Shown here: positions 1 through 64,000 of the stretch, in pieces
Layout: each line of letters starts with the position of its first letter
How positions within the stretch are numbered: the first letter of the stretch is position 1
From: Allobranchiibius huperziae
GTDB taxonomy: Bacteria; Actinomycetota; Actinomycetes; Actinomycetales; Dermatophilaceae
DNA: 64,000 bases
Reading direction: 5' to 3'
NCBI RefSeq assembly: GCF_013410455.1
Contig: NZ_JACCFW010000001.1
Span: 1,876,929 to 1,940,928 of the forward strand
Program-made: the position numbers and the translations under genes
Notes under the pieces: generated by a model
The model's database searches: none
Told to the model about the DNA's origin: nothing
The model's input: only the letters and a program-made list of their open reading frames with translations

Positions 1-32
1 CTCGCCTCGTGCAGGGGATGAGACACGTCCAT
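1..32 (-). CDS. N-terminus of an unidentified gene in the heptose-kinase operon (partial)
   Basis: Only the first ten codons are inside the window (MDVSHPLHEA). The ATG overlaps the stop of the heptose kinase as TGATG, and a GGAGAGG sequence lies 9 nt upstream inside the kinase gene, so translational coupling is likely. In heptose-nucleotide operons the neighbour of the kinase is often a sedoheptulose-7-phosphate isomerase (GmhA) or a nucleotidyltransferase. Ten residues are too few to choose. Confidence 0.45.
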   Translation of the reverse strand, partial: MDVSHPLHEA

Positions 33-1114
33 CAGTGCTGGCCTCTCCATGTGGTCACGCCGTCCTTGCTGAAGGTGATCTCCGAGAGTGTCAGGCCCAT
101 CTCGAGGAGGGTGTCCGCGACGACGTGCTTGCGCTCGAACTCGCAGACGAAGATGAGGTGGCCGCCGCCGCCGGCGCCGGTGACCTTGCCGCCGAGCGCC
201 CCGCACCCCAGTGCGGCCGTGACCGCGTCGTCGATGAGCGGGGTGCTGATCCGCGACGACATCTTGCGCTTCTCGGCCCAGGCCTGGCCGAGCAGCCGCC
301 CGAAATGGTCGACCTCGCCGCGCACGAGCGCGACCTTCATCAGCTCCGCCAGCTCCTTCTGTGCCCGCAGGCCCTCGAGCGCGTCCGCGTTGCCCGTCTC
401 GTAGCGGCTGCGCTGGTCGGCGATGATGTGGTCGCTGACCCGGGTGCGCCCGGTGAACGCCAGCAGCATGTTGTGCTCCAGCTCGTGCACCGTGGCGTCC
501 CGCACCCGCAACGGGTTGACGATCACCTGGTCGGGCCGGAACTCGATGTAGTTGAACCCGCCGAACGACGCGGCGTACTGGTCCTGCGATCCGCCCGGGA
601 TGGCGAGGTCCTCGCGCTCGAGGCGGTAGGCCAGCTCGGCGATCTCGTACGGCGTGAGGTCGACACCGCAGTGCTGGGCGACCAGGTCGATGACGGCGAC
701 CATGACGGCGCTGGAGGATCCGAGGCCGGACCCGGGGGGCGCCTGGGTGTGCAGGAAGAGGTCGAAACCGCCGGTGGGCATCGCGCCGCCCATGTCGCGG
801 ATGCGGGCGATCGCGGCCTTGGGCAGGTCCAGCTCGCCGTCGAACTCCACAGGGTCGTCGACGTCGAAGCCGATCGAGGTGCCGAAGTCCAGCGACTGCA
901 CGGTGATCCGGCCGTCCCGGCGCGGTCGCAGCGTTGCGTACGCGAAGCTGGAGATCGTCGCGGACAGGACGGCGCCGCCCTCGCGCTCGGGGAACGGCGA
1001 GACGTCCGTGCCGCCGCCGGCGAACGAGATCCGCAGGGGCGCGCGGGCCCTCAGCACCGGCCGGGTCGCGTCGAGCACCGACGGATCGGTGGGGACGATC
1101 CCCTCGACTGTCAT
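32..1114 (-). CDS. hddA: D-glycero-D-manno-heptose 7-phosphate kinase-like GHMP kinase
   Basis: 360-aa cytosolic sugar kinase of the GHMP superfamily. The N-terminal motif RAPLRISFAGGGTD (about residues 24-37) is the signature of HddA and related heptose or fucose kinases. The GHMP ATP-binding motif PPGSGLGSSSA lies at about 126-136, and the C-terminal glycine-rich motif GAGGGG at about 312-317. HddA phosphorylates D-glycero-D-manno-heptose 7-phosphate at the anomeric carbon on the way to GDP-heptose. The ATG is preceded by GAGGAGG about 10 nt upstream. It is the first gene of a minus-strand operon that runs off the left edge, and it faces away from an acyltransferase gene. A fucokinase-like or other sugar 1-kinase specificity cannot be excluded, but a role in nucleotide-sugar supply for the neighbouring glycan locus is the natural reading. 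Confidence 0.82.
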   Translation of the reverse strand: MTVEGIVPTDPSVLDATRPVLRARAPLRISFAGGGTDVSPFPEREGGAVLSATISSFAYATLRPRRDGRITVQSLDFGTSIGFDVDDPVEFDGELDLPKAAIARIRDMGGAMPTGGFDLFLHTQAPPGSGLGSSSAVMVAVIDLVAQHCGVDLTPYEIAELAYRLEREDLAIPGGSQDQYAASFGGFNYIEFRPDQVIVNPLRVRDATVHELEHNMLLAFTGRTRVSDHIIADQRSRYETGNADALEGLRAQKELAELMKVALVRGEVDHFGRLLGQAWAEKRKMSSRISTPLIDDAVTAALGCGALGGKVTGAGGGGHLIFVCEFERKHVVADTLLEMGLTLSEITFSKDGVTTWRGQH

Positions 1115-1256
1115 CGGCGGTTAGCCTCCTCGGGCGTGGTGTCTGCCCGCACCGGGTGCGGGCGGGTGCGCGACGGGGTGGCGATACCCCGCACGACGAG
1201 GCCGCCCACCGTGGACGCCCGAGCAGACTACTGGAGAGTAATGGGGGTCACACCAG

Positions 1257-2438
1257 GTGCAGCGCTTCCGGATGCTCGACCTGCTGCGCGCGCTGGCGGC
1301 CGCCCTGGTCGTGCTGACGCACGTCGCCTTCTGGACAGGCGCCGACCACCTGGACGTCTCCGGGCCACTGCTGGCACGCGGTGACGCGGGCGTCGCGGTG
1401 TTCTTCGCGATCTCGGCGTTCCTGCTGCTGCGCCCGTTCCTGCGTGCCGGGCTCACGGGCGGATCGACCCCGGATCTGCGCCGGTACGCCGTACGCCGGG
1501 CCGCCCGCATCCTGCCCGCCTACTGGGTCGCGCTGGCCGCCGTCCTCCTCGTCGCGGCCCTTGCCCCGGTGCGCACCGGGGGCGTCGGATCGCCGCTGGA
1601 CGTCGTGTTGCACGTGCTCGTGCTGCAGGGGTACTCCGGCCACACCTACCAGTCGTTCTCGCAGACCTGGAGCCTCACCACGGAGGTGACCTTCTACGTG
1701 CTGGTGCCCGTGATCGGCACCGTGCTCGGACGGCTGGCCCGCCGCCCCCGGCGGGTATGGCCGGTGCTCGGCGCGACCCTGCTCGCGGGGTTGTGCGCCC
1801 AGGGCGCCTCGGCCGCATGGACCGGCGTCGATCCGCACTCGGGCGCGGGAGTGCTCGCCACCTCGGTGCTGGGCCACGGGGGGTGGTTCGCCGCGGGCGC
1901 CGCACTCGCCGTGCTCACCGAGACGGGGCCGTCCGCGCTGGCGAGCCCGGTACGCCGCTGGCTGGACTTCGCGCGGACCAACCCGGGCGTCGTCGTCCTC
2001 GGGGCCGCACTGCTCTTCCTGCTCGCCGCCACTCCCCTCGCCGGACCGGTCGACCTCCACGCGCCGACTCCGGCGCAGGCCGTCGTCAAGGAGCTGCTCT
2101 ACACGGGCATCGCCGCGCTGCTGGTGCTGGCGGCGACCAGCCCGGTGCGCGGCACCGTGGCGCGCGCGGCGGCGGGATCGCCCGCCGCACGCTGGCTGGG
2201 CGACGCGTCCTACCCCGTCTTCCTGTGGCACGTACTCGCTCTGCAGGTGGTCTACCTCGTGACGTCCAGGGCCCTGTTCACCGGCGCGTTCACGACGACG
2301 CTGGTCGCGGTGACGGCGCTGACGATCGTGGTGGCGCGGGTGTCGGTGGGCCTGGTGGAGCGGCCGGTGCTGGCGCAGGCCCACCGCCGGACCCGGTCCG
2401 CACCCCGGCAAGACACCGCGCCAGCAGGCACGCCGTGA
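1257..2438 (+). CDS. Acyltransferase-3 family membrane protein (O-acetyltransferase-like)
   Basis: 393-aa polytopic membrane protein of the acyltransferase-3 family (OafA/NolL type). It has the N-terminal R-x-L-D-L-L-R-A start of TM1 followed by LTHVAFW (the family's active-site His region), the basic RRAARILPAYW segment after the second helix, WSLTTEVTFY, and the C-terminal VERPVL motif after the last helix. These enzymes move acetyl or other acyl groups from a cytosolic donor to sugars across the membrane. It has no SGNH domain, unlike the two paralogues at 21980-25929. A GTG start at 1257 is chosen because a G-rich GGGGGT lies 9 nt upstream and the family motif begins a few residues later. 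The last 149 bp overlap the convergent AftD-like gene in antisense. The conserved final helix of this protein lies in the overlap, so this frame is the constrained one. Confidence 0.85.
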   Translation: MQRFRMLDLLRALAAALVVLTHVAFWTGADHLDVSGPLLARGDAGVAVFFAISAFLLLRPFLRAGLTGGSTPDLRRYAVRRAARILPAYWVALAAVLLVAALAPVRTGGVGSPLDVVLHVLVLQGYSGHTYQSFSQTWSLTTEVTFYVLVPVIGTVLGRLARRPRRVWPVLGATLLAGLCAQGASAAWTGVDPHSGAGVLATSVLGHGGWFAAGAALAVLTETGPSALASPVRRWLDFARTNPGVVVLGAALLFLLAATPLAGPVDLHAPTPAQAVVKELLYTGIAALLVLAATSPVRGTVARAAAGSPAARWLGDASYPVFLWHVLALQVVYLVTSRALFTGAFTTTLVAVTALTIVVARVSVGLVERPVLAQAHRRTRSAPRQDTAPAGTP

Positions 2439-5400
2439 CCGTGCCGGCCAGCTGACCGAGGATCGCCCCGACAGACCGCTGGTCGACCACACCGAGCGAG
2501 GCGAGCAGGACCCCGGCGACCGCCATCGACCCGCCGATCCCCCACCCGACCAGCCGCCGCGGCACCAACAGACACAGCGCCCCGACGACGACGCCGGCGA
2601 GCCCGCTCATCAGCACCCCGACCCCGACCGACAGCACCGCGGCCATCACGGTGACGCGCGTCGGGCCCGGTGCCGCACCGTCGTACGACGGGTCCGTCAC
2701 GTCGGGTCCGTCGGCCACGGCCCGCCGCCCGCGTCGGCGGCTGCCCACCGCAAGCACGGCCAGCGCCAGAACCGCCAGCGCGCCGACGATCAGTCCGGCC
2801 CGCTGCCAGCGCGTGGGCCCGAACGTCACGTGCAGGGTCGCCGCCGCGCCGGCCGGCACCACGAATCCCTGCCGCCAGCCGTCCACCCGCACCGCGGGCA
2901 GCGAGCGGCCGGCGAGCGAGGCGTGCCATCCACGGTTGTAGCCCTCGGTCAGCGCCACCACCCGCGCACCTCCCCCACCGATCCGGACGGTGCCGTCCCC
3001 GGATCGCAGCGCACCGTAGGCCCGGGCAGGGATGGACGCGCCGGCGTCGACCCCTGCGGATGAGTCCCGCCGCAGGTAGACCAGCTCCGCGCGCACCCCG
3101 TCCCCGGGCGCCACGGACACCGTCTGCGGCCCGACGGCCACGGCCGCCGACGTGGCGCACGGCTGCGCACGAAGGAGTCCGCCCTGCGCGACCTGCGCCG
3201 CGGAGGCCGTGAGGCGCAGCGGCACCGATGACGTGCCGATGCGCAGCACGCCCGCCTGGCCGCACGCGAGCTGCAGTGCACCGGCGCCGCTCGCGGCGGA
3301 GCGGACCCAGACGCTCGGCACGACCTGACCGGACCGGGAGAACGTGACCCTGCGACGCAGCGTCGCCGGGTCCTCCCCCTGGGTCGCGGCGGTGCTGTGC
3401 TCCCGCGGGTCGCGCCGCAGCAGGACCGACGTCCGCGTCGGGTCGACCCGACCCGGCAGCGAGATGATGCTGCCGAGCTGCTGCCCGGGCACGGACACCC
3501 GCGTCAGACCGATGACCGGGTCGGTGGCGGCGCCGGCGACCTTCAGGTCGATGCGCACGGCGCCGGTCGCGGCGCGTGGCAGTCGCAGGCGCAGCGCGGT
3601 CTGACCGCGTGCCACCCGCACCGTCGCGCCGTGCACCGCTCCGACCGACACGCGCACGGAGCCGACCCGGTCCAGCCCCGGCCCGGAGGCGAGGTCGACG
3701 TCGACCTCACGCAGCGGCGTCCGCGAGGTCGGGGTGAAGGACAGACTCGCGTCCGACTCGTGGTCGCCGGTGCGCCAGGCGGTGTCCGGGTCGTCGTCGA
3801 AGGCCGCGGCGATGCCGGCGCCCGGTCCGGCGTACGTCCGGGCGGTCGGGTCCGCGCCCGAGGACGAGGCCGACCACGAGGACATCCCGATCAGCTCACG
3901 GACCGGCTGGTTCGCGGGGTCGCCGCCGGGCGGCAGGTCCCGGGCGCCGATGTGGTCCGGTGTCCGGTCGGCGCCGGTCAGCGTCGGGCTGTAACCGTCG
4001 GCGGCGGACACCCCGTTGTTGTACGAGCGCCACCGCAGCGAGTCGGTCACGACGTTCGGCACGGTCGCACCCACGGCCGTCGTGCCCCCCACGATCTGCG
4101 CCCCCTGGTCCGGTGCGAGCGCGCCGACGGTCGCCAGGTCGAAGATCGATTCCGGGCCGCCGACCACCCGGAGGTCGTCGTCCCGTGCGTACGCCGCGAC
4201 GGTGCGCGACTCGCTCACCGTCCAGAGCGTCAGGCGGTCGGTGCCGGTGCCGGCGGACCCGGCGTACGCGAATCCCGGCGACCGGCGCAGCGTCGCTTCC
4301 ACCAGCGACCACGGCTGCGCGCCGACGGTGGAGGCGATCGAGTGCCGCACCACGATGCGCGCGATGCCCATCCGGGCCAGGCCCGCCGCGAGACCTGGCT
4401 GCACCTCCCCGGACGACGCGAGCTGGTCGGCGGTGTCGAGCATCCGGGTGGCGCCCGGCTCCCCCAGCGGTGCCGCGGCCCGGAACACCAGCGGGGAGGC
4501 CGCGAGCGCGCTCATCGGGTCATCACTGGTGGTGCCCCAGTCGTACGTCGCGGTGCGCGCGTTGGGGAAGAGCAGCGTGCTGCCGCCGGCCCGTTCGGCC
4601 GCGGCATCGATGCGGTGCGCCATCACCGACCAGGACACCGGGACGGCGCGGTAGCCGCCGGAGTCGGCGAGCCGGCCCTGCCAGATCGGGGTCATGGCCG
4701 CCGCGACGAGGACGACGAGGGCAGCGGCGGTGAGACGTGCGGCCACCTCGCGGGAACGGCGCAGCCGGTCCAGCACCACGGCGAGGCCCAGCACCACCGG
4801 CAGCCGGATCAGCGCGTCGGCCTTGTGCACGTTGCGCAACGGCGCCAGCGATCCGTCCAGCAGGGCACGCGCCTGTCCCGCCACCGGGCTGCCGACGACG
4901 CCGTGGTGCCCGATCGTCATGAACACCGTGCCGACGAGGACGCTCAGCAGCGCGAACCGGCCGAGGTGGGAGCGCAGCCGGGCCACCCCGACGAGCCCAA
5001 TGCCCGCCACGGCGCTGGTCGCCACGATCGACACCAGCGACTGTGCGCTCGTCCACCCCGACTGCCAGGTCGGGTGTCCGGCCGAGTCCAGGATGTAGGC
5101 GATCCAGTCGGAGTTCCCGCGCAGCACGTTCGGCGTGGAGGTGACCGCCGTGGTCATCGAGGCCGTCTCGATGAAGTCCAGGAACGGGTAGCCGTATCCG
5201 CCGAGGACGAGCAGCGGCAGCAGCCACCACAACGCGCCGGCCAGGACGCCGAGCACCCACCACCCGATGCGGCGACGACCCTGCGGGTGGGTCAGCAGGA
5301 ACAGGAACGGGATGACCAGCATCAGCCCGGACGCGGCGGCGTTGACCCCGCCGAGGGCGGCGGCCAGCAACCCGCTGGCCGCGACCGACCGCAGCACGCC

Positions 5401-5967
5401 CCGCCGGTCGAGCTCGGCGCGCAGGAGCGGCCGGGCGGCCAGCACCAGCCACGGTGCCACCGCCATCGGCCACGCCTCGCTGGAGTTCTCGGCCAGGAGG
5501 GTCAGGACGCGGGGGCAGAGCGCGTACGCCGCTGCCGCGAGCAGCGCGACGGACGGTCCGGCCAGCCGCAGCTCGCGAACGAGTCGCTGCACGCCGAGGA
5601 ACGCGACCAGCAGCAGGATCGTCCACCAGACCCGCTGGCACGCCCACGCCGGCAGACCCAGGGAGTGGCCGATGCCGAAGACGGGGCCCATCGGGAAGAG
5701 GTAGCCGTAGGCCTGGTTCTGCAGCTCTCCGAGGCCCGCGTGCCCGTTCCACGCGTCGACCGAACGCGCCAGGTAGGTCCACGGGGAGAGCGTGAGGTCG
5801 ATCTTGGTGTCCGGCTGCACCTCGCCCGGCGCGACGAGCCACGGCAGCAGCGCCATCGCCAGGACCGCCAGGACGCGGATGACGCGCGCCCGATCCGGCG
5901 GGCTGCCGGCCGGCCGGTGGTGACTGACCCGGTCCACGACGCGGAGGGTCTGCGCCTCGCCGGACAT
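2290..5967 (-). CDS. AftD/DUF3367-like giant membrane glycosyltransferase (GT-C)
   Basis: 1225-aa protein resembling alpha-(1->3)-arabinofuranosyltransferase AftD of mycobacteria (DUF3367 family). TM1 spans about residues 29-48 and is followed by the acidic loop motif DTKIDLTLSP, matching the D-x-K loop of AftD-type GT-C enzymes. About a dozen helices fill the N-terminal 450 residues, then comes a long extracytoplasmic region, including a discoidin/CBM-like stretch around the YAGPGAGIAAAFDDDPDTAW segment (D-D-x-D-T-A-W), and more helices near the C-terminus. The start ATG overlaps the stop of the upstream methyltransferase gene as TGATG, so both are probably co-translated. AftD is normally about 1400 aa and works with decaprenyl-phosphoarabinose. 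The donor and acceptor here are unknown. The last ~45 residues are a Gly/Pro/Ala/Ser-rich tail that lies antisense to the acyltransferase gene and may be a read-through extension. Confidence 0.78.
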   Translation of the reverse strand: MSGEAQTLRVVDRVSHHRPAGSPPDRARVIRVLAVLAMALLPWLVAPGEVQPDTKIDLTLSPWTYLARSVDAWNGHAGLGELQNQAYGYLFPMGPVFGIGHSLGLPAWACQRVWWTILLLVAFLGVQRLVRELRLAGPSVALLAAAAYALCPRVLTLLAENSSEAWPMAVAPWLVLAARPLLRAELDRRGVLRSVAASGLLAAALGGVNAAASGLMLVIPFLFLLTHPQGRRRIGWWVLGVLAGALWWLLPLLVLGGYGYPFLDFIETASMTTAVTSTPNVLRGNSDWIAYILDSAGHPTWQSGWTSAQSLVSIVATSAVAGIGLVGVARLRSHLGRFALLSVLVGTVFMTIGHHGVVGSPVAGQARALLDGSLAPLRNVHKADALIRLPVVLGLAVVLDRLRRSREVAARLTAAALVVLVAAAMTPIWQGRLADSGGYRAVPVSWSVMAHRIDAAAERAGGSTLLFPNARTATYDWGTTSDDPMSALAASPLVFRAAAPLGEPGATRMLDTADQLASSGEVQPGLAAGLARMGIARIVVRHSIASTVGAQPWSLVEATLRRSPGFAYAGSAGTGTDRLTLWTVSESRTVAAYARDDDLRVVGGPESIFDLATVGALAPDQGAQIVGGTTAVGATVPNVVTDSLRWRSYNNGVSAADGYSPTLTGADRTPDHIGARDLPPGGDPANQPVRELIGMSSWSASSSGADPTARTYAGPGAGIAAAFDDDPDTAWRTGDHESDASLSFTPTSRTPLREVDVDLASGPGLDRVGSVRVSVGAVHGATVRVARGQTALRLRLPRAATGAVRIDLKVAGAATDPVIGLTRVSVPGQQLGSIISLPGRVDPTRTSVLLRRDPREHSTAATQGEDPATLRRRVTFSRSGQVVPSVWVRSAASGAGALQLACGQAGVLRIGTSSVPLRLTASAAQVAQGGLLRAQPCATSAAVAVGPQTVSVAPGDGVRAELVYLRRDSSAGVDAGASIPARAYGALRSGDGTVRIGGGGARVVALTEGYNRGWHASLAGRSLPAVRVDGWRQGFVVPAGAAATLHVTFGPTRWQRAGLIVGALAVLALAVLAVGSRRRGRRAVADGPDVTDPSYDGAAPGPTRVTVMAAVLSVGVGVLMSGLAGVVVGALCLLVPRRLVGWGIGGSMAVAGVLLASLGVVDQRSVGAILGQLAGTVTACLLARCLAGVRTGSGGGPAPAPAAPPGPPTPAPPRSSAPSPRPASS

Positions 5968-6683
5968 CACCGTCGGCGCAGCACGAGCAGCAGGTTCCAC
6001 GTCAGCAGCTCGCGCAGCCCCGGCACCCTCAGCAGGTGCCGCGCCACGTCGGGCAGGTACCGCGGGCGGGCGACCAGCACCTCGACCTCGGGTTGCGCCT
6101 GCGCCCAGCGCAGGCCCTGCGCCACGCTGATCCGGTAGAGCGTCTGGTCGACCGTGTTCTTCGGCGGGTGACCGTGCTTGCGGGTGTAACGGCGCGCCGC
6201 GCGCTCGCCGCCCAGCCAGTGCCATGGCGACGTCTCGTGCCCGCCCCAGGGCGAGAGCCAGTTGGTGTAGGAGAGGAAGACCAGTCCGCCCGGGCGCACG
6301 ACGCGGACCAGTTCGTCGGCGACCTGCTCGGGGTGCTCCACGTGCTCCCACAGGTTGCTGCTGAAGACCAGGTCGACGCTGCGGTCGGCCACCGGAAGCG
6401 CCGCGGCGGTCGCGACGAGACCGCCGTCACGGACCGACGGGACCGCCGGGTCGTGGTCGACCGGCACGTAGCGCGCGCCCGCGGCGCGGAACGCGCTGGC
6501 GAACTCGGCCGGCCCGGCGCCGACGTCCAGCACCGAGGCACCCCGCAGGTCGGTCAGCTCCTGCAGCATCTCGATCGAGTCGGCCGCCAGCGCGCCGTAG
6601 AACACCTCGGGCCGACTTTGCTCGAGGGTGAACGCGTGGAAGAGCCGGGCGGACCGCGCGAGGCCGCGACGCTGCGCGCTCAT
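5967..6683 (-). CDS. Class I SAM-dependent methyltransferase
   Basis: 238-aa cytosolic methyltransferase (Methyltransf_11 type). Motif I VLDVGAGPAEF is at about residues 48-58, an acidic residue ends strand 2 in VPVDHDP, and motif IV/V is FSSNLWEHVEHPEQVADEL followed by VRPGGLVFLSYTN. The W-rich stretch WLSPWGGHE is common in methyltransferases of glycan clusters. It sits between a second methyltransferase (ATGA overlap) and the AftD-like gene (TGATG overlap), so the three form one translationally coupled operon. A sugar or lipid-linked glycan substrate is inferred from context only. Confidence 0.82.
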   Translation of the reverse strand: MSAQRRGLARSARLFHAFTLEQSRPEVFYGALAADSIEMLQELTDLRGASVLDVGAGPAEFASAFRAAGARYVPVDHDPAVPSVRDGGLVATAAALPVADRSVDLVFSSNLWEHVEHPEQVADELVRVVRPGGLVFLSYTNWLSPWGGHETSPWHWLGGERAARRYTRKHGHPPKNTVDQTLYRISVAQGLRWAQAQPEVEVLVARPRYLPDVARHLLRVPGLRELLTWNLLLVLRRR

Positions 6684-7564
6684 CGGGGCCGCCGGGCGAT
6701 CAGGTGCAGGGTGGGGCGCATGGTGGGCCGCACCGCTCGGGCCGCCAGCACCAGCGGTGCGGAGGCGAGCCCGGCGGCGATCACGCTGCGGGAGGCCAGC
6801 ACGCCGCGTGGACGGGGAGCAGGACGCCAGCGGCGTACGGCGCTGGCGGCGTCCGTCGTGAGGCTGTCGAGCACCGGCCGGCGGACCACGACATCGACGA
6901 AGCCCGCGTCGGTCGCGGCGCGCGCGAGGCTGTCCGCCGTGAAGAACCGCACGTGGGTGGGGTCCTCGAGCATCCACCACGCCGATCCGTAGAGGCGTAC
7001 TCCGTCGCTGTCCCCCGCCGGGGTGAGGAACTGCACGACTCCCCTAGGCCGCACGAGGTCGAACGCCACGGCCAGCGTCGCGACCGGGTCCAGGACGTGT
7101 TCGAGCACGTGGATGCCGTAGACCAGATCGACCGGGTCCGCGCCGTCGCGCAGCACGTCCTCCACACTCCCCCCGGACAACCTGCCCTGCGTCACGACGA
7201 GCGGGTCGACGCCGATCCGCAGCTGGTCGGGGTCGGCGCCCGCGATCGTGGCGCCGCCGTCGAGGAACCGCCGCAGCATCGACCCGCTGCCGTAGCCGAC
7301 CTCGAACACCGACCGCGGCGCGTCGCCCGGCACGGCGCGCAGCATCGCCCGGTAGGTCAGGTCCAGCCGGATCCGGTCGAGGGTGGGCTCACCGCCGTAG
7401 GCCAGGTCCCGATGCGCGGCGGGTGAATCGCGAAGATCGCGCAGCAGATGACCACATCGCTCGCACCGGGCGAGCGCGCCGCCGCCACGCAGTGCGCGCG
7501 GGCGCAACCGGGCGCGGCAGATCTCGCAGTCCTCGCGGATCGCGGCGACACCCGTGGCGGCCAT
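6680..7564 (-). CDS. Class I SAM-dependent methyltransferase with N-terminal Cys4 motif
   Basis: 294 aa. Residues 13-37 carry C-x2-C-x17-C-x2-C (Cys13, 16, 34, 37), a zinc-ribbon-like motif seen in sugar C- or O-methyltransferases of polysaccharide loci. The SAM domain follows, with motif I FEVGYGSGSML at about 87-97 and GIHVLEHVLDP as the post-IV signature. This is the first gene of the minus-strand operon that continues through the 238-aa methyltransferase and the AftD-like gene. An OmpR-type direct repeat lies 33-48 nt upstream of the ATG. The start was chosen at the ATG preceding AATGVAAIRED because the Cys motif follows at once. The frame stays open further upstream, but that extension overlaps the divergent glycosyltransferase. 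Confidence 0.8.
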   Translation of the reverse strand: MAATGVAAIREDCEICRARLRPRALRGGGALARCERCGHLLRDLRDSPAAHRDLAYGGEPTLDRIRLDLTYRAMLRAVPGDAPRSVFEVGYGSGSMLRRFLDGGATIAGADPDQLRIGVDPLVVTQGRLSGGSVEDVLRDGADPVDLVYGIHVLEHVLDPVATLAVAFDLVRPRGVVQFLTPAGDSDGVRLYGSAWWMLEDPTHVRFFTADSLARAATDAGFVDVVVRRPVLDSLTTDAASAVRRWRPAPRPRGVLASRSVIAAGLASAPLVLAARAVRPTMRPTLHLIARRPR

Positions 7565-7596
7565 CTCGACTGGTATCCCTTTCGTTCTACCTAGGA

Positions 7597-7612
7597 GTAA
7601 CTTCGGCGTTAC
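7597..7612 (+). promoter_or_regulatory. GTAAC-N6-GTTAC direct repeat (OmpR-family-like site)
   Basis: Two pentamers, GTAAC (7597-7601) and GTTAC (7608-7612), are separated by 6 nt and so repeat at 11 nt, one helical turn. The site lies between the divergent methyltransferase (start 7564) and glycosyltransferase (start 7712). The pattern resembles the direct repeats bound by MtrA- or GlnR-type response regulators. No protein binding can be shown from sequence. Confidence 0.35.
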
Positions 7613-7711
7613 CCTATCCGTCGGTGCGTGCAGGACCCGGCGTACGGCATGGCGCACGAGGACCGGGATCGAACGGACGGTCCGCGGCGACGGACACCAG
7701 GAGGAGTGCAG

Positions 7712-9070
7712 GTGAGCGGCGACGCTGACACGACATCGGCCAGCAACGTGCCGATGCGCATTCTCTACCTCTCGTGGCGTGACCGGGAGAACCCGGAGGC
7801 GGGCGGCGCGGAGACCTTCACCGAACGCACCGCACAGATCCTCACGGAACGCGGCCACCGCGTCACCATCTTCACCAGCCGCTTCCCAGGTGCCCGCGCC
7901 GTCGATCGGCACGGCGACGTGGACGTCGTACGCCGCGGGGGCCGCTTCACCTGCTACCTGCGGGGCATGCTGTACGCCGCCCGCCACCGCGGCGACTACG
8001 ACGTGGTCCTCGACGTGCAGAACGGGGTGCCGTTCTGGGCGCCGCTGCTCGCCCGGAACCCGGTCGTGAACATCACCCATCACGTCCATCGGGACCAGTG
8101 GCGCTCGCTCTTCCCCCGGCCGATCGCAGCGGTCGGATGGTTCCTGGAGAGCAAGGTCGCGCCCCGCGTCTACCGCCGCTCGCGGTACGTCACCGTCTCC
8201 CAGGCCACCCGCGCCGACCTCGCGTCGCTCGGCATCGATCCCCAGCGGGTCGACCTCGTCTACTCCGGCAACGACCACCCGGCCGATCTGGAGTCCTACC
8301 GCTCGGTGGCACGCTCGAGCGAGCCGTCCATGACGGTGCTCGGCCGTCTGGTGCCGCACAAGCAGGTGGAGCTGGCGATCGACGTCGTCGCCGACCTGAG
8401 CGACGTGCTGCCCACCCTGACCCTGGACGTCGTCGGCTCGGGCTACTGGGAGCCGCAGCTGCGTGAGCACGCGGCGCAACGGGGCGTGGCCGACCGGGTC
8501 CACTTCCACGGCTTCGTGGAGGAATCGACCAAGCACACCCTGCTCGCGCAGTCCTGGCTCATGCTGGTGCCCTCCCACAAGGAGGGGTGGGGGCTGATCA
8601 TCGTCGAGGCCGGCCTGCACGCCACCCCCAGCGTCGCCTTCGCCGAGGCGGGCGGTCCCAGCGAGTCGATCCTGCACGGACTGACCGGTCTGCTGTCCAA
8701 GGACTACGCCGACATGCGCGCTCAGGCCCGCCTGATCCTGCAGGACGAGGGCCTGCGCGGCCAGCTCGGCGCCGCGGCTCGCGACCACGCGCACAGCTTC
8801 AGCTGGTGGTCGGCCGCCGAACGTCTCGAGCACACCCTGCACTCGGTGCTCGGCCACCGCGCCCGCCCCGACCAGCCGGCCACCCTGGGGCCGGGATCGG
8901 TCGATCTGCAGCAGGTGCACGGGCCGGTGCCCGTCCCGGTGATCGCGCCGGGCGTGCCGGCCGCCCTGGACGTGCAGGACGTGAACGACATCGTCGAGGA
9001 GCACGGCACGGTCGACGATGCCGGCACGCAGACGGCGGACGCCGACGAGCCGGCCGCGCTGCACCGCTAG
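7712..9070 (+). CDS. Glycosyltransferase family 4 (GT-B)
   Basis: 452-aa cytosolic GT-B glycosyltransferase. The N-terminal domain starts with RILYLSWRDRENPEAGGAE, where the GG loop contacts donor or acceptor. The C-terminal domain has GRLVPHKQVELAIDV and the EGWGLIIVEAGLHATPSVAF stretch containing the E-x7-E motif of family GT4. A ~70-residue acidic/Pro-rich tail follows the last helix and is not part of the fold. The GTG at 7712 is chosen because GGAGGA lies 7-8 nt upstream; earlier in-frame starts have no such signal. It is divergent from the methyltransferase operon and ends in a strong hairpin at 9189-9224. Sugar specificity is unknown. Confidence 0.83.
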   Translation: MSGDADTTSASNVPMRILYLSWRDRENPEAGGAETFTERTAQILTERGHRVTIFTSRFPGARAVDRHGDVDVVRRGGRFTCYLRGMLYAARHRGDYDVVLDVQNGVPFWAPLLARNPVVNITHHVHRDQWRSLFPRPIAAVGWFLESKVAPRVYRRSRYVTVSQATRADLASLGIDPQRVDLVYSGNDHPADLESYRSVARSSEPSMTVLGRLVPHKQVELAIDVVADLSDVLPTLTLDVVGSGYWEPQLREHAAQRGVADRVHFHGFVEESTKHTLLAQSWLMLVPSHKEGWGLIIVEAGLHATPSVAFAEAGGPSESILHGLTGLLSKDYADMRAQARLILQDEGLRGQLGAAARDHAHSFSWWSAAERLEHTLHSVLGHRARPDQPATLGPGSVDLQQVHGPVPVPVIAPGVPAALDVQDVNDIVEEHGTVDDAGTQTADADEPAALHR

Positions 9071-9188
9071 ACGACCTACCCCCTCCCGCGCCCACCGTGG
9101 CGCAGGTAAGACCTGGAGCCACAGATCGTCCTGTGTCCCACGGCGCTACCTGTGCCACGGTCGAGCGGTGCGCGATACCCGGCATACG

Positions 9189-9224
9189 GAAAGCGGCCGA
9201 CCCCCGAGGGAATCGGCCGCTTTC
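9189..9224. terminator. Bidirectional hairpin terminator
   Basis: A 12-bp perfect inverted repeat, GAAAGCGGCCGA (9189-9200) and its complement (9213-9224), with a 12-nt loop. It lies between the convergent ends of the GT4 gene (9070) and the small membrane protein gene (9246), so it can serve both. Confidence 0.7.
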
Positions 9225-9245
9225 GCGAAGTGAAGGTGGCGCGCG

Positions 9246-9416
9246 TCAGTTGGAGCTGTCGTAGCTGATCTGCGGGCTGTACTTCTGCGGCTGGGTGACC
9301 GAGTTCTGCTGCGCGACGAGCCCGAAGATGGCGAGCAACGCCAGGATCACGCCGAGCAGACCGCCGCCGATGTTGTAGGCGAGCTTCTTGTTCGTAGCGT
9401 CCATGTCGTGAGTCAT
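9246..9416 (-). CDS. Small single-pass membrane protein, unknown function
   Basis: 56-aa protein with a short polar N-terminus (MTHDMDATNKKLAYNIGG), one hydrophobic helix (LLGVILALLAIFGLVAQ, about residues 19-35) and a polar Gln/Ser/Tyr-rich tail that would lie outside the membrane. ATG at 9416 follows AGAAGGA directly, and a second ATG at 9404 is 12 nt from the same signal; either is possible. It stands alone between the GT4 gene and the large membrane-protein operon, with a terminator behind it and a GTAAC repeat about 80-90 bp upstream. I do not recognise the family. It could be an accessory subunit of the membrane glycosyltransferases. Confidence 0.6.
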   Translation of the reverse strand: MTHDMDATNKKLAYNIGGGLLGVILALLAIFGLVAQQNSVTQPQKYSPQISYDSSN

Positions 9417-9485
9417 TCCTTCTGACGTCTCGGTCCTGCACCAGTGCCCTGCAGGAAGTCTGGGCACATCATAACCACAGAGGGC

Positions 9486-11273
9486 TCAGTCAGGTAACTC
9501 TTCGGTAACCATGCTTCGGCGCGTCGCGACCGCCTCACCCGCCAGGAGCAACGGCGTGAGCGCCAGGCCCACGAGACCGAGGTATCGCCACGCACCGTGC
9601 CGAGCCGACCCGGCCTGATGGTCAGGGTCGGCTCCGAGGTCGTAGAGGATCAGCCCGGACGTACGGACGACCACGGCGCCGCGCGTCCCGGTGGGCAGCG
9701 CGGTGTCCGCGCTGGTCGGCTGGTCGGTCTCGAGCAGCACATACCGCACCCCCGCGGCCTGCAGGGCGGCGCGTACGTCGGTACGCCTTTCGAGGGCCCG
9801 GGTGATCCGGGCGGCGTCCGCACTCTCGCCGCGCACGATCCGAGAGGACAGCGGCAGGTCGTCGTTGACCACCACCTGCCGGTCCAGCAGGCGCTGCCAC
9901 GGGTCGAGCACGACCTGGTCGTGGTCGAACGCGTACCGCCGGTAGAGGGTCCAGGGGAAGACCGCGACGGCACCGGGCGGCAGCGCGGCCACCCGGTCCT
10001 GTACGACGGCGTACGACGCGGGGTAGCGCACCGCCGACCACCGGTCCCCCTGGCCCCACGCCAATCCGGTGAGCACCACCAGGGGCCACAACGCGAGCAG
10101 CGTCGCGACACCGACGGCCGCGCCGCGGTCTGCGCCGACCCCCCGCCCGAGGTCGCGCACCTTCTCGGCCAGCAGCCCCGCGCACACCGCGACGAGCAGC
10201 ACCCACACCGCCACGAACTTCTGCGAGTCGCGCAGCAGGCCGCCTCCCGGAAGATCGGTGACCGCGGCGGTCACCAGGTCCCGACCGCCGGGCAGCGATC
10301 CGGCGCCGGCGATGAGAAGACAGACCACCCCGGCGACGGCGAGCCCGGCGTACGCCGGCGAAGCCCGCCAGGCGCGGGACCACGCGGCGTACCCCACGCA
10401 GACCAGCACCACCAGCAGCGCGAACCCGCTGACCAGCGCCGACGAGCGCCCGGGCGTCCAGGTGCCGGCGTTCCAGATCCCTCCGCCGGTCAGCAGGGAG
10501 CCGAACACGCCCCACGAGGTGTCCGCCCGCGCCATGAACGCCGTCACTCCCGCCGAGTCCGCGGCGCCCGCGGAGGCCGACGGGGCGAGGAAGAGGAAGG
10601 GGAACCACCATGGCGCGTTGGCCAGCACGAACACGCCGACCGCCCAGGCGGTCTCGCGGCCGCGACGAACGCGGCGTACGTCGGGCGTTCCCGGCCGGCC
10701 AGGCACCAGCAGCACGGCCAGCGTCACGAGCAACCCGAGGATCGCGCCGGTCGACCCGGTGAGGGCGGTGACCACGGTCCAGACCCCGAGCCGCAGCCGA
10801 CCGCGAGGGCGGCCGAGGCGCACGTCGGAGGCCGCCGACAGCAGGAACGGGAGCGCGGCGTACCCGAGCAGGAACCCCCAGTGGCCGATGGCGAGCCGCT
10901 CCGCCAGGTAGGCGTTCCAGCTCGCGAACAGTGCCGCGGCGCCCGCACCGAGCCGCGAGGACATCAGCCCGCCGACGCCGGCACCCACCCCGACGAAGAC
11001 CAGGAGCAGCAACGCCTTCTGGACGACCCAGCCGGGCACCACGTGGGAGGCGAGTGCGACGACCAGGTCGTTGGGCACGGCGCGCGGGACGCTGCCGTCG
11101 ACGCCCAGGGTGCGGTCGGACAGATCCAGCCGCGGCACGAAGACCATGTCGTAGAAGAGCAGGTAGCCCGGTCGCAGCGCGGGGCCGAGGGCGAGCAGCC
11201 CGCTCAACAGGCCGACGAGCGCGCCGACGCTGCGGACGCCGAAGCGGGGACGCGCCGCCGCGGGAGGGGTCAC
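9486..11273 (-). CDS. Polytopic membrane protein, GT-C-like, unknown specificity
   Basis: 595-aa integral membrane protein with about a dozen predicted helices. The first external loop reads PGYLLFYDMVFVPR, with an acidic residue in the position where GT-C enzymes carry their catalytic Asp. The C-terminal third has an external segment (about residues 390-540, containing GAVAVFPWTLYRRYAFDHD) and a last helix before VTEELPD. The GTG start overlaps the stop of the upstream glycosyltransferase as GTGA, so translation is coupled. It is the last gene of the four-gene operon beginning with the 1467-aa protein. I read it as a glycan-polymerising or mannosyltransferase-like membrane enzyme, but no named family is certain. 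Confidence 0.7.
   Translation of the reverse strand: MTPPAAARPRFGVRSVGALVGLLSGLLALGPALRPGYLLFYDMVFVPRLDLSDRTLGVDGSVPRAVPNDLVVALASHVVPGWVVQKALLLLVFVGVGAGVGGLMSSRLGAGAAALFASWNAYLAERLAIGHWGFLLGYAALPFLLSAASDVRLGRPRGRLRLGVWTVVTALTGSTGAILGLLVTLAVLLVPGRPGTPDVRRVRRGRETAWAVGVFVLANAPWWFPFLFLAPSASAGAADSAGVTAFMARADTSWGVFGSLLTGGGIWNAGTWTPGRSSALVSGFALLVVLVCVGYAAWSRAWRASPAYAGLAVAGVVCLLIAGAGSLPGGRDLVTAAVTDLPGGGLLRDSQKFVAVWVLLVAVCAGLLAEKVRDLGRGVGADRGAAVGVATLLALWPLVVLTGLAWGQGDRWSAVRYPASYAVVQDRVAALPPGAVAVFPWTLYRRYAFDHDQVVLDPWQRLLDRQVVVNDDLPLSSRIVRGESADAARITRALERRTDVRAALQAAGVRYVLLETDQPTSADTALPTGTRGAVVVRTSGLILYDLGADPDHQAGSARHGAWRYLGLVGLALTPLLLAGEAVATRRSMVTEELPD
9494..9509 (+). promoter_or_regulatory. Perfect GTAAC-N6-GTAAC direct repeat
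   Basis: GTAAC at 9494-9498 and 9505-9509 with a TCTTCG spacer. It overlaps the last codons of the 595-aa membrane protein and lies about 80-90 bp upstream of the 56-aa membrane protein gene, which is transcribed away from it on the minus strand. It is the best match in the window to the MtrA/GlnR-like 11-nt direct repeat. Because it is partly coding, chance is not excluded. Confidence 0.3.
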
Positions 11274-12355
11274 CGGTGCTGCGCCTCGACCGAGGCGAAC
11301 GCCTCCCCCATCCGGGCACACTGCGTCGGCAGGTCGTGCTCGGCGAGCATCCGGGCCCGGTTCGCGGCCCCGACCTCCCGGGCGCGCGGCAGGTCGGTGA
11401 GGAAGTGCAGCAGGCCCTGCGCCAGCTCGTCCACGTCGTCGTCGACCAGCAGGTTCGGCGGCTGCACGGCCTCGTCGTTGGTGCCGCACCGGGTGGTCAC
11501 CACGGGCAGGCCGCACGACTGCGCCTCGAGGTAGGCCAGGCCCAGCTGCTCGGTCCATTTCCAGGTAGCGCGGGGCGCGGTGCAGAACACCGCGGCCGAG
11601 CGCAACAGCTCCGCGACACCGCCGGCGTCCAGGCTGCCGCGCAACTCCACCTGCCCGGGGTGATCGCGTGCCTCCTGTCCGACACGTTCGCGCAGCGGAC
11701 CGTTGCCGGCGACGACCAGACGCGCCTCGGGGACGGTGCGGCGTACGAGCGCCATCGCGTCGAGGACCCGGTCGATGCCCTTGTTCTCCGCGAGCGGGGA
11801 GGTGAACACCACGACCGGTTCGACGGCCGGCTGCGGCGCGGGTGCGAAGAGCGTGGTGTCGACGCCGGGCTTGACGACCTGGATCCGGTCTTCGTGGAAA
11901 CCGTTCTCCAGCAGGTGATCCCGAGCGGCGTCCACCATGCACAGCAGCAGGTCGGCGCCGCGGCTGGCGTGCACGGCCTGCCGGTAGGGCGGGATCTTGT
12001 AGAGCGGCTGATCCGGCAGGTTCTCCCAGGTGATGACGGCCTGCAGCGGGCGACGCGTGCCGCGCGAGCGCCAGCGAGCCGCCTGACCGGTGACCAGCGA
12101 GCACAACTCGAGACTCGTGACCCAGTCGTACGCCGCCGGGTCCTGATCCCCCAGCCCGCGCACCCACGCCAGCGCACCCGCCTCGACGAAGCGCTTCACC
12201 GGGCGCCGGTAGGTGCTCGGCACCCACTCGATGTCGCCGACCGGCTGCTGGGCAGCCAGAGCCGTGACCTGCGTCCGCGGCATGCGGGACATCCAGTAGA
12301 GCTCGCGCCTCGCCCGCTGGTCGGGCAGCGACACCCAGAGCAGGCGACGGCTCAC
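11270..12355 (-). CDS. Glycosyltransferase family 4 (GT-B)
   Basis: 361-aa cytosolic glycosyltransferase. It opens with LLWVSLPDQRARRELYWMSR and has the GT4 C-terminal domain: VVFTSPLAENKGIDRVLDAM, VVAGNGPLRERV and the E-x7-E region EQLGLAYLEAQSCGLPVVTT. The GTG start at 12355 overlaps the preceding gene's stop as GTGA, and its own stop overlaps the following membrane protein's GTG. It is the third gene of a coupled operon: 1467-aa giant, GT2, this GT4, 595-aa membrane protein. Donor and acceptor are not predictable from the motifs. Confidence 0.8.
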   Translation of the reverse strand: MSRRLLWVSLPDQRARRELYWMSRMPRTQVTALAAQQPVGDIEWVPSTYRRPVKRFVEAGALAWVRGLGDQDPAAYDWVTSLELCSLVTGQAARWRSRGTRRPLQAVITWENLPDQPLYKIPPYRQAVHASRGADLLLCMVDAARDHLLENGFHEDRIQVVKPGVDTTLFAPAPQPAVEPVVVFTSPLAENKGIDRVLDAMALVRRTVPEARLVVAGNGPLRERVGQEARDHPGQVELRGSLDAGGVAELLRSAAVFCTAPRATWKWTEQLGLAYLEAQSCGLPVVTTRCGTNDEAVQPPNLLVDDDVDELAQGLLHFLTDLPRAREVGAANRARMLAEHDLPTQCARMGEAFASVEAQHR

Positions 12356-13212
12356 GCGGTCGCCCCGGCGCGGCCCGCCGTACGACGGTCGCGACGCCCG
12401 CGGCGCGCACCGAGGGTGTAGCCGACGACCTCCAGCCCCCGCAGCAGCACCATCCCGGCGGCGTGCGCCGGATCGCGGGCCAGCAGGCCGCGCGCGTCGA
12501 CGTACGACTTGACCAGCGCACGTCCCTGCTCGCCGACGGCTCCCCCGTGCTGACCCTGGAGCGCGGGGATGCTGCGACCGTAGTAGTAGCGCTTGCGCAG
12601 CACGTCGGGCACGGTGAGGTGGCCCTCGTCGTGGTCGACGAGGACGTCCGCCAGCTCGATGCGGGCACCGGCGGCGTGCATCCGCAACCGCAGGTCGGCG
12701 TCCTCCGGCCCGGACATGTCGAGCCGGAATCCGCCGTCGTCGATCAGGAAGTCGCGCCGCACCAGCCGCGGGTTGTGCAGCCACGGCTGGGTCAGGTAGC
12801 ACTCACGTTCCAGTGCCCGGCACGCGGTCCAGAAACCGTCGCCGATGGTTCGTTCGGGCAGAGCGACACCGACTGCATCTGTGTCACGCGCGGTCCGCAC
12901 CGCCGCCGTGATGCTGTCCGGGGGCAGGATCATGTCGCTGTCGAGCCACAGCACCCACTCCCCTCGCGCCGCGGCGATGCCGGTGTTGCGCTGCGCGGAC
13001 CGCTCGGGGCCGGCGGTGATGACGCGGTCGGCGTACCGCTCGGCGATCCGGGGGGTCGCATCCGTGCTGTGGTTGTCGACGACGATCAGCTCGACATCGA
13101 CATGGGTCTGCGCCCGCACCGACGCCAGGCAGGCGTCGATGGTGCGCTCGTTGTCGCGGGTGGGGACGACGACGGAGACGAGTCCGTCGACGTGCTCAGT
13201 GCTGGTGTCCAC
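12352..13212 (-). CDS. Glycosyltransferase family 2 (GT-A)
   Basis: 286-aa GT-A enzyme. It begins with VDGLVSVVVPTRDNERTIDA, has VVDNHSTDATP, the metal-binding DSD in LWLDSDMILPP, and a GPEDADLRLRMHAAGA motif with the ED pair that supplies the catalytic base region. There is no membrane segment. The GTG at 13212 was chosen because the GT2 fold begins about 10 residues later. It overlaps the end of the upstream 1467-aa gene by 17 bp. It probably adds one sugar to the lipid-linked precursor made by this operon. Confidence 0.82.
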   Translation of the reverse strand: MDTSTEHVDGLVSVVVPTRDNERTIDACLASVRAQTHVDVELIVVDNHSTDATPRIAERYADRVITAGPERSAQRNTGIAAARGEWVLWLDSDMILPPDSITAAVRTARDTDAVGVALPERTIGDGFWTACRALERECYLTQPWLHNPRLVRRDFLIDDGGFRLDMSGPEDADLRLRMHAAGARIELADVLVDHDEGHLTVPDVLRKRYYYGRSIPALQGQHGGAVGEQGRALVKSYVDARGLLARDPAHAAGMVLLRGLEVVGYTLGARRGRRDRRTAGRAGATA

Positions 13213-16200
13213 CGGTGAACTCCGGTTCCTTGTCCTGGGCTGGGTCGTGGGGTGTGCGGGTAGGTGTCGGCGGCGGCAGGTAGTCCCGCAACGCACCGGT
13301 GAGCGCGACGAGCAGCCCGGCCGCACCGAGGTAGTGCGGCCAGAGACTGACCGCGACGGCGTCGGCGCTCACCTGACCGATGAGCCCCTTGGCCCACAGC
13401 ACGATCAGATACAGCACCACGGACGCTCCGACCAGCGCCACTCCGGCGGTGATGAGCCACTCGGAGGGCAACGGGGCCCAGCGCAGCACCGCGACCAGCA
13501 CCAGGGCGGTGACCAGACCGGCGTACCCCAGGAAGAAGGTGGCCGCAAGCACCAGCGCGATCTCGACACCGACCCGGCTCATCGGGCCGGGCCACGGCCC
13601 GGCATCGCCGTGCGGCACGCCGTCCGCGCTCGCGGGAGCGCTCGAGCGGACATCGTCGTGCGCTGCCTGGACGGGTTCCCGACCTCGCCCCCAGGGCGCA
13701 TGCCACCGACGTACCAGCGTGGGATCCCGGTCTGCCGCAACAAGGGTCCCTGCGGTGTCGGTGGCGGGCTCGTCGTCGTCCGACTCGCCCGCGCGCGCCG
13801 CCTGGAGGCGGCGCCGTACGGGGCGCCAGAGGCCCGTCGCGAGCAGGATCGCTGCCAACAGCACCAGCCCCGACACCGCGAGGGCCACGTTCGAGGCGCG
13901 CTGCGGGCCGTAGCGGATCCGGATGTCGTAGGTGCCGCCGGACGGCAGCTTCCAGCCGACCGAGTACCCGTCCAGGACCACGGGCTTCCCGAGGTCGCGG
14001 CCGTTGGCCGTGGCGTGCCACCGCGGGTCGTAGCTCTGGCTGATGACCACCGCGAACGCCCCGCTGGAGCGCACCTTCAGTGACTTGGCGGAGGCGGAGT
14101 TGTGCACGTGGGTGACCGTGGGCGCTGCGGGGACCGCAGCGGTGGGCGTGCGGGTGTCGGTCAGCGCGACCGAGTCGAGCGTGAATCCGGGCGCCTGCTC
14201 GATCCGCCGGGAGCCGGCCTGCAGCGAGGTCCGCGCGCAGCCGGTCCACCGGGTCCCCTCGTCGGAGGGACCGGCGAGGACGGACGTCGTGGGCCGCATC
14301 CGGATCGGCTGGCCGTCGATGGTGGCCACCGTGAGGCAGCGCGCCCCGCTGCCGTCGACCTGGTCGAGCGGGCCGGCGCTGCTCATGCGCATCGAGATGC
14401 CCGTGTCGATGCTGGGGAAGCGTGCCGGCAGGCCCTGCGGCGGGGACGTCGCGCCGGTGAAGGTGATGCGAACCGTCCGGCCGGTCACCCGCGGGAAGGT
14501 GACGTCCGTGGTGCCGTCCTCGGTGAGCGCGGTGGTGGCGACACGCTTGCCGTCCACGGTGACGACCGCGGAGGTGGCCCACTGGGTGCGTGTCGCACCC
14601 GTGGTGCGGTCGCCGGTCGCCGGGCTCTGCCGGATCGAGACGGAGTCCACCGAGCGGGTGGGTCCGGCGATCTGCCACCACGAGTTACGCACGCCGTTGC
14701 CCGGCACCCACGCCGTACTCGCCGCGTTCGTGCCGGTGTCGGCGGCTTGAGATGCCCGCTGGGCAGGATTGTCGAAGTAGAACCGGGAGGAGGTCGCCTG
14801 CACGTCGGCGGAGTAGCCGGCGACCCGGTCGTACACCGGCTCCAGCGGCCCGTCGACCCGTACGTCGGCCGCGGTGGTGAAGGTGCGCGCGTCCGGGAGG
14901 GCGACGATCCGGCGCAGGCCGGTCTCCTCGTCGTCGGCCGTCGACGCGGTGCCCTGCAGGCGGGTCAGCAGCACCGAGAGGGGCGTCCGGTCGAACTCTG
15001 CCCGCCCGGCCGCGTCGAGCTGCGCGTACTGGTTGGAGAAGGTCGTCGGGGTGCGCGCGGTGCGGACGGCGAGCGGCCCGGGCATCTTGATGTCGGAGAT
15101 ACCGACGAGGTTGTAGCCTCCGCCGCGCTCGGAGTCGACCGTGACCTTGACGCTGCCGGCCGGCGTGTTGCCCATGGCGAACGACGCGTAGCCGGTGTCC
15201 GGCATCCGCTGGGTCACCGAGCGACCGCCCGCGGTCACCGTGAGTCGGTCGATCTTCGAGCGGCCCACATCGGCCTGCTTGATGCGGATGGTGCCGAGCG
15301 GGATCGGGGTGGGTTCGGTGACGGTGAGGCTCTGGCCCTTCGCGCGTCCGAAGTCACCGAAAAGCCACGCGGTGGACGGGTCGCCGTCGAGTGCGTTCTG
15401 TGGGGCGGCGTACGGCAGGTCGAAGAACGTCCCACCCTCGGACGTCGCGCTGACCTGCGCGCCCGAGGGCACCATCACGGTCTGGTCGTCGGTGTCCGTG
15501 CCCAGGGCACGGGTGCTCGCCGGCGTCTGCGCGGCCGTGAGGAGCGGACCCTCCCCGTTGCTCAGCCGGTTGGTGATGGCGGCGCGTCGCGCGTTGGTGT
15601 CGGTGATGATCAGCCGGTGCTCACCGCCGAGCACGGAGGTCATGTTGCGCGCAGAGATGTCCTGGGCGTACTGGAACGACGGTGCGGCGCTCAGCAGCCC
15701 GGCCGCGGAGAGCTGCGCGATCCCGGATCCGTCGCCGGCGACGACCAGCGAGTTGTCGGTGCGTTCGGCCCGCACCGAGTCCAGCGGATCGACGACGGCG
15801 TACTGCTGCAGCGGCGGCAGCTGGTCCTCGCCGTACGCCTCGGGGTTGGTGCCGGGGCCTTCGGTGTACTCGCCGTCGAAGCCGTAGTTGTGCACGCCGA
15901 AGAGCCCGGGGTCGGACGCCAGCACCTTGGCCGTCGTCGAGGGGCGGGCACCGCCGGCGTCCTCCCAGTCGATGTCGTGGCGCAGCAGGATCGTGTCCGC
16001 GCCGAGGTAGCGCGCATACGCGGACATGGCTGCGGGAGGCACCACGCCGTTCTGCAGGGTGTCGTTGAGCGCGGTGAGGTAGTTGGCGCCGGGCGCGGAC
16101 GCGTTGGGTGTGGTCTCCGGGATGATCACGTCACGGCGGAAGAGGGAGTTGGCCACGTCGTCGGGACGTTGCACGGTCCATCGGTACGACGGCCGGGTCT

Positions 16201-17599
16201 GCCCCGGCAGGAACAGCACCGAGGCGTTCGAGTCGCCCTTGTCGATAGCGGACGCGGCCTGGTGCCAGTAGTCCGGGATGTCCATCGGAGACAGGTAGAG
16301 CCGGTTGGTGAGCGCCGGTGAGACCCAGCCGGTGACCAGGATGACGGCCAGCACAGCGGCCAGTGGCGCCCAGAAGTCCAGGTGCGCGATCTTGCGCCAG
16401 ACCCTCCGCGCCGCGAAGCCGAGCGCCAGCGCGAATCCCAGCGCGAGCAGGGCACCGATCTTGTTGGTCGTGCGGAACGCCGCCATGCCGGGCAGTTGCA
16501 GGAAGCCGACGACGACATGCCCGAACGGCGAGGCGGGAGCAGCCTGCGCGGGGAACGCCCCGACCTCGATGATCGCTGCGACGGCCGCGAGACCGATCAC
16601 CAGCCCGCGCAGCAGACCGCGGCACCAGCGCAGCGCCAACAGGCCGAGCACGGGCCACAGTGCGGTCAACACGATGATGTACGGGCTGGTCAGGTACGAC
16701 GCGTACTGGCCCTCCCACGGTCCGTTGGCGTCGTGCCCGTAGAGCGGCCACAGCCCGAGGCCGCGCAGCACCTCCGGGAACGACCCGACCTTGGCGATGC
16801 CGGTGATGGTCTCGGAGCTGTCGACGATCTGGGACCCGGTGGACAGGGCGGCGGCGGCCGGCACCAGCCAGTAGATCGACACCCCGATGACGAAGAGCGC
16901 GCACTTGAGCAGCACCCGCAGGATGTCGCCCCAGCCGATCTGCCAGCTGCGCCGGGCGAACACCATCAGCGGGAGCAGCGCGAACAACTGCAGGATCGGC
17001 ACGACGGCGACGTTCATCCCGCTCATCGCGAAGAAGACCAGCCCGAAGACGGCCGGCCAGCGCCATGCCCGCGGTTCGCGCAGCGCGCGGACGAAGACCA
17101 GCATCATCCAGGGCAGCAGGGCCATCGGCAGCGCGATCGCCAGCGTCGAACCGGCCTGGATCGTGTACGGGTTCGCGACGTAGAGGACACCCGCGGCGAG
17201 CCCCGCCCACCGGTCCGCGCGTGGTGAGATCGACCGCAGCAGCCGGCTGGCGCCCCACGCCGTGAGCGCCCACAACGCGAAGTGGAAGATCCGGTAGGTC
17301 GTGCCCGCGCTCAGACCGATCGCCCGCAACGGCGCCAGCACCCCGAGCACCGGGACGAGGCCGACGTTGAAGTTGGGTGCCCCCAGGTACGGCGTGCCGG
17401 TCCAGGAGGAGAGGTACTGCCGCACCATCGACCACGGCGCGAGGTACACCTCGGGTTTGATGTCGGTGTAAAAGTGGCCGTATCCGTTGAGGAAGACCAC
17501 GAGCGCCAGCACCAGCAGCAGCGCCGCGACGGAAACGGCGTACCTCAGGTCCGACCGTTTGACGGTGCGCAACATGACAGGCACTGCGGGTCGGCGCAC
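13196..17599 (-). CDS. Second DUF3367/AftD-like giant membrane glycosyltransferase
   Basis: 1467-aa membrane protein. TM1 (about residues 19-38) is followed by HFYTDIKPEVYLAPWSMVRQ, the acidic loop with D-x-K that parallels DTKIDLTLSP in the 1225-aa protein. About 12 helices occupy the first 430 residues. A ~700-residue extracytoplasmic region follows with two discoidin-like segments (around NALDGDPSTAWLFGDFG and NGVRNSWWQIAGPTRSVDSV), where galactose-binding-type domains would bind glycan. Four or so helices close the protein. GTG at 17599 and ATG at 17575 (MLRTVKRSD) are both possible starts; neither has a clear RBS. It is the first gene of a four-gene coupled operon. AftD-type enzymes add arabinofuranose from decaprenyl-phosphate; whether that donor exists here is unknown. 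Confidence 0.76.
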   Translation of the reverse strand: MRRPAVPVMLRTVKRSDLRYAVSVAALLLVLALVVFLNGYGHFYTDIKPEVYLAPWSMVRQYLSSWTGTPYLGAPNFNVGLVPVLGVLAPLRAIGLSAGTTYRIFHFALWALTAWGASRLLRSISPRADRWAGLAAGVLYVANPYTIQAGSTLAIALPMALLPWMMLVFVRALREPRAWRWPAVFGLVFFAMSGMNVAVVPILQLFALLPLMVFARRSWQIGWGDILRVLLKCALFVIGVSIYWLVPAAAALSTGSQIVDSSETITGIAKVGSFPEVLRGLGLWPLYGHDANGPWEGQYASYLTSPYIIVLTALWPVLGLLALRWCRGLLRGLVIGLAAVAAIIEVGAFPAQAAPASPFGHVVVGFLQLPGMAAFRTTNKIGALLALGFALALGFAARRVWRKIAHLDFWAPLAAVLAVILVTGWVSPALTNRLYLSPMDIPDYWHQAASAIDKGDSNASVLFLPGQTRPSYRWTVQRPDDVANSLFRRDVIIPETTPNASAPGANYLTALNDTLQNGVVPPAAMSAYARYLGADTILLRHDIDWEDAGGARPSTTAKVLASDPGLFGVHNYGFDGEYTEGPGTNPEAYGEDQLPPLQQYAVVDPLDSVRAERTDNSLVVAGDGSGIAQLSAAGLLSAAPSFQYAQDISARNMTSVLGGEHRLIITDTNARRAAITNRLSNGEGPLLTAAQTPASTRALGTDTDDQTVMVPSGAQVSATSEGGTFFDLPYAAPQNALDGDPSTAWLFGDFGRAKGQSLTVTEPTPIPLGTIRIKQADVGRSKIDRLTVTAGGRSVTQRMPDTGYASFAMGNTPAGSVKVTVDSERGGGYNLVGISDIKMPGPLAVRTARTPTTFSNQYAQLDAAGRAEFDRTPLSVLLTRLQGTASTADDEETGLRRIVALPDARTFTTAADVRVDGPLEPVYDRVAGYSADVQATSSRFYFDNPAQRASQAADTGTNAASTAWVPGNGVRNSWWQIAGPTRSVDSVSIRQSPATGDRTTGATRTQWATSAVVTVDGKRVATTALTEDGTTDVTFPRVTGRTVRITFTGATSPPQGLPARFPSIDTGISMRMSSAGPLDQVDGSGARCLTVATIDGQPIRMRPTTSVLAGPSDEGTRWTGCARTSLQAGSRRIEQAPGFTLDSVALTDTRTPTAAVPAAPTVTHVHNSASAKSLKVRSSGAFAVVISQSYDPRWHATANGRDLGKPVVLDGYSVGWKLPSGGTYDIRIRYGPQRASNVALAVSGLVLLAAILLATGLWRPVRRRLQAARAGESDDDEPATDTAGTLVAADRDPTLVRRWHAPWGRGREPVQAAHDDVRSSAPASADGVPHGDAGPWPGPMSRVGVEIALVLAATFFLGYAGLVTALVLVAVLRWAPLPSEWLITAGVALVGASVVLYLIVLWAKGLIGQVSADAVAVSLWPHYLGAAGLLVALTGALRDYLPPPTPTRTPHDPAQDKEPEFTGGHQH

Positions 17600-17704
17600 A
17601 GGGTGAGAACTTTCGCGGACGAGGGAGGTGCTTCGGGTCTGGCCGGGCGCAGCGGACCTCAGGGGGGGTGCGGCGGCCGGGAGCTGTTCGGACTGCGAGC
17701 AAAT

Positions 17705-17720
17705 ATAACCCGTGGGTAAC
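17705..17720 (+). promoter_or_regulatory. ATAAC-N6-GTAAC direct repeat in divergent promoter region
   Basis: ATAAC (17705-17709) and GTAAC (17716-17720) repeat at 11 nt, with a further GTCAC at 17725-17729. The site sits between the divergent starts of the 1467-aa giant (17599) and the flippase (17778), in an AT-rich patch that contains TATAAC. It could control both transcripts. Confidence 0.35.
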
Positions 17721-17777
17721 CTGGGTCACGTTCGCTGCGGCGCACCGTACTCAACTCCCAGCTCGAAGGCCCCACTT

Positions 17778-19076
17778 GTGACGATCGATGCCAGCACGCC
17801 CGACGACGGGCGGGATGCGCAGCGGTCGGTGCGGCCGGCCACCGGGGCGGGCGCCGTGCTGGGCGCTCTGCTCGGCATCGCGATGGGCGTCTCGAACGCT
17901 CTCGGCTATCTGCTGGTCCTGATGCTCTCGCGCACCCTGGGTCCGGAGGATTTCGGCGGATACTCGGCGCTCAGCACCTTCGGCGTACTGCTGGCGATCC
18001 CGGCCGGTGCGTTCCAGGTCGTCATCGCCCGCCGGATCGCCGGTAGCGCGCGGCACGAGGTCACGACAGGACTGCGTCTCGCGTCCGGCGTGTCGGTCGC
18101 GCTGTTCGCCGCGACATCGCTGCTCTCCCCCGCGCTGCGCGATGTCTTCCACCTCAGCTCGGCGTGGTCCGCGGTGCTGATGGGATCGATGCTCGTGCCC
18201 ATGACGCTGACGGGGTGCTTCCAGGGCATCCTGCTCGGCAGCCATCGGCTGCGTGCACTGTCTGCGCTCTACGTCGTGACCGCCGTGACGCGGCTGATCG
18301 CCGCCCTGGTCGCGACGATCGAGGGCTTCTCGGTCGTGGAGGTCTTCGCCGCCATGTTGCTGGCCGCGGTCGCCACCGCCCTCGTCGGCGCGGCGCTCTG
18401 TCGCGCCGAGCTGCGCGGCATCGCGGGCGGCGGGCACGGCCTGGCCGCGGAGATGCTGCGCTCCAACTCGACCCTGGCGGCACTCACGGCCCTCACCAGC
18501 ATCGATGTGCTCCTGGCCCGGCACTACCTGTCGCAGCACAACTCCGGCGGGTACGCGCTGGCATCGACCTTCGGTCGGGCGATCTGCTGGGGCACTCAGT
18601 TCATCGCGCTCATCGTGGTGCCCCGGATGCGCGGCGCCGGCGCCACGCGCACGCTTCTGAAAGCCAGTGGGCTCGTGCTCGGGATCGGCCTGGTGGGCCT
18701 CGCGGTCGTCAGCATCAGCCCGTCGTTCTGGGTGCGCGTCGCAGGCGGCGGCCAGTACGCCGATTACGGGCACGTCGCGCAGGCCTGCGTCGTGCTCGGG
18801 ATCGCCTGGGCGCTGGCGCAGATCTGGCTCTTCTCCGAGATGGGCGCCGGGGAGCACCTACTCGGCGCGCTCACCTGGGGCGCCGTGGTGGTCGAGGCGC
18901 TGGCCGTCACCCTGCGCTGGCACGACAGCGCCGTGCAGATCGTCACGGTCTGCACGGTGTGCGCCATGGCAATCGCCGTCGCGGGACTGGTGCGGGTGCT
19001 GCTGCGCCATCAGAGGCGACTGCCGCCCCTGGACGAGGAGTCCGTGGTCCTGACCGCCGATCGCGCGGGAGCCTGA
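17778..19076 (+). CDS. Wzx-like polysaccharide flippase (MATE/MOP superfamily)
   Basis: 432-aa polytopic membrane protein with about 12-14 helices and the N-terminal layout of polysaccharide transporters (YLLVLMLSRTLGPEDFGGY, a hallmark after TM1). Proteins of this type flip undecaprenyl- or decaprenyl-linked oligosaccharides to the outer face. The GTG at 17778 has GAAGG 8 nt upstream; longer versions lack a signal. It is divergent from the giant glycosyltransferase operon and is followed by a convergent methyltransferase. It is the only flippase candidate in the locus, so it is the likely export step between the cytosolic GT2/GT4 enzymes and the GT-C-like proteins. Confidence 0.8.
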   Translation: MTIDASTPDDGRDAQRSVRPATGAGAVLGALLGIAMGVSNALGYLLVLMLSRTLGPEDFGGYSALSTFGVLLAIPAGAFQVVIARRIAGSARHEVTTGLRLASGVSVALFAATSLLSPALRDVFHLSSAWSAVLMGSMLVPMTLTGCFQGILLGSHRLRALSALYVVTAVTRLIAALVATIEGFSVVEVFAAMLLAAVATALVGAALCRAELRGIAGGGHGLAAEMLRSNSTLAALTALTSIDVLLARHYLSQHNSGGYALASTFGRAICWGTQFIALIVVPRMRGAGATRTLLKASGLVLGIGLVGLAVVSISPSFWVRVAGGGQYADYGHVAQACVVLGIAWALAQIWLFSEMGAGEHLLGALTWGAVVVEALAVTLRWHDSAVQIVTVCTVCAMAIAVAGLVRVLLRHQRRLPPLDEESVVLTADRAGA

Positions 19077-19126
19077 CGGCCGAACCTCCGCAGACGTCCG
19101 CGCATCGGACAGCGGGGGTCGAGGGG

Positions 19127-19966
19127 TCAGCTGTCCTTGCCGCCGATGGCGCGGGATCGTCCGAGCACGACCTTCGCCACTGCCTTGAGCGGTCCGGGGA
19201 AGACGCCGGCCGCCTTCCACAGCCCCGTGTTGAGCTTGTCCTGCACCTGCGTCTGATAGACGCGCAGGGCCTCGTCGGACCGGGACAGGCCGTGCGCTGC
19301 GGCGGCGGTGCGCTTGAACACCAGGGCATGGAGACCGTTGGACCAGCGGGGATCGTCCGCGTGCGCGGCATCCCAGGTCGCAGCGATCGTCCAGCCCGGG
19401 TGACGGCGCAGGAACAGACGATGCGCCCGCTGGACCACCGGCCAGCTCGCGTCGTCGACCAGCACGAGGGCCTCGTCAGCCAGCAGCGGCTCGGCCACCG
19501 CGAGGGCGAGATAGTGCGCCAGGAGCGTGTGCTCGCCGTCGTAGAAGTAGACCCCGACCGGCTTGGTGACCGTGCCGAGCTGCGCCATCAGTCGGAAGCA
19601 GTCGCCCTCCAACAGATGCACCGCCGCGTCCCCGGCGTAACGCTCGAGGTTGTCCTCCAGCTCGGCGCGAGCCTCCTGCCCCTCCATCCCGAACTCCAGG
19701 AAGTTCTCCATCACGAAGAAGTCCTTGGAGGCGTTGCCCTGCACCGCCGCGCACAACGACCGGCCCTTGAAGGTGCCGACCTCGAGGTAGGACTCGTCCT
19801 CCGGGAGGACGGATGCCGCGACGTTGAGCACCGCCAGCTCGTTCGGCCCCGTGAACCCGGTCACGTCCTGAGCGATCTGCGCCCACCGGGGGTCGACCGG
19901 GTCGGTGTCCTGGGGTTCGCCGGGGAAGGCGTGCTTGAGCTGGGTGAAGAACGCGGTGGTGTCCAT
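19127..19966 (-). CDS. Class I SAM methyltransferase (Methyltransf_24 type)
   Basis: 279-aa protein. Motif I is YLEVGTFKGRSLCAAV (about residues 60-75), the form found in Methyltransf_24 proteins of glycan clusters. It is followed by a loop with MENFLEFG, an acidic VYFYDGEHTL motif IV and VLVDDASWPVV. No membrane segment is seen. It is convergent with the flippase gene and downstream of the 594-aa membrane protein, 145 bp away. The substrate is probably a sugar of the same surface glycan, by context only. Confidence 0.75.
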   Translation of the reverse strand: MDTTAFFTQLKHAFPGEPQDTDPVDPRWAQIAQDVTGFTGPNELAVLNVAASVLPEDESYLEVGTFKGRSLCAAVQGNASKDFFVMENFLEFGMEGQEARAELEDNLERYAGDAAVHLLEGDCFRLMAQLGTVTKPVGVYFYDGEHTLLAHYLALAVAEPLLADEALVLVDDASWPVVQRAHRLFLRRHPGWTIAATWDAAHADDPRWSNGLHALVFKRTAAAAHGLSRSDEALRVYQTQVQDKLNTGLWKAAGVFPGPLKAVAKVVLGRSRAIGGKDS

Positions 19967-20111
19967 CGACTGCTTTCGGCTGAGAGCGACGTACGCCGCC
20001 GGATGCTGCTGGGCCTGCTCGGTTTACTGGTGGGTAGGAAGATAACCCGGAGCAGCGGGATTTTGCGCTTGTTCACCCGGACCCGTTGCGTGTCCGCTGG
20101 GCCGAGCGGGC

Positions 20112-21896
20112 TCACGCGAGCAGCAGGAGCTCCACCGTGATCTGCGGGTCGCCCGTGCGAGGGACGACGACGGTCGTCGCCACCGTCCTCCCCGGCACCG
20201 TGGTCAGCGACCACGGCCCGGTGCCGGTGCGCTCACGGATGATCAGCCGATGCGAGTACGTCGGCGCCTCGTGAGAGCGACGGAACTCGTCGTCCTGCCG
20301 CAGCGGCCATACCGAGTCGAAGTACACCGTCCGGCCGTCGGCGATCAGCGCCGAGGACACGGCGGGAGCCAGGCTGCCGTACGAGGTCGTGCCATAGCCC
20401 CGGACGACGACCGGGCGGTGCAGCCCGCCGTGAGTGCCGAGCAGGTCGGCGGCGGCTGCCACCACCCGTCCCGCGAGTCGTTGGTCCCCCTGCGACTGCT
20501 GCGTCACGTTGTGAACGGCCGGGAGCACGGGGATCGCGGCGAGCGCCAGCGCGGCCAGGGAGGCGGTGATCGCGCCGCTCGCGCCGCGCCACGGTCGTAG
20601 CCGTCCGCTGCTGACCAGCTGCCGCACCACCCGTCGGCACACCGCCCACACAGCGACCAACGACGCGAACAGGGCCGCAGGCTGCACGAGGTTCAGGTAG
20701 AGCAACTGCAACGGATAGACAGCATGCGACCCGGTCCACACCAGGGCGCCGGCCGCGACGAGCGCGACTGCCGCCGCCGAGGCCACCGCCCCGTCGCGAC
20801 CACGCCCCTGCCGGAAGACACCTCGGCCGGTCCAGACGGTATGGATCAGTACCGCGATGACCAGGAGTGCCCCCAGGGCGCCGGCGACGTCCGGGGTTGC
20901 TGCGCCGAGGGGGCCGAGACGTGCCCCGAAGGGCACCAGGAGGGCGGCCACGTCCTTCGCCGAGGTCCAGAGACCCACCATCGGGCCACTGTGCGAACCG
21001 CTGAAGGTGGCGACGAGCTCGGACAGGTTGCTCGGATGGTCGACGAGCACGTCGACCATCGGCGGAAGCCACAGCACGATGAGCAGTCCGACGCTCACGA
21101 CACCCGGTCGGCGCCACTGCGACATGCCGGACGTCACCGCCCCCGGGATGGGCCACACGGTGCCTCTGCGATCCCACCACCGCAGAAGCCCCAGCGCCGC
21201 GAGGAACGCCGACAGGACCGCGACGACCGCGAAGTCGATGACCTGCGCCTGCGCGGCATAGGTAGCGCACCCGACGTACCAGGGCAGAGCCTTGTACTGC
21301 CCCAGCACAAGGCGCCATGCCAGCACGAGCGCCGCCAGCAGAGCGAGGACGGCGGGCCAGGTGTTGAGCGGTTGGACCAGGACGTGACCGAACGACCGTT
21401 CGGTCAGGAGCACCAGCGCAGCGGCGATCCAGGCGCCGTTGAGCCCGATGGCGCGGTAGGCGTGCCAGACGGCGAGTGCCGCGAAGAAGGACGCGACGAT
21501 CGCGTCGCCGACGATGATCGACCACGGCGCGAATCCGGTCAGGGTGTAAGGGATCGCGAGGAGGTAGAACTCGAGCGGACCCGGGTGGTGGGCGTAGACG
21601 CCTGGACTACTCACGCTGCTCGTCGACCGCATCCCGACCAGCGGCGGGTGGACCGACCACACGTCGTGGATGCGCACGGCGACGAGCGCCTCATCGCCCT
21701 GGGGCACCCATCCGTGTGCCAGCACGGTGACCACGAAGTACAGGAGCGGCAGGCACACCAGGGCGGCCCCGAGCACGACCCGGCGACTTTCGTTCTCGCG
21801 AGAGAGTAGGCCCGGGCGTCGCCCCTCAGGCGAGCCCGAACGCCCGATCGGCGCCCCTGTCCCCACCGCGCCGGCGTCGGCGCGAAAGCCCCCCAT
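20112..21896 (-). CDS. GT-C-like polytopic membrane protein
   Basis: 594-aa membrane protein. After a ~40-residue basic N-terminus, TM1 (VVLGAALVCLPLLYFVVTVL) leads to the external loop QGDEALVAVRIHDV, whose adjacent Asp-Glu is the usual catalytic acidic pair of GT-C enzymes such as PMT and Alg-type transferases. About ten more helices follow, then a ~100-residue external C-terminal domain (VVVRGYGTTSYGSLAPAVSS). ATG at 21896 is preferred over a GTG 33 nt upstream, which would add only polar residues. It probably transfers a sugar from a polyprenyl-phosphate donor. Confidence 0.72.
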   Translation of the reverse strand: MGGFRADAGAVGTGAPIGRSGSPEGRRPGLLSRENESRRVVLGAALVCLPLLYFVVTVLAHGWVPQGDEALVAVRIHDVWSVHPPLVGMRSTSSVSSPGVYAHHPGPLEFYLLAIPYTLTGFAPWSIIVGDAIVASFFAALAVWHAYRAIGLNGAWIAAALVLLTERSFGHVLVQPLNTWPAVLALLAALVLAWRLVLGQYKALPWYVGCATYAAQAQVIDFAVVAVLSAFLAALGLLRWWDRRGTVWPIPGAVTSGMSQWRRPGVVSVGLLIVLWLPPMVDVLVDHPSNLSELVATFSGSHSGPMVGLWTSAKDVAALLVPFGARLGPLGAATPDVAGALGALLVIAVLIHTVWTGRGVFRQGRGRDGAVASAAAVALVAAGALVWTGSHAVYPLQLLYLNLVQPAALFASLVAVWAVCRRVVRQLVSSGRLRPWRGASGAITASLAALALAAIPVLPAVHNVTQQSQGDQRLAGRVVAAAADLLGTHGGLHRPVVVRGYGTTSYGSLAPAVSSALIADGRTVYFDSVWPLRQDDEFRRSHEAPTYSHRLIIRERTGTGPWSLTTVPGRTVATTVVVPRTGDPQITVELLLLA

Positions 21897-21979
21897 GCTC
21901 GCCACCCGTGCAGCGTACGACGCCTGCACATGCGTCGGTCCTGCGCGCGGTCAGGTTCGTCGGCGCGCCGCTGGGTCGA

Positions 21980-23977
21980 TCATGATGCCTGAGGTCTGCG
22001 CAGATCGTCGACGATCGCCGGAGCCAGCCAGCTCCAGATCAGTTGTGCTCCACCCTGGGTGAAGTGGACACCGTCCTGGTAGAGCGTGGTCCCGTTCATC
22101 ACCGGGTGGTAGCCGGTGGCGCACAGTCGGGAGCTGAGGTCCAGCAGGTGCACGCCCCGGGCCTGGTGGTGGGCGACCCATCCGGCGATCACGGCGTTGA
22201 TCCACGTCGTGTCCAGCACGATCGGCGCGCTGCCGAGATTCTGTTGCGCCGACACCGGCAGTGTCTCCGGGTGCAGCACGCGGCACGGCACGTTCATCAC
22301 GTCCAACTCCCGCGCGCCCGTCCGCCCGTAGGACACGAGCAGCGCGTCGAGACTGCCCAGCACGGCGCTGCGTACCTGAGGCGATCGGGGCGGCGCCTTC
22401 CGGCCGTCGATCTGCAGCGGCAGCGTGAAGGCGAGTCCTGCCGGCGCCAGCACGACATCGGCTCCCGCGGACCGGACCTGGCCGGGCCACTGCTGACGCC
22501 ACGACGGGCAGTGCGGATCCTCGGCGATGACCTTGCTGCCGAGCACCACGGTCATCGGGGTGAAGTCGCACCCGCCGTACGCGGCGTAGCGCAGCAGGTC
22601 GAAGCGTGGATATCGCGCACCGACGAAACCGTCGGCGATGGAGGCGGGGATGGAGTCGCCGACGATGGCCACCTTGACCGGCTGTGCAGGGGCCGCGTAG
22701 GTCACCCCCGGGTCCAGCGGGGTGCCGTCCCAGGTCGAGGCGTCGGCGGTCGGCAGGACGAACTGGGCGACCAGTGCCAGGACGGCGACGGAGGCAGCGA
22801 CCGCAGGACCCGCCCAGGTACGACCGCGGCGGATCAACGCGCCGAATCCGTACTGCATCACCGGGATCTCCAGCAGCCGGTAGGAGGCGACCGAGACGCA
22901 CCAGGTGACCAGGAACTGCACGGCGCCCTGCACGGCGACGGGGGCGTGCGGGACGTGCAGCCACAGGCTGATCGGCCAGTGGTAGAGGTACATGCCGTAG
23001 GAGATCTGGCCGAAGTGCACGAGCACCCGGTTGCCCACGATGCGGTTGATCAGCAGGTCCCTGGTGTCCAGTGCGCTCACGCCCATGAGTGCCGCGAGGA
23101 TCGCGAAGACGAGGAGGCCGCCGTCGCGGAACACCCACACGCTGGCGTCGCCGAGCACGAAGAAGGCCGACACCGAGGCGATCGTCCCGATGATGCCGAA
23201 GGTGTTGGCGATGCCGCGCGGGATCTCGCGACGGCGTACGCCGCGCACCTTGGTGTGCAGGAACGCGACGGCGACGCCGACCAAGAGCGCCTGCGATCGC
23301 ACGTCCGTGCCGTAGTAGAGGCGGCTGAAAGTCGCCGTCGACGTGCCGACCAGATACGCCGTCCATAGGGCGCCGAGGACGGCGAGGGCGGCGACGACGA
23401 CGGCCCGCACCATCTTGCGGCGCGAGACCAGATAGAGGAGCCCGATCAGAGCCGGGACGAAGAGGTAGAACTGCTCCTCCACGGCGAGCGTCCAGACGTG
23501 CCGCAGCGGCGAGGGTGCGTCGAAGAGGTCGAAGTACTGGTCGTTGCGGGCGATGAGACGCCAGTTCAGCCAGAAGGTGGCCGTGGCGAACGCGTCTCCG
23601 GCCGTCCGCGCCCGGTGGGATTCGCTCCCGTCGAGCGCGGTGTGCGCGAGCACGGCCAGGACCAGGACGGTCATGGCCGGCACGATGCGCCGCGCGCGGC
23701 GGACATAGAACGCCCACGCATCGAGACAGCCCGTGCGCTCCCGCTCCTTGATCAGCATCGTGGCGATCAGGAAGCCGGAGAAGACGAAGAAGTGGTTGAT
23801 GCCGATCCAGCCGCCGACCAGCTCGGTGACGCCGAAGTGGTAGGCGACGACGAGCAGGATGAACAGGCCGCGGTATCCGTCGATCGCCCGCCGGTAGCCA
23901 CGGCCGCGCCGATCCAGGTCTGTGCTCACGGCAGCGCGGACGGTGCGCGCCACGCGGGAGTCGGCCAGGGCAGCCAT
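21980..23977 (-). CDS. Acyltransferase-3 / SGNH fusion (OafA-like O-acetyltransferase)
   Basis: 665-aa protein. The N-terminal ~390 residues are an acyltransferase-3 domain: YRRAIDGYRGLFILLVVAYH with the active-site His, FVFSGFLIATMLIKE, RRARRIVPAM and HVWTLAVEEQFYLFVP. The C-terminal ~250 residues are an extracytoplasmic SGNH domain: VAIVGDSIPAS (nucleophile Ser block), and DGVHFTQGG near the end (Asp/His block). Such fusions O-acetylate surface polysaccharides, the SGNH part completing transfer outside. ATG at 23977 lies 2 nt after the stop of the upstream paralogue. Together with that gene it forms a tandem pair. Confidence 0.88.
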   Translation of the reverse strand: MAALADSRVARTVRAAVSTDLDRRGRGYRRAIDGYRGLFILLVVAYHFGVTELVGGWIGINHFFVFSGFLIATMLIKERERTGCLDAWAFYVRRARRIVPAMTVLVLAVLAHTALDGSESHRARTAGDAFATATFWLNWRLIARNDQYFDLFDAPSPLRHVWTLAVEEQFYLFVPALIGLLYLVSRRKMVRAVVVAALAVLGALWTAYLVGTSTATFSRLYYGTDVRSQALLVGVAVAFLHTKVRGVRRREIPRGIANTFGIIGTIASVSAFFVLGDASVWVFRDGGLLVFAILAALMGVSALDTRDLLINRIVGNRVLVHFGQISYGMYLYHWPISLWLHVPHAPVAVQGAVQFLVTWCVSVASYRLLEIPVMQYGFGALIRRGRTWAGPAVAASVAVLALVAQFVLPTADASTWDGTPLDPGVTYAAPAQPVKVAIVGDSIPASIADGFVGARYPRFDLLRYAAYGGCDFTPMTVVLGSKVIAEDPHCPSWRQQWPGQVRSAGADVVLAPAGLAFTLPLQIDGRKAPPRSPQVRSAVLGSLDALLVSYGRTGARELDVMNVPCRVLHPETLPVSAQQNLGSAPIVLDTTWINAVIAGWVAHHQARGVHLLDLSSRLCATGYHPVMNGTTLYQDGVHFTQGGAQLIWSWLAPAIVDDLRRPQAS

Positions 23978-23979
23978 CC

Positions 23980-25929
23980 CTACGCACCGGTCCCGGACGC
24001 GCCGGCTGCCGCGCGGATCCGCGGTGCGAGCCAGGTCCAGATCATCGGCGCCGCGGCCGACGTGAAGTGCACCTGATCCCGGTAGAGCGTCGTGCCGTTG
24101 AGCTCCGGCTGGAAGCCGTGGCCGCACAACGCGCCGTACAGGTCGATGACGTGGGCACCGTTGCGGGCGGCCCACTCGGTGATCAGCGCGTTGAGCGCGA
24201 CGGGGTCGGTCACCTGCCGCGCGGTCTGCTGGGAGTGCTCGAACCAGGGCTTGAAGTCGGTGGGCCACCGGCTGACGTCCGGCTCCCGGCACGGGACCGT
24301 CACCACGCTGACGGAGCGCACGCCCGCGGCGAGCGCCGCGGTCCGGTAGGCGGTCAGCGCGGCATCGATCGAGGTGCGGTAGGACGCGTCGTCCAGGCCG
24401 ACGGCGCCTCCGCCCGGCCCGGCGTGCGGAAGGGCCAGCGTCAGGCCACCGAAGACGACGAGCTCGGAGGCGCCCGATCGCCGCAGCAACGTCTGCAGGT
24501 CACGCTTCGTGGTGGTGCATTGCGCGGGCTGGACCGAGACGGCCCGGTCGGCGTAGCGCGCGTCCACCAGGTCGCATCCCGGCGAGGCCAGGTTCGTGAG
24601 TCGCAGATCCGGGTAGGTGCCCGGACGCTTCTGCTGCACCAGCAGATCGGGCACCGAGTCGCCGAAGATCGCGACCCTGGTCGGTGTGGCGGCCGGTCGG
24701 TACGTCGGGGTGCCGGGCACCAGCATCGGCACCGGTCCGTCGCCGGAGGCAGGTGCGGCGCCCGCGGTGAACGCCAGCACCACGACCGCGGCCAGGGCAC
24801 CGGCGACCACCGCGCGTGCGGTGCGCAGGGACGGGATCAGCGCTCGCACCCCGCCGCGGAGCACCGGGCGCTCGATGAACCGGTACGACGCTGCGGCCAG
24901 CGCGAGCGTCAGGGACATCCCGAACAGCAGAGTCGGTGCGGTGCCGATCCCGGGATGAGCCCGCTGCAACCACAGCAGCACCGGCCAGTGCCACAGGTAG
25001 AGCCCGTAGGAGATGCGCCCCAGGTAGGCGAACGGCCGCCAACCGAGCACGGTGCGCAGCAGGGAGCGCCTTCCGTCCGCGCAGGCCAGGACCAGGGCGG
25101 CGGATGCCAGCGCGAAGAGCAGGATGCCGCCGTCGTCGTACATGAAGGGCTGGAAGGAGGAGACGCCGGGGTAGGCGTAGATCATCGCCGCGAGACCGCC
25201 CCACCCGAGCACCGCGACCAGGGGCGCGGACAGCCGCACCTGTTCGGACCGGTGACGGCGTAGCCCCGTCGCGAACGCGAGAGCTGCTCCGACGCAGAGC
25301 GCCTGGGCGCGGGTGTCGGTGCCGTAGTAGGCGTGGGTCTGGGCCGCCTCGGTGGCCACGCCGATGTGGGCCGTCCACACCGCGCTCACCAGTGCGAGCA
25401 CGAGCAGCACCGCGGCCTGCACCTCGCGACGGCGTGCCCATCGCACCAGCGCGAGCACCACCAGCGGCACGAAGAGGTAGAACTGCTCCTCGACCGACAG
25501 GGTCCACGCGTGTCGCAGGAAGGAGGGGTTGAACACCCCGAAGTACTGGTCGTGTCGCAGGATCAGGTGCCAGTTCTGGACGTAGAACAGGGTGGCCAGG
25601 ATGTCGCCGCGTAACGGCGTGCGTACCTCGTCGGGCGCGATGAACGTGCCGTAGACCCCGAGGGCGACCAGCAGCAGGACGAGGCCGGGCAACAGCCGCC
25701 GTGCCCTGCGCCGATAGAAGCCCAGCACATCCAACCGCCCGAACCGCGCCCGCTCCTCGATGAGCAACCGGGTGATCAGGTAGGCCGACAGCACGAAGAA
25801 GAGATTGATCCCGACCCACGCGCCCTGCAGGAACGTCGCCCCGAAGTGGAACGCCATGAAGAGCACCATCGCCGTGCCGCGGACCCCGTCGAGGGCGGGC
25901 GAGTAGCGATAGAGGGTGCGGCGGGGCAT
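23980..25929 (-). CDS. Acyltransferase-3 / SGNH fusion (OafA-like O-acetyltransferase), paralogue
   Basis: 649-aa protein with the same architecture as its downstream neighbour. AT3 domain: YSPALDGVRGTAMVLFMAFH, FVLSAYLITRLLIEE, RRRARRLLPGL, HAWTLSVEEQFYLFVP. C-terminal SGNH domain: VAIFGDSVPDLL, NGTTLYRDQVHFTS. The two proteins are clearly homologous along their length but well diverged, so the duplication is old or they were acquired separately. The stop of this gene is 2 nt before the ATG of the next, implying co-translation. A pair suggests modification at two positions or with two acyl groups of one glycan. Confidence 0.88.
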   Translation of the reverse strand: MPRRTLYRYSPALDGVRGTAMVLFMAFHFGATFLQGAWVGINLFFVLSAYLITRLLIEERARFGRLDVLGFYRRRARRLLPGLVLLLVALGVYGTFIAPDEVRTPLRGDILATLFYVQNWHLILRHDQYFGVFNPSFLRHAWTLSVEEQFYLFVPLVVLALVRWARRREVQAAVLLVLALVSAVWTAHIGVATEAAQTHAYYGTDTRAQALCVGAALAFATGLRRHRSEQVRLSAPLVAVLGWGGLAAMIYAYPGVSSFQPFMYDDGGILLFALASAALVLACADGRRSLLRTVLGWRPFAYLGRISYGLYLWHWPVLLWLQRAHPGIGTAPTLLFGMSLTLALAAASYRFIERPVLRGGVRALIPSLRTARAVVAGALAAVVVLAFTAGAAPASGDGPVPMLVPGTPTYRPAATPTRVAIFGDSVPDLLVQQKRPGTYPDLRLTNLASPGCDLVDARYADRAVSVQPAQCTTTKRDLQTLLRRSGASELVVFGGLTLALPHAGPGGGAVGLDDASYRTSIDAALTAYRTAALAAGVRSVSVVTVPCREPDVSRWPTDFKPWFEHSQQTARQVTDPVALNALITEWAARNGAHVIDLYGALCGHGFQPELNGTTLYRDQVHFTSAAAPMIWTWLAPRIRAAAGASGTGA

Positions 25930-25986
25930 CAGGAGGCGAGGGTCATCGGGATGGGCGCGTCAGGTGCCTGACCCGCCATCAGCGCG

Positions 25987-26718
25987 TCAGCGACGGCCGC
26001 GCGGACCGTCCAGCTCGTCGTACTCGTCGTCGACGTCGACGCGCGCCCGGCTGCGCTCGGCGAACCGATCGCTGAAGGGGCGCCGGAGGGAGTTGTGCGG
26101 TGCTTCGTCGCCGGCCGACTCGTCGTACTCCGGGTCAGCGGGCACGCTGTCCGCTGCCGGCCGACGGTCACGGGCGAGCGCCGAGCGGCGCGGGGCCGGT
26201 GATGCCCCACCGGTGCGGGCGGCCGCCGAGCCCCTGGGGGCCGGTGAGCCTTGGGCCTCGTCATCGGCCGCGACGGCGTCGCTGGTCCTGCGGGCGTTGT
26301 CACGCCGGCCACGCGGCGGCAGGTCGTCCGCGTCGTCGTCGTACCCGTCGTCGAAACCGGGGCGCGGCTTGCGGGTGCGGGTGGTGGTGTCGAAGCCGAA
26401 GAGTGCCGCACCGACGCCGGCGAGCACGATGCCTCCCGCGCCGAGGGCGATGGCCCGGTAACGAGCACTGTCGTCCACGGCCGAGCAGTAGGTCTTGCCG
26501 AACGAGTCGTTGTTGGGGCTGAGGGCAGTGCCGCAACCGAAGTTGGGCCCGGACCTGGACGTCACGCTGAGCGGCACCACGGCCACGTAGATCGCGGCGA
26601 TGATGAGGGCGAGGCCCACCAACAGCGACACCTTCGTGCCGGTGCGGGGAACGTAGAGGGTGCGGGTTTCGCCGGACTCGGGAGGCATGTCGGGAATAGT
26701 AGCTGTGCCGTACGTCAC
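25987..26718 (-). CDS. Two-helix membrane protein with long disordered acidic/basic tail
   Basis: Up to 243 aa. Two hydrophobic helices (VSLLVGLALIIAAIYVAVV and IALGAGGIVLAGVGAALFGF) flank an external loop with two cysteines (FGCGTALSPNN and KTYCSAVDD) that may form a disulfide. The C-terminal ~130 residues are low complexity, rich in Asp, Arg, Ala and Pro, and would be cytoplasmic. GTG at 26718 and ATG at 26688 are both possible; the helices start after either. It shares the divergent promoter region with the nucleotidyltransferase. Family and function are not recognised. Confidence 0.6.
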   Translation of the reverse strand: MTYGTATIPDMPPESGETRTLYVPRTGTKVSLLVGLALIIAAIYVAVVPLSVTSRSGPNFGCGTALSPNNDSFGKTYCSAVDDSARYRAIALGAGGIVLAGVGAALFGFDTTTRTRKPRPGFDDGYDDDADDLPPRGRRDNARRTSDAVAADDEAQGSPAPRGSAAARTGGASPAPRRSALARDRRPAADSVPADPEYDESAGDEAPHNSLRRPFSDRFAERSRARVDVDDEYDELDGPRGRR

Positions 26719-26721
26719 CTG

Positions 26722-26737
26722 GTTACCAATGGGTATC
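26722..26737 (-). promoter_or_regulatory. GATAC-N6-GTAAC direct repeat in divergent promoter region
   Basis: Read on the minus strand: GATAC (26737-26733), a 6-nt spacer, then GTAAC (26726-26722). It sits between the divergent membrane protein and nucleotidyltransferase genes, next to a TATAGA/TCTATA element (26736-26741) that could act as a -10 box on either strand. It is the same 11-nt period as at 7597, 9494 and 17705. Confidence 0.33.
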
Positions 26738-26880
26738 TATAGTCGCGGTACGTCCCACATCACGCCCGAGACCCGAAGGAAGTGTCCCGTGCCGCAGCAG
26801 TTGGACGGCCGGTGCCCACCGTCGCGGACGACGCCGTGGCCCCCGCCCGCACCCCGCGCTCGACGGACCCCGGGCATCGG

Positions 26881-27927
26881 ATGAACCCACGTCCCGATGT
26901 GTACGCCGTCGTCCTGGCGGGCGGTCTCGGCAGCCGGCTCGCGCCGCTCACCGACAACACCCCCAAACCGCTGCTGCCGGTGGCGGGCGAGCCGGTGGTC
27001 GTCCATCAGCTGCGCTGGCTGGCCGCAGCCGGGGTCACACGGGTCGTGCTCACCACGTCGTACCGGGCGGAGCAGTTCGAGCCCGCGCTCGGTGACGGAT
27101 CGGCGTACGGCGTGCAGCTCGACTACTGCCACGAGGACCAGCCGCTCGGCACCGGAGGGGCGCTCGCGGCGGCGGCCGACCGGCTGGCGCCCGCGCCGGG
27201 CGACGCGCTGCTGGTGCTCAACGGCGACCAGCTCACCGGTCACGACGTGCGACGGCAGCTGTTCCTCTTCGACGAGGCGCGATCGGAGCGGGGCTGCGTC
27301 GTGAGCATCCATGCCCGGCCGGTCGACGACGCGCGCGCGTACGGTCTGCTCTCCGTGGACGGGCACGACCAGGTGGTCGGGTTCGAGGAGAAACCCACCG
27401 AGCTCGTCGCGGGGATCGTGAACGCCGGCACCTATGTGCTCGACCCCGCCTGTCTGCAGGAGGTGCCGCGCGGCGAGCCGGTCAGCTTCGAGCGCGACGT
27501 GATGCCGGGGCTGCTGCGCGACGGTGCGGTGGTGACGGCGTACGTACAGGACGCCTACAGCATCGATGTCGGCACGCCGGCGACCCTGGTCGCGGCGTCC
27601 CGGGACGCGGTGCTGCGCCACGGACCTGCGCTGATCGATCCGGGCGCGACGGTCGACCCGACGGCAGCCGTGGTGGGCGGCTCCTGGGTCGGTCCCGGCG
27701 CTCAGGTCGGCGCGGCGGCCGTGGTGGACGGAAGCATCGTGATGACCGGAGCCGAGGTCGGCGCGGGCGTCGTGGTGCAGCAGTCGGTGATCGGCCAGCG
27801 CGCCCGCGTCGAAGGGCCGATCATCCTGCAGGACAACGCGATCGGCGACGAAGCCGTCGTGGAGGCCGGCCACGGACCGGAACCGGGCGACAGTGTCCCG
27901 ACCGGCGTCACCCTCCCCCGGCCCTGA
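26881..27927 (+). CDS. Sugar-1-phosphate nucleotidyltransferase with left-handed beta-helix (GDP-mannose or GDP-heptose pyrophosphorylase-like)
   Basis: 348-aa cytosolic enzyme. Nucleotidyltransferase domain: VYAVVLAGGLGSRLAPLT (about 7-24) with the signature KPLLPVAGEP, LLVLNGDQL as metal-binding Asp, FEEKPTE and NAGTYVLDP. Residues ~255-335 are hexapeptide-like repeats (IDPGATVDPTAAVVGGSWVG) of a left-handed beta-helix. This layout fits ManC/HddC-type pyrophosphorylases. With HddA at the left edge, GDP-heptose synthesis is a plausible alternative to GDP-mannose. ATG at 26881 is chosen because the fold starts there. An in-frame GTG at 26782, only 1 nt from a GAAGGA, would add 33 polar residues. 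It is divergent from the membrane protein gene, with a nested hairpin terminator behind it. Confidence 0.82.
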   Translation: MNPRPDVYAVVLAGGLGSRLAPLTDNTPKPLLPVAGEPVVVHQLRWLAAAGVTRVVLTTSYRAEQFEPALGDGSAYGVQLDYCHEDQPLGTGGALAAAADRLAPAPGDALLVLNGDQLTGHDVRRQLFLFDEARSERGCVVSIHARPVDDARAYGLLSVDGHDQVVGFEEKPTELVAGIVNAGTYVLDPACLQEVPRGEPVSFERDVMPGLLRDGAVVTAYVQDAYSIDVGTPATLVAASRDAVLRHGPALIDPGATVDPTAAVVGGSWVGPGAQVGAAAVVDGSIVMTGAEVGAGVVVQQSVIGQRARVEGPIILQDNAIGDEAVVEAGHGPEPGDSVPTGVTLPRP

Positions 27928-27936
27928 CCCTCACCT

Positions 27937-28012
27937 CATCGAGCGGAGATGTCCGCCGTCGAGCGGAGGGGTCGTGTACCCCTCCGCTCGGGGTGAAGCC
28001 CTCCGCTCGATG
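27937..28012. terminator. Nested double inverted repeat (bidirectional terminator)
   Basis: Inner stem: CGAGCGGAGGGGT (27960-27972) pairs with 27978-27990 around a CGTGT loop, 13 bp perfect. Outer stem: CATCGAGCGGAG (27937-27948) pairs with 28001-28012, 12 bp perfect. The core CGAGCGGAG occurs four times (two in each orientation), so the arms can also pair in exchanged combinations. It lies between the convergent ends of the nucleotidyltransferase and pdxS genes. Confidence 0.75.
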
Positions 28013-28023
28013 CGGCGGCAGCC

Positions 28024-28944
28024 TTACCAGCCGCGCTCGGCCAGCCGGTGCGGCTCGGGGATCTCGTCGACGTTGATGCCGACCATGGCCTCGCCGAGAC
28101 CGCGGGACACCTTGGCGATCATGTCGGGGTCGTCGTAGAACGTGGTGGCCTTGACGATGGCCTCCGCGCGCTGCACCGGGTTGCCCGACTTGAAGATGCC
28201 GGAGCCGACGAAGACGCCCTCGGCGCCCAGCTGCATCATCATCGCGGCGTCCGCCGGGGTGGCGATGCCGCCCGCGGTGAAGAGCACGACGGGCAGCTTG
28301 CCGAGGCCCGCGACCTCCTTGACCAGCTCGTACGGCGCCTGCAGCTCCTTCGCGGCGACGTACAGCTCGTCGTCGGCCAGCGTGGTCAATCGGCGGATCT
28401 CGGCGCGGATGGTGCGCATGTGCGTGGTGGCGTTGGAGACGTCGCCGGTGCCGGCCTCACCCTTGGAGCGGATCATCGCCGCGCCCTCGGTGATACGACG
28501 CAGCGCCTCGCCCAGGTTGGTGGCACCGCAGACGAACGGTGCGGTGAACTCCCACTTGTCGATGTGGTTGGCGTAGTCGGCCGGGGTCAGCACCTCCGAC
28601 TCGTCGATGTAGTCGACGCCGAGGCTCTGCAGCACCTGCGCCTCGACGAAGTGCCCGATGCGCGCCTTGGCCATCACGGGGATCGAGACGGTCTCGATGA
28701 TGCTGTCGATCATGTCCGGGTCCGAGGCGCGGGACACGCCACCCTGCGCACGGATGTCGGCGGGGACCCGCTCCAGGGCCATCACCGCGACGGCGCCGGC
28801 GTCCTCGGCGATCTTCGCCTGTTCGGCGGTGACCACGTCCATGATCACGCCGCCCTTGAGCATCTCGGCCATCCCCCGCTTGACGTGGGCGGTGCCGGTG
28901 CGGCCGCCACCCTGAGGCTGGGTGTCGGTGGTCTGCGAGGTCAT
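28024..28944 (-). CDS. pdxS: Pyridoxal 5'-phosphate synthase subunit PdxS
   Basis: 306-aa TIM-barrel enzyme that makes PLP from ribose 5-phosphate, glyceraldehyde 3-phosphate and ammonia delivered by PdxT. Signatures: [52 protein letters not shown] (first catalytic Lys), [12 protein letters not shown] (second Lys) and [16 protein letters not shown] (phosphate site). The ATG at 28944 has AAGGAG 6 nt upstream. In most actinobacteria pdxT follows pdxS; here the next gene is convergent, so the glutaminase subunit must be elsewhere. It is the last gene of the lipid and translation cluster, separated from the LemA-like gene by a terminator and 188 bp. Confidence 0.97.
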
Positions 28945-29080
28945 GACGACTCCTTGTGCGGGGGTACGACGGATGGTCTGCGACCAGCGTACAAGCGGCG
29001 CGAGGCCGCAAAGTGCCACGTCCGCGTCGATGACCGCTATCGGTCACGACAGGTTGTGGTCAGCGCGGCGGACGCGACAA

Positions 29081-29120
29081 CGGGAGTACGTGCGCGCCCG
29101 ATCGGGCGCGCGTACTCCCG
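29081..29120. terminator. Long GC-rich hairpin ending the pgsA-patA-pimA operon
   Basis: Outer arms CGGGAGTAC (29081-29089) and its complement (29112-29120) enclose a 20-bp self-complementary core (29092-29111), with a 2-nt bulge at 29090-29091. It starts 12 nt downstream of the stop codon of the LemA-like gene, the expected place for a terminator of this operon. No T-tract follows, as is usual in actinobacteria. Confidence 0.7.
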
Positions 29121-29132
29121 ATGCGCGCGGGC

Positions 29133-29693
29133 TCAGTCGGTCTGCGGGATCCGGTCGTCGAACTGCACCATCTGCGGCAGATGCGTACGACCGGCGAGCC
29201 GGAAGAGGCGCACGACGGGCTTTGCACGCACCCGACGTACGTCGCGCACGGCGTCGTCGTGGAAGCGGCGCGCCAGCTGCACCCGCGCGCCCGCCTGCTG
29301 CACCAGGTGGGCGTACTCCGAGACACCCTCCTGCACCACGGTTTCCCGCGTCAGGACGGCCAATAGCGTGATGGTGAGATCCGTCTCGATCGTGGCCCGC
29401 TGCTGGTCGACGCCATGCTCCTGCACCTCCGAACTCACCTCGGTGGCGTCCGACGCGTCGAGCGACGAGCCGGCGGCGTCCGCCAGCAGCATCGAACTCG
29501 CGGGGTCGAGCAGACCGGAGTTGGCCAGCTCCATGCTGGTCTCGGCGCGGCGTACGAGCTGGGCGTCCAGGGCCGACAGGGATCCCTCCACCCGGCCGTG
29601 CAGACGGTCCAGCCGAGCGGCGCTGTACGAGAGGTACCACGCGATCAGCGCGAGCACGGCGACCGCGATCGCGATCCAGCCCCACGGGTACAT
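29133..29693 (-). CDS. LemA-like single-pass membrane protein
   Basis: 186 aa. One N-terminal helix (WGWIAIAVAVLALIAWYLSY, about 4-23) is followed by an alpha-helical coiled-coil-like region (ARLDRLHGRVEGSLSALDAQ) and ends with RAKPVVRLFRLAGRTHLPQM. The layout and the ARLDRL...LDAQLVRRAE pattern resemble LemA-family proteins, though the match is weak. The ATG overlaps the pimA stop as TGATG. In actinobacteria a protein of this kind commonly follows pimA, but its role is not established. Confidence 0.7.
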   Translation of the reverse strand: MYPWGWIAIAVAVLALIAWYLSYSAARLDRLHGRVEGSLSALDAQLVRRAETSMELANSGLLDPASSMLLADAAGSSLDASDATEVSSEVQEHGVDQQRATIETDLTITLLAVLTRETVVQEGVSEYAHLVQQAGARVQLARRFHDDAVRDVRRVRAKPVVRLFRLAGRTHLPQMVQFDDRIPQTD

Positions 29694-30856
29694 CAGCGCG
29701 CTCCTCGACGGCGGGCGACCAACCGCCGCGGCGACGCGACCGGGACACCCGCGGAGACGACGGTCTCGTAGACGTTCATGACCTGCGACGCGACCCGCGA
29801 CCAGTCGAACTCCTGCGCCCGAGCCGTCCCCGCCGCGCGATAGGACCGGCGCGCGTCGGGATCGGCGAGCAGCGAGAGCGCCTGTCGGGCGAGGTCTTCG
29901 GGATCGCCGGTGGCGAAGAGCCGCCCGTCGGCCCCGTCGCGCAGCACCGCACGGAACGCGTCCAGGTCGCTGGCGAGCACCGGCGCGCCCGCGCTCATGG
30001 CCTCGATCAGGATGATCCCGAAGCTCTCGCCACCGGTGTTCGGTGCGACGTACGCGTCGGCCGAGGCGAGCAGGCTCGCCTTCTCCTGGTCGGTGACGGA
30101 GCCGAGCATCTCGGCGGCCGCCGCCACCCGGTCCGGTACGCCGTGCAGCGCCTCGCGGGCGTCGCCCGGCCCGGCGATCAGCAGCCGCAGACCCGGCCGC
30201 GCGTCCAGGAGCCGCGGCATCGCGTCGAGCAGCACGGGCAGACCTTTTCGCGGCTCGTTGATCCGGCCGAGAAAGGCCAGGGTCGGGCGTTCGGGAGTGC
30301 CCTGCCACCAGGGCGCGTGCGGCGCGGCGGCGAACGGCTCGACGTACACGCCGTTCGGGATGACCACGGCGTCGCCGCCGAGGTGCCGGCGCACGGTGTC
30401 GCGCGCCTCCGCCGACACGGCGATCCGGCCGACCACCTTCTCCAGGCCGGGCTGCAGGATCGGCTGGGCGGCGTGCATGACGCGCGAGCGCATGGTGGCG
30501 GTGTGGAAGGTCGCCACGAGCGGTTGCTCGGCGGCCCACATCGTCAACATCGAGAGGCTGGGACTGACCGGTTCATGCACGTGGATGACGTCGAAGTCTC
30601 CGCGCTCGACCCACTTCGCGACCCGGGAGGCGGTCACCGGGCCGAAGAGCAGTCGCGCGACCGACCCGTTGTAGGGCACCGGTACGGCACGGCCGGCTCC
30701 CGTGACGTACGCCGGCAGCGGCGTGTCCTCGTCGGCCGGCGCCAGCACGCTCACCGCATGCCCCTGCGCCAGGTAGAACTCGGCCAGGTCGCGGATGTGC
30801 AGCTGCACTCCCCCGGGCACGTCGAAGGAATACGGGCTGACCATGCCGATCCTCAC
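29693..30856 (-). CDS. pimA: Phosphatidylinositol alpha-mannosyltransferase PimA
   Basis: 387-aa GT4 peripheral membrane enzyme that adds the first mannose from GDP-Man to the inositol of phosphatidylinositol. It starts RIGMVSPYSFDVPGGVQLHI, where the GG loop binds GDP-Man, and has HEPVSPSLSM, FLGRINEPRKGLPVLLDAM, and the E-x7-E motif GGESFGIILIEAMSAGAPV. The GTG start at 30856 overlaps the acyltransferase stop as GTGA. The pgsA-patA-pimA order is the standard PIM operon of actinobacteria and supports the call strongly. Confidence 0.93.
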   Translation of the reverse strand: MRIGMVSPYSFDVPGGVQLHIRDLAEFYLAQGHAVSVLAPADEDTPLPAYVTGAGRAVPVPYNGSVARLLFGPVTASRVAKWVERGDFDVIHVHEPVSPSLSMLTMWAAEQPLVATFHTATMRSRVMHAAQPILQPGLEKVVGRIAVSAEARDTVRRHLGGDAVVIPNGVYVEPFAAAPHAPWWQGTPERPTLAFLGRINEPRKGLPVLLDAMPRLLDARPGLRLLIAGPGDAREALHGVPDRVAAAAEMLGSVTDQEKASLLASADAYVAPNTGGESFGIILIEAMSAGAPVLASDLDAFRAVLRDGADGRLFATGDPEDLARQALSLLADPDARRSYRAAGTARAQEFDWSRVASQVMNVYETVVSAGVPVASPRRLVARRRGAR

Positions 30857-31785
30857 GGCGCCGCCCCATCGGCACGGCTCAGGTCCTCCACGAAGACCCG
30901 CTGCATCATGTGCCAGTCCTGCGTGTGCTCGCGGATCGTGTCGCCCAGGGCGTCCGCGCACTGCTGGGTCATGGCGGTGATCTTCTCGCGATCGGTGCCT
31001 TCGGCAGGCACGGTCACCCGCGGCCCGAAGTCCGCGACCACCCGCTGGATGGCCCGGCCCGGCAGCTTCTCGTACGTGACGCTCAACGGGTAGAGCGCGG
31101 CGCCGGTCTCCAGCGCGAGGCGCGCGGGTCCGGCCGCCATCCGCGCGGGATGCCCGCACAACTGCACCTGCACGCCGCGGGAGGTGAGGTCGCGATCGGA
31201 CAGCAGCGGCACGAACCCGCCGGCCATTACCGCAGCGACCAACTCCGGGTACGGCTCGGCCCCGCCGGTGAGCGGCAGGATCCGGATGCCCAGGCTGGCG
31301 CGGTAGTCGACGAACTGCTGGAAGAGCGCTTCGGGTTTCAGTCGCTCGGCGACCGTGGTGACGCGGGCGAAGTTGCGGGTGGCCCACGCCCCGCACATGT
31401 CCCAGTTGCCCAAGTGAGCGAGGAAGAGGATCACCGCGTCCCCGCCGTCCAGGATCCGCTTCGCCTCCGGCCCGTTGCCCGCGAGCCGCAGCATCTGGTC
31501 GATGTCGTCGCTGCCGGCGACCTGCTCCAGACGGAACGCGTCGCACCAGTAGCGGAAGTAGGACCGCATGCCCAGCCGCACGAGCGCGTCGAGCTCGTCG
31601 TCGTCCAGCTCCGGGCGCACCTTCGCGTAGTTGGCGCGCAGCCGCTGCACGTCCTTGCCGCCGCGCGCGGTGATGCGGTCGGCGATGCGCTCGAACATGG
31701 CGTACGCCGCCCGCTCGGGCATCCGTCGTACGAGCGCCCACCCGGCGCGGAACCCCGCCAGCGTGAGCCGGTCGGTGAGGTTCAC
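30853..31785 (-). CDS. patA: Phosphatidylinositol mannoside acyltransferase (LpxL/HtrB family)
   Basis: 310-aa membrane-associated acyltransferase. The lysophospholipid acyltransferase fold has the H-x4-D motif in LFLAHLGNWDMCG and later LLSDRDLTSRGVQVQLCG and PARLALETGAALYPLSV. PatA of mycobacteria acylates the mannose that PimA adds to phosphatidylinositol. Both ends overlap neighbours as GTGA, showing tight coupling with pgsA and pimA. The GTG at 31785 begins NLTDRLTLAGFRAGWALVRR, the usual N-terminus. Confidence 0.92.
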   Translation of the reverse strand: MNLTDRLTLAGFRAGWALVRRMPERAAYAMFERIADRITARGGKDVQRLRANYAKVRPELDDDELDALVRLGMRSYFRYWCDAFRLEQVAGSDDIDQMLRLAGNGPEAKRILDGGDAVILFLAHLGNWDMCGAWATRNFARVTTVAERLKPEALFQQFVDYRASLGIRILPLTGGAEPYPELVAAVMAGGFVPLLSDRDLTSRGVQVQLCGHPARMAAGPARLALETGAALYPLSVTYEKLPGRAIQRVVADFGPRVTVPAEGTDREKITAMTQQCADALGDTIREHTQDWHMMQRVFVEDLSRADGAAP

Positions 31786-32474
31786 TCCACCCTCGGGGTG
31801 CTGCTCTCCCCGGTCGGGCGGGCGGCGGCAGCGGGAGGCGTCTGCGCGGACAGTGCCTGGGTGCGCACCGTCAGCATCCGCTGCAGCACCGTGACGAAGC
31901 TGAGCACGGCGAGCACCGCGAGCGTGATGCCCTCGACCCAGTTGCCGATCGCGTTGCCGTCCTTGATCAGGTTGCCGATACCGACCAGGCCGGTGATGAC
32001 CAGGATCGACACGAGACGGTCGGCACGTTCGGCGATGCCGACGTTCGCGGTCATCCCGAGGCCCTCGGCGCGGGCCTTGGCGTAGGACACGACGCTGCCG
32101 AGGATGAGGCAGGCCAGGGCCAGCGTGGCGATGAGGACGTTGTCGCCGCGGTCGGCGTAGTAGAGGACCAGGCCGCCGAAGATCGCGGCGTCGCCGAATC
32201 GGTCGAGGGTGGAGTCGAGGTAGGCGCCCCAGTTGCTCGACCGGCCGAGCTGGCGGGCCATGTTGCCGTCGATCAGGTCCGAGAAGACGAACGCCGTGAT
32301 GAAGAGCGTGCCCCAGAAGAACTGTCCGATGGGGTAGAAGACCAGCGCACCGACCACGACGCCGAGCGTGCCGACGATGGTGATGGCGTCCGGGCTGATG
32401 CCGCACTTGATGAAGAAGCGGGCGGTTGGAGTGAGGAGGGTGGTGAAGAAGGCGCGCGCGAATCGGTTGAGCAT
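31782..32474 (-). CDS. pgsA: CDP-alcohol phosphatidyltransferase, phosphatidylinositol phosphate synthase
   Basis: 230-aa membrane enzyme with six helices. The CDP-alcohol phosphotransferase signature D-G-x2-A-R-x8-G-x3-D-x3-D is present as DLIDGNMARQLGR followed by NWGAYLDSTLD. In this genomic position the family makes phosphatidylinositol phosphate from CDP-diacylglycerol and inositol phosphate, the first lipid of the PIM pathway. ATG at 32474 follows a short gap after the HIT gene. The C-terminal ~25 residues are a disordered Pro/Ala-rich tail. Confidence 0.93.
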   Translation of the reverse strand: MLNRFARAFFTTLLTPTARFFIKCGISPDAITIVGTLGVVVGALVFYPIGQFFWGTLFITAFVFSDLIDGNMARQLGRSSNWGAYLDSTLDRFGDAAIFGGLVLYYADRGDNVLIATLALACLILGSVVSYAKARAEGLGMTANVGIAERADRLVSILVITGLVGIGNLIKDGNAIGNWVEGITLAVLAVLSFVTVLQRMLTVRTQALSAQTPPAAAARPTGESSTPRVE

Positions 32475-32487
32475 GGTGGCGCAGAGA

Positions 32488-33048
32488 CTACCGGGGCGGC
32501 GCGTCCTCGCCCTGCCCCCACGCGGCGGCGAGGCGGCTGCGGGTGTCCTCCAGCAGCTCCGGCAGGGCCTTGGTCTGGCCGATGATCGGCAGGAAGTTGG
32601 CATCGCCGCCCCACCGCGGTACGACGTGCTGGTGCAGGTGTGCGGCCACCCCGGCACCGGCCACGGCGCCCTGGTTCATCCCGATGTTGAAGCCGTGCGG
32701 CTGCGACACCTGCGTGATGGTCGTGATCGCGGCCTTGGTCAGCTCCCCGAACTCCAGGGTCTCCTCGTCGGTGAGGTCGACGTAGAGCGGCACATGCCGG
32801 TAGGGGCAGACGAGCAGGTGCCCGGGGTTGTACGGGAAGAGGTTCATCACGGCGTAACAGGTGCGCCCGCGGTGCACGATCAGCCCGTCCGCGTCGCTCT
32901 TACTGGGGGCCGTACAGAACGGGCAGCCGAGGTCATCGTCGTCCGCCGGCTTGTCCTCCCGGATGTACGCCATTCGGTGCGGTGTCCAGAGCCGCTCGAA
33001 ACCGTCCGGCACGCGGGCGAATTCGCGCTCGTCCTCCACCTCAGGCAT
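32488..33048 (-). CDS. HIT-domain hydrolase/phosphorylase (Ap4A phosphorylase-like)
   Basis: 186-aa cytosolic HIT protein. The histidine triad HLHQHVVPRW (about residues 139-148) carries the nucleophile. CPFCTAPS near residue 42, with later His residues, is the zinc site typical of the Rv2613c-type Ap4A phosphorylases encoded next to pgsA in actinobacteria. The ATG begins PEVEDEREFARVPDGFERLW, a usual start. The stop is 13 nt before the pgsA ATG. The gene usually follows thrS directly; here 3.5 kb separate them. Confidence 0.9.
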   Translation of the reverse strand: MPEVEDEREFARVPDGFERLWTPHRMAYIREDKPADDDDLGCPFCTAPSKSDADGLIVHRGRTCYAVMNLFPYNPGHLLVCPYRHVPLYVDLTDEETLEFGELTKAAITTITQVSQPHGFNIGMNQGAVAGAGVAAHLHQHVVPRWGGDANFLPIIGQTKALPELLEDTRSRLAAAWGQGEDAPPR

Positions 33049-33163
33049 GCGCTCGATCCTAGGCGGCACATCTGGGCGCCGGTCGCGAGGTCGATCGTCA
33101 GCGGCGTACTGGCGTCGGCGCCGGAAATCCGCTGACCATCGCGGCAGTCGGTAGCCTCGGCTC

Positions 33164-33931
33164 GTGCTCCCCACCGCCCGTGCCGTCCGGTACGTCGTCC
33201 CATTGCGGGAGGGCGGGTCGCTGCCCGGTGTCGTCGAGGCCGACGACGAGGGCACCTGGGTGTTGAAGTTCCGCGGTGCCGGGCAGGGTGTGAAGGCGCT
33301 CGTCGCCGAGGTCGTCGTCGGGGAGCTCGGCCGCGCCCTCGGGATCCGGGTGCCCGAGCTGAAGGCGGTCGAACTGCCGATCCAGATCGCGCGATACGAG
33401 GCCGACGAGGAGGTGCAGGACCTGCTCAGCGCGAGCGTGGGCTTCAACCTCGGGGTCGACCTGCTGCCCGCCGCGTTCAACTACGACCCCGCGTACCCGC
33501 CGCCCGCCGACGAGGCGGCGGCGATCCTGTGGCTGGACGCGTTCACCGCGAACATCGACCGCACGCCGCACAACCCCAATCTGCTGCGCTGGCACCGCAA
33601 TACGTGGTGCATCGACCACGGTGCGGCGCTCTACTTCCACCATTCCTGGCCCTCCAGGGGCGCCGACGCCGCCCGGTTCGCCGCGCAGCCCTTCGACGCC
33701 TCGACGCACGTGCTGCGTCCGGTCGCACGCGGACTGGCGCAGACGCACGAGCGGCTCGGCGCCCAGGTCAACGAGCCCGCGTTGCGCGCGGTGCTCGACC
33801 TCGTGCCCGACGAGTGGCTCGAGCCCGCACCGGGGCTGCTCGATCCCGCGGCGGTGCGCTCGGCGTACGTCGAACACCTGCTCGCGCGGCTCGCCTCCCC
33901 CGGGCCCTGGCTGCCGCAGGACCCGTCATGA
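33164..33931 (+). CDS. HipA-family kinase-like protein
   Basis: 255-aa protein with the minimal HipA kinase fold. Lys in WVLKFRGAGQGVKALVAEVV (about residue 31) corresponds to the ATP-binding Lys; LWLDAFTANIDRTPHNPNLL holds the catalytic-loop Asp and Asn; WCIDHGAALYF resembles the metal-binding D-x-G segment. It lacks the N-terminal HipA N1 domain and no HipB-like helix-turn-helix partner is next to it. It is instead followed with an ATGA overlap by a DUF3037 protein, a pairing known in many bacteria. True HipA kinases phosphorylate aminoacyl-tRNA synthetases; the target here is unknown. GTG at 33164 is the start. Confidence 0.82.
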   Translation: MLPTARAVRYVVPLREGGSLPGVVEADDEGTWVLKFRGAGQGVKALVAEVVVGELGRALGIRVPELKAVELPIQIARYEADEEVQDLLSASVGFNLGVDLLPAAFNYDPAYPPPADEAAAILWLDAFTANIDRTPHNPNLLRWHRNTWCIDHGAALYFHHSWPSRGADAARFAAQPFDASTHVLRPVARGLAQTHERLGAQVNEPALRAVLDLVPDEWLEPAPGLLDPAAVRSAYVEHLLARLASPGPWLPQDPS

Positions 33932-34314
33932 ACGCGCTGCTGGGCTACCAGTACGTCGTACTGCGCTGCGTGCCCTCAGCCGTGCGCGAGGAGTTCCTCA
34001 ACGTCGGGGTCGTCCTCTACTGCCAGCAGGCCGGCTTCCTGCAGGTCGCCTGGTCGGTCGACGACGCGCGCTTGCTGGCGTTCGCGCCGACGCTGGACCC
34101 TGCCGAGGTGCGTGCGGCCCTGCAGACCGCCGAGGCCGCCTGCCGGGACGGCGCCGTCGAGGGCCGTCCCGACCTCGTCGGACTGGGGCCCAGGTTCGGC
34201 TGGCTCGCGGCGCCGCGCTCGACCGTGCTGCGCCCCGGTCCGGGCCACGGCGGTCTCACGACCGACCCCGCGGCCGAGCTGGCTCGCCTGCTTGCGGTAT
34301 TGGTGGAGGTATGA
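33928..34314 (+). CDS. DUF3037 protein
   Basis: 128-aa protein with the DUF3037 opening YQYVVLRCVPSAVREEFLNV followed by GVVLYCQQAGFLQ. The family is nearly always encoded beside a HipA-like kinase, but its biochemical role is unknown. The ATG overlaps the kinase stop as ATGA, and its stop overlaps the next ATG the same way, so kinase, DUF3037 and deacylase are likely made in fixed ratio. Confidence 0.85.
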   Translation: MNALLGYQYVVLRCVPSAVREEFLNVGVVLYCQQAGFLQVAWSVDDARLLAFAPTLDPAEVRAALQTAEAACRDGAVEGRPDLVGLGPRFGWLAAPRSTVLRPGPGHGGLTTDPAAELARLLAVLVEV

Positions 34315-34853
34315 CGCGCGCATTCCTGGTCTGGGGACCGGCCACCGACCACCCCGAGCTGATGGCCGACCCCACGCGACGGGCGCTGGACGACCTCGCC
34401 GACCGGGACGTCGTACACGCGTGCTCGATCGACCCCGAGATCGCCGACACCGCAACGCTCGTCGCGAAGTCCGGGTACCCGCTGCAGCAGTGCGCCAACT
34501 GCGTGGTCGTGGCCGGCAAGCGGGACGGGGTGGAGCGTGTCGCCGCCCTCGTCGTCCTGGCGCACACCCGCGCCGACGTCAACGGCGTCGTCCGCCGCAC
34601 CCTCGACGTGCGCAAGCTGTCGTTCATGTCGCAGGAGGCCGCCGTCGAGCGCACCGGCATGGAGTACGGCGGCATCACCCCCCTTGGCCTGCCGCCGGAG
34701 TGGCCCATCTACGTCGATGCCGCCGTCGCGCACACCGACCCCGTGATGATCGGATCGGGGCTGCGCCGCGGCAAGCTCGAACTGCCCGGGGCGGTCCTCG
34801 CGGCGCTTCCCGGTGCCCAGATCATCGACGGGCTGGCGCGCGTCGCGGAATGA
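34311..34853 (+). CDS. YbaK/EbsC-like aminoacyl-tRNA deacylase domain protein
   Basis: 180-aa protein. The C-terminal 140 residues match the YbaK/ProX fold: [60 protein letters not shown] and [16 protein letters not shown]. This fold hydrolyses mischarged aminoacyl-tRNA. The first ~45 residues ([20 protein letters not shown]) are an extra segment. It is the third gene of the operon with the HipA-like kinase and DUF3037, which is noteworthy because both ends of the operon touch tRNA charging. Substrate tRNA is unknown. Confidence 0.82.
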
Positions 34854-34908
34854 CGCCGCGCCCTCCCGCTGTTGTCAGTCACACACGTCCACGAACGAGG
34901 AGAGACAC

Positions 34909-35343
34909 ATGCCGCTCACGGGTGAGTACGCCGAAGAGAAGACCGAGTGGGTCAGGGACCAGCTCGCCAAGATCGACGAGGCCGGCACCACCGAGGTCGT
35001 CGGGGTGCAGGGCATGGCGGTCGTCGTCTACACGGTGCGTAGCGCCAAGACCGGCAAGCTGCGCCGCGTGCCTTTGATGCGCGTCGAGCACGACGGGGTC
35101 TACGCGGCCGTCGCGTCGTACGGCGGCGCCCCGAAGCACCCCGCCTGGTACTACAACTTCGTCGCCAACCCGCAGGTCGAGGTGATGGACGGGACATCCC
35201 ACCACGACGGCGTCGCCCGCCGGATCGAAGGCGACGAGCGGGCGCAGTGGTGGGAGCGCGCGGTGGCCGCCTACCCGCCGTACGCGGAGTACCAGACCAA
35301 GACCGACCGGGAGATCCCGGTCTTCGTGGTCGAGCCCGCCTGA
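34909..35343 (+). CDS. Deazaflavin (F420)-dependent nitroreductase family protein
   Basis: 144-aa split-barrel protein of the Ddn family. Motifs: [40 protein letters not shown] (substrate and cofactor region) and NPQVEVMDG. Members use F420H2 or bind FMN/heme to reduce small molecules. ATG at 34909 follows GAGGAGA by 5-6 nt. It stands after the kinase/deacylase operon and ends before the first palindromic element. Confidence 0.9.
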
Positions 35344-35362
35344 CCCCCTCTCCAGTTTTGGA

Positions 35363-35398
35363 CATGCACAGCGGGGCAGATATGCCCCGCTGTGCATG
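35363..35398. repeat. Palindromic element, copy 1
   Basis: CATGCACAGCGGGGCA (35363-35378) is perfectly complementary to 35383-35398, with a GATA loop. The stem is 16 bp. It lies between the convergent ends of the nitroreductase (35343) and the DUF559-type gene (35400), so it can work as a bidirectional terminator. It is related to copy 2 at 36462-36507, including the TTTGGA flank on its left. Confidence 0.8.
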
Positions 35399-35399
35399 G

Positions 35400-36358
35400 T
35401 CAAGTCTCCGCAGCCTGGCGATAGGCACGGACCACCTGGCGCATGAACCGCGCCGGCTCGGTCCGCAGCCCCATCAGCGGGATGCGCAGCACCCTTTCGC
35501 GGCCCAGCACCAGGTCGTTCTGACGCAGGGCGTCATCGTTCACCGAGTCGACATCGAGATGGTGCACGCCATCGATCTCGACCAACAGTCCGACCGACTC
35601 CCACCCGGCGTCGACGTACGCCACCCCGCTCGGTCGCAGTCGCCGGATCTGCCGGTCCGGCGAGGGCAGACCGTACGCCGTGCACAGCGCGCCGAAGTCG
35701 AGCTCGCCGAGGGACTCCGCACCGTCGCAGACGTCCCGGATCACCTGGTCGAGCAGCGTTCTCCTCGCCGTGTAGGTGGTTGCCTCCCACGCTGTCCTCA
35801 GTCGATCACGATCGACGATCCGCTGTTGCACGCTCATCGACACCAGCAGGGCTGCCGTCCGATCGGTGCGCGCCCACGCGGCGGCGTGCAGGCATGCGAC
35901 CTCCGGCAGGACCCTCGGCACCGGCGAATCGACCGCTGGTCCCACAGCGTTCGGTCGATGCACGGTGATCCCGGACGACCGGCGTACCCGGTTGGCCGAC
36001 GGGACGCTGACGTGCACCGTGTCGTCCTCGAACTTCCGCAGTCCGGCCGCGGTGAGCGCTGTGACGCCGTCGAGCACGGCACCTGGACCCGACTCCCACA
36101 CCGCGCTCCACCAACGGCTCTCGCCGACCAGCTCGGCTCCGGGAGAAGCACGGTGTGCAACCCGACGAGCCGCCACCGGCCGGCGCGGATCTCCGTACGC
36201 AGATCCGCTCGGGTCACCCCTTCACGCAGCAGGTCCGCTCGATGCGCAACACCTGCGTGATGAGATGCGACGCGTGCGAACGCCCTGGCCCGCAGGTCAC
36301 GTCGACTCGGCGTACCCGCGGTGAGGAGGCCTGCACCCACCCCTTGGTCGATAGTCAC
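35400..36358 (-). pseudogene. AbiEi-like/DUF559 protein gene with a frameshift
   Basis: Two overlapping frames give one protein. The upstream frame, from a GTG near 36358, carries VAHRADLLREGVTRADLRTE and RAGRWRLVGLHTVLL, the helix-turn-helix-like N-terminus found in AbiEi-type antitoxin-domain and DUF559 proteins. The downstream frame carries SVWESGP-like then GPGAVLDGVTALTAAGL and the C-terminal VGLLVEIDGVHHLDVDSV, a VSR/DUF559 endonuclease-like fold. The switch is a -1 change close to 36140-36150. One extra C in the CCC run there would join LLP to GAELVGES in one frame. The C-terminal part can still be read from a GTG at 36176 as a 258-aa protein. It is either a decayed gene or a sequence error. 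Confidence 0.65.
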
Positions 36359-36461
36359 GCACGCATCGCACCTCGGTGGGGAGGGCAGCCGCAGCCACGG
36401 TCGACCCCGCTGTGGACGACGCCGCGTCAATCCGAAGGGTGTGGACGGCGGCCACAAGAAT

Positions 36462-36507
36462 TTGGACATGCATACCGGGGCAGATGTGCCCCGGTATGCA
36501 TGTCCAA
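36462..36507. repeat. Palindromic element, copy 2
   Basis: A 21-bp perfect inverted repeat: 36462-36482 (ending in ACCGGGGCA) and 36487-36507, with a GATG loop. It lies 7 nt from the thrS stop and is its probable terminator. It shares the TTGGACATGCA arm and GGGGCA core with copy 1; the three variable stem bases differ but stay paired (CAG:CTG in copy 1, TAC:GTA here). Confidence 0.82.
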
Positions 36508-36513
36508 TTTCGG

Positions 36514-38496
36514 TCAGACCTGAGCGCGGTCCGTGATCGCCTGCTGCACCAGCTCGATCGCCTCGTCGACCGGCACGCCGTTCTTCTGCGAGCCGTCGCG
36601 GTAGCGGAACGAGACCGCACCCGCGGCCCGGTCCTCGTCGCCGGCGATCAGCGTGAAGGGCACCTTGGACTTCGAGGCGTTGCGGATCTTCTTCGGGAAA
36701 CGGTCGTCCGACGCGTCGAGCTCCGTGCGGATCCCCTTCTCCTTCAGGCGATCCAGTACGCCGCGCAGGTAGTCGTCGTACTCCGCCGCGACGGGCACGC
36801 CGAGCACCTGCACCGGTGAGAGCCACACGGGGAACGCGCCGGCGTAGTGCTCGACGAGCACGCCGAGGAAGCGCTCAATGGACCCGAACTTGGCCGAGTG
36901 GATCATCACCGGTTGCTGACGGGTGCCGTCGGCAGCCTGGTACTCCAGCCCGAAACGCTCCGGCTGGTTGAAGTCGTACTGGATCGTCGACATCTGCCAG
37001 GTGCGCCCGATGGCATCGCGCGCCTGCACCGAGATCTTCGGCCCGTAGAACGCCGCGCCGCCCGGGTCGGGCACCAGCTCCAGTCCCGACTCGGTGGCCA
37101 CCTGCTCCAGGATCGCGGTGGCCTCGTCCCACTGCTCGTCGGAGCCGATGAACTTGTCCTTCTTCTCCCCTTCGGTGTCGCGAGTGGACAGCTCCAGGTA
37201 GAAGTCGTCCAGCCCGAAGTCGCGGAAGAGTCCGAGACAGAAGTTCAGCAGGTGCTTGATCTCGGCGGGCGCCTGCTCACGGGTCACGTACGAGTGCGAG
37301 TCGTCCTGCGTCATACCCCGCACCCGGGTCAGACCGTGAACGACGCCGGACTTCTCATAGCGGTAGACCCCGCCGAATTCGAAGAGCCGCAGCGGCAGCT
37401 CGCGGTAGGACCGCCCGCGCGAGCGGTAGATCAGGTTGTGCATCGGGCAGGACATCGCCTTCAGCTGGTAGTTCGCGCCCTCCAACTCCATCGGCGGGAA
37501 CATCGTGTCCGCGTAGTACGGCAGGTGGCCGGAGGTGTGGAAGAGCCCGTCCTTGGAAATGTGCGGCGTCCCGACGTACTCGAAGCCCTCCTCGATGTGG
37601 CGACGGCGTACGTAGTCCTCCATCTCCCGCTTGATGACCCCGCCCTTGGGGTGGAAGACGGGCAGACCCGAACCCAGCTCCTCGGGGAAGGAGAAGAGGT
37701 CGAGCTCGGCGCCGAGCTTGCGGTGGTCGCGCTTCTCCGCCTCGGCGAGCCGGTCGGTGTACGCGCGCAGCTCCTCCTTACTCGGCCACGCGGTGCCGTA
37801 GATGCGCTGCAGCTGCGGGTTCTTCTCACTCCCCCGCCAGTACGCCGCCGCCGATCGCATGATCTTGTACGCGTTGCCGATCAGCTTGGTCGACGGCAGG
37901 TGCGGCCCACGGCACAGGTCGCCCCAGGCGACCGATCCGTCTCGGCGCACGTTGTCGTAGATGGTCAGCTCGCCCGCGCCGACCTCCGCCTCGGCGCCGT
38001 CGGCGGCCTCCGCCGCGCCGCCCTTGAGCCCGATCAGCTCCAGCTTGAACGGCTCGTCGGCGAGCTCCGCCCGGGCCTCGTCATCGGTGACCACGCGACG
38101 GGAGAAGGTCTGGCCCTCGTTGACGATGCGCTGCATCGCCTTCTCCAGAGCCTTCAGGTCCTCCGGGGTGAACGGGGTCTCGACGTCGAAGTCGTAGTAG
38201 AAGCCGTCGGTGATGGGCGGCCCGATGCCGAGCTTCGCGGCGGGGTTCACCTGCTGGACGGCCTGGGCCAGCACGTGCGCGGTGGAGTGCCGCAGCACGT
38301 TGAGCCCGTCGGGCGAGCCGATGTCGACCGGCTCCACCACGGCACCGTCCGGCACCTCGCGGAAGAGGTCGAGCAACTGCCCGTCGACCCGCATCGCCAC
38401 GATCCGCCGGTCCTCGCCGAACAGATCGGTGCCCGTCGTGCCCTGCTGCACCGATCGCTCGTCTCCGGCGACATGGATGCTGAGCTGGGCAGACAC
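36514..38496 (-). CDS. thrS: Threonyl-tRNA synthetase
   Basis: 660-aa class II synthetase charging tRNA-Thr. Domains in order: TGS (about 1-65, [17 protein letters not shown]), editing domain with [11 protein letters not shown], and catalytic core with zinc ligands Cys in [12 protein letters not shown], His in TQDDSHSY and His in [14 protein letters not shown]. Motif 2 is [13 protein letters not shown], motif 3 [15 protein letters not shown]. The anticodon-binding domain follows at the C-terminus ([12 protein letters not shown]). GTG at 38496 has AGGAG about 7 nt upstream. It is the head of the minus-strand cluster but separated from the HIT gene by the accessory block 33164-36358. Confidence 0.98.
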
Positions 38497-38647
38497 GGGG
38501 TGCTCCTCGGACTATGCGCGCCGGCCGGCTGCCGACGACTGCGTCAGCAAGGCTAGTGGGCCGCCGCCGCGCACTTCACCCGCGTTTCCCCCGGCGTCGC
38601 GCGACCGGCATGCTGCAGTGATCCCGACCGACCGTGAGGACCCACCT

Positions 38648-39826
38648 GTGACCGCTCCTGACATCTCCGCCGTACGTCTCGGCGGGTCACCCTCCCTGCC
38701 CCTGCTGGTGCTCGGACCGTCGCTCGGCACGAGCGCGCGGGCCCTGTGGTCGCGGTGCGCCGCCCAGCTGGGTGACCGCTTCGAGGTGCTGGCGTGGGAC
38801 CTGCCCGGCCACGGTTCGAACACCGAAGTGTCCGAACCCTTCTCGATCGCCGACCTGGCGGCCGGTGTGCGCACCCTGGTGGACGACGTACTGACCGACC
38901 GCGGCGAGCCGGGCGGTTCCTTCAGTTACGCCGGCGACTCGGTGGGCGGCGCGGTCGGGCTGCAGCTGCTGCTCGACCTGCCGGGGCGGGTGGAGCGCGC
39001 GGTGCTGGTGTGCACCGGCGCCGTCATCGGCACGCCCGAGTCATGGCACGAACGGGCCTCGCTGGTGCGCGCCTCAGGCACGGCGACCATGGTCGAACGC
39101 GCCACCCGCACCTGGTTCGCACCCGGCTTCCCCCACCTCGAGCCGTCCGTGGCCACCGAATTGCTGCAGTCGTTGCGCGATGCCGACGACGAGGGATACG
39201 CCCAGGTCTGCGAGGCGCTGGCCGGTTTCGACGTCCGCCACCGCGTGGCGGACATACGGACACCGGTGGTGGCGGTGGCCGGCTCGGTCGACCCGGCGAC
39301 CCCGGTCGCGGGTCTGCAGGAGATCGCGTCCGGCGTACGGCGCGGTCGCCTGGTGGTGCTCGACGACGTGGCCCATCTGGCGCCCGCCGAGGTGCCCGAC
39401 CGGATCGCGCGCATCATCCGCGACGACCCCGAGCCCGCGAGCAGCGTTGCCACGCAAACACGTTCGCCCGGCATGACGGTGCGACGTGAGGTGCTCGGCG
39501 ACGAGTACGTCGACAGCGCCATCGCCGGAGCGACCGACCTCACGCGCGACTTCCAGGACTTCGTCACCGAGCACGCGTGGGGTGCCGTCTGGACGCGACC
39601 GGGCCTGGATCGACGCAGCAGGTCGATCGTGGCGCTCACCGCGTCCGTCGCGGGCGGCCACGAGCGGGAGCTGGCCGTGCACGTGCGCGGCGCCCTCACC
39701 AACGGTCTCACTCGCGACGAGTTGAGCGAGGTGCTGCTGCAGACGGCCGTCTACTGCGGCGTGCCGGCTGCCCAGTCGGCGTTCCGGGTCGCTCAGCAGG
39801 TGCTGGACGACATCGATCAGGAGTGA
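38648..39826 (+). CDS. pcaL: PcaL-type fusion: 3-oxoadipate enol-lactonase / 4-carboxymuconolactone decarboxylase
   Basis: 392-aa fusion. Residues ~1-255 are an alpha/beta hydrolase (PcaD-like) with the nucleophile in YAGDSVGG, an Asp in VAGSVDPATPV and the catalytic His in DDVAHLAPAE. Residues ~280-392 are a carboxymuconolactone decarboxylase domain (PcaC-like): HAWGAVWTRPGLDRRSRSIV and QTAVYCGVPAAQSAF. The fusion performs two consecutive steps of protocatechuate breakdown to 3-oxoadipate in actinobacteria. GTG at 38648 follows GTGAGGA by 7 nt. No pcaGH, pcaB or pcaIJ gene is nearby, so it is separated from the pathway or has another role. Confidence 0.88.
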   Translation: MTAPDISAVRLGGSPSLPLLVLGPSLGTSARALWSRCAAQLGDRFEVLAWDLPGHGSNTEVSEPFSIADLAAGVRTLVDDVLTDRGEPGGSFSYAGDSVGGAVGLQLLLDLPGRVERAVLVCTGAVIGTPESWHERASLVRASGTATMVERATRTWFAPGFPHLEPSVATELLQSLRDADDEGYAQVCEALAGFDVRHRVADIRTPVVAVAGSVDPATPVAGLQEIASGVRRGRLVVLDDVAHLAPAEVPDRIARIIRDDPEPASSVATQTRSPGMTVRREVLGDEYVDSAIAGATDLTRDFQDFVTEHAWGAVWTRPGLDRRSRSIVALTASVAGGHERELAVHVRGALTNGLTRDELSEVLLQTAVYCGVPAAQSAFRVAQQVLDDIDQE

Positions 39827-39915
39827 CGGCGCTCGGAATCCGTTGCACTCGAGGCTGATCGGCCTTCCTGGTCCGAACCGGCCCGCGCGCTCCGGTGCCG
39901 CCGTACGATCCGACC

Positions 39916-40351
39916 GTGGACGACCGGCTCCGACATTTCCCCCGCGAGGACCGGTCGTGGTCGGCGACAGCGGTGCTGTGCGTCGGGGTGGTGTTCTGCG
40001 GGTGGCTGGTCGCCACCGCGATCTTCCATTCCTCCGTTGACAGCGTCCTGCGGGGTCTTGCCGGGCTCGTCGTCATCACCGAAGTGGTGCTGGACGAGGC
40101 GCAGGGCATCGTGGTCGACCGGGCCGGCGTACACCCGCCTCTGAGACGTGTCCTGCGATGGCAGACGGTGGAGGGTGTGTTTCCCCGGCGACGTGTGGCT
40201 CTCGCTGCGGTGCACCGACCGCAACTACCGGCACGCGCGACTGCCCACCCGTTACGCCGCGGACGTGGCACGTGTCGGCCGTAAGCCCCTTCAGACGGGC
40301 CCGCCACCCGCTGGAGAACCCCACCTGCACGATCTCCGATCGGGCGAGTAG
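39916..40351 (+). pseudogene. Small membrane/PH-like protein gene with a frameshift
   Basis: The first frame (GTG at 39916) gives a charged N-terminus, a hydrophobic segment (SATAVLCVGVVFCGWLVATA), then VLDEAQGIVVDRAGVHPPLR and RWQTVEGV. The second frame gives FPGDVWLSLRCTDRNYRHAR and LPTRYAADVARVG, and stops at 40351. Joined after EGV, the product aligns with the paralogue at 41580-42020 (W-S-Q-V-E-A..., IHVRMSGKDRQTGFPAEHLE). The switch is +1 in the TTTCCCC run near 40180. Either the gene is broken or the run has one base too many. Confidence 0.6.
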
Positions 40352-40394
40352 ACATAGCCGGCAACTGTTTCGACCATCGACCTGAAGGACACCC

Positions 40395-41573
40395 ATGGAC
40401 CTGACCCCCCGCCCCGAGCACAAGTTCTCCTTCGGCCTCTGGACCGTGGGCTGGCCCGGAATCGACCCGTTCGGCATCGCCACCCGCCCGATGCTGGATC
40501 CCTGGGAGTACGCCGAGCGGCTGGCCGAGCTGGGCGCCTGGGGCATCACCTTCCACGACAACGACGTCTACGCCTTCGAGGCGACTGACGCGCAGCGTGA
40601 GCAAGCGACCACGCGGCTCAAGAAGGCCGCCGACGACGCCGGCCTGGTGATCGAGATGGTCACCACCAACACCTTCACCCACCCGGCGTTCAAGGACGGT
40701 GGCCTGACCAGCAACGACCGCTCGGTGCGTCGTTTCGGGCTGCGCAAGATCATCCGGGCCGTGGACATGGCCGCCGAGATGGGCGCGAGCACCTTCGTCA
40801 TGTGGGGCGGCCGCGAGGGCGCGGAATACGACGGGTCGAAGGACCTCTACGGCGCGTTCGAGCGCTACAAGGAGGGCCTGGACACCGTCGCCGGCTACAT
40901 CAAGTCGAAGGGCTACGACCTTCGAATCGGGTTGGAGCCCAAGCCGAACGAGCCCCGCGGCGACATCTTCCTGCCGACCGTCGGTCACGCGCTGGCCTTC
41001 ATCGCCCAGCTCGAGCACGGCGACATCGTCGGCGTGAACCCCGAGACCGGGCACGAGCAGATGGCCAACCTGAACTACACCCACCAGCTCGCCCAGGCGC
41101 TCTGGAGCGGCAAGCTCTTCCACATCGACCTCAACGGTCAGCGCGGCCTGAAGTACGACCAGGACCTGGTCTTCGGTCACGGCGACCTGACCTCGGCGTT
41201 CTTCACGGTCGACCTACTGGAGAACGGCTTCCCCGGACAGCCGGACGCGCCTCGCTACGACGGTCCGCGCCACTTCGACTACAAGCCGTCGCGCACCGAG
41301 CACCTGCTCGGTGTCTGGGAGTCGGCCAAGGCCTGCATGCAGACCTACCTGCTGCTCGCGGAGAAGGCGAAGGCGTTCCGCGCCGACCCGCAGGTGCAGG
41401 AGGCCATGGAGTACGCCGGCGTGTCGAACCTGCGCGTGCCGACCATCGCGGCCGACGAGACCCTGGAGCAGTTCCTGGCCGGCGACGACGGCTTCGACCC
41501 CGACGAAGCGGGCCGGCGCGACTACGGATTCGTGAAGTTGCAGCAGCTCGCCATTCAGCACCTGGTCGGCTGA
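40395..41573 (+). CDS. xylA: Xylose isomerase
   Basis: 392-aa class I (actinobacterial) xylose isomerase converting D-xylose to D-xylulose with two divalent metals. Catalytic His and Asp are in [14 protein letters not shown] (about residues 52-65). Metal ligands are in [11 protein letters not shown] and [20 protein letters not shown]. The ATG follows GAAGGACACCC. No xylB, xylR or sugar transporter lies next to it. Instead two related small membrane-protein genes flank it, one frameshifted. Confidence 0.97.
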
Positions 41574-41579
41574 TCCGAC

Positions 41580-42020
41580 GTGCGGTCGGCGCGGGATCGG
41601 CCTGCCCCGCAGGACAGGCTGACGGTGGTCCCGCGCCGACCTCGTCCGTGGGTGCTGATCGCGGTCGGCACGGTGTTCGTCGTCTTCGTGGTGGGTTCGG
41701 TCGTGGACGTCATCTCGGACTTCAGGTGGGATTCCCCTCTCAGATTCTTCACCCCCGTCTACCTGGGCGTCTTTGCGTGGATCCACTTCCGGCCGCTGCA
41801 TGCAGACCGCGACGGCATCACCAGACGCGACACATTCCGCGCGACGCCGTGGTCCCAGGTCGAAGCGCTGATCGAATCCGGCAGGTGGGACCCGACCATC
41901 CATGTGCGGATGTCGGGCAAGGATCGCCAGACCGGCTTCCCGGCCGAACACCTCGAGCGCTTGGTCGAGCTCAGCGGCAAGCCGGTGGAACGTCGAGAGT
42001 CGTCACAGGCTCCGGCTTAG
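41580..42020 (+). CDS. Two-helix membrane protein with PH-like C-terminal domain, unknown
   Basis: Up to 146 aa. Two hydrophobic helices (VLIAVGTVFVVFVVGSVVDV and FFTPVYLGVFAWIHF) are followed by LHADRDGITRRDTFRATPWS and WDPTIHVRMSGKDRQ. The D-x2-G-I-x-R-R then W-x-Q-V pattern is typical of small bacterial PH-like membrane proteins. It begins 6 nt after xylA, so it is probably co-transcribed. GTG at 41580 is the first start; a later in-frame GTG before VPRRPRPW is also possible. It is a paralogue of the broken gene on the other side of xylA. Confidence 0.65.
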   Translation: MRSARDRPAPQDRLTVVPRRPRPWVLIAVGTVFVVFVVGSVVDVISDFRWDSPLRFFTPVYLGVFAWIHFRPLHADRDGITRRDTFRATPWSQVEALIESGRWDPTIHVRMSGKDRQTGFPAEHLERLVELSGKPVERRESSQAPA

Positions 42021-42121
42021 ATCCGTCCCACAACGTAGGTCGATCGCCGCGCCGGGAATGAATCGCGCAGTCCCTAGTTGAACGATGTAACCGACGTCTC
42101 ACAACAGTCCGAGGAGGACAT

Positions 42122-42952
42122 GTGGCTCCCAAGGTTTGGTTCATCACCGGCGCGTCCAAGGGCTTCGGCCGCGAGTGGGCGATCGCCGCGCTCGAGCGGG
42201 GGGACAAGGTCGCCGCCACGGCGCGCAAGACCGACACCCTCGACGACCTCGTGCAGAAGTACGGCGACGCGATCCTGCCGCTGCAACTGGACGTCAACGA
42301 CCGCGACGCCGACTTCGCCGCGGTGAAGGCTGCGCACGACAACTTCGGCCGTCTCGACGTCGTGGTCAACAACGCCGGTTACGGGCACTTCGGGATGGTC
42401 GAAGAGCTCAGCGAGCAGGACCTGCGCGACCAGCTCGAGACCAACCTGTTCGGCGCGGTCTGGGTGACCCAGGCGGCGTTGCCCTACCTGCGCGAGCAGA
42501 AGTCCGGGCACATCCTGCAGGTCTCCTCGATCGGCGGCATCAGCGCGTTCCCGATCGTCGGCGCCTACCACGCGTCCAAGTGGGCCCTCGAGGGCATCAG
42601 CCAGGCCCTGGCCCAGGAGGTCGCCGAATTCGGCATCCACGTGACACTCATCGAGCCGGGCGGATTCTCCACCGACTGGGCCGGTCCATCGTCGAAGCAC
42701 TCTGCCGAGCTGAGCGCGTACGACGAGACCCGCACGAAGGTCGTGGAGCAGCGTCAGACGCGCAACGCCGAGCCCGGCGACCCCGCGGCCAGCGCGGCCG
42801 CCGTGCTGAAGCTGGTCGACGCCGACGAGCCGCCCCTGCGGGTGTTCTTCGGCAGCGGCCCGATCCGGATCGCCAAGGCGGACTACGAGTCGCGCCTTGC
42901 CAACTGGGAGAAGTGGCAGCCGCTCGCCGAGGAGGCGCAGGGCTCCAAGTAA
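42122..42952 (+). CDS. Short-chain dehydrogenase/reductase (SDR)
   Basis: 276-aa classical SDR. It has the nucleotide-binding motif TGASKGFG (about 9-16), VNNAGYGHFG, the active-site Ser in VSSIGGISAF and YHASK as Y-x3-K. The C-terminal extension (PIRIAKADYESRLANWEKW) is typical of SDRs that act on small carbonyl compounds. GTG at 42122 follows GAGGAGG at good spacing. It ends in a hairpin at 42969. Substrate unknown. Confidence 0.88.
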   Translation: MAPKVWFITGASKGFGREWAIAALERGDKVAATARKTDTLDDLVQKYGDAILPLQLDVNDRDADFAAVKAAHDNFGRLDVVVNNAGYGHFGMVEELSEQDLRDQLETNLFGAVWVTQAALPYLREQKSGHILQVSSIGGISAFPIVGAYHASKWALEGISQALAQEVAEFGIHVTLIEPGGFSTDWAGPSSKHSAELSAYDETRTKVVEQRQTRNAEPGDPAASAAAVLKLVDADEPPLRVFFGSGPIRIAKADYESRLANWEKWQPLAEEAQGSK

Positions 42953-42968
42953 CCCTGATCGCACGCGA

Positions 42969-43003
42969 ACAGGCCCTCCCAACGATGCGGTGGGAGGGCC
43001 TGT
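42969..43003. terminator. Bidirectional hairpin terminator
   Basis: ACAGGCCCTCCCA (42969-42981) pairs perfectly with 42991-43003 around a 9-nt loop. It lies between the convergent SDR (ends 42952) and MT0933-like antitoxin (ends 43022) genes. Confidence 0.78.
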
Positions 43004-43021
43004 CGCGTCTGTCGATCCGGC

Positions 43022-43387
43022 TCAGATGCCGCCGGACCCGGGCGTCTGCGGGTTCCCGGTGGACGGCGGGTCGTCCAGCGGGCTCGCCGCTGGATTGAAC
43101 GGCGCCTCGGGATCCTTCTGCGGTGCGGAGTCGAACGTCGACTTGGTCCCGGCCGTCGTGCCGCCCGCCTGCTTCTGGATGGTCTCCTCGGCCTTATCGC
43201 TGGCGGTCTTGATCTTGTCGGCGTACTTGCCCTTGGTCGCGTTGTTGACCGCCCCGCCGACCTTGTCGATGCCACCGCGGATCTTGTCCGGATTCTCGGC
43301 GGCGGCCTTCTTGGCCTTCTCGATGTTCTCCTCGGCGGCCTTGGTGGCCTTGTCCAGGGCTTCCTTCGCCTTGTCCATGAAGCTCAT
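43022..43387 (-). CDS. MT0933-like antitoxin family protein (orphan)
   Basis: 121 aa. The N-terminal ~65 residues, MSFMDKAKEALDKATKAAEE then NPDKIRGGIDKVGGAVNNA, match the MT0933/Rv0909-type antitoxin family, a highly charged alpha-helical protein. The C-terminal half is a disordered Pro/Ser/Gly tail. ATG at 43387 has AAGGAG 7 nt upstream. The known M. tuberculosis relative is paired with a SRPBCC-type toxin next to it. Here the neighbours are an SDR and a SAP-like protein, so no cognate toxin is visible adjacent. Confidence 0.75.
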   Translation of the reverse strand: MSFMDKAKEALDKATKAAEENIEKAKKAAAENPDKIRGGIDKVGGAVNNATKGKYADKIKTASDKAEETIQKQAGGTTAGTKSTFDSAPQKDPEAPFNPAASPLDDPPSTGNPQTPGSGGI

Positions 43388-43548
43388 GACGTGCTCCTTC
43401 GTTCGAGGTCGTCCTTCATCCTGCACCAACGACCGGGTGTCCGGGAACCTCCCCACGGGGGGTCTGCGGATGCGGAGAACGAGCCGTGCGCAGGCGAATA
43501 ACCGCGCTAGCGTGGAAACGGACCGACCGCCGGATGGGAGCGCCTGTC

Positions 43549-43821
43549 ATGTCACCACGCAAGGGCCCGGGGCCGTCCGTCAAGGACGACGACCTCTACG
43601 AGAAGCTGCGCGACGAGGGCAACAGCAAGGAGAAGTCGGCGCGCATCGCGAACGCCGCTGCCAACACCTCGCGATCGAGCGTGGGCCGCAAGGGCGGCTC
43701 GCACCCGTCGTACGACGAGTGGACCAAGCACGACCTGTTGCAGCGCGCCCGGGAGATCGGCGTCGAGGGCAGATCGAGGATGTCCAAGGACGAGCTCATC
43801 GAGGCTCTGCGCGACCACTGA
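43549..43821 (+). CDS. SAP/Rho-N-like small DNA-binding domain protein (DUF7218-like)
   Basis: 90 aa. It opens with MSPRKGPGPSVKDDDLYEKL and RDEGNSKEKSARIANAA, typical of small actinobacterial proteins with a KSARIANAA segment. Residues ~55-90 form a SAP/Rho-N-like helix-extended-helix motif (WTKHDLLQRAREIGVEGRSR followed by MSKDELIEALRDH). It may bind nucleic acid. ATG at 43549 is preferred over an upstream GTG. The next gene starts 3 nt after its stop. Confidence 0.75.
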   Translation: MSPRKGPGPSVKDDDLYEKLRDEGNSKEKSARIANAAANTSRSSVGRKGGSHPSYDEWTKHDLLQRAREIGVEGRSRMSKDELIEALRDH

Positions 43822-43824
43822 CCT

Positions 43825-44439
43825 ATGAGCCCGACGCAGCGCGAGCGGGTCCGCGACCTGCTGGACCACCACGGCCGCACGTACGCCGACGAGGCCGGGA
43901 TCACGTTGCGGGACAAGCCTGCCCCGCTCTACCAGCTGCTCACTCTCGTGACGTTGTTCTCCGTGCCCATCTCCGCCGGGGTCGCTGTCGCCGCGGCGCG
44001 TGAACTCTTCGCGGCCGGCTGGCGCACCCCGGAACACCTGCTGGGCTCGACGTGGCAGCAGCGTGTCGACGCGCTCGGCCGCGGCCACTACCGCCGCTAC
44101 GACGAGAGCACCGCCACCGCTCTGCAGGAGTCCGCAGAACACCTGCGCGCCGCGTGGGGCGGGGACCTGCGCAGGGTGCGCGACGACGCCGAGGGCGACG
44201 CGGACGGCATCCAGGAACGCATCGCACGCTTCCCCCGCATCGGCCCGACCGGTGCCGCCATCTTCTGCCGCGAGGTGCAGCAGGTCTGGCCGTCGGTGCG
44301 GCCGTTCTTCGATCAGCGAGCCGTCGACGGCGCACGCGATGCGGGGCTCCCGACCGACGTCGGTCGGCTGGCCGCCCTGGTCCACGACGACGACCTCGCG
44401 CGGTTCGCGGCGGCTCTCGTACGCCGTGAACTCACCTGA
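43825..44439 (+). CDS. HhH-GPD-like DNA glycosylase/endonuclease III-related protein
   Basis: 204 aa, all-helical. FPRIGPTGAAIFCREVQ (about residues 137-153) is a helix-hairpin-helix segment of the HhH-GPD superfamily, and the preceding LLTLVTLFSVPISAGVAVAA fits the first helices of that fold. The catalytic Lys of EndoIII and the iron-sulfur Cys cluster are not visible, so it may not be an active glycosylase. It follows the SAP-like gene by 3 nt and is probably co-transcribed with it. Confidence 0.7.
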   Translation: MSPTQRERVRDLLDHHGRTYADEAGITLRDKPAPLYQLLTLVTLFSVPISAGVAVAAARELFAAGWRTPEHLLGSTWQQRVDALGRGHYRRYDESTATALQESAEHLRAAWGGDLRRVRDDAEGDADGIQERIARFPRIGPTGAAIFCREVQQVWPSVRPFFDQRAVDGARDAGLPTDVGRLAALVHDDDLARFAAALVRRELT

Positions 44440-44480
44440 CCTGCGGCGTCCTCCCAGACGCCTCTGGCATAAAGGAGCAC

Positions 44481-45278
44481 ATGGAACGTCGATCCCTCCT
44501 CACCGCGCTGGCCGCGGGAGTCGCCGCCGCCCTGGCCGGATGCAGCAGCGCCAAGCGGTCCGCCACGACCACCGCGCCGCACTCGTCCCCGAACAGCACG
44601 GCCACCAAGGCCCCTGCCAGCACCCGGGTGTTCCACGCCCCGCACGGCATCGTGAAGGCACCCGTCCCCCGCGGCACGCTCTACATGCTGCCCGGCACCG
44701 GTAACAACGTCGCCCTGACCGTCGACGACGGCACCGACCCGCGCGTCGTGGCCGGATACGCGAAGTTGGCGAAGGACACCGGCCTGCGCCTGACGTTCTT
44801 CTGCAACGGGGTCAATCCCAGCTGGACCGAATCGGCGTCGGCGCTGCGGCCGCTGCTCGAGGAGGGCCAGATCTTCATGGCCAACCACACCTGGTCCCAT
44901 CCGAGTCTGCTCAGCCTGAGCAGCGCGGAACTCACCGATCAGGTACGGCGCAACGAGACCTTCCTGAAGAACACGTACGGCGTGCTCGGTCGCCCCTTCC
45001 TGCGACCGCCGTTCGGCTATCGCAACGCACGCGTCGACGCGCAGCTCGCCGATCTCGGCTACCCCGCGGTCACCATGTGGTATGGCAGCCTTGCCGACTC
45101 CACCGTATTGAACCCGAAGCGGATCGTGGTGCACGCCGAGGAGTCGCTCAAGGCCGGTCACCTGGTCATCGGGCACGCCAACCACGACCCCGTGCTCAAG
45201 GTCTACGACCAGATCGTGCACATCATCACCTCGCGGCATCTGCAACCGGTCCATCTGGGCGACGTCTACCAGGTGTGA
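44481..45278 (+). CDS. Lipoprotein polysaccharide deacetylase (NodB homology domain)
   Basis: 265 aa. The signal peptide ends in a lipobox, AAALAGC (Cys21), so the protein is lipid-anchored outside the membrane. After a disordered linker, the NodB domain shows VALTVDDGTD with the metal/base Asp pair, NHTWSHPSL with H-x3-H as metal ligands, RPPFGYRN, and a C-terminal HLVIGHANHD. Such enzymes deacetylate N-acetyl sugars of peptidoglycan or other wall glycans. ATG at 44481 has AAAGGAG 5 nt upstream. It is not in the main glycan locus. Confidence 0.9.
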   Translation: MERRSLLTALAAGVAAALAGCSSAKRSATTTAPHSSPNSTATKAPASTRVFHAPHGIVKAPVPRGTLYMLPGTGNNVALTVDDGTDPRVVAGYAKLAKDTGLRLTFFCNGVNPSWTESASALRPLLEEGQIFMANHTWSHPSLLSLSSAELTDQVRRNETFLKNTYGVLGRPFLRPPFGYRNARVDAQLADLGYPAVTMWYGSLADSTVLNPKRIVVHAEESLKAGHLVIGHANHDPVLKVYDQIVHIITSRHLQPVHLGDVYQV

Positions 45279-45349
45279 GCGTCTGGGAGTGACCATGGCC
45301 GATGGGGCAGACTGGCCGGAGTCCACGACCGCACGCCCGAGGGAGCCCC

Positions 45350-46297
45350 ATGCCGGAACAAGGTGACACCCGTGTCGCTGTCTATCTCGACTTCGACAAC
45401 ATCGTCATCTCCCGGTACGACCAGGTGCACGGACGGCAGCGCTTCTCCAAGGACAAGGTGCGCACCGCCGACCGAGCGACCGACACCGAGATCATGGACA
45501 AGCTGGCCCAGGCCACGGTCGACGTCGGCGCGATCATCGACTTCGCGTCGTCGTTCGGCACGCTGGTGCTGACCCGGGCGTACGCCGACTGGTCGGCCGA
45601 CGTGAACGCCGACTACCGCGGCCAGCTCGTCGGGCGCGCCGTCGACCTCGTGCAGCTCTTCCCCGCCGCGGCGTACGGCAAGAACGGCGCGGACATCCGC
45701 CTCGCGGTCGACGCGGTCGAGGACATGTTCCGGCTGCCCGACCTCACGCACGTCGTTCTCGTGGCTGGCGATTCGGACTACATCGCGCTCGCCCAGCGGT
45801 GCAAGCGGCTCGGCCGGTACGTCGTGGGCGTCGGCGTCGCCGGATCGACGAGCCGGTCGCTCGCGGCGGCCTGCGACGAACTCGTCACGTACGACGCGCT
45901 GCCCGGCGTCGAGCCGATCCCCGCGCCGGAGCCCGAGCCGGAGGCACCCGCGACGACCGACGTGGTCGCCGACGAGAGTGCCGAAGCGGGGACCGAGCCG
46001 GCCCCGACCAAACGCAAGCGGGCGACGCGTAAGCAGACCAAGAAGGACGAGGACGACCCGCAGATCGCCGCGACGCGCCTGCTGGAGCGTGCGCTGCGCC
46101 TCGGCCACGAGAAGAACGACGACGAGTGGCTGCACAGCTCGGCGGTCAAGAGCCAGATGAAGCGGATGGACCCCTCGTTCAGCGAGAAGGCCCTGGGCTA
46201 CAAGTCGTTCTCCGGCTTCGTGATGTCACGCGACGACGTCGCGGAACTGGACGACAGCTCCCCCGCGCGCCAGATCCGCGCCCGCAACCGCGACTGA
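45350..46297 (+). CDS. NYN-domain RNase-like protein with C-terminal LOTUS/OST-HTH domain
   Basis: 315 aa. The N-terminal NYN (PIN-like) domain contains VAVYLDFDNIVIS with the first metal Asp residues, ADIRLAVDAVEDM, and VVLVAGDSDYIALAQR with the GDSD acidic centre. A Pro/Glu linker and a Lys-rich stretch (TKRKRATRKQTKK) lead to a C-terminal LOTUS-like domain (WLHSSAVKSQMKRMDPSFSE then ALGYKSFSGFV). NYN-LOTUS proteins are thought to cut or bind structured RNA. ATG at 45350 has GAGGGAG 5-6 nt upstream. Confidence 0.88.
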   Translation: MPEQGDTRVAVYLDFDNIVISRYDQVHGRQRFSKDKVRTADRATDTEIMDKLAQATVDVGAIIDFASSFGTLVLTRAYADWSADVNADYRGQLVGRAVDLVQLFPAAAYGKNGADIRLAVDAVEDMFRLPDLTHVVLVAGDSDYIALAQRCKRLGRYVVGVGVAGSTSRSLAAACDELVTYDALPGVEPIPAPEPEPEAPATTDVVADESAEAGTEPAPTKRKRATRKQTKKDEDDPQIAATRLLERALRLGHEKNDDEWLHSSAVKSQMKRMDPSFSEKALGYKSFSGFVMSRDDVAELDDSSPARQIRARNRD

Positions 46298-46312
46298 GAT
46301 CCTGCCGGGTCG

Positions 46313-46795
46313 CTACAGCCGGGCCCGCTGCAGCCGCGCCTCCCAGCGCGGTTTCCACGGCTCGCACTCCTCGCCGCGCAGGTGCGCCGCGAGGTCGTCG
46401 AGATGCACGCCCCAGCCCGCTTCGTGGAAGGGCGCCCGGTCCAGATCGAAACCGCCCTCCTCGACGACGAGGCGGGTGCCGCCGGCCTCGGGCGTCAGCG
46501 TCGCCTCGATGGTGGTGGCCTCGTCGTCGCCCTCCGCGAACTCGACGACCAGCCGGCGCGGTGGCTCACAGGCAGTGATCCGCGCCGGATCCTGGGCCCC
46601 GCTGGTGAAGGCGGTGGTGATCTCACCGCCCACCCGCAGGTCGCCCGTCACGGTGACGAGCCACTGCGCCAGACGCGCCGGGTCGGTGACGGCCTCCCAG
46701 AGGTCCTGCGGGTCCGTCGCGTAGAGGTCGTCGACGTGGACGACTCCGCGCCCGTCGACCTGCTTCACGTAGGTGTGCTGCTCGGTACGGATCAT
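46313..46795 (-). CDS. SRPBCC / AHSA1-like domain protein
   Basis: 160-aa START-like protein of the Aha1/SRPBCC group: VHVDDLYATDPQDLWEAVTD, WLVTVTGDLRVGGEITTAF, LTPEAGGTRLVVEEGGFD and GWGVHLDDLAAHL. ATG at 46795 overlaps the stop of the ArsR gene as ATGA. ArsR-AHSA1 pairs are common in actinobacteria and their ligands are mostly unknown. Confidence 0.88.
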   Translation of the reverse strand: MIRTEQHTYVKQVDGRGVVHVDDLYATDPQDLWEAVTDPARLAQWLVTVTGDLRVGGEITTAFTSGAQDPARITACEPPRRLVVEFAEGDDEATTIEATLTPEAGGTRLVVEEGGFDLDRAPFHEAGWGVHLDDLAAHLRGEECEPWKPRWEARLQRARL

Positions 46796-47118
46796 GTCCT
46801 GTCCTCTCGGTGCGATCGCCCGCGGGCGACCTCGGTGTGCAGGGCATCCAGTCGCCGGCTCCACAGGTCGCGGTACGGCGTAAGCCAGCCGTCCAGCTCG
46901 GTGAGGCCCTGCGGGCGCAGCGAGTAGATCCGGCGTTGCCCCTCGGCGTGGACGTCGACCAGGCCCGCCTCCCGCAGCACACGTAGGTGCCGTGACACTC
47001 CCGGTCGGGCCACCGGCAGCAGGTCGGCGATCTCACCGGCCGTCAGATCCTGATCGCGCAGCGAATCCAGGATCACCCGACGTCCGGGGTCCCCGATCGC
47101 TGCCAGCATCGCGTCCAT
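46792..47118 (-). CDS. ArsR-family winged-helix regulator
   Basis: 108 aa. Helix-turn-helix: LTAGEIADLLPVARPGVSRH followed by LRVLREAGLVDVHAEGQRRI as recognition helix and wing. It has no obvious metal-binding Cys motif, unlike true ArsR/SmtB sensors, and so belongs to the non-metal group paired with AHSA1 proteins. ATG at 47118. A GTAAC-containing repeat lies about 22-42 nt upstream and may be its own operator. Confidence 0.9.
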   Translation of the reverse strand: MDAMLAAIGDPGRRVILDSLRDQDLTAGEIADLLPVARPGVSRHLRVLREAGLVDVHAEGQRRIYSLRPQGLTELDGWLTPYRDLWSRRLDALHTEVARGRSHREDRT

Positions 47119-47139
47119 GACATCGAATGTACCCGATCA

Positions 47140-47160
47140 GTTACATAACGCAAGTGTTAC
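47140..47160 (-). promoter_or_regulatory. GTAAC-N6-GTTAT-GTAAC repeat upstream of arsR-like gene
   Basis: Read on the minus strand, GTAAC (47160-47156), 6 nt, GTTAT (47149-47145) and a directly adjoining GTAAC (47144-47140). It includes a TATGTA that could be a -10 box. Probably the promoter/operator of the ArsR gene; the N6 repeat also resembles the sites in the glycan locus. Confidence 0.35.
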
Positions 47161-47227
47161 GAATTGCTCGATCGTCACCGCGCGGACCGCACGGGGTCCT
47201 GCACCGGCGCCCCGTTGATGTGCCATG

Positions 47228-48085
47228 TCAGCAGATCCGGCTGACGTAACCGGACTGTCCCTTCGCCACCACGTCGCGGTCCCGCAGGAGCAGCGACACC
47301 CGCCCGCGACGCGCCGCGCAGGCCTGCGCGAATTGATCTGCCGAGTATTCGATCTCGATGACCTTCGTGCCGTACGCGCTCGTATAGGCGTCGCACTCGT
47401 CGTACTCCTGACACTCCTCGGCGACCGCGAAGTCATATCCCGATCCGCGCAGCCGGGTCGCCAGCTCGGCGGCGTTCTTCTGTCCGATGAGCAGCGTGTC
47501 CCGGTGGGCGATGCCCGCGAGCAGTGCAGCGAACGCGACGGCGTCGGCCTGCGTGAGGTGCCCCTGCGAGCGGGTGTAGGAATCGAGGTTGTCCGGTTCG
47601 ACGGCGTCGTACCCGCTGTGCGCGCACCCGGCGAACCAGCCACCGACAACGGCCGCGATCGCCAGGCGCTTGGCGGGCGTGGCGATGTCCAGCAGCGCTT
47701 CGTTCCAGTCGCGGTCGATGATCAGCCGGCCGCTGGCATCGCGCAGCAGCAGGTTCGGGTGTGTGTGCTGCCACCACGCCAGATCACCCGGCTGCGCCTG
47801 GTAGGCGTTGACGTAGCAGACGTTGTAGCGACCCGGCGCCGGCGCTGAGGTGCGGTCCCGGTCGACGATGCGCACACCGGAAGCAGGCGGGTAGGAGCCG
47901 CCGATCTGGTAGTCGAAGACACCTGCCGCCGGAAAAGCCTTGGCAGCTGCGGAATTCCGTGTCGGCGTGCCGCTGGTCGGGGCGGCAGTGCCCTTCGTGC
48001 CGAGTGCGTCCGACGCTGCGCTACCGCACCCGGTCAGTGCAAGAGCGGCCGCGACCAGCAGCGCACCCGTCCGTCGTCGTGCCAC
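47228..48085 (-). CDS. GH114-like lipoprotein (endo-alpha-1,4-polygalactosaminidase family)
   Basis: 285 aa. Signal peptide with lipobox ALTGC (Cys about residue 20), so lipid-anchored. After a Thr/Ala linker comes a TIM-barrel of the GH114 / TM1410 type: AAGVFDYQIGGSYPPASGVR, NVCYVNAYQAQPGDLAWW, RLIIDRDWNEALLDI, YDAVEPDNLDSY (acidic candidate) and AVAEECQEYDECDAY. Family members cleave galactosaminogalactan-type polymers. GTG at 48085 lies 10 nt after the stop of the DUF2071 gene, so the two are probably co-transcribed. Confidence 0.8.
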   Translation of the reverse strand: MARRRTGALLVAAALALTGCGSAASDALGTKGTAAPTSGTPTRNSAAAKAFPAAGVFDYQIGGSYPPASGVRIVDRDRTSAPAPGRYNVCYVNAYQAQPGDLAWWQHTHPNLLLRDASGRLIIDRDWNEALLDIATPAKRLAIAAVVGGWFAGCAHSGYDAVEPDNLDSYTRSQGHLTQADAVAFAALLAGIAHRDTLLIGQKNAAELATRLRGSGYDFAVAEECQEYDECDAYTSAYGTKVIEIEYSADQFAQACAARRGRVSLLLRDRDVVAKGQSGYVSRIC

Positions 48086-48095
48086 CGCACCATCA

Positions 48096-48881
48096 TCACG
48101 TAGTTGGCCCCGGCGACGGGCGGGTCGACGGGAGCGGAAGAGCGCGGCGGGCGTCGTACGGGAGCGCGAACTGCGTGCGTACCCCTCGGGAGAAGAGCAC
48201 CGAGTCCGGCGTTCGGGTGCTGACTCCGGGCAGACCGCCGTGGGCCACCAGCGAGTCCTGCAGGTGCAGCAGCTCGGCGTTGCGCAGCGGCCACGTCCGG
48301 TGCTCGTTCGGGACATAGAGGGTCCGGCCGAACGCTCTGGTGTGCAATCCCCAGCGAGCAGTGAGGAACTCGGCCAACGGGTCGGGCTCGGTCAACGCGT
48401 CTCCAGGGCGTACTACGACGGTCGTGACCGCGCTGCGCGGCGCCGGCCACCGCCGTTGCGAGGTGTAGGTGATCACTCCCCCGGTCTCGGCGACGCGCAT
48501 CCGCGCCCACGTGTAGGGCAGCGCGAACGCAGCCCGGGCCCCGAGGACGACAGCCAGTCGGGACGCCTCCAGGGTGCGGAAGACGATGCCCCGTCGCCCC
48601 TGCGCATCGACCGAGTAGAGGCGCACGTTCGTCTCCGCGAACGTCCCGAGCCACGGCACCGCGCCACCTCGCCCGACGCCCGCATCGACCATCCGGAACG
48701 GAATGAGTCCCACCCAGCTGGTGCCGTCGTGCACGTCCGGACGCGTTCCAGGCGGCAGCAGTGGCTGGACGACCGAGGGTTCGACGCGCCAGTGCAGGAA
48801 CGTCAGGTCGCACCAGTCCTGACTCATCATCTGCAGCCCGGTCAGGGCCGGGGCCGTCGCGCTCACCGCCTGCACCGTCAT
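48096..48881 (-). CDS. DUF2071 (YqjF/acetoacetate-decarboxylase-like) protein
   Basis: 261 aa, cytosolic. LTFLHWRVEPSVVQPLLPPG, SWVGLIPFRMV, FAETNVRLYSVDAQGRRGIV and VFRTLEASRLAVVLGARAAF are the DUF2071 landmarks. The fold resembles acetoacetate decarboxylase; function is unknown. ATG at 48881. The next gene on this strand encodes the GH114-like lipoprotein. Confidence 0.88.
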   Translation of the reverse strand: MTVQAVSATAPALTGLQMMSQDWCDLTFLHWRVEPSVVQPLLPPGTRPDVHDGTSWVGLIPFRMVDAGVGRGGAVPWLGTFAETNVRLYSVDAQGRRGIVFRTLEASRLAVVLGARAAFALPYTWARMRVAETGGVITYTSQRRWPAPRSAVTTVVVRPGDALTEPDPLAEFLTARWGLHTRAFGRTLYVPNEHRTWPLRNAELLHLQDSLVAHGGLPGVSTRTPDSVLFSRGVRTQFALPYDARRALPLPSTRPSPGPTT

Positions 48882-48950
48882 GCGGCCACTGTGCCCCCTT
48901 CCTCATCGCCGCGACACCGCCGCCCCGGACGCGCGCGCAACAATCGAGGC

Positions 48951-49403
48951 ATGGACCTTCGACGAGTGCTCTTCGCCGCCGCACCTCCCGTCGCCGCCGC
49001 CGTGATCGGCGGACTCGGATCCCGTGAGGCGCCCACGACCTACGCACGGCTGGACAAACCGTCCTGGGCTCCGCCGGCGCAGGCCTTCGGCCCGGCCTGG
49101 TCGGTGCTCTACGCCACGATCGGTGCGGCCGGATGGCGGATGTACCCGCGCGTCTCTCGCACGACCCGCCTGCTGCACCTGGCCCAGCTCACGGCGAACG
49201 GCGCGTGGCCGGTGGTCTTCTTCGGTGTCCAGGACAAGCGGGCCTCCCTGGCGGTGATCGCCACCCTGGACGCGCTCGTGGCCGCCGAGCTGTGGTCGTT
49301 GCGCCGGACCGATCCGGAGTCCGCTGCGATCCTGGTGCCGTACGCCGCGTGGATCTCCTTCGCGACCGCCCTCAACGCCGCCGTCAGCGACCCGGGAGCC
49401 TGA
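48951..49403 (+). CDS. tspO: TspO/MBR family membrane protein
   Basis: 150 aa with five helices. Conserved positions: LDKPSWAPPAQAFGPAW, then SVLYATIGAAGWRMY, ANGAWPVVFFG and PYAAWISFATALNAAV, all hallmarks of the TspO/peripheral benzodiazepine receptor family, which binds porphyrins and hydrophobic ligands. ATG at 48951 is preceded by GAGGC. It is divergent from the DUF2071 gene, 69 bp away. Confidence 0.92.
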   Translation: MDLRRVLFAAAPPVAAAVIGGLGSREAPTTYARLDKPSWAPPAQAFGPAWSVLYATIGAAGWRMYPRVSRTTRLLHLAQLTANGAWPVVFFGVQDKRASLAVIATLDALVAAELWSLRRTDPESAAILVPYAAWISFATALNAAVSDPGA

Positions 49404-49451
49404 CGCCAGGATCACCGCGCGGCACGGACACCCGCCCCGGAGTCGAACGAC

Positions 49452-50330
49452 TCAGAGGTTGGTCTCGTCGGTAGGGATGCTGGTGGGCAGGGCGGCGGCT
49501 GGTTGATCGTCGCTGTCGCCGACCGACGGGCAGTCGATCCCGATCGTGTAACTGGCCATGCTGATCGACCCGGCGGTGTGCCCCTCGACCAGAGAGCTCA
49601 CCTGCTCGCCGCTGTCGGCGGCCAGGCCGGCGAAGTAGAGCAGGGGAAGGAAGTGGTCGGGGGTCGGGACGGCCAGTCGGTAGTCCCGATCGGCGTCCAG
49701 CCCGGTGACGTCGATCGGGCGGTCCAGCAGGATCTCGCGGGCGCGTACGTCGAAGCGGGTGGCCCAGTCGTACGCGCTGTCGGGGCGGGAGAAGTCGACC
49801 GCGCCGAGGTTGTGCACGATGTTGCCGCTGCCGACCACGAGGACGCCCTCACGCCGTAGAGACGCGAGCTTCTGTCCGAGCTCCAGGTGGTAGTCGATCC
49901 CCTTGTCGGCGTTGATCGACAACTGCACCACCGGGATGCTGGCGTCGGGGAACGCATGCACCAGCACCGACCAGGTGCCGTGGTCGATGCCCCAGCTGTC
50001 GACGTCGCAGCCGACCCACATCGGCTTCGCGACCTCCGCGACCTGGTCGGAGAGCTCCGGCAGCCCTGGCGCCGGGTACTCCACGTCGAAGAGCTCCTGC
50101 GGGAAGCCGTAGAAGTCGTGGATGGTGCGCGGGCGCAGCATCGCGGTGACAGCGGTGGCATTGATGTACCAGTGCGCGGAGACGACCAGGATCGCCCGCG
50201 GCCGGGGCACGGCCGCGCCGAAGGCACGCCACGCCTGGGTGTAGCGGTTGAGCTCGAGCGCGTTCATCGGGTTGCCGTGACCGATGAACGCCGCAGGCAT
50301 CATCGGTCGGGTATCGCTGGTCGCCGTCAT
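49452..50330 (-). CDS. ygiD: Extradiol ring-cleavage dioxygenase-like (4,5-DOPA dioxygenase, LigB family)
   Basis: 292 aa. The iron ligands of the LigB/YgiD group are visible: His in AAFIGHGNPMN, His in VVSAHWYIN and the later VHNLGAVDF and PTPDHFLPLLYF His residues. GIDHGTWSVLVHAFPDASIP and the NADKGIDYHLELGQKL region match YgiD-type DOPA dioxygenases. Physiological substrate unknown. The ATG is at 50330. It is convergent with tspO, and downstream of the aldehyde dehydrogenase by 99 bp. Confidence 0.9.
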   Translation of the reverse strand: MTATSDTRPMMPAAFIGHGNPMNALELNRYTQAWRAFGAAVPRPRAILVVSAHWYINATAVTAMLRPRTIHDFYGFPQELFDVEYPAPGLPELSDQVAEVAKPMWVGCDVDSWGIDHGTWSVLVHAFPDASIPVVQLSINADKGIDYHLELGQKLASLRREGVLVVGSGNIVHNLGAVDFSRPDSAYDWATRFDVRAREILLDRPIDVTGLDADRDYRLAVPTPDHFLPLLYFAGLAADSGEQVSSLVEGHTAGSISMASYTIGIDCPSVGDSDDQPAAALPTSIPTDETNL

Positions 50331-50429
50331 CGTGTCCCCTCACCGCGCGCGTGGTGCGCTGACGCTACCGCTTTCGCACGGATCGGCGCCGCGCCGGCGG
50401 AGTCGACGCGCCCGGCGGGGCACTCGCCG

Positions 50430-51890
50430 TCAGAACGGGTACTGCGGGATCCGGCTCTGCATCGTCACCCACTGCGTTTCGGTGAATGCCTCGATGTTGG
50501 CCTCCACCCCGCCGAAGCGCGCACCCGTGCCCGACGCCGCCGTCCCGCCGAACGGCGCCACGGCCTCGTCGTCGACCGTCTGGTCGTTGATGTGCACGAT
50601 CCCGGTCGGCACCCGGTCGGCGAGGGCAAGGCCGCGCATGACGTCCTGGGTGAGGATGCCGAGCGACAGGCCGTACTCCGTGCGGCTCGCCAGCTCCACC
50701 GCCTCCTCGACGCTGGAGAACTTCGCCACCGGCGCGACCGGGCCGAAGACCTCCTCGTTGAACGCCGGATGGTCCACCGAGCAGTCGGCGATCACCGTCG
50801 GACGGTAGAAGAGGTCCTCATAGGTACCGCCTTCCACCAGTCGCGCGCCGGCCTGCGTGGATCGGGTGACCAGGTCGTGCACGTGGTCGCGCTGACGCAC
50901 GTCGATGATCGGGCCGAGCGGGGCATCCGTGGCGGCCGGGTCGGCCACCTGAATTCCGGCTGCGCTGTGGGCGAGCCGTTCCACGTACTCGTCGTAGATC
51001 GCCTCGTGCACGATGTGGCGACCGGTGGTCATGCAGATCTGTCCCTGGTGCAGGAACGACCCCCACGCGCCGGCCGCGACGGCGGCGGGCACGTCCACGT
51101 CGTCCATCACGATCAGGGCGTTGTTGCCGCCCAGCTCCAGGTGCGCCCGCTTGAGCAGCCGGCCGGCCGCCTCGCCGACCTTGCGTCCCGCAGCGGTCGA
51201 ACCGGTGAACGAGATGATCCGCACGCCGGGGTGCTCCACCAGGGCGCTGCCGACGTCCGCGGCACCCGGCAGGACATGCACGAGGCCGTCGGGCAGACCG
51301 GCTTCGGCGAGGATGGCGGCCAGGAAGAGACCGCCGGAGACGGCGGTGCGCGGGTCGGGTTTGAGGATCACCGCGTTGCCGGTCGCCAGCGCGGGCGCCA
51401 CGGACCTGCTGGACAGGATCTGCGGGAAGTTGAACGGCGAGATGACGCCGACGACGCCGGCCGGCACCCGCCGCGCCATCGACAGGCGTGGGGCCCTGGT
51501 GCGCAGCAGCTGCCCGTACGGCGCCTCGACGGTCGCCGCACCGGTCCAGTACTCCGCGGCGACCAGCGAGGCCTCGAAGCCGGCCTTGCCCTTGCCCGAA
51601 CCAGCCTCTCGCACAAGCCAGTCGGACAACTCACCGGCGTGCTCCTCGATGAGTGTGGCCGCCCGCCGCAGCGCGGCAGCACGCTGGTCGTACGGCAGCG
51701 CGGCCCACTCCTTCTGCGCCTTCGTCGCTGCCGTCACGGCGTCGTCGACGTCCCGAGCGGTGGCGACGCCCACACTGCCGATGACCTGCCCGGTCGCCGG
51801 CTCGCGGACGTCGGCGGTCCCGCCCGCCCCGGCGCGCCATCCGCCGCTGTGGATCTTCCCAGCCCAATCGCCTGCGTCGAAGAACGGCAT
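50430..51890 (-). CDS. NAD(P)-dependent aldehyde dehydrogenase (benzaldehyde dehydrogenase-like)
   Basis: 486-aa ALDH. It has ISPFNFPQILSS, GSTAAGRKVGEAAG (cofactor loop), catalytic Glu in LELGGNN and nucleophilic Cys in HQGQICMTTGR, then EEVFGPVAPV near the C-terminus. The N-terminal MPFFDAGDWAGKIHSGGW is characteristic of the aromatic aldehyde (XylC/vanillin-type) subgroup in actinobacteria. ATG at 51890 has AAGGTG about 5 nt upstream. It may form a loose transcript with the dioxygenase-like gene. Confidence 0.93.
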   Translation of the reverse strand: MPFFDAGDWAGKIHSGGWRAGAGGTADVREPATGQVIGSVGVATARDVDDAVTAATKAQKEWAALPYDQRAAALRRAATLIEEHAGELSDWLVREAGSGKGKAGFEASLVAAEYWTGAATVEAPYGQLLRTRAPRLSMARRVPAGVVGVISPFNFPQILSSRSVAPALATGNAVILKPDPRTAVSGGLFLAAILAEAGLPDGLVHVLPGAADVGSALVEHPGVRIISFTGSTAAGRKVGEAAGRLLKRAHLELGGNNALIVMDDVDVPAAVAAGAWGSFLHQGQICMTTGRHIVHEAIYDEYVERLAHSAAGIQVADPAATDAPLGPIIDVRQRDHVHDLVTRSTQAGARLVEGGTYEDLFYRPTVIADCSVDHPAFNEEVFGPVAPVAKFSSVEEAVELASRTEYGLSLGILTQDVMRGLALADRVPTGIVHINDQTVDDEAVAPFGGTAASGTGARFGGVEANIEAFTETQWVTMQSRIPQYPF

Positions 51891-51955
51891 GGAGCACCTT
51901 CCGTAGGGCGGATATCCGGTCGCCGAAGGGCATGTGCCGGCGGCACCTTCGGATA

Positions 51956-52690
51956 CTAGGGCTGCACGGTGGGTCGCACGAGGATCTCGTTCAAGCTGAC
52001 GGACTTCGGGCGGGTGACGGCGAAAGCGATGATCTCCGCGATGTCCTCCGGCGTGATCGCCATCTGCTCGTACATCTTCTCGGCGCCGCGCTTGGTCTCC
52101 TCATGCGTGATGTGGTCGGTCAGTTCGGTCGCGACGGCGCCCGGCTCGATGACGATGACCCGCACGTCCGGCTGCAGCTCCTGGCGCAGCGCCTCGGACC
52201 AGCCGTTCAGACCCCACTTGGTCGCGGCGTACACACCGTTGCCCGGTCGGGCCGTACGTCCGGCGACCGACGAGAGGTTCACCAGGTCGCCTCCGCCGCC
52301 GGCTCGCAGCAGGGGCAGGAACACCTCGGTGGCGGTGATCGCGCCGAGCAGATTGACATCGAGCATCTGCTTGTAATCGTCCTTGCGCTCGGCGTCGAAC
52401 GGCCCGAGCAGCATCACGCCGGCGTTGTTGAGCAGGACGTCGACGCGACCGAGCTCCTTCTCGACGCGCCCGGCGGCCGCCACCAGCGTGTCCCGGTCGG
52501 TGACATCGGCCGCGATCGCGATACTGCCGTTGTCCAGCTCCCCCGCGAGCGCCTCGATGCGTTCGGCCCGGCGCGCGATCAGAGCCACCGTGTAGCCCGC
52601 GGCGGCCAGCGCTCGGGCCGTCGAGGCGCCGATGCCCGAGGATGCCCCGGTGATGACGGCGACCTTGTCCGTGTCCTTCGATGTGGGCAT
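51956..52690 (-). CDS. Short-chain dehydrogenase/reductase (SDR)
   Basis: 244-aa classical SDR with TGASSGIG (about 15-22), LNNAGVM, the active-site Ser in VNLSSVAGRTARP and YAATK as Y-x3-K. The C-terminal ITPEDIAEIIAFAVTRPKSV is typical of the YdfG-like NADP group. ATG at 52690 has AAGGAG 6 nt upstream; longer in-frame versions read non-coding-looking sequence. Substrate unknown. Confidence 0.92.
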   Translation of the reverse strand: MPTSKDTDKVAVITGASSGIGASTARALAAAGYTVALIARRAERIEALAGELDNGSIAIAADVTDRDTLVAAAGRVEKELGRVDVLLNNAGVMLLGPFDAERKDDYKQMLDVNLLGAITATEVFLPLLRAGGGGDLVNLSSVAGRTARPGNGVYAATKWGLNGWSEALRQELQPDVRVIVIEPGAVATELTDHITHEETKRGAEKMYEQMAITPEDIAEIIAFAVTRPKSVSLNEILVRPTVQP

Positions 52691-53036
52691 CTGTTGCTCC
52701 TTGGGTCGTGTGATCGCGGCCGACGCCTGCCGGACCGTCGATCGACCGTAGCCCTGATCGAACGGACGGGAAGTCTTCGCCGGGTCGGTCCGGGCCGCGG
52801 GAAGGACAGCTCCGTCGGCCTGGTCCTCGCCCGTCGCACGGTCCCGCAACCTGCGTCACGGATTCCTCGGATCGCCATTGACGGGCTGCGAGAAGCGGGA
52901 GTAGAAGAGGGACGTTCGTCTGTTCGTGCCGGCCCGAACAGACGACCTCGAGGCGCTGTCTCGCCAACCGGCAGTCTCGCCAGGGGTGCTGACCCCGGGC
53001 TCACGTCACATATTCGTCCTGCCCAGGGAAGAGCCC
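52691..53036. other. 346-bp divergent intergenic region
   Basis: Lies between the SDR (minus) and the secreted protein (plus). No convincing ORF or RNA gene. It contains one 10-bp inverted repeat (52917-52944) and an AT-rich CATATT near 53009 that could be part of a promoter for the secreted protein gene. The SDR Shine-Dalgarno lies just above its start. Confidence 0.5.
52917..52944. repeat. 10-bp inverted repeat upstream of the secreted-protein gene
   Basis: CGTCTGTTCG (52917-52926) and its exact complement (52935-52944) with a TGCCGGCC spacer, about 93 bp before the ATG at 53037. It could be an operator for a dimeric regulator or a hairpin in the leader transcript. Confidence 0.5.
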
Positions 53037-54797
53037 ATGAAAAATCTCAGCGAGGCGTCGCCACGCCGTGCCTGGCGACTGACCGTATTCATCTCATGCG
53101 TCCTGCTGCTGTTCGCCTCCGGTGGGGTCTGGGGCGGCGCGAGTGCCGCACCGGCGGCCCGACCGTCCGCCACACCGCAGGCCGCCGTACGAAGTGCGGT
53201 GCGGCTGGTCGCGACGACCACGCCCGGCCGACTCCGTGCCGCGGCGAAGGGCCAGGCCGCGAAGGTCCGCGTCGCGCCCCTGCTGCGGCCGCATCGTCCG
53301 TCCCTGTCGACTGAACAGCGGGCCACCGCGCCGCGGACCACGCCGCGTACCGTCGGACACGCCCGGCAACAGCTCCAGGGCGCCCTCTCGCCGACCGTCG
53401 AGTTCGACGGAGTCGACGCGATCCAGAGCAAGGCGGTCGCCGGGTACGACGTCGAGCCGCCGGACGAGGGCCTGGGCGCCGGCAACGGGTATGTAGCCAA
53501 TTTCGTCAACGTGGCCGGTGCGATCTACCGCACCGACGGCAGCACCGTGACCGCTCCGTTCTTCCTGAACACCTTCTTCGACGAACCCGCCACGGCCAAC
53601 CTCACCGACACACGGGTCTACTACGACGCGCCCAGCCGCACCTGGTTCGCCACGATGCTGGAGTACGGGCTGACCAGCGACGGCTCTGCCGTCACCGAGT
53701 CGCATGTCGACCTCGCCGTGAGCAGCACCGCCAACCCGGCGGGTGCGTGGCACATCTACCGGGTCTCCACGACCGACCTCGACCACGCGGGATGCCCGTG
53801 TCTCGCGGACTACCCGATCATGGGCGTCAGCCGGTCGAACGTGTACCTGTCCACCAACGAATTCACCTCCAACGAACAGGCATTCAACGGCGCGCAGCTG
53901 TATGTGCTGTCCAAGTCGCAGCTGGTCGCCGGCCGCGCCACCGTCAACACCGTCAACTTCCAGAACCTGGCCGCCGGCGGTGCCCCCGGGTACCACGTCC
54001 AGCCGGCCAACACGGTCGCGAACGCACCCGCCGAGTTCATGCTCAGCTCGCTCGACCCCAACAGCACCTTCGACAACCGGTTGGCCGTCTGGGCCGTCAC
54101 CAACGAATCCTCGGTGACCACTGGACACGGGATGCCGTCCCTCAGCGTGCGGGTCATCGGGTCGGAGGCGTACGGCTTCCCGCCGAACGCGCAGACACCC
54201 CCAGGGTTCTGTAACGGAAAAGCCTGCGACGCAGGCCTTCCCACCACCGGCGTCCTGCAGACCGACTTCGATGCCATGCAGGAGACCCAGTACATCAACG
54301 GTCGACTCGTCGGAGCCCTGAACACCGGTGTCACCGTCGCCGGCGACACGGCGGCACGATCGGGCGTCGCCTGGTTCGTCATCAAGCCGACCGTGAACGG
54401 CGCGAGCGTCGGAACCGGCACCCGCGTGACCCGCCAGGGGTACGTGTCCACCAGCGGCGAGTACCTGCTCTACCCCCACCTGAACCGGACCTCGAGCGGC
54501 GCCATGGCGCTGGTCTTCGGGCTGGGTGGACCGGGTACGTACCCGTCCGCGGCGTATGCGACGGCGCGCGCCGGCCGTGACTTCGGGCCGATCCAGGTCG
54601 CCGCCGCCGGCACCGGACCCGACAACGGGTTCTCCGGCACCGCGAAGTTCGGCGGTGCGGGCCGATGGGGCGACTACTCCAACGGGGAGATCATCCCGGG
54701 GACCAACCGCGTCTGGTTGGCCACCCAGTACATCCCCAACACCGGTGACGGGAACGCCAACTGGGGCAACGCCATCTTCGAGCTACGCCTGCCCTGA
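53037..54797 (+). CDS. Large secreted protein of unknown function
   Basis: 586 aa. A Sec signal peptide is clear: basic N-terminus (SPRRAWRL), hydrophobic core (TVFISCVLLLFASGGVWGGA) and an AAPAA region for cleavage near residue 38-40. A ~90-residue basic, disordered stretch follows, then a repeat-poor beta-rich domain with many Tyr, Asn and Asp residues (NGYVANFVNVAGAIYRTDG, VYYDAPSRTWFATMLEYG, DYPIMGVSRSNVYLSTNEF). This may be a beta-propeller-like fold, as suggested by the recurring 'day/step' strands. Two close Cys pairs (AGCPCLAD and FCNGKACDAG) may form disulfides. No membrane anchor or LPXTG motif is seen, so it is probably released. ATG at 53037 follows AGGGAAGAG. It ends in a hairpin. 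I do not recognise the family. Confidence 0.75.
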   Translation: MKNLSEASPRRAWRLTVFISCVLLLFASGGVWGGASAAPAARPSATPQAAVRSAVRLVATTTPGRLRAAAKGQAAKVRVAPLLRPHRPSLSTEQRATAPRTTPRTVGHARQQLQGALSPTVEFDGVDAIQSKAVAGYDVEPPDEGLGAGNGYVANFVNVAGAIYRTDGSTVTAPFFLNTFFDEPATANLTDTRVYYDAPSRTWFATMLEYGLTSDGSAVTESHVDLAVSSTANPAGAWHIYRVSTTDLDHAGCPCLADYPIMGVSRSNVYLSTNEFTSNEQAFNGAQLYVLSKSQLVAGRATVNTVNFQNLAAGGAPGYHVQPANTVANAPAEFMLSSLDPNSTFDNRLAVWAVTNESSVTTGHGMPSLSVRVIGSEAYGFPPNAQTPPGFCNGKACDAGLPTTGVLQTDFDAMQETQYINGRLVGALNTGVTVAGDTAARSGVAWFVIKPTVNGASVGTGTRVTRQGYVSTSGEYLLYPHLNRTSSGAMALVFGLGGPGTYPSAAYATARAGRDFGPIQVAAAGTGPDNGFSGTAKFGGAGRWGDYSNGEIIPGTNRVWLATQYIPNTGDGNANWGNAIFELRLP

Positions 54798-54819
54798 CCC
54801 TGGTTTGATCTGACGGGAC

Positions 54820-54854
54820 ACCACTGAGCTGGCGGCCCACACCAGCTCAGTGGT
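54820..54854. terminator. Bidirectional hairpin terminator
   Basis: ACCACTGAGCTGG (54820-54832) pairs perfectly with 54842-54854 around a 9-nt loop. It is between the convergent ends of the secreted protein gene (54797) and the VOC gene (54862). Confidence 0.78.
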
Positions 54855-54861
54855 CGCCGTC

Positions 54862-55275
54862 TCAGGAGTGCATCATCGGCGCGTAGGAGATGCCGACGAT
54901 CAGGCCCTCGCTCGACTGTAGACGGGCGACCGTCTGTCCCCACGGCTCGGTGCGAGCGTCGTGCAGCAGCGTGAAGCCCTTCGTCGTCAACTCCTGCGCC
55001 GCGACCTGTACACCGTCGGTGTCCGCGACCTCGAACTCCACGCTCGCCTGCGGCACCGGCCGGTCCGCGGGCCAGTCCGGCACCCCGAAGCAGGCCCGCG
55101 CGGCCTGCTCCAGCGGCCACACACCGAAGGACTTGGATCCATCGATCGCCTCACTGTGCAGGTAACCGTCACCCTCGGCGGCCAGCGGCAGGCCGAGCGC
55201 GTCGACGTACAACTCCCGGCTGCGTTGCGAGTCCGGGGTGATCACCGCGAACGAGGTGATGAACTGCAGTTCCAC
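54862..55275 (-). CDS. VOC-family (glyoxalase/bleomycin-resistance-like) protein
   Basis: 137 aa with two beta-alpha-beta-beta-beta modules: ITSFAVITPDSQRSRELYVD, YLHSEAIDGSKSFGVW, ASVEFEVADTDGVQVAAQEL and EPWGQTVARLQSSEGLIVGI. The last module ends as in VOC proteins acting on small organic ligands. The metal-binding His/Glu pattern is partial, so it may be a binding protein rather than an enzyme. GTG at 55275. It is 26 bp downstream of the epimerase gene. Confidence 0.85.
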   Translation of the reverse strand: MELQFITSFAVITPDSQRSRELYVDALGLPLAAEGDGYLHSEAIDGSKSFGVWPLEQAARACFGVPDWPADRPVPQASVEFEVADTDGVQVAAQELTTKGFTLLHDARTEPWGQTVARLQSSEGLIVGISYAPMMHS

Positions 55276-55301
55276 GACGCGTCCTCTCGTCGATCTTCCC
55301 G

Positions 55302-56207
55302 TCAGTCGTGCCCGGCGCCCGGGTCGGGCAGTACGTCGCGCCAGGAGTGCTTCGGGTCGTAGCCCAGTAGGTCTCGCGCCTTGTCGATCGCATAGAACGT
55401 CTCGTCGCGGCCCATCTCCCGATGCACCCGTACCCCGTCGTAGAAGCGCTCCCGGATCTCTCGCGTCGTCGCGGCCACCGACATGTCGGCGTTGGCGACG
55501 TTGAAGACCTCGTAGCCCAGCCCGTCGGTCTCCAGGCAGCGTTGCACCATCTGCCCCAGATCGCGAGTGTCGATGTAGGCGAACACGTTCCGGCGCCGCA
55601 GCGAGGGGTCGGTGAGGAACGGCGGGAACAGCTCGGCGTATTCGTGCGGCTCGATGACGTTGTTGATCCGCAGCCCGTAGATGTCCGTGCCGGTGCGTGC
55701 CTGGAAGGAGCGGGCCGTCACCTCTCCGGCGACCTTCGACATGGCGTAGGCGTCCTCGGGCACCGTGGGGTGCTCCTCGTCGACGGGCACGTAGAGCGGG
55801 CGCCGCTCGCCCTGTGCGAAGCAGATCCCGTATGTCGTCTCGGAGGACGCGAAGATGATCTTGCGCACGCCGAGTCGGGTCGCGGCCTCGAGCAAGTTGT
55901 AGGTGCTCAGCACGTTCGTCGCGTACGTCGCGGCGTCCGGCCGTAGCAGGATCCGAGGGACGGCCGCGAAGTGCACGACCGCGTCGTACTCGGGCTTCTC
56001 GGCTAGGTCCAGGTCGTCCATGGTCGGTATCCCGGCGAGGGCGGAGTAGGTCTCCCCCGCGTCCGTGAGATCCACCCGCAGATCGGTGACCCCCGCGTGT
56101 CCGAGGGGCACGAGGTCGGCGTTGGTGACCTGGTGACCCTGTGCGGCCAGATACGGCGCGACATGCTTGCCGGCCTTGCCGCTGCCACCGGTGAAGAAGA
56201 TTCGCAT
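55302..56207 (-). CDS. NAD-dependent sugar epimerase/dehydratase family protein
   Basis: 301-aa extended SDR. Rossmann motif FFTGGSGKAGKHVAPY (about 4-19), VVHFAAVP, ASSETTYG for the active-site Ser/Thr and YAMSK as Y-x3-K. It resembles UDP-glucose 4-epimerase-like proteins, and the IDTRDLGQMVQRCLETDGLG stretch is typical of this group. Not next to the main glycan locus, so a direct role there is uncertain. Confidence 0.9.
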   Translation of the reverse strand: MRIFFTGGSGKAGKHVAPYLAAQGHQVTNADLVPLGHAGVTDLRVDLTDAGETYSALAGIPTMDDLDLAEKPEYDAVVHFAAVPRILLRPDAATYATNVLSTYNLLEAATRLGVRKIIFASSETTYGICFAQGERRPLYVPVDEEHPTVPEDAYAMSKVAGEVTARSFQARTGTDIYGLRINNVIEPHEYAELFPPFLTDPSLRRRNVFAYIDTRDLGQMVQRCLETDGLGYEVFNVANADMSVAATTREIRERFYDGVRVHREMGRDETFYAIDKARDLLGYDPKHSWRDVLPDPGAGHD

Positions 56208-56296
56208 GACTGTTTCTTACCCTGCTCGCTCGCGTCTGATGCCGTCGAGGTCGTCAGACCCTCCTGCGGCGCCTGGCGGCGGGCCCAGAGAGCGCG

Positions 56297-56971
56297 TCAG
56301 GATCCGAGCCCCGCACCGGAGCGGCGTTCGTGGTCCAGGTGCCGCAGGACGGCCGCGACCCGACGATCGGTCTGCTCCGCGGGTGCCAGGTCCAGCTTGG
56401 CGAAGATGCTGCGGATGTGTTTGTGGACCGCCCCTTCGGTCACCACGAGCCGGTCGGCGATCGCGGCGTTGCCCAATCCCTCGGCCATCAGGGCCAACAC
56501 CTCCGTCTCCCGCGGCGTGAGCCGGTCCAGTCCGGCGTCCGGCCGCGTCGTGGTGAGCAGTTGCGCCACCACCTCGGGGTCGATGGCCGTGCCTCCCTCC
56601 GCGACCCGGTGAAGGGCGTCGAGGAAGCTCTCCACTCGCCCGACGCGTTCCTTCAGCAGATAGCCCAGTCCTGCCGCACCCGCGACCATCAGATCGGTGG
56701 CGAAGGCCTGCTCCACATAGGCCGACAGCACCAGGACACCGAGACCGGGCTGGCGCCGTCGGGCCTCGACCGCGGCGACGATGCCCTCGTCGGTGTGGGT
56801 GGGCGGCATCCGCACGTCGACCAGCGCGACGTCCGGGCGGTGGATCTCGACGGCGTCGAGGAACGACGGTGCGTCCTGCGCCGTGGCGACGACGTCCAGC
56901 GACTCCGCGCGCAAGAGGGCCGCCAGTCCTTCGCGCAGCAACGAGTCGTCCTCGGCGATCACGATCCGCAC
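56297..56971 (-). CDS. NarL/FixJ-family response regulator (LuxR-type HTH)
   Basis: 224 aa. Receiver domain: RIVIAEDDSLLREGL with the acidic pocket, phosphoacceptor Asp in VALVDVRMPPT (about 53) and the conserved Lys in GYLLKERV. C-terminal LuxR HTH: LTPRETEVLALMAEGLGNA then IADRLVVTEGAVHKHIRSIF. GTG at 56971 overlaps the histidine kinase gene by 13 bp, so the pair is co-translated. It is the output partner of the upstream sensor kinase. Confidence 0.95.
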   Translation of the reverse strand: MRIVIAEDDSLLREGLAALLRAESLDVVATAQDAPSFLDAVEIHRPDVALVDVRMPPTHTDEGIVAAVEARRRQPGLGVLVLSAYVEQAFATDLMVAGAAGLGYLLKERVGRVESFLDALHRVAEGGTAIDPEVVAQLLTTTRPDAGLDRLTPRETEVLALMAEGLGNAAIADRLVVTEGAVHKHIRSIFAKLDLAPAEQTDRRVAAVLRHLDHERRSGAGLGS

Positions 56972-58302
56972 GGCAGATCCACCTCCAGTCGGGTCGGCCC
57001 GCCGCGCGGGCTCCGGATACTCATGGTGCCGTCCAATGCTTCGGCGCGGCGCCGGATACCCAGCAGACCGGACCCGTTCCGATCGCTGGCGCCACCGGAA
57101 CCGTCATCCTGGATAGCAACATGTAGATGCTCACTGTCACTTCGCACTGTGACGACGATCGTTTTCGCTCCGCTGTGCCGTGCGGCGTTCGTGAGGGCCT
57201 CGGCCACCGCGAAGTACGCCGTCGCCTCGGTCGCCGCAGCGCACCGGGCGCGAAGGTCGACCTCCAGACGACACGGGATCGGGCTGGCTGCGGCGAGACC
57301 GTCGAGCGCTCCGCCCAGACCGCGGTCGGTCAGCACCGGCGGGAGGATGGCGCGCGCGACCGATCTCAGCTCGGCCAACGCGGCCTCGGTCGCGGTCTGC
57401 GCCCGGTCGACGGCCTCGAGTGCCGTCGCCGGGTCGCGCAGGACGGCCTGCCGGACACCGCCGAGCAGCACGTTGACGGCGACCAGCCGGTTCTGGGCGC
57501 CGTCGTGCAGCGCGCGCTCGATGCGGCGCAGCTCGATGGCGTGCGCATCGAGCGCTGCCGCGCGGGTCGCGGTGAGCTCGGCGATGCGCAGGGACATGTC
57601 GCCCTCGTCCGGTGGCGGAAGCAGCAGCCGACCGGCGACGGCCTGCAGCCACGTGAGGGCCGGAGTGACCAGCAGCACGGCCGCGACGAGCGCGACACCC
57701 AGTGCGGTCACCGCCCACGCGTGGGACGGATCGTCCAGCGCCCAGTGCACCGCGGCGTCCTGTCGCGGGATCGACTGTCCTGCCATCAGATTGCGCCAGA
57801 GTGGGAAGCCGAGTGCGCCGACGGCCGCGAGAGGCAGCATCAGTCCGATGATGCCGAGCGCCACGTCTACCGTGCCGTGCACGACGAGCCAGGCCAGCTC
57901 GCGCCGGGCGGTGGGATCGACCAGGTGGTCTCGCGGAGCCGGCACAGGCGCGGCGGGCGACTCGATCGCGTCGCCCCACCGGGTGAGACGGACGCGCTCG
58001 CGATCCGCCAGCGGCCGCACGGCGCGCAGGCAGGTCGGCAGCACCAGGAATCCGATCCCCACCACGCAGAGGATCCAACTGGCGGCCAGTAACGCAAGCA
58101 GCACCATCCCCAGCAGGGCGCTGCCCAGTCCGCCCGTCAGCTGCCGGAACGAGGTCGGCGCGAGCCGGAGCGGATTCGTCGAGCTCCGGCGGAGCGCTTG
58201 CCCGCCGGGTGCTTCTGCACCCGGTGTGCTGCCGAGGCCGTCCGCTGCGTCCAACGTCCTCACCCTCCGTGACGTGCGGGGCGGCGCCTCGCAGAGCCTC
58301 AT
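56959..58302 (-). CDS. NarL-type sensor histidine kinase
   Basis: 447 aa. Four membrane helices in the first ~215 residues (LGSALLGMVLLALLAASWIL and others) form a short sensor. The dimerisation/phosphoacceptor motif ERALHDGAQNRLVAVNVLLG (HisKA_3) has the His at about 255. The ATPase domain shows AVAEALTNAARHSGA, DDGSGG and GSGLLGIRRRAEAL. ATG at 58302 is chosen; GTG at 58263 lies 1 nt from GGAGG and is a less likely start. The signal sensed is unknown; kinases of this layout often respond to envelope stress. Confidence 0.88.
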   Translation of the reverse strand: MRLCEAPPRTSRRVRTLDAADGLGSTPGAEAPGGQALRRSSTNPLRLAPTSFRQLTGGLGSALLGMVLLALLAASWILCVVGIGFLVLPTCLRAVRPLADRERVRLTRWGDAIESPAAPVPAPRDHLVDPTARRELAWLVVHGTVDVALGIIGLMLPLAAVGALGFPLWRNLMAGQSIPRQDAAVHWALDDPSHAWAVTALGVALVAAVLLVTPALTWLQAVAGRLLLPPPDEGDMSLRIAELTATRAAALDAHAIELRRIERALHDGAQNRLVAVNVLLGGVRQAVLRDPATALEAVDRAQTATEAALAELRSVARAILPPVLTDRGLGGALDGLAAASPIPCRLEVDLRARCAAATEATAYFAVAEALTNAARHSGAKTIVVTVRSDSEHLHVAIQDDGSGGASDRNGSGLLGIRRRAEALDGTMSIRSPRGGPTRLEVDLPCGS

Positions 58303-58431
58303 CGTTCCAGGAGTGCGCGCCGGAAGCAGTACAGCCTGCTGCACCATCCAGACACCCGTACGCGGGATCGCGCCCGGTGCGCGGTCTGCGGAAACGTCGT
58401 GGCCATCGACCGATTCGACCAAGGAGCGATC

Positions 58432-59757
58432 ATGACCGACGACCACGACCCGACCACGCCCCACGACCCTGCCACGGAGGACACCCGTCGCACGCCCCGT
58501 TGGATGCGCAGCCGGAAGACCGCTGTCGCTGGAATCACCGCCGTCGTACTGGCGGGAGGTTGGGCGGTGTCGAGCACACCCGGAGCTCAGGCCGCATACG
58601 AACAGGCCGATGCCGTCAACCATCAGCTGGACCGGACGAGCGCGAACCTGGACCGGTTGACCGCCGACCACCACGCAGGAGGTGCTCCCAGGAACACCGC
58701 ACCGAAGGACGCGGCGTTCCAGCGCTCGCTGAACGCACTGGTCACGAAGGACGGGATTCCGGGTGTCGAGGCGTTCGTGCGGCAGTCCGACGGGAAGGTG
58801 CGCAGCTACACGGCCGGTGTGGGCAACCTGAACACCCGGACGCCCGTCCCCGCGGACGGCGAGGTGCGGATCGCGTCCAACACCAAGACCTTCACGGCGA
58901 CGGCCGTCCTGCAGTTGGTCGGAGAGGGTCGGATCGGCCTGGACAAGCCGATCGAGACCTACCTGCCGGGCCTCGTACGCGGGAAGGGAATCGACGGGCG
59001 CCACATCACCGTGCGCAACCTGCTGCAGCAGACCTCGGGCCTGCCCGACTACGACACCCTCGTGGCGTCCAAGGGCCTGCTCGCGGTGCAGCACACCTAT
59101 TTCGAACCGCGCCAGGCGCTGGACGCGGCACTCACCGCTCCAGCGGAGTTCAAGCCGGGGACCAGCTGGGCCTACAGCAACACGAACTACGTGCTGGCCG
59201 GACTGATCGTGCAACGGGTGACCGGTCGTCCGATCGGGGAGGTCATCACCCAGCGGGTCATCGACCGCCTCGGGCTGCGCCACACGTACTGGCCGAACAC
59301 GGGGGTGCAGACCATCCGTGGACGGCACGCGCAGGCGTACTTCAGGGCCAAGCCGGGTGCGAACCCGGTCAACGTGACCGAGTTGGATCCGTCCCTCGGG
59401 TGGGCCGCGGGGCAGCTGATCTCCACGCCGAGTGACCTGTCCACGTTCAATCGCGCGCTGCTCGACGGCAAGCTGCTCGCGCCCGCACAGCAGCAGCAAT
59501 TGCTGACCACCGTCGCCGCGCCCGGCTTCGAACCGGAGAAGGGCTGGTCCTACGGGCTCGGCTTCGCCAAGCGCACGCTGTCGTGCGGGGTGCAGGCATG
59601 GGGCCACGGTGGCGACATCACCGGGTTCGAGACCCGCAACCTGACCACTCGGGACGGGCGCAGCGTCGTGATCGCGACGACCGCGCTGCCGACCAAGATC
59701 GAGGGACTGGTGCACGTGAACGCGGCGGTGCAGCAGGGCATCTGCGATATGGCCTGA
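58432..59757 (+). CDS. Secreted serine hydrolase of the beta-lactamase / D-Ala-D-Ala carboxypeptidase family
   Basis: 441 aa. A charged N-terminus with an RR-like RSRKTAVAGITAVVLAGGWA segment and a cleavage region near GAQAAYE form a signal peptide. Active-site motifs of class C/serine beta-lactamase-like proteins: S-x-x-K in ASNTKTFT, Y-x-N in YSNTNY and HGG in GHGGDI. Such proteins cut or transfer D-Ala peptides or esters. ATG at 58432 follows AAGGAG by 6 nt. It is divergent from the two-component system, 129 bp away, and may be one of its targets. Confidence 0.9.
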   Translation: MTDDHDPTTPHDPATEDTRRTPRWMRSRKTAVAGITAVVLAGGWAVSSTPGAQAAYEQADAVNHQLDRTSANLDRLTADHHAGGAPRNTAPKDAAFQRSLNALVTKDGIPGVEAFVRQSDGKVRSYTAGVGNLNTRTPVPADGEVRIASNTKTFTATAVLQLVGEGRIGLDKPIETYLPGLVRGKGIDGRHITVRNLLQQTSGLPDYDTLVASKGLLAVQHTYFEPRQALDAALTAPAEFKPGTSWAYSNTNYVLAGLIVQRVTGRPIGEVITQRVIDRLGLRHTYWPNTGVQTIRGRHAQAYFRAKPGANPVNVTELDPSLGWAAGQLISTPSDLSTFNRALLDGKLLAPAQQQQLLTTVAAPGFEPEKGWSYGLGFAKRTLSCGVQAWGHGGDITGFETRNLTTRDGRSVVIATTALPTKIEGLVHVNAAVQQGICDMA

Positions 59758-59876
59758 TCCGGGCTCCTGTCACCGATGGCAGCGTGGGCGACGTCTTCTC
59801 GTCGTCCGCGCTGCCGACGCGCGACCGCCTGGCTGATCCGGACGTTGATGGTGCTCGCACCAGATCCGACCGCCTC

Positions 59877-60473
59877 CTAGTCACCGCCGAAGATCTCGCG
59901 GACTTCTTTGAGTGCGTAGTAGACCAGGACGTATCCGGCCACCGGATCCGCCCACCACCACCCCGCCAAGAGATTGAGCAGCAACCCGAGAAGCACGGCG
60001 GCCGCAAGCAGGCCGTCGATGAACGTGACGCGACCCTCGGTCGCCAACACAGGGTTGTCCAGAGCAGCGCCGGTGCGGGCCTTGCCCGCTGCGAGGACGA
60101 ACATGACCGCCGCGGTCACGGCCGTCCACACGATGCCCAGCGGTGAGTGGCGTGGGTGATACCCGATGGCCAGCACCCAGGTGGACTGCACCAAGAGGTA
60201 GAGCGCCAGTGCGCCGAACGCACCGCCGATGAGGCGCAGCGCGAAACGCCGACGCTTTTCGCCGCTGCCGGCCAGTTCCCAGATCACGACGGTCGATGCG
60301 CCGATCTCGATGACCGAGTCCAGTCCGAAACCCGCCAGAGCCACCGATCTCGCGGCGACCGCCGCAGCCGCGAGCACCACGATGCCGACGACGTTCCAGG
60401 CCAGCGTCACGTACTCCAGCCGGAAGCCTCGACGTAGGAGCACCGCCCGCGCGGAGGCATCGACAGCAGTCAC
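59877..60473 (-). CDS. CDF-like cation transporter (short)
   Basis: 198 aa with about six helices: YVTLAWNVVGIVVLAAAAVA, GFGLDSVIEIGASTVVIWEL, ALYLLVQSTWVLAIG, GIVWTAVTAAVMFVLAAGKA and FIDGLLAAAVLLGLLLNLLA. The acidic GLDSVIE in the second helix and TFIDG in the fifth stand where cation diffusion facilitators hold metal-binding Asp/His. There is no cytoplasmic C-terminal domain, so it is a short variant. GTG at 60473 avoids overlap with the HNH gene; an upstream ATG at 60554 is possible. Confidence 0.75.
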   Translation of the reverse strand: MTAVDASARAVLLRRGFRLEYVTLAWNVVGIVVLAAAAVAARSVALAGFGLDSVIEIGASTVVIWELAGSGEKRRRFALRLIGGAFGALALYLLVQSTWVLAIGYHPRHSPLGIVWTAVTAAVMFVLAAGKARTGAALDNPVLATEGRVTFIDGLLAAAVLLGLLLNLLAGWWWADPVAGYVLVYYALKEVREIFGGD

Positions 60474-60502
60474 AGCCGAAGTATCGCCGCCGAAGGTTGA
60501 GG

Positions 60503-61969
60503 TCAGCTTCCGGGCGGCACCGGTGGGTCCGTGCTTCGTTCGGTGCCGACACATCCGCCGGGCCGGGTGGGCATCAGTCCGGGGGTGAGGTCCCAGGTGA
60601 CACCGGTCGTGGTGACCTGAGCGGTGAGCAGGTCGCGGTGCACGATGGTGTGGTGGCGGGCGCACAGCAGCGCTGCGTTGGTCAGTGTTGTCTCGCCGCC
60701 GGCCCACCAGGGCCGCACATGATGTGCATCGCACCAGTCCGGTGGGCGGTCGCAGCCGGGGAAGGTGCAGTGCTGGTCTCGGTGAATGATCGCGGTGCGT
60801 AAGCCCCCGGTGAACAGGCGTTTGGCGCAGCCGACGTCCAACGGTTCCGACTCGGTGCCGAGGACTGCGGGGATGAGGTCGGCGTCGCAGGCCAGCCTGC
60901 GCAGGGTGCCCGCGTCGAGATAGTCCCCGTCGGTGGTGCGTCCAATCCCCGGAAGGTACGTCGGGGCGAATCCGTCTTCGCCCGAGCCGTGTTGGCCGAG
61001 CCGACCCGCGTCCCAGAGCCCCTCGTACAGGGTGTTGTAGTCCATCGTGACCAGGATCTTCGCGGTGCCGCCGAACTCCCCGACCGGCCGCGGGCTGGTG
61101 CCGTCGAGGACGCCGGCGGAGGTCTCGACGAGTCGCACCAGCGCATCCGCTCGCCGCTTGGCCGGGGTGCGGGTGTCCCGCCCGGGCGCACTGGTCCCGG
61201 TTTGCGGCAGCGGCCCGACGTTCGGTGCGTCGCACGGGTCGTCGGTGCTGGTGGCGCAGGGCTGTGGTGCAGGCGCGGACAGGGCGCGCAGGGCGTGTTT
61301 GACCACCGCGGCGTGGCCACCGGACAGTTCGGCGACGAACCGGGTCAACCCACTGGGTAGGTCAGCCCAGAACACCGACTCGCATTCCTGCTGGCGCTCC
61401 TCATCCCGCACCAACCGCTGCGGGGCGTACTCCCCCAAGATCCGGGTGGTCAACTCCCGCAAGGCGCGCGGCCCATGCTCCGACAGCGACAGGTACCGGC
61501 CCAGCAGCTCATCGCGGTCGGCGCTGGGTAGTTGCGGCAAGACGTGCGGCACCTCACGAAAGGCCGCCGCGGCGACCGGCACACTCGCCGACCCGGTCGC
61601 GAGGGCCTCGGCCACGACTCGGTTGCGCGGATCGGCGCAGTCCACCCCGACCGCCCCGACACGGCGCACCACCACCGGGTCCACGCCGGCAGCCTGCCGG
61701 GCCACCCACGCCGGAGCACCCGTGGCGGTGGAATTCGCCACGGTGCCCCGGCTCAGGGCGTCGGTCGTGGCCAGCGCGGCGACGTTCTCCGCCCGGGTGG
61801 TGATCCGCAGCATGCCCCCGACCACGTCACCCAGTGCCGCTTCGTCCAGCTGCCACAGGGCGCCCGGCCACTCGTCCAGGCCGTTGGTGAATTCGTTCAA
61901 CAGGGCCACCAACCGGGCGCCGGTGCCCGGCGCTGCGGGCCGATGGGTGTCGGTCGTCGACTGCGCCAT
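60503..61969 (-). CDS. DUF222 / HNH endonuclease domain protein (REP13E12-like)
   Basis: 488 aa. The DUF222 region fills the first ~370 residues. The HNH nuclease domain near the C-terminus is CTFPGCDRPPDWCDAHHVRP followed by WWAGGETTLTNAALLCARHH: C-x4-C and later His/His metal ligands, Asn and His of the H-N-H core. These proteins occur in many copies in actinobacterial genomes and may be mobile-element derived; their role is unknown. ATG at 61969 has AGGAGGGG 5 nt upstream and is preferred over ATG at 62005. The upstream region holds a promoter-like pair and two DnaA-box-like 9-mers. Confidence 0.93.
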   Translation of the reverse strand: MAQSTTDTHRPAAPGTGARLVALLNEFTNGLDEWPGALWQLDEAALGDVVGGMLRITTRAENVAALATTDALSRGTVANSTATGAPAWVARQAAGVDPVVVRRVGAVGVDCADPRNRVVAEALATGSASVPVAAAAFREVPHVLPQLPSADRDELLGRYLSLSEHGPRALRELTTRILGEYAPQRLVRDEERQQECESVFWADLPSGLTRFVAELSGGHAAVVKHALRALSAPAPQPCATSTDDPCDAPNVGPLPQTGTSAPGRDTRTPAKRRADALVRLVETSAGVLDGTSPRPVGEFGGTAKILVTMDYNTLYEGLWDAGRLGQHGSGEDGFAPTYLPGIGRTTDGDYLDAGTLRRLACDADLIPAVLGTESEPLDVGCAKRLFTGGLRTAIIHRDQHCTFPGCDRPPDWCDAHHVRPWWAGGETTLTNAALLCARHHTIVHRDLLTAQVTTTGVTWDLTPGLMPTRPGGCVGTERSTDPPVPPGS

Positions 61970-62014
61970 GGCCCCTCCTGCGCTGGCGATGGCACCCCTT
62001 GCCATCTACTGTGA

Positions 62015-62043
62015 ATCATACGCCTGTTCGATGTATCGCGCAA
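62015..62043 (-). promoter_or_regulatory. Sigma-70-like promoter of the HNH gene
   Basis: On the minus strand, TTGCGC (62043-62038), a 17-nt spacer and TATGAT (62020-62015). Spacing is optimal. Predicted start of transcription is near 62008, about 38 nt before the ATG at 61969. Confidence 0.55.
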
Positions 62044-62092
62044 GAGCAAAGATGACGAATACGACTGCAGATGATGATGATTCGAGCAATAG

Positions 62093-62141
62093 TTGTCCAC
62101 ATCCCCCTCGCGTGGCGTGGACGTTCTCGGGGTTATCCACA
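62093..62141 (+). promoter_or_regulatory. Two DnaA-box-like 9-mers
   Basis: TTGTCCACA (62093-62101) and TTATCCACA (62133-62141), same orientation, 40 bp apart. The first is the actinobacterial DnaA box consensus, the second the classic E. coli form. They lie in an AT-rich stretch (62006-62100) upstream of the HNH gene. The neighbours (no dnaA, dnaN, gyrB, rpmH) argue against a chromosomal origin. Confidence 0.5.
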
Positions 62142-62206
62142 CTGTGCTGCAAGCACCTCGACCCGCGATCCATGACCTCATCGCATCCGACCATTGAGGA
62201 GGTGCG

Positions 62207-63727
62207 TCAGCCCTCTTCAGCCCGTCCAGCGGGTGTGGAACGTCTCGGCGACCGGCACGCCATCGGGTGTCGCCAGCGTGCCGTGCTCGAGGGCGATGCC
62301 GCCGACGTTCTCCGCGAGGGCGTGATGCCGACGGAGACGACGGCCCCGGCCACCCCTATTCCTGCGATGGTCAGCCAGGCCAGACGGAACACGTGGTGTG
62401 CCTGTGTCAGGCCGACGGGGGTGCCGAGGATCGCGACCAGGATGGAGACACCGAGCACGGTGCCGATCTGTCGGTTCATGTTGATCACCGCACTGCCGGT
62501 GGCTGTGCGTTGCGGGGCCAGGTCCGACGTGCCGGAGGACAGGATCGTCGGCAGTGCGAAGCCGACGCCGCCACCGATCAGGAGTTGCCCCGGCAGCATC
62601 TGCGTCACCCACTGCGGATGCACTCCCACGGAGAACGCGATGAAGACGTATCCGGCGGCGAGCATCAGACAACCGAGCGCGGCGATCAGGCCGGCTGGGA
62701 CGCCGCGCCGGGCCAGTCGGTTCGAGATCAGGGCGGTCACCTGGACCGTGGCCGGTCCGGGCGCGATCGCGAGACCGGATCGCACCGGGCCGTAGCCCCA
62801 CACCTGCTGGAACCACAGGATGGTCGACAGCAGACCTGCGCCGAACGCGATGCTGAAGACCAGTGAGGCGATGTTGGACCAGGCGAAGGTGCGCACGGCC
62901 AGCATCGCCGGCTCGATCACCGGCACGGGGTGCCGGGTGGTGCGGTACGCGAAGAAGGCGATTCCGACTACGGCGACGACGAACCCGGCCACGTCGCGCG
63001 CGTCCGACCAGCCCCAGTCCGGCCCCTTGACGACGCTGAGCGCGAGGGCACCGATCGCGATGGCGAGGACACCGGCGCCCAGCAGGTCCGGTGTTCGTTC
63101 GACGGTGGCGTCGCGGGAGTCCGGGACCCAACGGATCGCGCTGATGACCGCGACGATCGCGATCGGCACGTTGACGACGAACACCCACTGCCACGCGGCC
63201 TGGACCAGCAGGCCCCCGACGACCGGACCGATGGCCGCAGCCAGTGCGCCCGTCGCCGCCCAGATGCGTACGGCGCGCGCCCTCCGGTCCGGCTCGGTGG
63301 CGCGTAGAAGCAGCGACAGGCTGGTCGGCGTAAGGGCCGCGGCACCGGCCGCCTGCAGGACGCGGAAGGTGACCAACCACCACAGTCCGGGGCTGAGGGC
63401 ACAGGCAGCGCTCGCCAGTGCGAAGAGGGCGAGCCCGGCGAGGAAGCCCTCCTTACGGCCGTACCGGTCGGCGAGTCGACCGAGCGGCACCAGCAGTGCC
63501 GCGTACGCGATGGCGTAGCCGTTCAGGATCCAGCTGAGATCCGACAGCGACGCGCCGTGGAAGTCACGCCCGATCGAATCGAAGGCGACGTTGACGATGA
63601 ACAGGTCGAGACTGGCCATGAACGCCGCCGCCGAGAGCACCAGGAGGACCCGACCTTGCCGATCCTTGGGAGCCTGCTCGTCGTTCGGCGACGTGGACCG
63701 CTTGTGGTTTCGGGTTGCAGGCGACAC
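62207..63727 (-). CDS. DHA2-type MFS multidrug exporter (EmrB/QacA family)
   Basis: Up to 506 aa with 14 helices. MFS signatures: FIVNVAFDSIGRDFHGASLS, LGRLADRYGRKEGF (the G-R-L-A-D-R-x-G-R loop), RVLQAAGAAALTPTSLSLLL and IGPVVGGLLVQAAWQWVFVV (antiporter motif C). GTG at 63727 is chosen; ATG at 63760 would put the start inside the inverted repeat of the promoter region. The last ~37 residues (from about 62325) read as a low-quality Arg/Ser-rich tail, while another frame there has near-perfect G/C third positions. A one-base loss near 62321-62326 is suspected. Divergent from the HxlR regulator, which may control it. Confidence 0.9.
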   Translation of the reverse strand: MSPATRNHKRSTSPNDEQAPKDRQGRVLLVLSAAAFMASLDLFIVNVAFDSIGRDFHGASLSDLSWILNGYAIAYAALLVPLGRLADRYGRKEGFLAGLALFALASAACALSPGLWWLVTFRVLQAAGAAALTPTSLSLLLRATEPDRRARAVRIWAATGALAAAIGPVVGGLLVQAAWQWVFVVNVPIAIVAVISAIRWVPDSRDATVERTPDLLGAGVLAIAIGALALSVVKGPDWGWSDARDVAGFVVAVVGIAFFAYRTTRHPVPVIEPAMLAVRTFAWSNIASLVFSIAFGAGLLSTILWFQQVWGYGPVRSGLAIAPGPATVQVTALISNRLARRGVPAGLIAALGCLMLAAGYVFIAFSVGVHPQWVTQMLPGQLLIGGGVGFALPTILSSGTSDLAPQRTATGSAVINMNRQIGTVLGVSILVAILGTPVGLTQAHHVFRLAWLTIAGIGVAGAVVSVGITPSRRTSAASPSSTARWRHPMACRSPRRSTPAGRAEEG

Positions 63728-63733
63728 GTCGTG

Positions 63734-63770
63734 AGCCTGGCACCTAACTATGCAAATCACAAGCCAGGCT
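63734..63770. promoter_or_regulatory. Inverted repeat between divergent MFS and HxlR genes (candidate operator)
   Basis: AGCCTGGC (63734-63741) and its complement GCCAGGCT (63763-63770) enclose a 21-bp AT-richer spacer with TATGCAAATCAC. The repeat fills the 54-bp gap between the two starts, a usual place for an HxlR-type operator covering both promoters. Confidence 0.5.
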
Positions 63771-63781
63771 AGGATGGAGAC

Positions 63782-64000
63782 ATGGCTTTCGCCCTTTCCG
63801 GCGTCATGAGGCGCCGCAGCCGCACCTCACCGGGTGACCGCTGCCCCATCGACCGCACGATGCAGGTCGTGGGTACGCGGTCCGCGATCCTGTTGATGCG
63901 CGAGGCGCTCTTCGGGACGTTCAAGTTCGACGATTTCGTCGGCCGTACCGGGCTGACCGAAGCGGTCGTCGCCTCCCGCCTCCGTGCTCTCGTGATCGCC
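63782..64000 (+). CDS. HxlR-family winged-helix regulator (partial, cut by window edge)
   Basis: The first 73 codons are present. RCPIDRTMQVVGTRSAILLM then REALFGTFKFDDF match the HxlR opening, including the conserved Cys before the first helix and the helix-turn-helix start. ATG at 63782 has AGGATGGAG upstream. HxlR proteins are often thiol- or aldehyde-sensing regulators; one divergent from an MFS exporter commonly represses it. Confidence 0.88.
   Translation, partial: MAFALSGVMRRRSRTSPGDRCPIDRTMQVVGTRSAILLMREALFGTFKFDDFVGRTGLTEAVVASRLRALVIA

Follow-up and report, generated by a model that had tools for sequence, protein, structure and literature searches.

The question raised by this locus is what two giant proteins of the AftD type make in Allobranchiibius huperziae. 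Both are encoded on the reverse strand of the window, the 64,000-nucleotide stretch of DNA that was analysed: AftD1 at 2290-5967 (1225 aa, ATG start) and AftD2 at 13196-17575 (1459 aa from its ATG). The initial annotation had given lengths of 1225 and 1467 aa; the first stands, and the second counts from a GTG at 17599. Each protein matches the GT-C_AftD family (PF11847, gathering cut-off 26 bits) over the whole 661-position model, AftD1 with 574 bits (E 4.5e-172) and AftD2 with 179 bits (E 1.8e-52), and a profile search of the 3.72 Mb genome found these two matches only. Profiles of nine AftD1-type and three AftD2-type proteins led to the cryo-EM structure of AftD (6W98/6WBX) with 9e-300 and 3e-30, respectively. 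The AftD-type layout that had been proposed was borne out in this way, and the comparison with AftD and GT-C structures placed both giants in the AftD family and not in a non-glycosyltransferase family.

The D-x-K loop that had been noticed after the first transmembrane segment is real in both proteins. It reads D53-T-K in AftD1, where the aspartate is invariant in 9 aligned relatives, and D38-I-K in AftD2, where it is invariant in 20 AftD2-type sequences across the phylum. Hydropathy gives 11 candidate transmembrane segments for AftD1 and 12 for AftD2. The AlphaFold2 model of AftD2 residues 1-1100 (pLDDT 80.6) has AftD 6W98 as its best match (Foldseek 3.5e-30; VIA, Z 29.4 over 951 residues, rmsd 7.8), and modelling assigns AftD2 a GT-C fold whose first outer loop carries an aspartate; for AftD1 the GT-C fold is predicted from its sequence profile only. 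Discoidin-like regions had been attributed to both giants. This holds for AftD2: residues of about 703-833 in the model form a discoidin-type domain (Z of about 14 to CBM32-type domains), and an F5/8C domain was detected at 936-1051. In AftD1 none reaches the Pfam threshold. The domain CBM_AftD (PF24607), on which the mycobacterial protein scores 226 bits, was detected in neither.

In a tree of 32 N-terminal AftD regions, AftD1 groups with the mycobacterial AftD clade (support 100/100), and AftD2 lies across this split with proteins of other Actinomycetota classes. AftD1 is therefore a clade member of mycobacterial AftD and AftD2 stands outside that clade; two clades so deeply separate rule out a local duplication. 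The closest AftD2 from a named species (86%) is that of Allobranchiibius, kin of Dermacoccus, Flexivirga and Janibacter. The characterised AftD of Mycobacteriales (Rv0236c / NCgl2757; PDB 6W98) resembles the two giants in its PF11847 domain, its DxK loop and its C-terminal transmembrane segments, and like AftD2 it has discoidin-type domains, but besides the separate clade of AftD2 and the undetected PF24607, the present genome differs in having no arabinose donor genes.

The absence of these genes had been noted for the window, where the proteins scanned included no emb, glf, dprE or further aft product, and the search extended to the whole genome, listed as 100% complete, confirmed it with positive controls. 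Emb and Glf are absent. DprE1 is an ALO-domain protein. The genome encodes two such proteins, with 49 and 64 bits on the DprE1 model (cut-off 500); the mycobacterial-type control reaches 785 bits. None of the three UbiA proteins matches the model of DPPR synthase, which gives 576 bits with the mycobacterial-type control; they are the heme O synthase CtaB, MenA and a protein in a type III polyketide cluster. With the controls firing, a DprE1 or a DPPR synthase hidden among the ALO and UbiA matches was ruled out. Since both enzymes are absent, the known route to decaprenyl-phospho-arabinose is missing.

It could still be argued that AftD1 is a genuine D-arabinofuranosyltransferase, as perhaps is AftD2, and that non-orthologous enzymes make the donor. 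The place of AftD1 in the mycobacterial clade, within a conserved neighbourhood, would fit this explanation, as would the description of whole-cell hydrolysates of Dermacoccaceae as possibly containing arabinose (PMC6113628); among the papers searched, none on the wall sugars of Allobranchiibius was found. Against it stands the lack of DPPR synthase, DprE1, Emb and Glf in this genome, and also that of a UbiA-type phosphoribosyltransferase, suggested to be the shared starting point for polyprenyl pentofuranoses (PMC11127046), of which none was found. We consider the explanation improbable.

Among Actinomycetota it is common to find AftD where Emb is lacking, and this is not peculiar to the Allobranchiibius strain. 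In a sample of 396 genomes, with AftD counted above 100 bits, 55 carry AftD, 14 of them with Emb and 41 without clear Emb (41 of the 382 sampled genomes that lack a clear Emb). Within the family (188 genomes), 54 genomes have an AftD pair, 42 a single AftD and 92 none.

What surrounds AftD1 changes the view of the locus as lying outside a mycolate context. Mycolates are, to our knowledge, not expected in this family, and the lack of arabinan genes agrees with the earlier statement, but the neighbours of the giants are relatives of the tmaT locus. The acyltransferase in the TmaT position (1257-2438, forward strand; Acyl_transf_3, PF01757) is 32% identical to the acyltransferase in the same position of the mycobacterial-type genome G680. 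The MtrP-like methyltransferase (5967-6683, reverse; PF08241/PF13489) is 49% identical by BLAST to the protein that occupies the MtrP position in a mycobacterial-type genome. A GT4 glycosyltransferase, GT4a (7712-9070, forward; PF00534), has an Rv0225-like position. The MmpA homologue (9486-11273, reverse; 595 aa) scores 365 bits on NF053599, with a curated cut-off of 210, and a homologue of PgfA/LmcA (NF053601, PF11271; 246 bits, curated cut-off 160) is encoded just upstream of the window, at L031:13211-14221. The same gene set adjoins AftD in G680. Judged by sequence comparison, the genes around AftD1 match the tmaT/lmcA-pgfA/mmpA/mtrP/aftD region of Mycobacteriales as its counterpart. As in the tmaT locus of Corynebacterineae (PMC8698533), homologues of tmaT, lmcA/pgfA, mmpA, the GT4 gene and mtrP lie with AftD in one region; unlike it, the region belongs to a genome without Emb and has AftD2, a GT2, a second GT4, heptose genes and AT3-SGNH genes added. 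PgfA-family proteins had already been described as confined to actinobacteria (PMC9678360). MmpA was said to have no homologues outside corynebacteria and mycobacteria (PMC8698533), a restriction contradicted by the MmpA profile matches in the present genome, in G508 and in G339, which belongs to another class.

The linkage of MmpA to AftD is conserved. A strong MmpA match was found in 36 genomes of the Actinomycetota sample, 30 of which also have AftD; in 27 of these 30 the two genes lie on one contig, always within 21 kb, and within 8.2 kb where Emb is lacking. Outside the Emb group, 16 genomes have both, 6 have MmpA only and 335 have neither; the remaining 25, out of the 41 with AftD, lack a strong MmpA match. 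The p-value for this co-occurrence is inflated by common descent of the genomes.

The model of MmpA (pLDDT 86.5) has AftD as its best PDB match (Foldseek 4.4e-08), followed by oligosaccharyltransferases and AftA, and aligns with AftD over 484 residues (VIA, Z 23.5, rmsd 4.3). A partial homology of MmpA to the N-terminus of AftD had been noted earlier (PMC8698533). The loop after its first transmembrane segment contains D42, invariant in 21 sequences; since the first loop was left unaligned by hhalign of MmpA against AftD, D42 corresponds to D53 and D38 by position only. The modelled GT-C fold suggests that MmpA is probably a GT-C enzyme. In C. glutamicum, the loss of MmpA blocks the formation and transport of acetylated trehalose corynomycolate (PMC8698533), from which one might propose that MmpA, AftD1 and AftD2 are mainly lipid-transport scaffolds, as MmpA has been described there, and not active transferases. 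The loop aspartate, however, is invariant across the phylum both in MmpA and in the AftD2-type proteins, and the models of MmpA and AftD2 match active GT-C enzymes; a pure scaffold function seems to us quite improbable.

AftD2 comes with neighbours of its own. A GT2 glycosyltransferase (12352-13212, reverse; PF00535) overlaps its gene and is conserved beside it. This protein was considered as a Dpm1-type polyprenyl-phosphate sugar synthase, an assignment left without support, as the nearest structures are other GT2s and hydropathy gives no transmembrane segment. A GT4 glycosyltransferase (11270-12355, reverse; PF13692/PF00534) is conserved in the named species, and GT4a is by tree of the AftD2-block type as well. 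A second methyltransferase (6680-7564, reverse; PF13489), its start inferred within the frame 6680-9064, travels with AftD2 and the heptose genes. At the edge of the window (32-1114, reverse) lies a gene for an HddA-like D-glycero-D-manno-heptose kinase, which at 275 bits fails the NF049969 equivalog cut-off of 600, although a heptose kinase (3k85, 9.8e-80) remains its closest match in the PDB. A sugar-1-phosphate nucleotidyltransferase (26812-27927, forward) is GDP-mannose/HddC-like, with 301 bits on NF052502 (cut-off 440), 95 bits on the HddC model NF049965 (cut-off 300) and GMPP 7d72 in the PDB (3e-39). A GmhA-like gene stands just upstream of the window, in L031. The locus thus resembles the pathway to GDP-D-glycero-alpha-D-manno-heptose (GmhA/HddA/GmhB/HddC) in its GmhA-like, HddA-like and nucleotidyltransferase genes, with a GmhB-like gene in relatives, but all scores, those of the GmhA- and GmhB-like proteins included, are below the NCBIfam equivalog cut-offs, and no GmhB was found beside HddA in this genome.

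The AftD2 module has the same order in 19 loci of named species and MAGs. In G273 and G192 it forms a compact block of GmhA-like, HddA, methyltransferase, GT4, GT2 and AftD2 genes that adjoins core genes, with the second methyltransferase conserved beside HddA. Such blocks beside core genes, together with a GT4a of block type, are consistent with horizontal spread of the AftD2-heptose block. A gene of about 900 aa beside the locus in G049 encodes DNA polymerase I. HddA orthologues, counted at 68% or more identity, are present in 40 of the 54 family genomes with an AftD pair and in 0 of the other 134, an association whose statistics are inflated by the shared ancestry of related genomes. Because 14 genomes have AftD2 but no HddA, heptose cannot be its sole substrate.

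Family matches at the locus supported the suggestion that a glycan cluster here includes genes for methyl, acyl and heptose decorations. Beyond AftD2 follow a Polysacc_synt (Wzx-type) flippase-like membrane protein (17778-19076, forward; PF01943, 39 bits), a Methyltransf_24 methyltransferase (19127-19966, reverse; PF13578) linked to AftD2 in most species, and a 554-aa membrane protein with about 9 transmembrane segments and no family match (20112-21776, reverse), possibly a further GT-C. Two AT3-SGNH O-acyltransferases (PF01757 and PF19040) lie at 21980-23977 and 23980-25929, both reverse. The first, with 101 bits on NF058601, is a distant relative of SucT, and membership of the AT3-SGNH proteins in SucT was rejected (101-112 bits, cut-off 1275). 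In its flippase-like protein and its GT-C with a carbohydrate-binding domain, the cluster is like the three-component extracytoplasmic glycosylation systems (PMC11127046), but neither a UbiA-type nor any recognised synthase of polyprenyl-phosphate sugars was identified in the locus.

The acceptor could be a phosphatidylinositol-anchored lipomannan, in which case the locus would add mannose-type or heptose residues to a lipoglycan resembling LM. A PIP synthase, a PIM acyltransferase and a GT4 in the PimA position lie in the window at 29.7-32.5 kb, PIMs are present in some Dermacoccaceae, and full-length LM/LAM in C. glutamicum needs NCgl2760 (LmcA/PgfA) (PMC8972800, PMC9678360). A pdxS-type gene and other genes, however, stand between the PIM genes and the cluster, and we regard a lipomannan acceptor as possible but on the unlikely side.

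The explanation that we favour, with some confidence, is that the locus is a non-arabinan version of the Mycobacteriales aftD-tmaT-lmcA/pgfA-mmpA-GT4-mtrP envelope locus, extended by a module of AftD2, the GT2, two GT4s, methyltransferases and heptose-sugar genes. Because the genome has no arabinan genes and the giants stand in a tmaT-type neighbourhood, the gene set probably builds an older surface sugar, different from arabinan. For such a non-arabinan locus we infer the following order of steps. A lipid-linked oligosaccharide would be assembled by the cytosolic GT4 and GT2 enzymes and the methyltransferases, with a GDP-activated manno-heptose as a probable sugar donor, and the Wzx-type protein would flip it. 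On the outer face AftD1, AftD2 and probably MmpA, each with its aspartate in the first outer loop, would add sugars, and the polyprenyl-phosphate donors used would be different from decaprenyl-phospho-arabinose. The discoidin domains may hold the glycan, the AT3 proteins would O-acylate it, and the PgfA-like protein may handle its lipid end.

A bolder form of the proposal is put forward tentatively, and we hold it to be rather unlikely as a whole: AftD, MmpA, PgfA, MtrP and the TmaT-type acyltransferase would be an ancient actinobacterial machine for envelope glycans, older than mycolates and arabinan; MmpA would be a glycosyltransferase, and AftD2 would move manno-heptose or a similar sugar from a polyprenyl-phosphate donor. 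We know of no description of such a transfer of manno-heptose for GT-C enzymes.

The proteins MmpA, PgfA and MtrP, which are essential or have links to transport, have been studied in mycobacteria as trehalose-mycolate and lipoglycan factors, with reported roles that conflict. The occurrence of their homologues with AftD in a genome without arabinose donor genes suggests that the glycan or glycolipid served by the set predates mycolates. The predictions that follow are that MmpA is a GT-C enzyme and that annotating such proteins as arabinofuranosyltransferases from their family alone is unsafe; simple, culturable relatives are on offer for finding the substrate of these proteins.

The AftD2 cluster, comprising AftD2 and its neighboring glycosyltransferase, methyltransferase and heptose-sugar genes, was found here in the Dermacoccus/Janibacter group, apart from two Aeromicrobium MAGs (Nocardioidaceae; L048 and L049), where its presence may reflect either a between-order transfer or mis-binning. 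In several genomes without the HddA-like heptose kinase (G188, G190, G191, G193, and G180), the AftD2 open frames are about 1255-1270 aa long, compared with the usual 1400-1500.

A 554-aa membrane protein with about 9 TM segments (20112-21776, minus strand) is possibly a further GT-C; no match was obtained for it in Pfam, NCBIfam, or by PDB sequence comparison.

The same 64-kb window holds both the AftD cluster and genes of the PIM pathway (29693-32474, minus strand): the phosphatidylinositol phosphate synthase (NF045883, 248 bits for a cut-off of 170), the PIM acyltransferase (353 bits, cut-off 209), and a GT4 that occupies the PimA position. In a polyketide-type cluster (L033:4074-10790), genes for a type III polyketide synthase-like enzyme and a UbiA prenyltransferase are accompanied by those for proteins resembling geranylgeranyl reductases and for an ABC exporter.

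The DUF222/HNH protein (60503-61969, minus strand) has a second copy (83%) elsewhere in the same genome (L032:10303-11616), and in two Flexivirga species (L035 and L038) its relatives lie close to or within the AftD2 cluster, which suggests a mobile element.

Follow-up and report, generated by a model that had tools for sequence, protein, structure and literature searches.

Within the window analysed here, a stretch of 64,000 nucleotides from the Allobranchiibius huperziae genome (assembly size 3.72 Mb), a HipA-like kinase gene, a DUF3037 gene and a YbaK-like gene form a tightly coupled operon. Its functional unit is probably the first two genes, that is, a kinase held in check by DUF3037, with a dispensable third gene in tow. 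This reading places a kinase-DUF3037 pair known from a few anti-phage systems in the core chromosome of many Actinomycetes, and it removes a tempting but weak story in which HipA kinases and tRNA editing were joined here with ThrRS.

All three genes lie on the + strand. The first (33164-33931) encodes a 255-aa HipA_2 kinase (PF20613, E=2e-14), whose GTG start at 33164 aligns with the starts of its homologues; the second (33928-34314) encodes a 128-aa DUF3037 protein (PF11236, E=9e-36), likely a kinase inhibitor or antitoxin; and the third (34311-34853) encodes a 180-aa YbaK-like protein of the tRNA_edit fold (PF04073, E=2e-18). An earlier, sequence-only reading of this DNA had described three genes with four-base overlaps and had named these families. 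Both points were confirmed, the names by the Pfam matches and the overlaps by an ATGA stop/start at each junction (33928-33931 and 34311-34314, both +). Placing the operon "beside" thrS on the opposite strand was accurate as to the gene and its strand (36514-38496, -) but loose as to distance, because thrS starts 1.66 kb past the operon end and two genes intervene: an F420 quinone-reductase gene (34909-35343, +) and a gene for a 258-aa protein without an assigned family (35400-36176, -). The latter protein matched no family over its cut-off, its match to DUF4666 being weak, and its end may resemble DUF559-type proteins.

Located 5' of the kinase, on the opposite strand, are HIT-family, CDP-alcohol phosphatidyltransferase, acyltransferase and glycosyltransferase genes, and the surroundings of the operon are those of an ordinary chromosome. 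The nearest named locus, in Allobranchiibius sp. CTAmp26, encodes a kinase that is 94% identical. A palindromic hairpin repeat, CATGCACAGCGGGGCAGATATGCCCCGCTGTGCATG, occurs in the window at 35360-35398 and 36464-36502; the genome contains 14 copies at ≤3 mismatches, with paired stem changes, compared to 0 for a reversed-pattern control, and the predicted fold has an energy of -39 kcal/mol (z -6.6).

A survey of family co-occurrence, proposed as a check in the earlier reading, linked the kinase and DUF3037 well beyond chance. Among 296 Actinomycetes genomes, DUF3037 was present in 135 and HipA_2 in 133; both families occurred together in 131, compared to ~61 expected if they were independent. 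DUF3037 was found alone in only four genomes (two of these being marginal hits), and HipA_2 alone in two (one marginal). The two genes were adjacent and on the same strand in all 108 distinct loci (two of which probably represent one genome held in two collections), with a -4 gap between them in 97, a count that depends on the start choice made here. Adjacency also held in 29 of 29 further loci from the class that were readable on both sides; one additional class locus had no kinase in the stretch, its DUF3037 gene lying at a contig end. Genomes of the window's family have either both genes or neither, with the pair missing altogether from four of them (G007, G016, G026 and G029). In Actinomycetes that carry the pair, one copy of it is normal. 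A Streptomyces globosus plasmid also carries the pair (L202:2231-3372), amid genes for a beta-ketoacyl synthase, a phosphopantetheinyl transferase, ccrA and efflux, and thus probably inside a biosynthetic cluster.

The first protein is predicted to be a minimal HipA-like Ser/Thr kinase. Its ATP-binding and catalytic residues are intact: K35, N130-x-D132, N137, D151 and the Gly-rich G17-G18-S19-x-P21-G22 are invariant across 53 kinase sequences, with R133 also listed in the invariant motif N130-x-D132-R133...N137. The structure model (pLDDT 93) matched the folds of H. pylori CtkA (Z 16.1, 3.0 Å, 205 residues), PI4K-II and actin-fragmin kinase. Against HipA itself the model scored Z 11.6 (3.3 Å over 177 residues) and aligned only from HipA residue ~145 on, indicating a kinase core without the HipA N-terminal subdomain. 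S19 maps close to where this alignment begins, in the region of HipA's autophosphorylated loop serine, and may be the equivalent of that residue. A sequence search returned no solved relatives of the kinase or of the kinase profile. Many of the large genomes of g76 encode a second HipA_2 kinase without DUF3037. In all three loci read (L203:2568-3482, L204:2275-3189 and L205:2074-2988), its gene is flanked on one side by a large gene, which encodes IucA/IucC-FhuF in L203, and on the other by malate synthase. Not every HipA_2 kinase, therefore, requires a DUF3037 partner.

Profiles from PADLOC identify the pair as the candidate system PDC-M66: PDC-M66A matches the kinase (E=3e-19), and PDC-M66B, a profile of 281 positions, matches the DUF3037 protein only with its positions 4-70. 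The partner stops at 128 aa and lacks a C-terminal DUF1829/DNA-binding-like part, an extension that the DUF3037 family model itself does not demand. Its AlphaFold2 model (pLDDT 91.7) gave a best Foldseek match of E=0.38 and a best VIA match of Z 3.3, with no HipA, HipS or HipB listed, and a sequence search for solved relatives yielded nothing credible. The idea that DUF3037 is a HipS-like, split-off N-terminal subdomain of HipA is not supported by these fold searches, although such an absence is not proof.

The pair in Actinomycetes is mostly inherited with the chromosome and behaves like a core module. Kinase distances correlated with those of ThrRS (r=0.68; 0 of 2000 permutations as high), and the kinase tree clusters largely by genus, e.g., Terrabacter, Nocardioides and Ornithinimicrobium. 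The kinase-DUF3037 correlation (r=0.59) was no higher than that of either protein with ThrRS and thus gives no evidence of contact between the two. Within the genus, approximate dN/dS values (Nei-Gojobori) were 0.09-0.17 for the kinase, 0.09-0.25 for DUF3037 and 0.09-0.11 for thrS. No tblastn match to DUF3037 was found in phage records, while seven plasmid records had a match. We did not see the patchy, horizontally moving distribution typical of a mobile toxin-antitoxin module; mostly chromosomal inheritance in one copy makes a standing regulatory or defence role probable, rather than that of a mobile addiction module.

Core-gene-like inheritance of the pair makes a regulatory function other than defence a serious alternative to the DUF3037-held, toxin-like kinase that we prefer. 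The kinase would then be a conserved regulator, e.g., of translation or metabolism, DUF3037 would set its activity or specificity, and HipAD defence would be a derived use on mobile elements. The near-complete pairing, the wide distribution over several families of the class, mostly as a single copy, the vertical divergence and strong purifying selection just described and the ordinary chromosomal neighbours all fit such a housekeeping function. Against these stand the distant members of the same pair that act as toxin and antitoxin, and the fact that most other families of the order, as well as some complete genomes of the family, do not have the pair, which means that it is not essential. 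We regard this alternative as possible but doubtful. Toxin-antitoxin and defence modules are nevertheless not usually inherited vertically in such a core-like manner, and this counts against our best explanation. For the window's family, the Nocardioides-type loci and several large-genome families, we would also suggest, tentatively and with a little less than even confidence, that HipA_2-DUF3037 serves as a core switch of kinase and inhibitor with vertical inheritance, the mobile anti-phage HipAD systems being derived from, or sister to, it. If so, its target and signal could be part of a pathway of general growth control.

The third position after the pair is variable, being occupied by a PEBP gene, a YbaK-like gene, both or other genes. 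The YbaK-like gene adjoins the pair in ~1/10 of homologous loci, and the 30 class-wide loci include no such case, so the conservation of a deacylase next to the kinase in other genomes, on which the earlier reading had staked its case, is largely lacking. It lies directly 3' of the pair in the window, in a near relative, in G025 and in an Ornithinimicrobium group, 2.5 kb away in G020, and beyond a single PEBP gene in Segeticoccus (L032) and Ornithinicoccus (L106); the -4 gap between DUF3037 and YbaK recurs in L007, L059, L085, L087 and L096. A congener (G001) has the kinase, DUF3037 and F420 genes, and such a YbaK is absent both at the site and elsewhere in its genome. The pair-linked YbaKs form one clade (support 95/97), yet their linkage takes six changes on the kinase tree, a combination best read as a single joining followed by repeated loss. 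Given this infrequent and repeatedly changing linkage and the congener that lacks the gene, we rejected YbaK as an obligatory third component. Commoner in the position directly after DUF3037 is a PEBP gene (PF01161, Raf-kinase-inhibitor-like), found there in 20 of 138 loci (L014, L015, L022, L025, L032, L033, L036, L039, L046, L068, L070, L075, L082, L086, L090, L093, L094, L095, L105 and L106). The two loci L032 and L106, in which a PEBP gene precedes YbaK, hint at kinase-DUF3037-PEBP-YbaK as a possible ancestral order.

The name "YbaK-like" is true of the fold family (PF04073), which the third protein shares with the YbaK/INS-superfamily Cys-tRNAPro deacylases, but not of the deacylase equivalog TIGR00011, against which it scored 34.4 bits with a cut-off of 153.25. 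In phmmer and MAFFT alignments alike, its Asn63 aligns to the INS-family lysine (YbaK K46/ProXp-ala K45), a residue reported to be strictly conserved and required for deacylation (PMC10164551). The same replacement of lysine by Asn occurs in 40 of 41 relatives of the protein, and Asn occupies this site in the actinomycete subfamily (window 34311-34853 and L115-L140) with or without the kinase pair. The protein is unlikely to be a Cys-tRNAPro deacylase of the standard type.

Proximity to thrS is similarly local. thrS lies near the pair in this genus and otherwise only in two Janibacter loci, where it is within a few kb upstream. No kinase was found within ~1.5 kb of thrS in 27 thrS loci from outside the genus, and we rejected a functional thrS linkage on this count. 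Among the same 27 loci, a HIT gene on the same strand lay within ~1.5 kb in seven and an F420 gene in four; with these neighbours near thrS in the absence of the kinase, the pair seems to have been inserted where thrS and a HIT gene were already neighbours. The YbaK-like gene and thrS near the pair are local accidents.

These results make it very improbable that the operon is a three-gene control system for tRNA charging, as the earlier reading had proposed, in which the kinase phosphorylates a tRNA synthetase (ThrRS being nearby), the YbaK-like protein clears mischarged tRNA and DUF3037 controls both. The double ATGA coupling and the linked YbaKs, a single clade kept at tight spacing in several genera, speak for such a system; the rarity of the YbaK linkage and its loss in the congener, the missing lysine throughout the YbaK subfamily, the free YbaK relatives in genomes without the pair and the genus-restricted thrS linkage (bar two Janibacter) speak against it. 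That three functionally unlinked genes merely share a promoter is more improbable still: the variable third position accords with it, and it may apply to YbaK, but for the pair it is contradicted by the adjacency of kinase and DUF3037 in all loci read and by their co-occurrence far above chance.

The two-gene module with a DUF3037-held kinase draws its proposed mechanism from distant relatives. DUF3037 is strongly associated with HipA-like kinases, and in the Retron-Sda1 operon a HipA/DUF3037 pair protects against phage Bas51; there, deletion of the kinase abolishes defence and deletion of DUF3037 is toxic (PMC12548924). DS-6 (= HipAD; Brenes and Laub 2025) has been validated as anti-phage; a catalytic mutation that inactivates the kinase DS-6A removes the protection, and DS-6A and DS-6B are predicted by AlphaFold3 to form a complex (PMC13092281). 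By analogy, the actinomycete pair may act as toxin and antitoxin, perhaps against phage. DUF3037, translated from its overlapping start, would bind the kinase and keep it inactive; phage infection or another stress would release the kinase, which would then phosphorylate a host target and stop growth. HipA and HipT bring to mind a tRNA synthetase as that target, which is no more than a guess. Regulation may be different here, since the DUF3037 protein has no counterpart to the C-terminal extension of DS-6B and of the Sda1 partner. The YbaK-like gene would be a facultative, co-transcribed addition to a pair that works without it.

The locus shares features with several known systems. With HipBA and HipBST it has in common the HipA-type kinase fold, the Gly-rich loop and the catalytic residues, but the kinase, of 255 aa, has no counterpart to HipA before residue ~145, and its partner is DUF3037 rather than an HTH protein. 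The earlier description of a toxin-antitoxin-like arrangement with a HipA-type kinase and no HipB was correct: no HTH antitoxin HipB is present beside the kinase, whose adjacent genes are the DUF3037 and HIT genes. The same description had suggested that the system could be undescribed, whereas the pair is already known as PDC-M66, as HipAD/DS-6 and as the active portion of the Retron-Sda1 operon. Retron-Sda1 shares the two families, with the kinase as toxin and DUF3037 as neutraliser; it differs in that the neighbouring genes here include no reverse transcriptase and the DUF3037 protein lacks the C-terminal part common to the Sda1 partner and type III retron DNA-binding proteins. The closest likeness is to PDC-M66/HipAD (DS-6), which also combines a HipA-like kinase of conserved catalytic site with an adjacent DUF3037 and no HipB. 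Unlike that system, the pair described here is chromosomal and mainly vertical in its inheritance, and its short partner does not have the C-terminal part of DS-6B; for this last reason, we file the locus with the kinase-DUF3037 pair family rather than with the DS-6 architecture.
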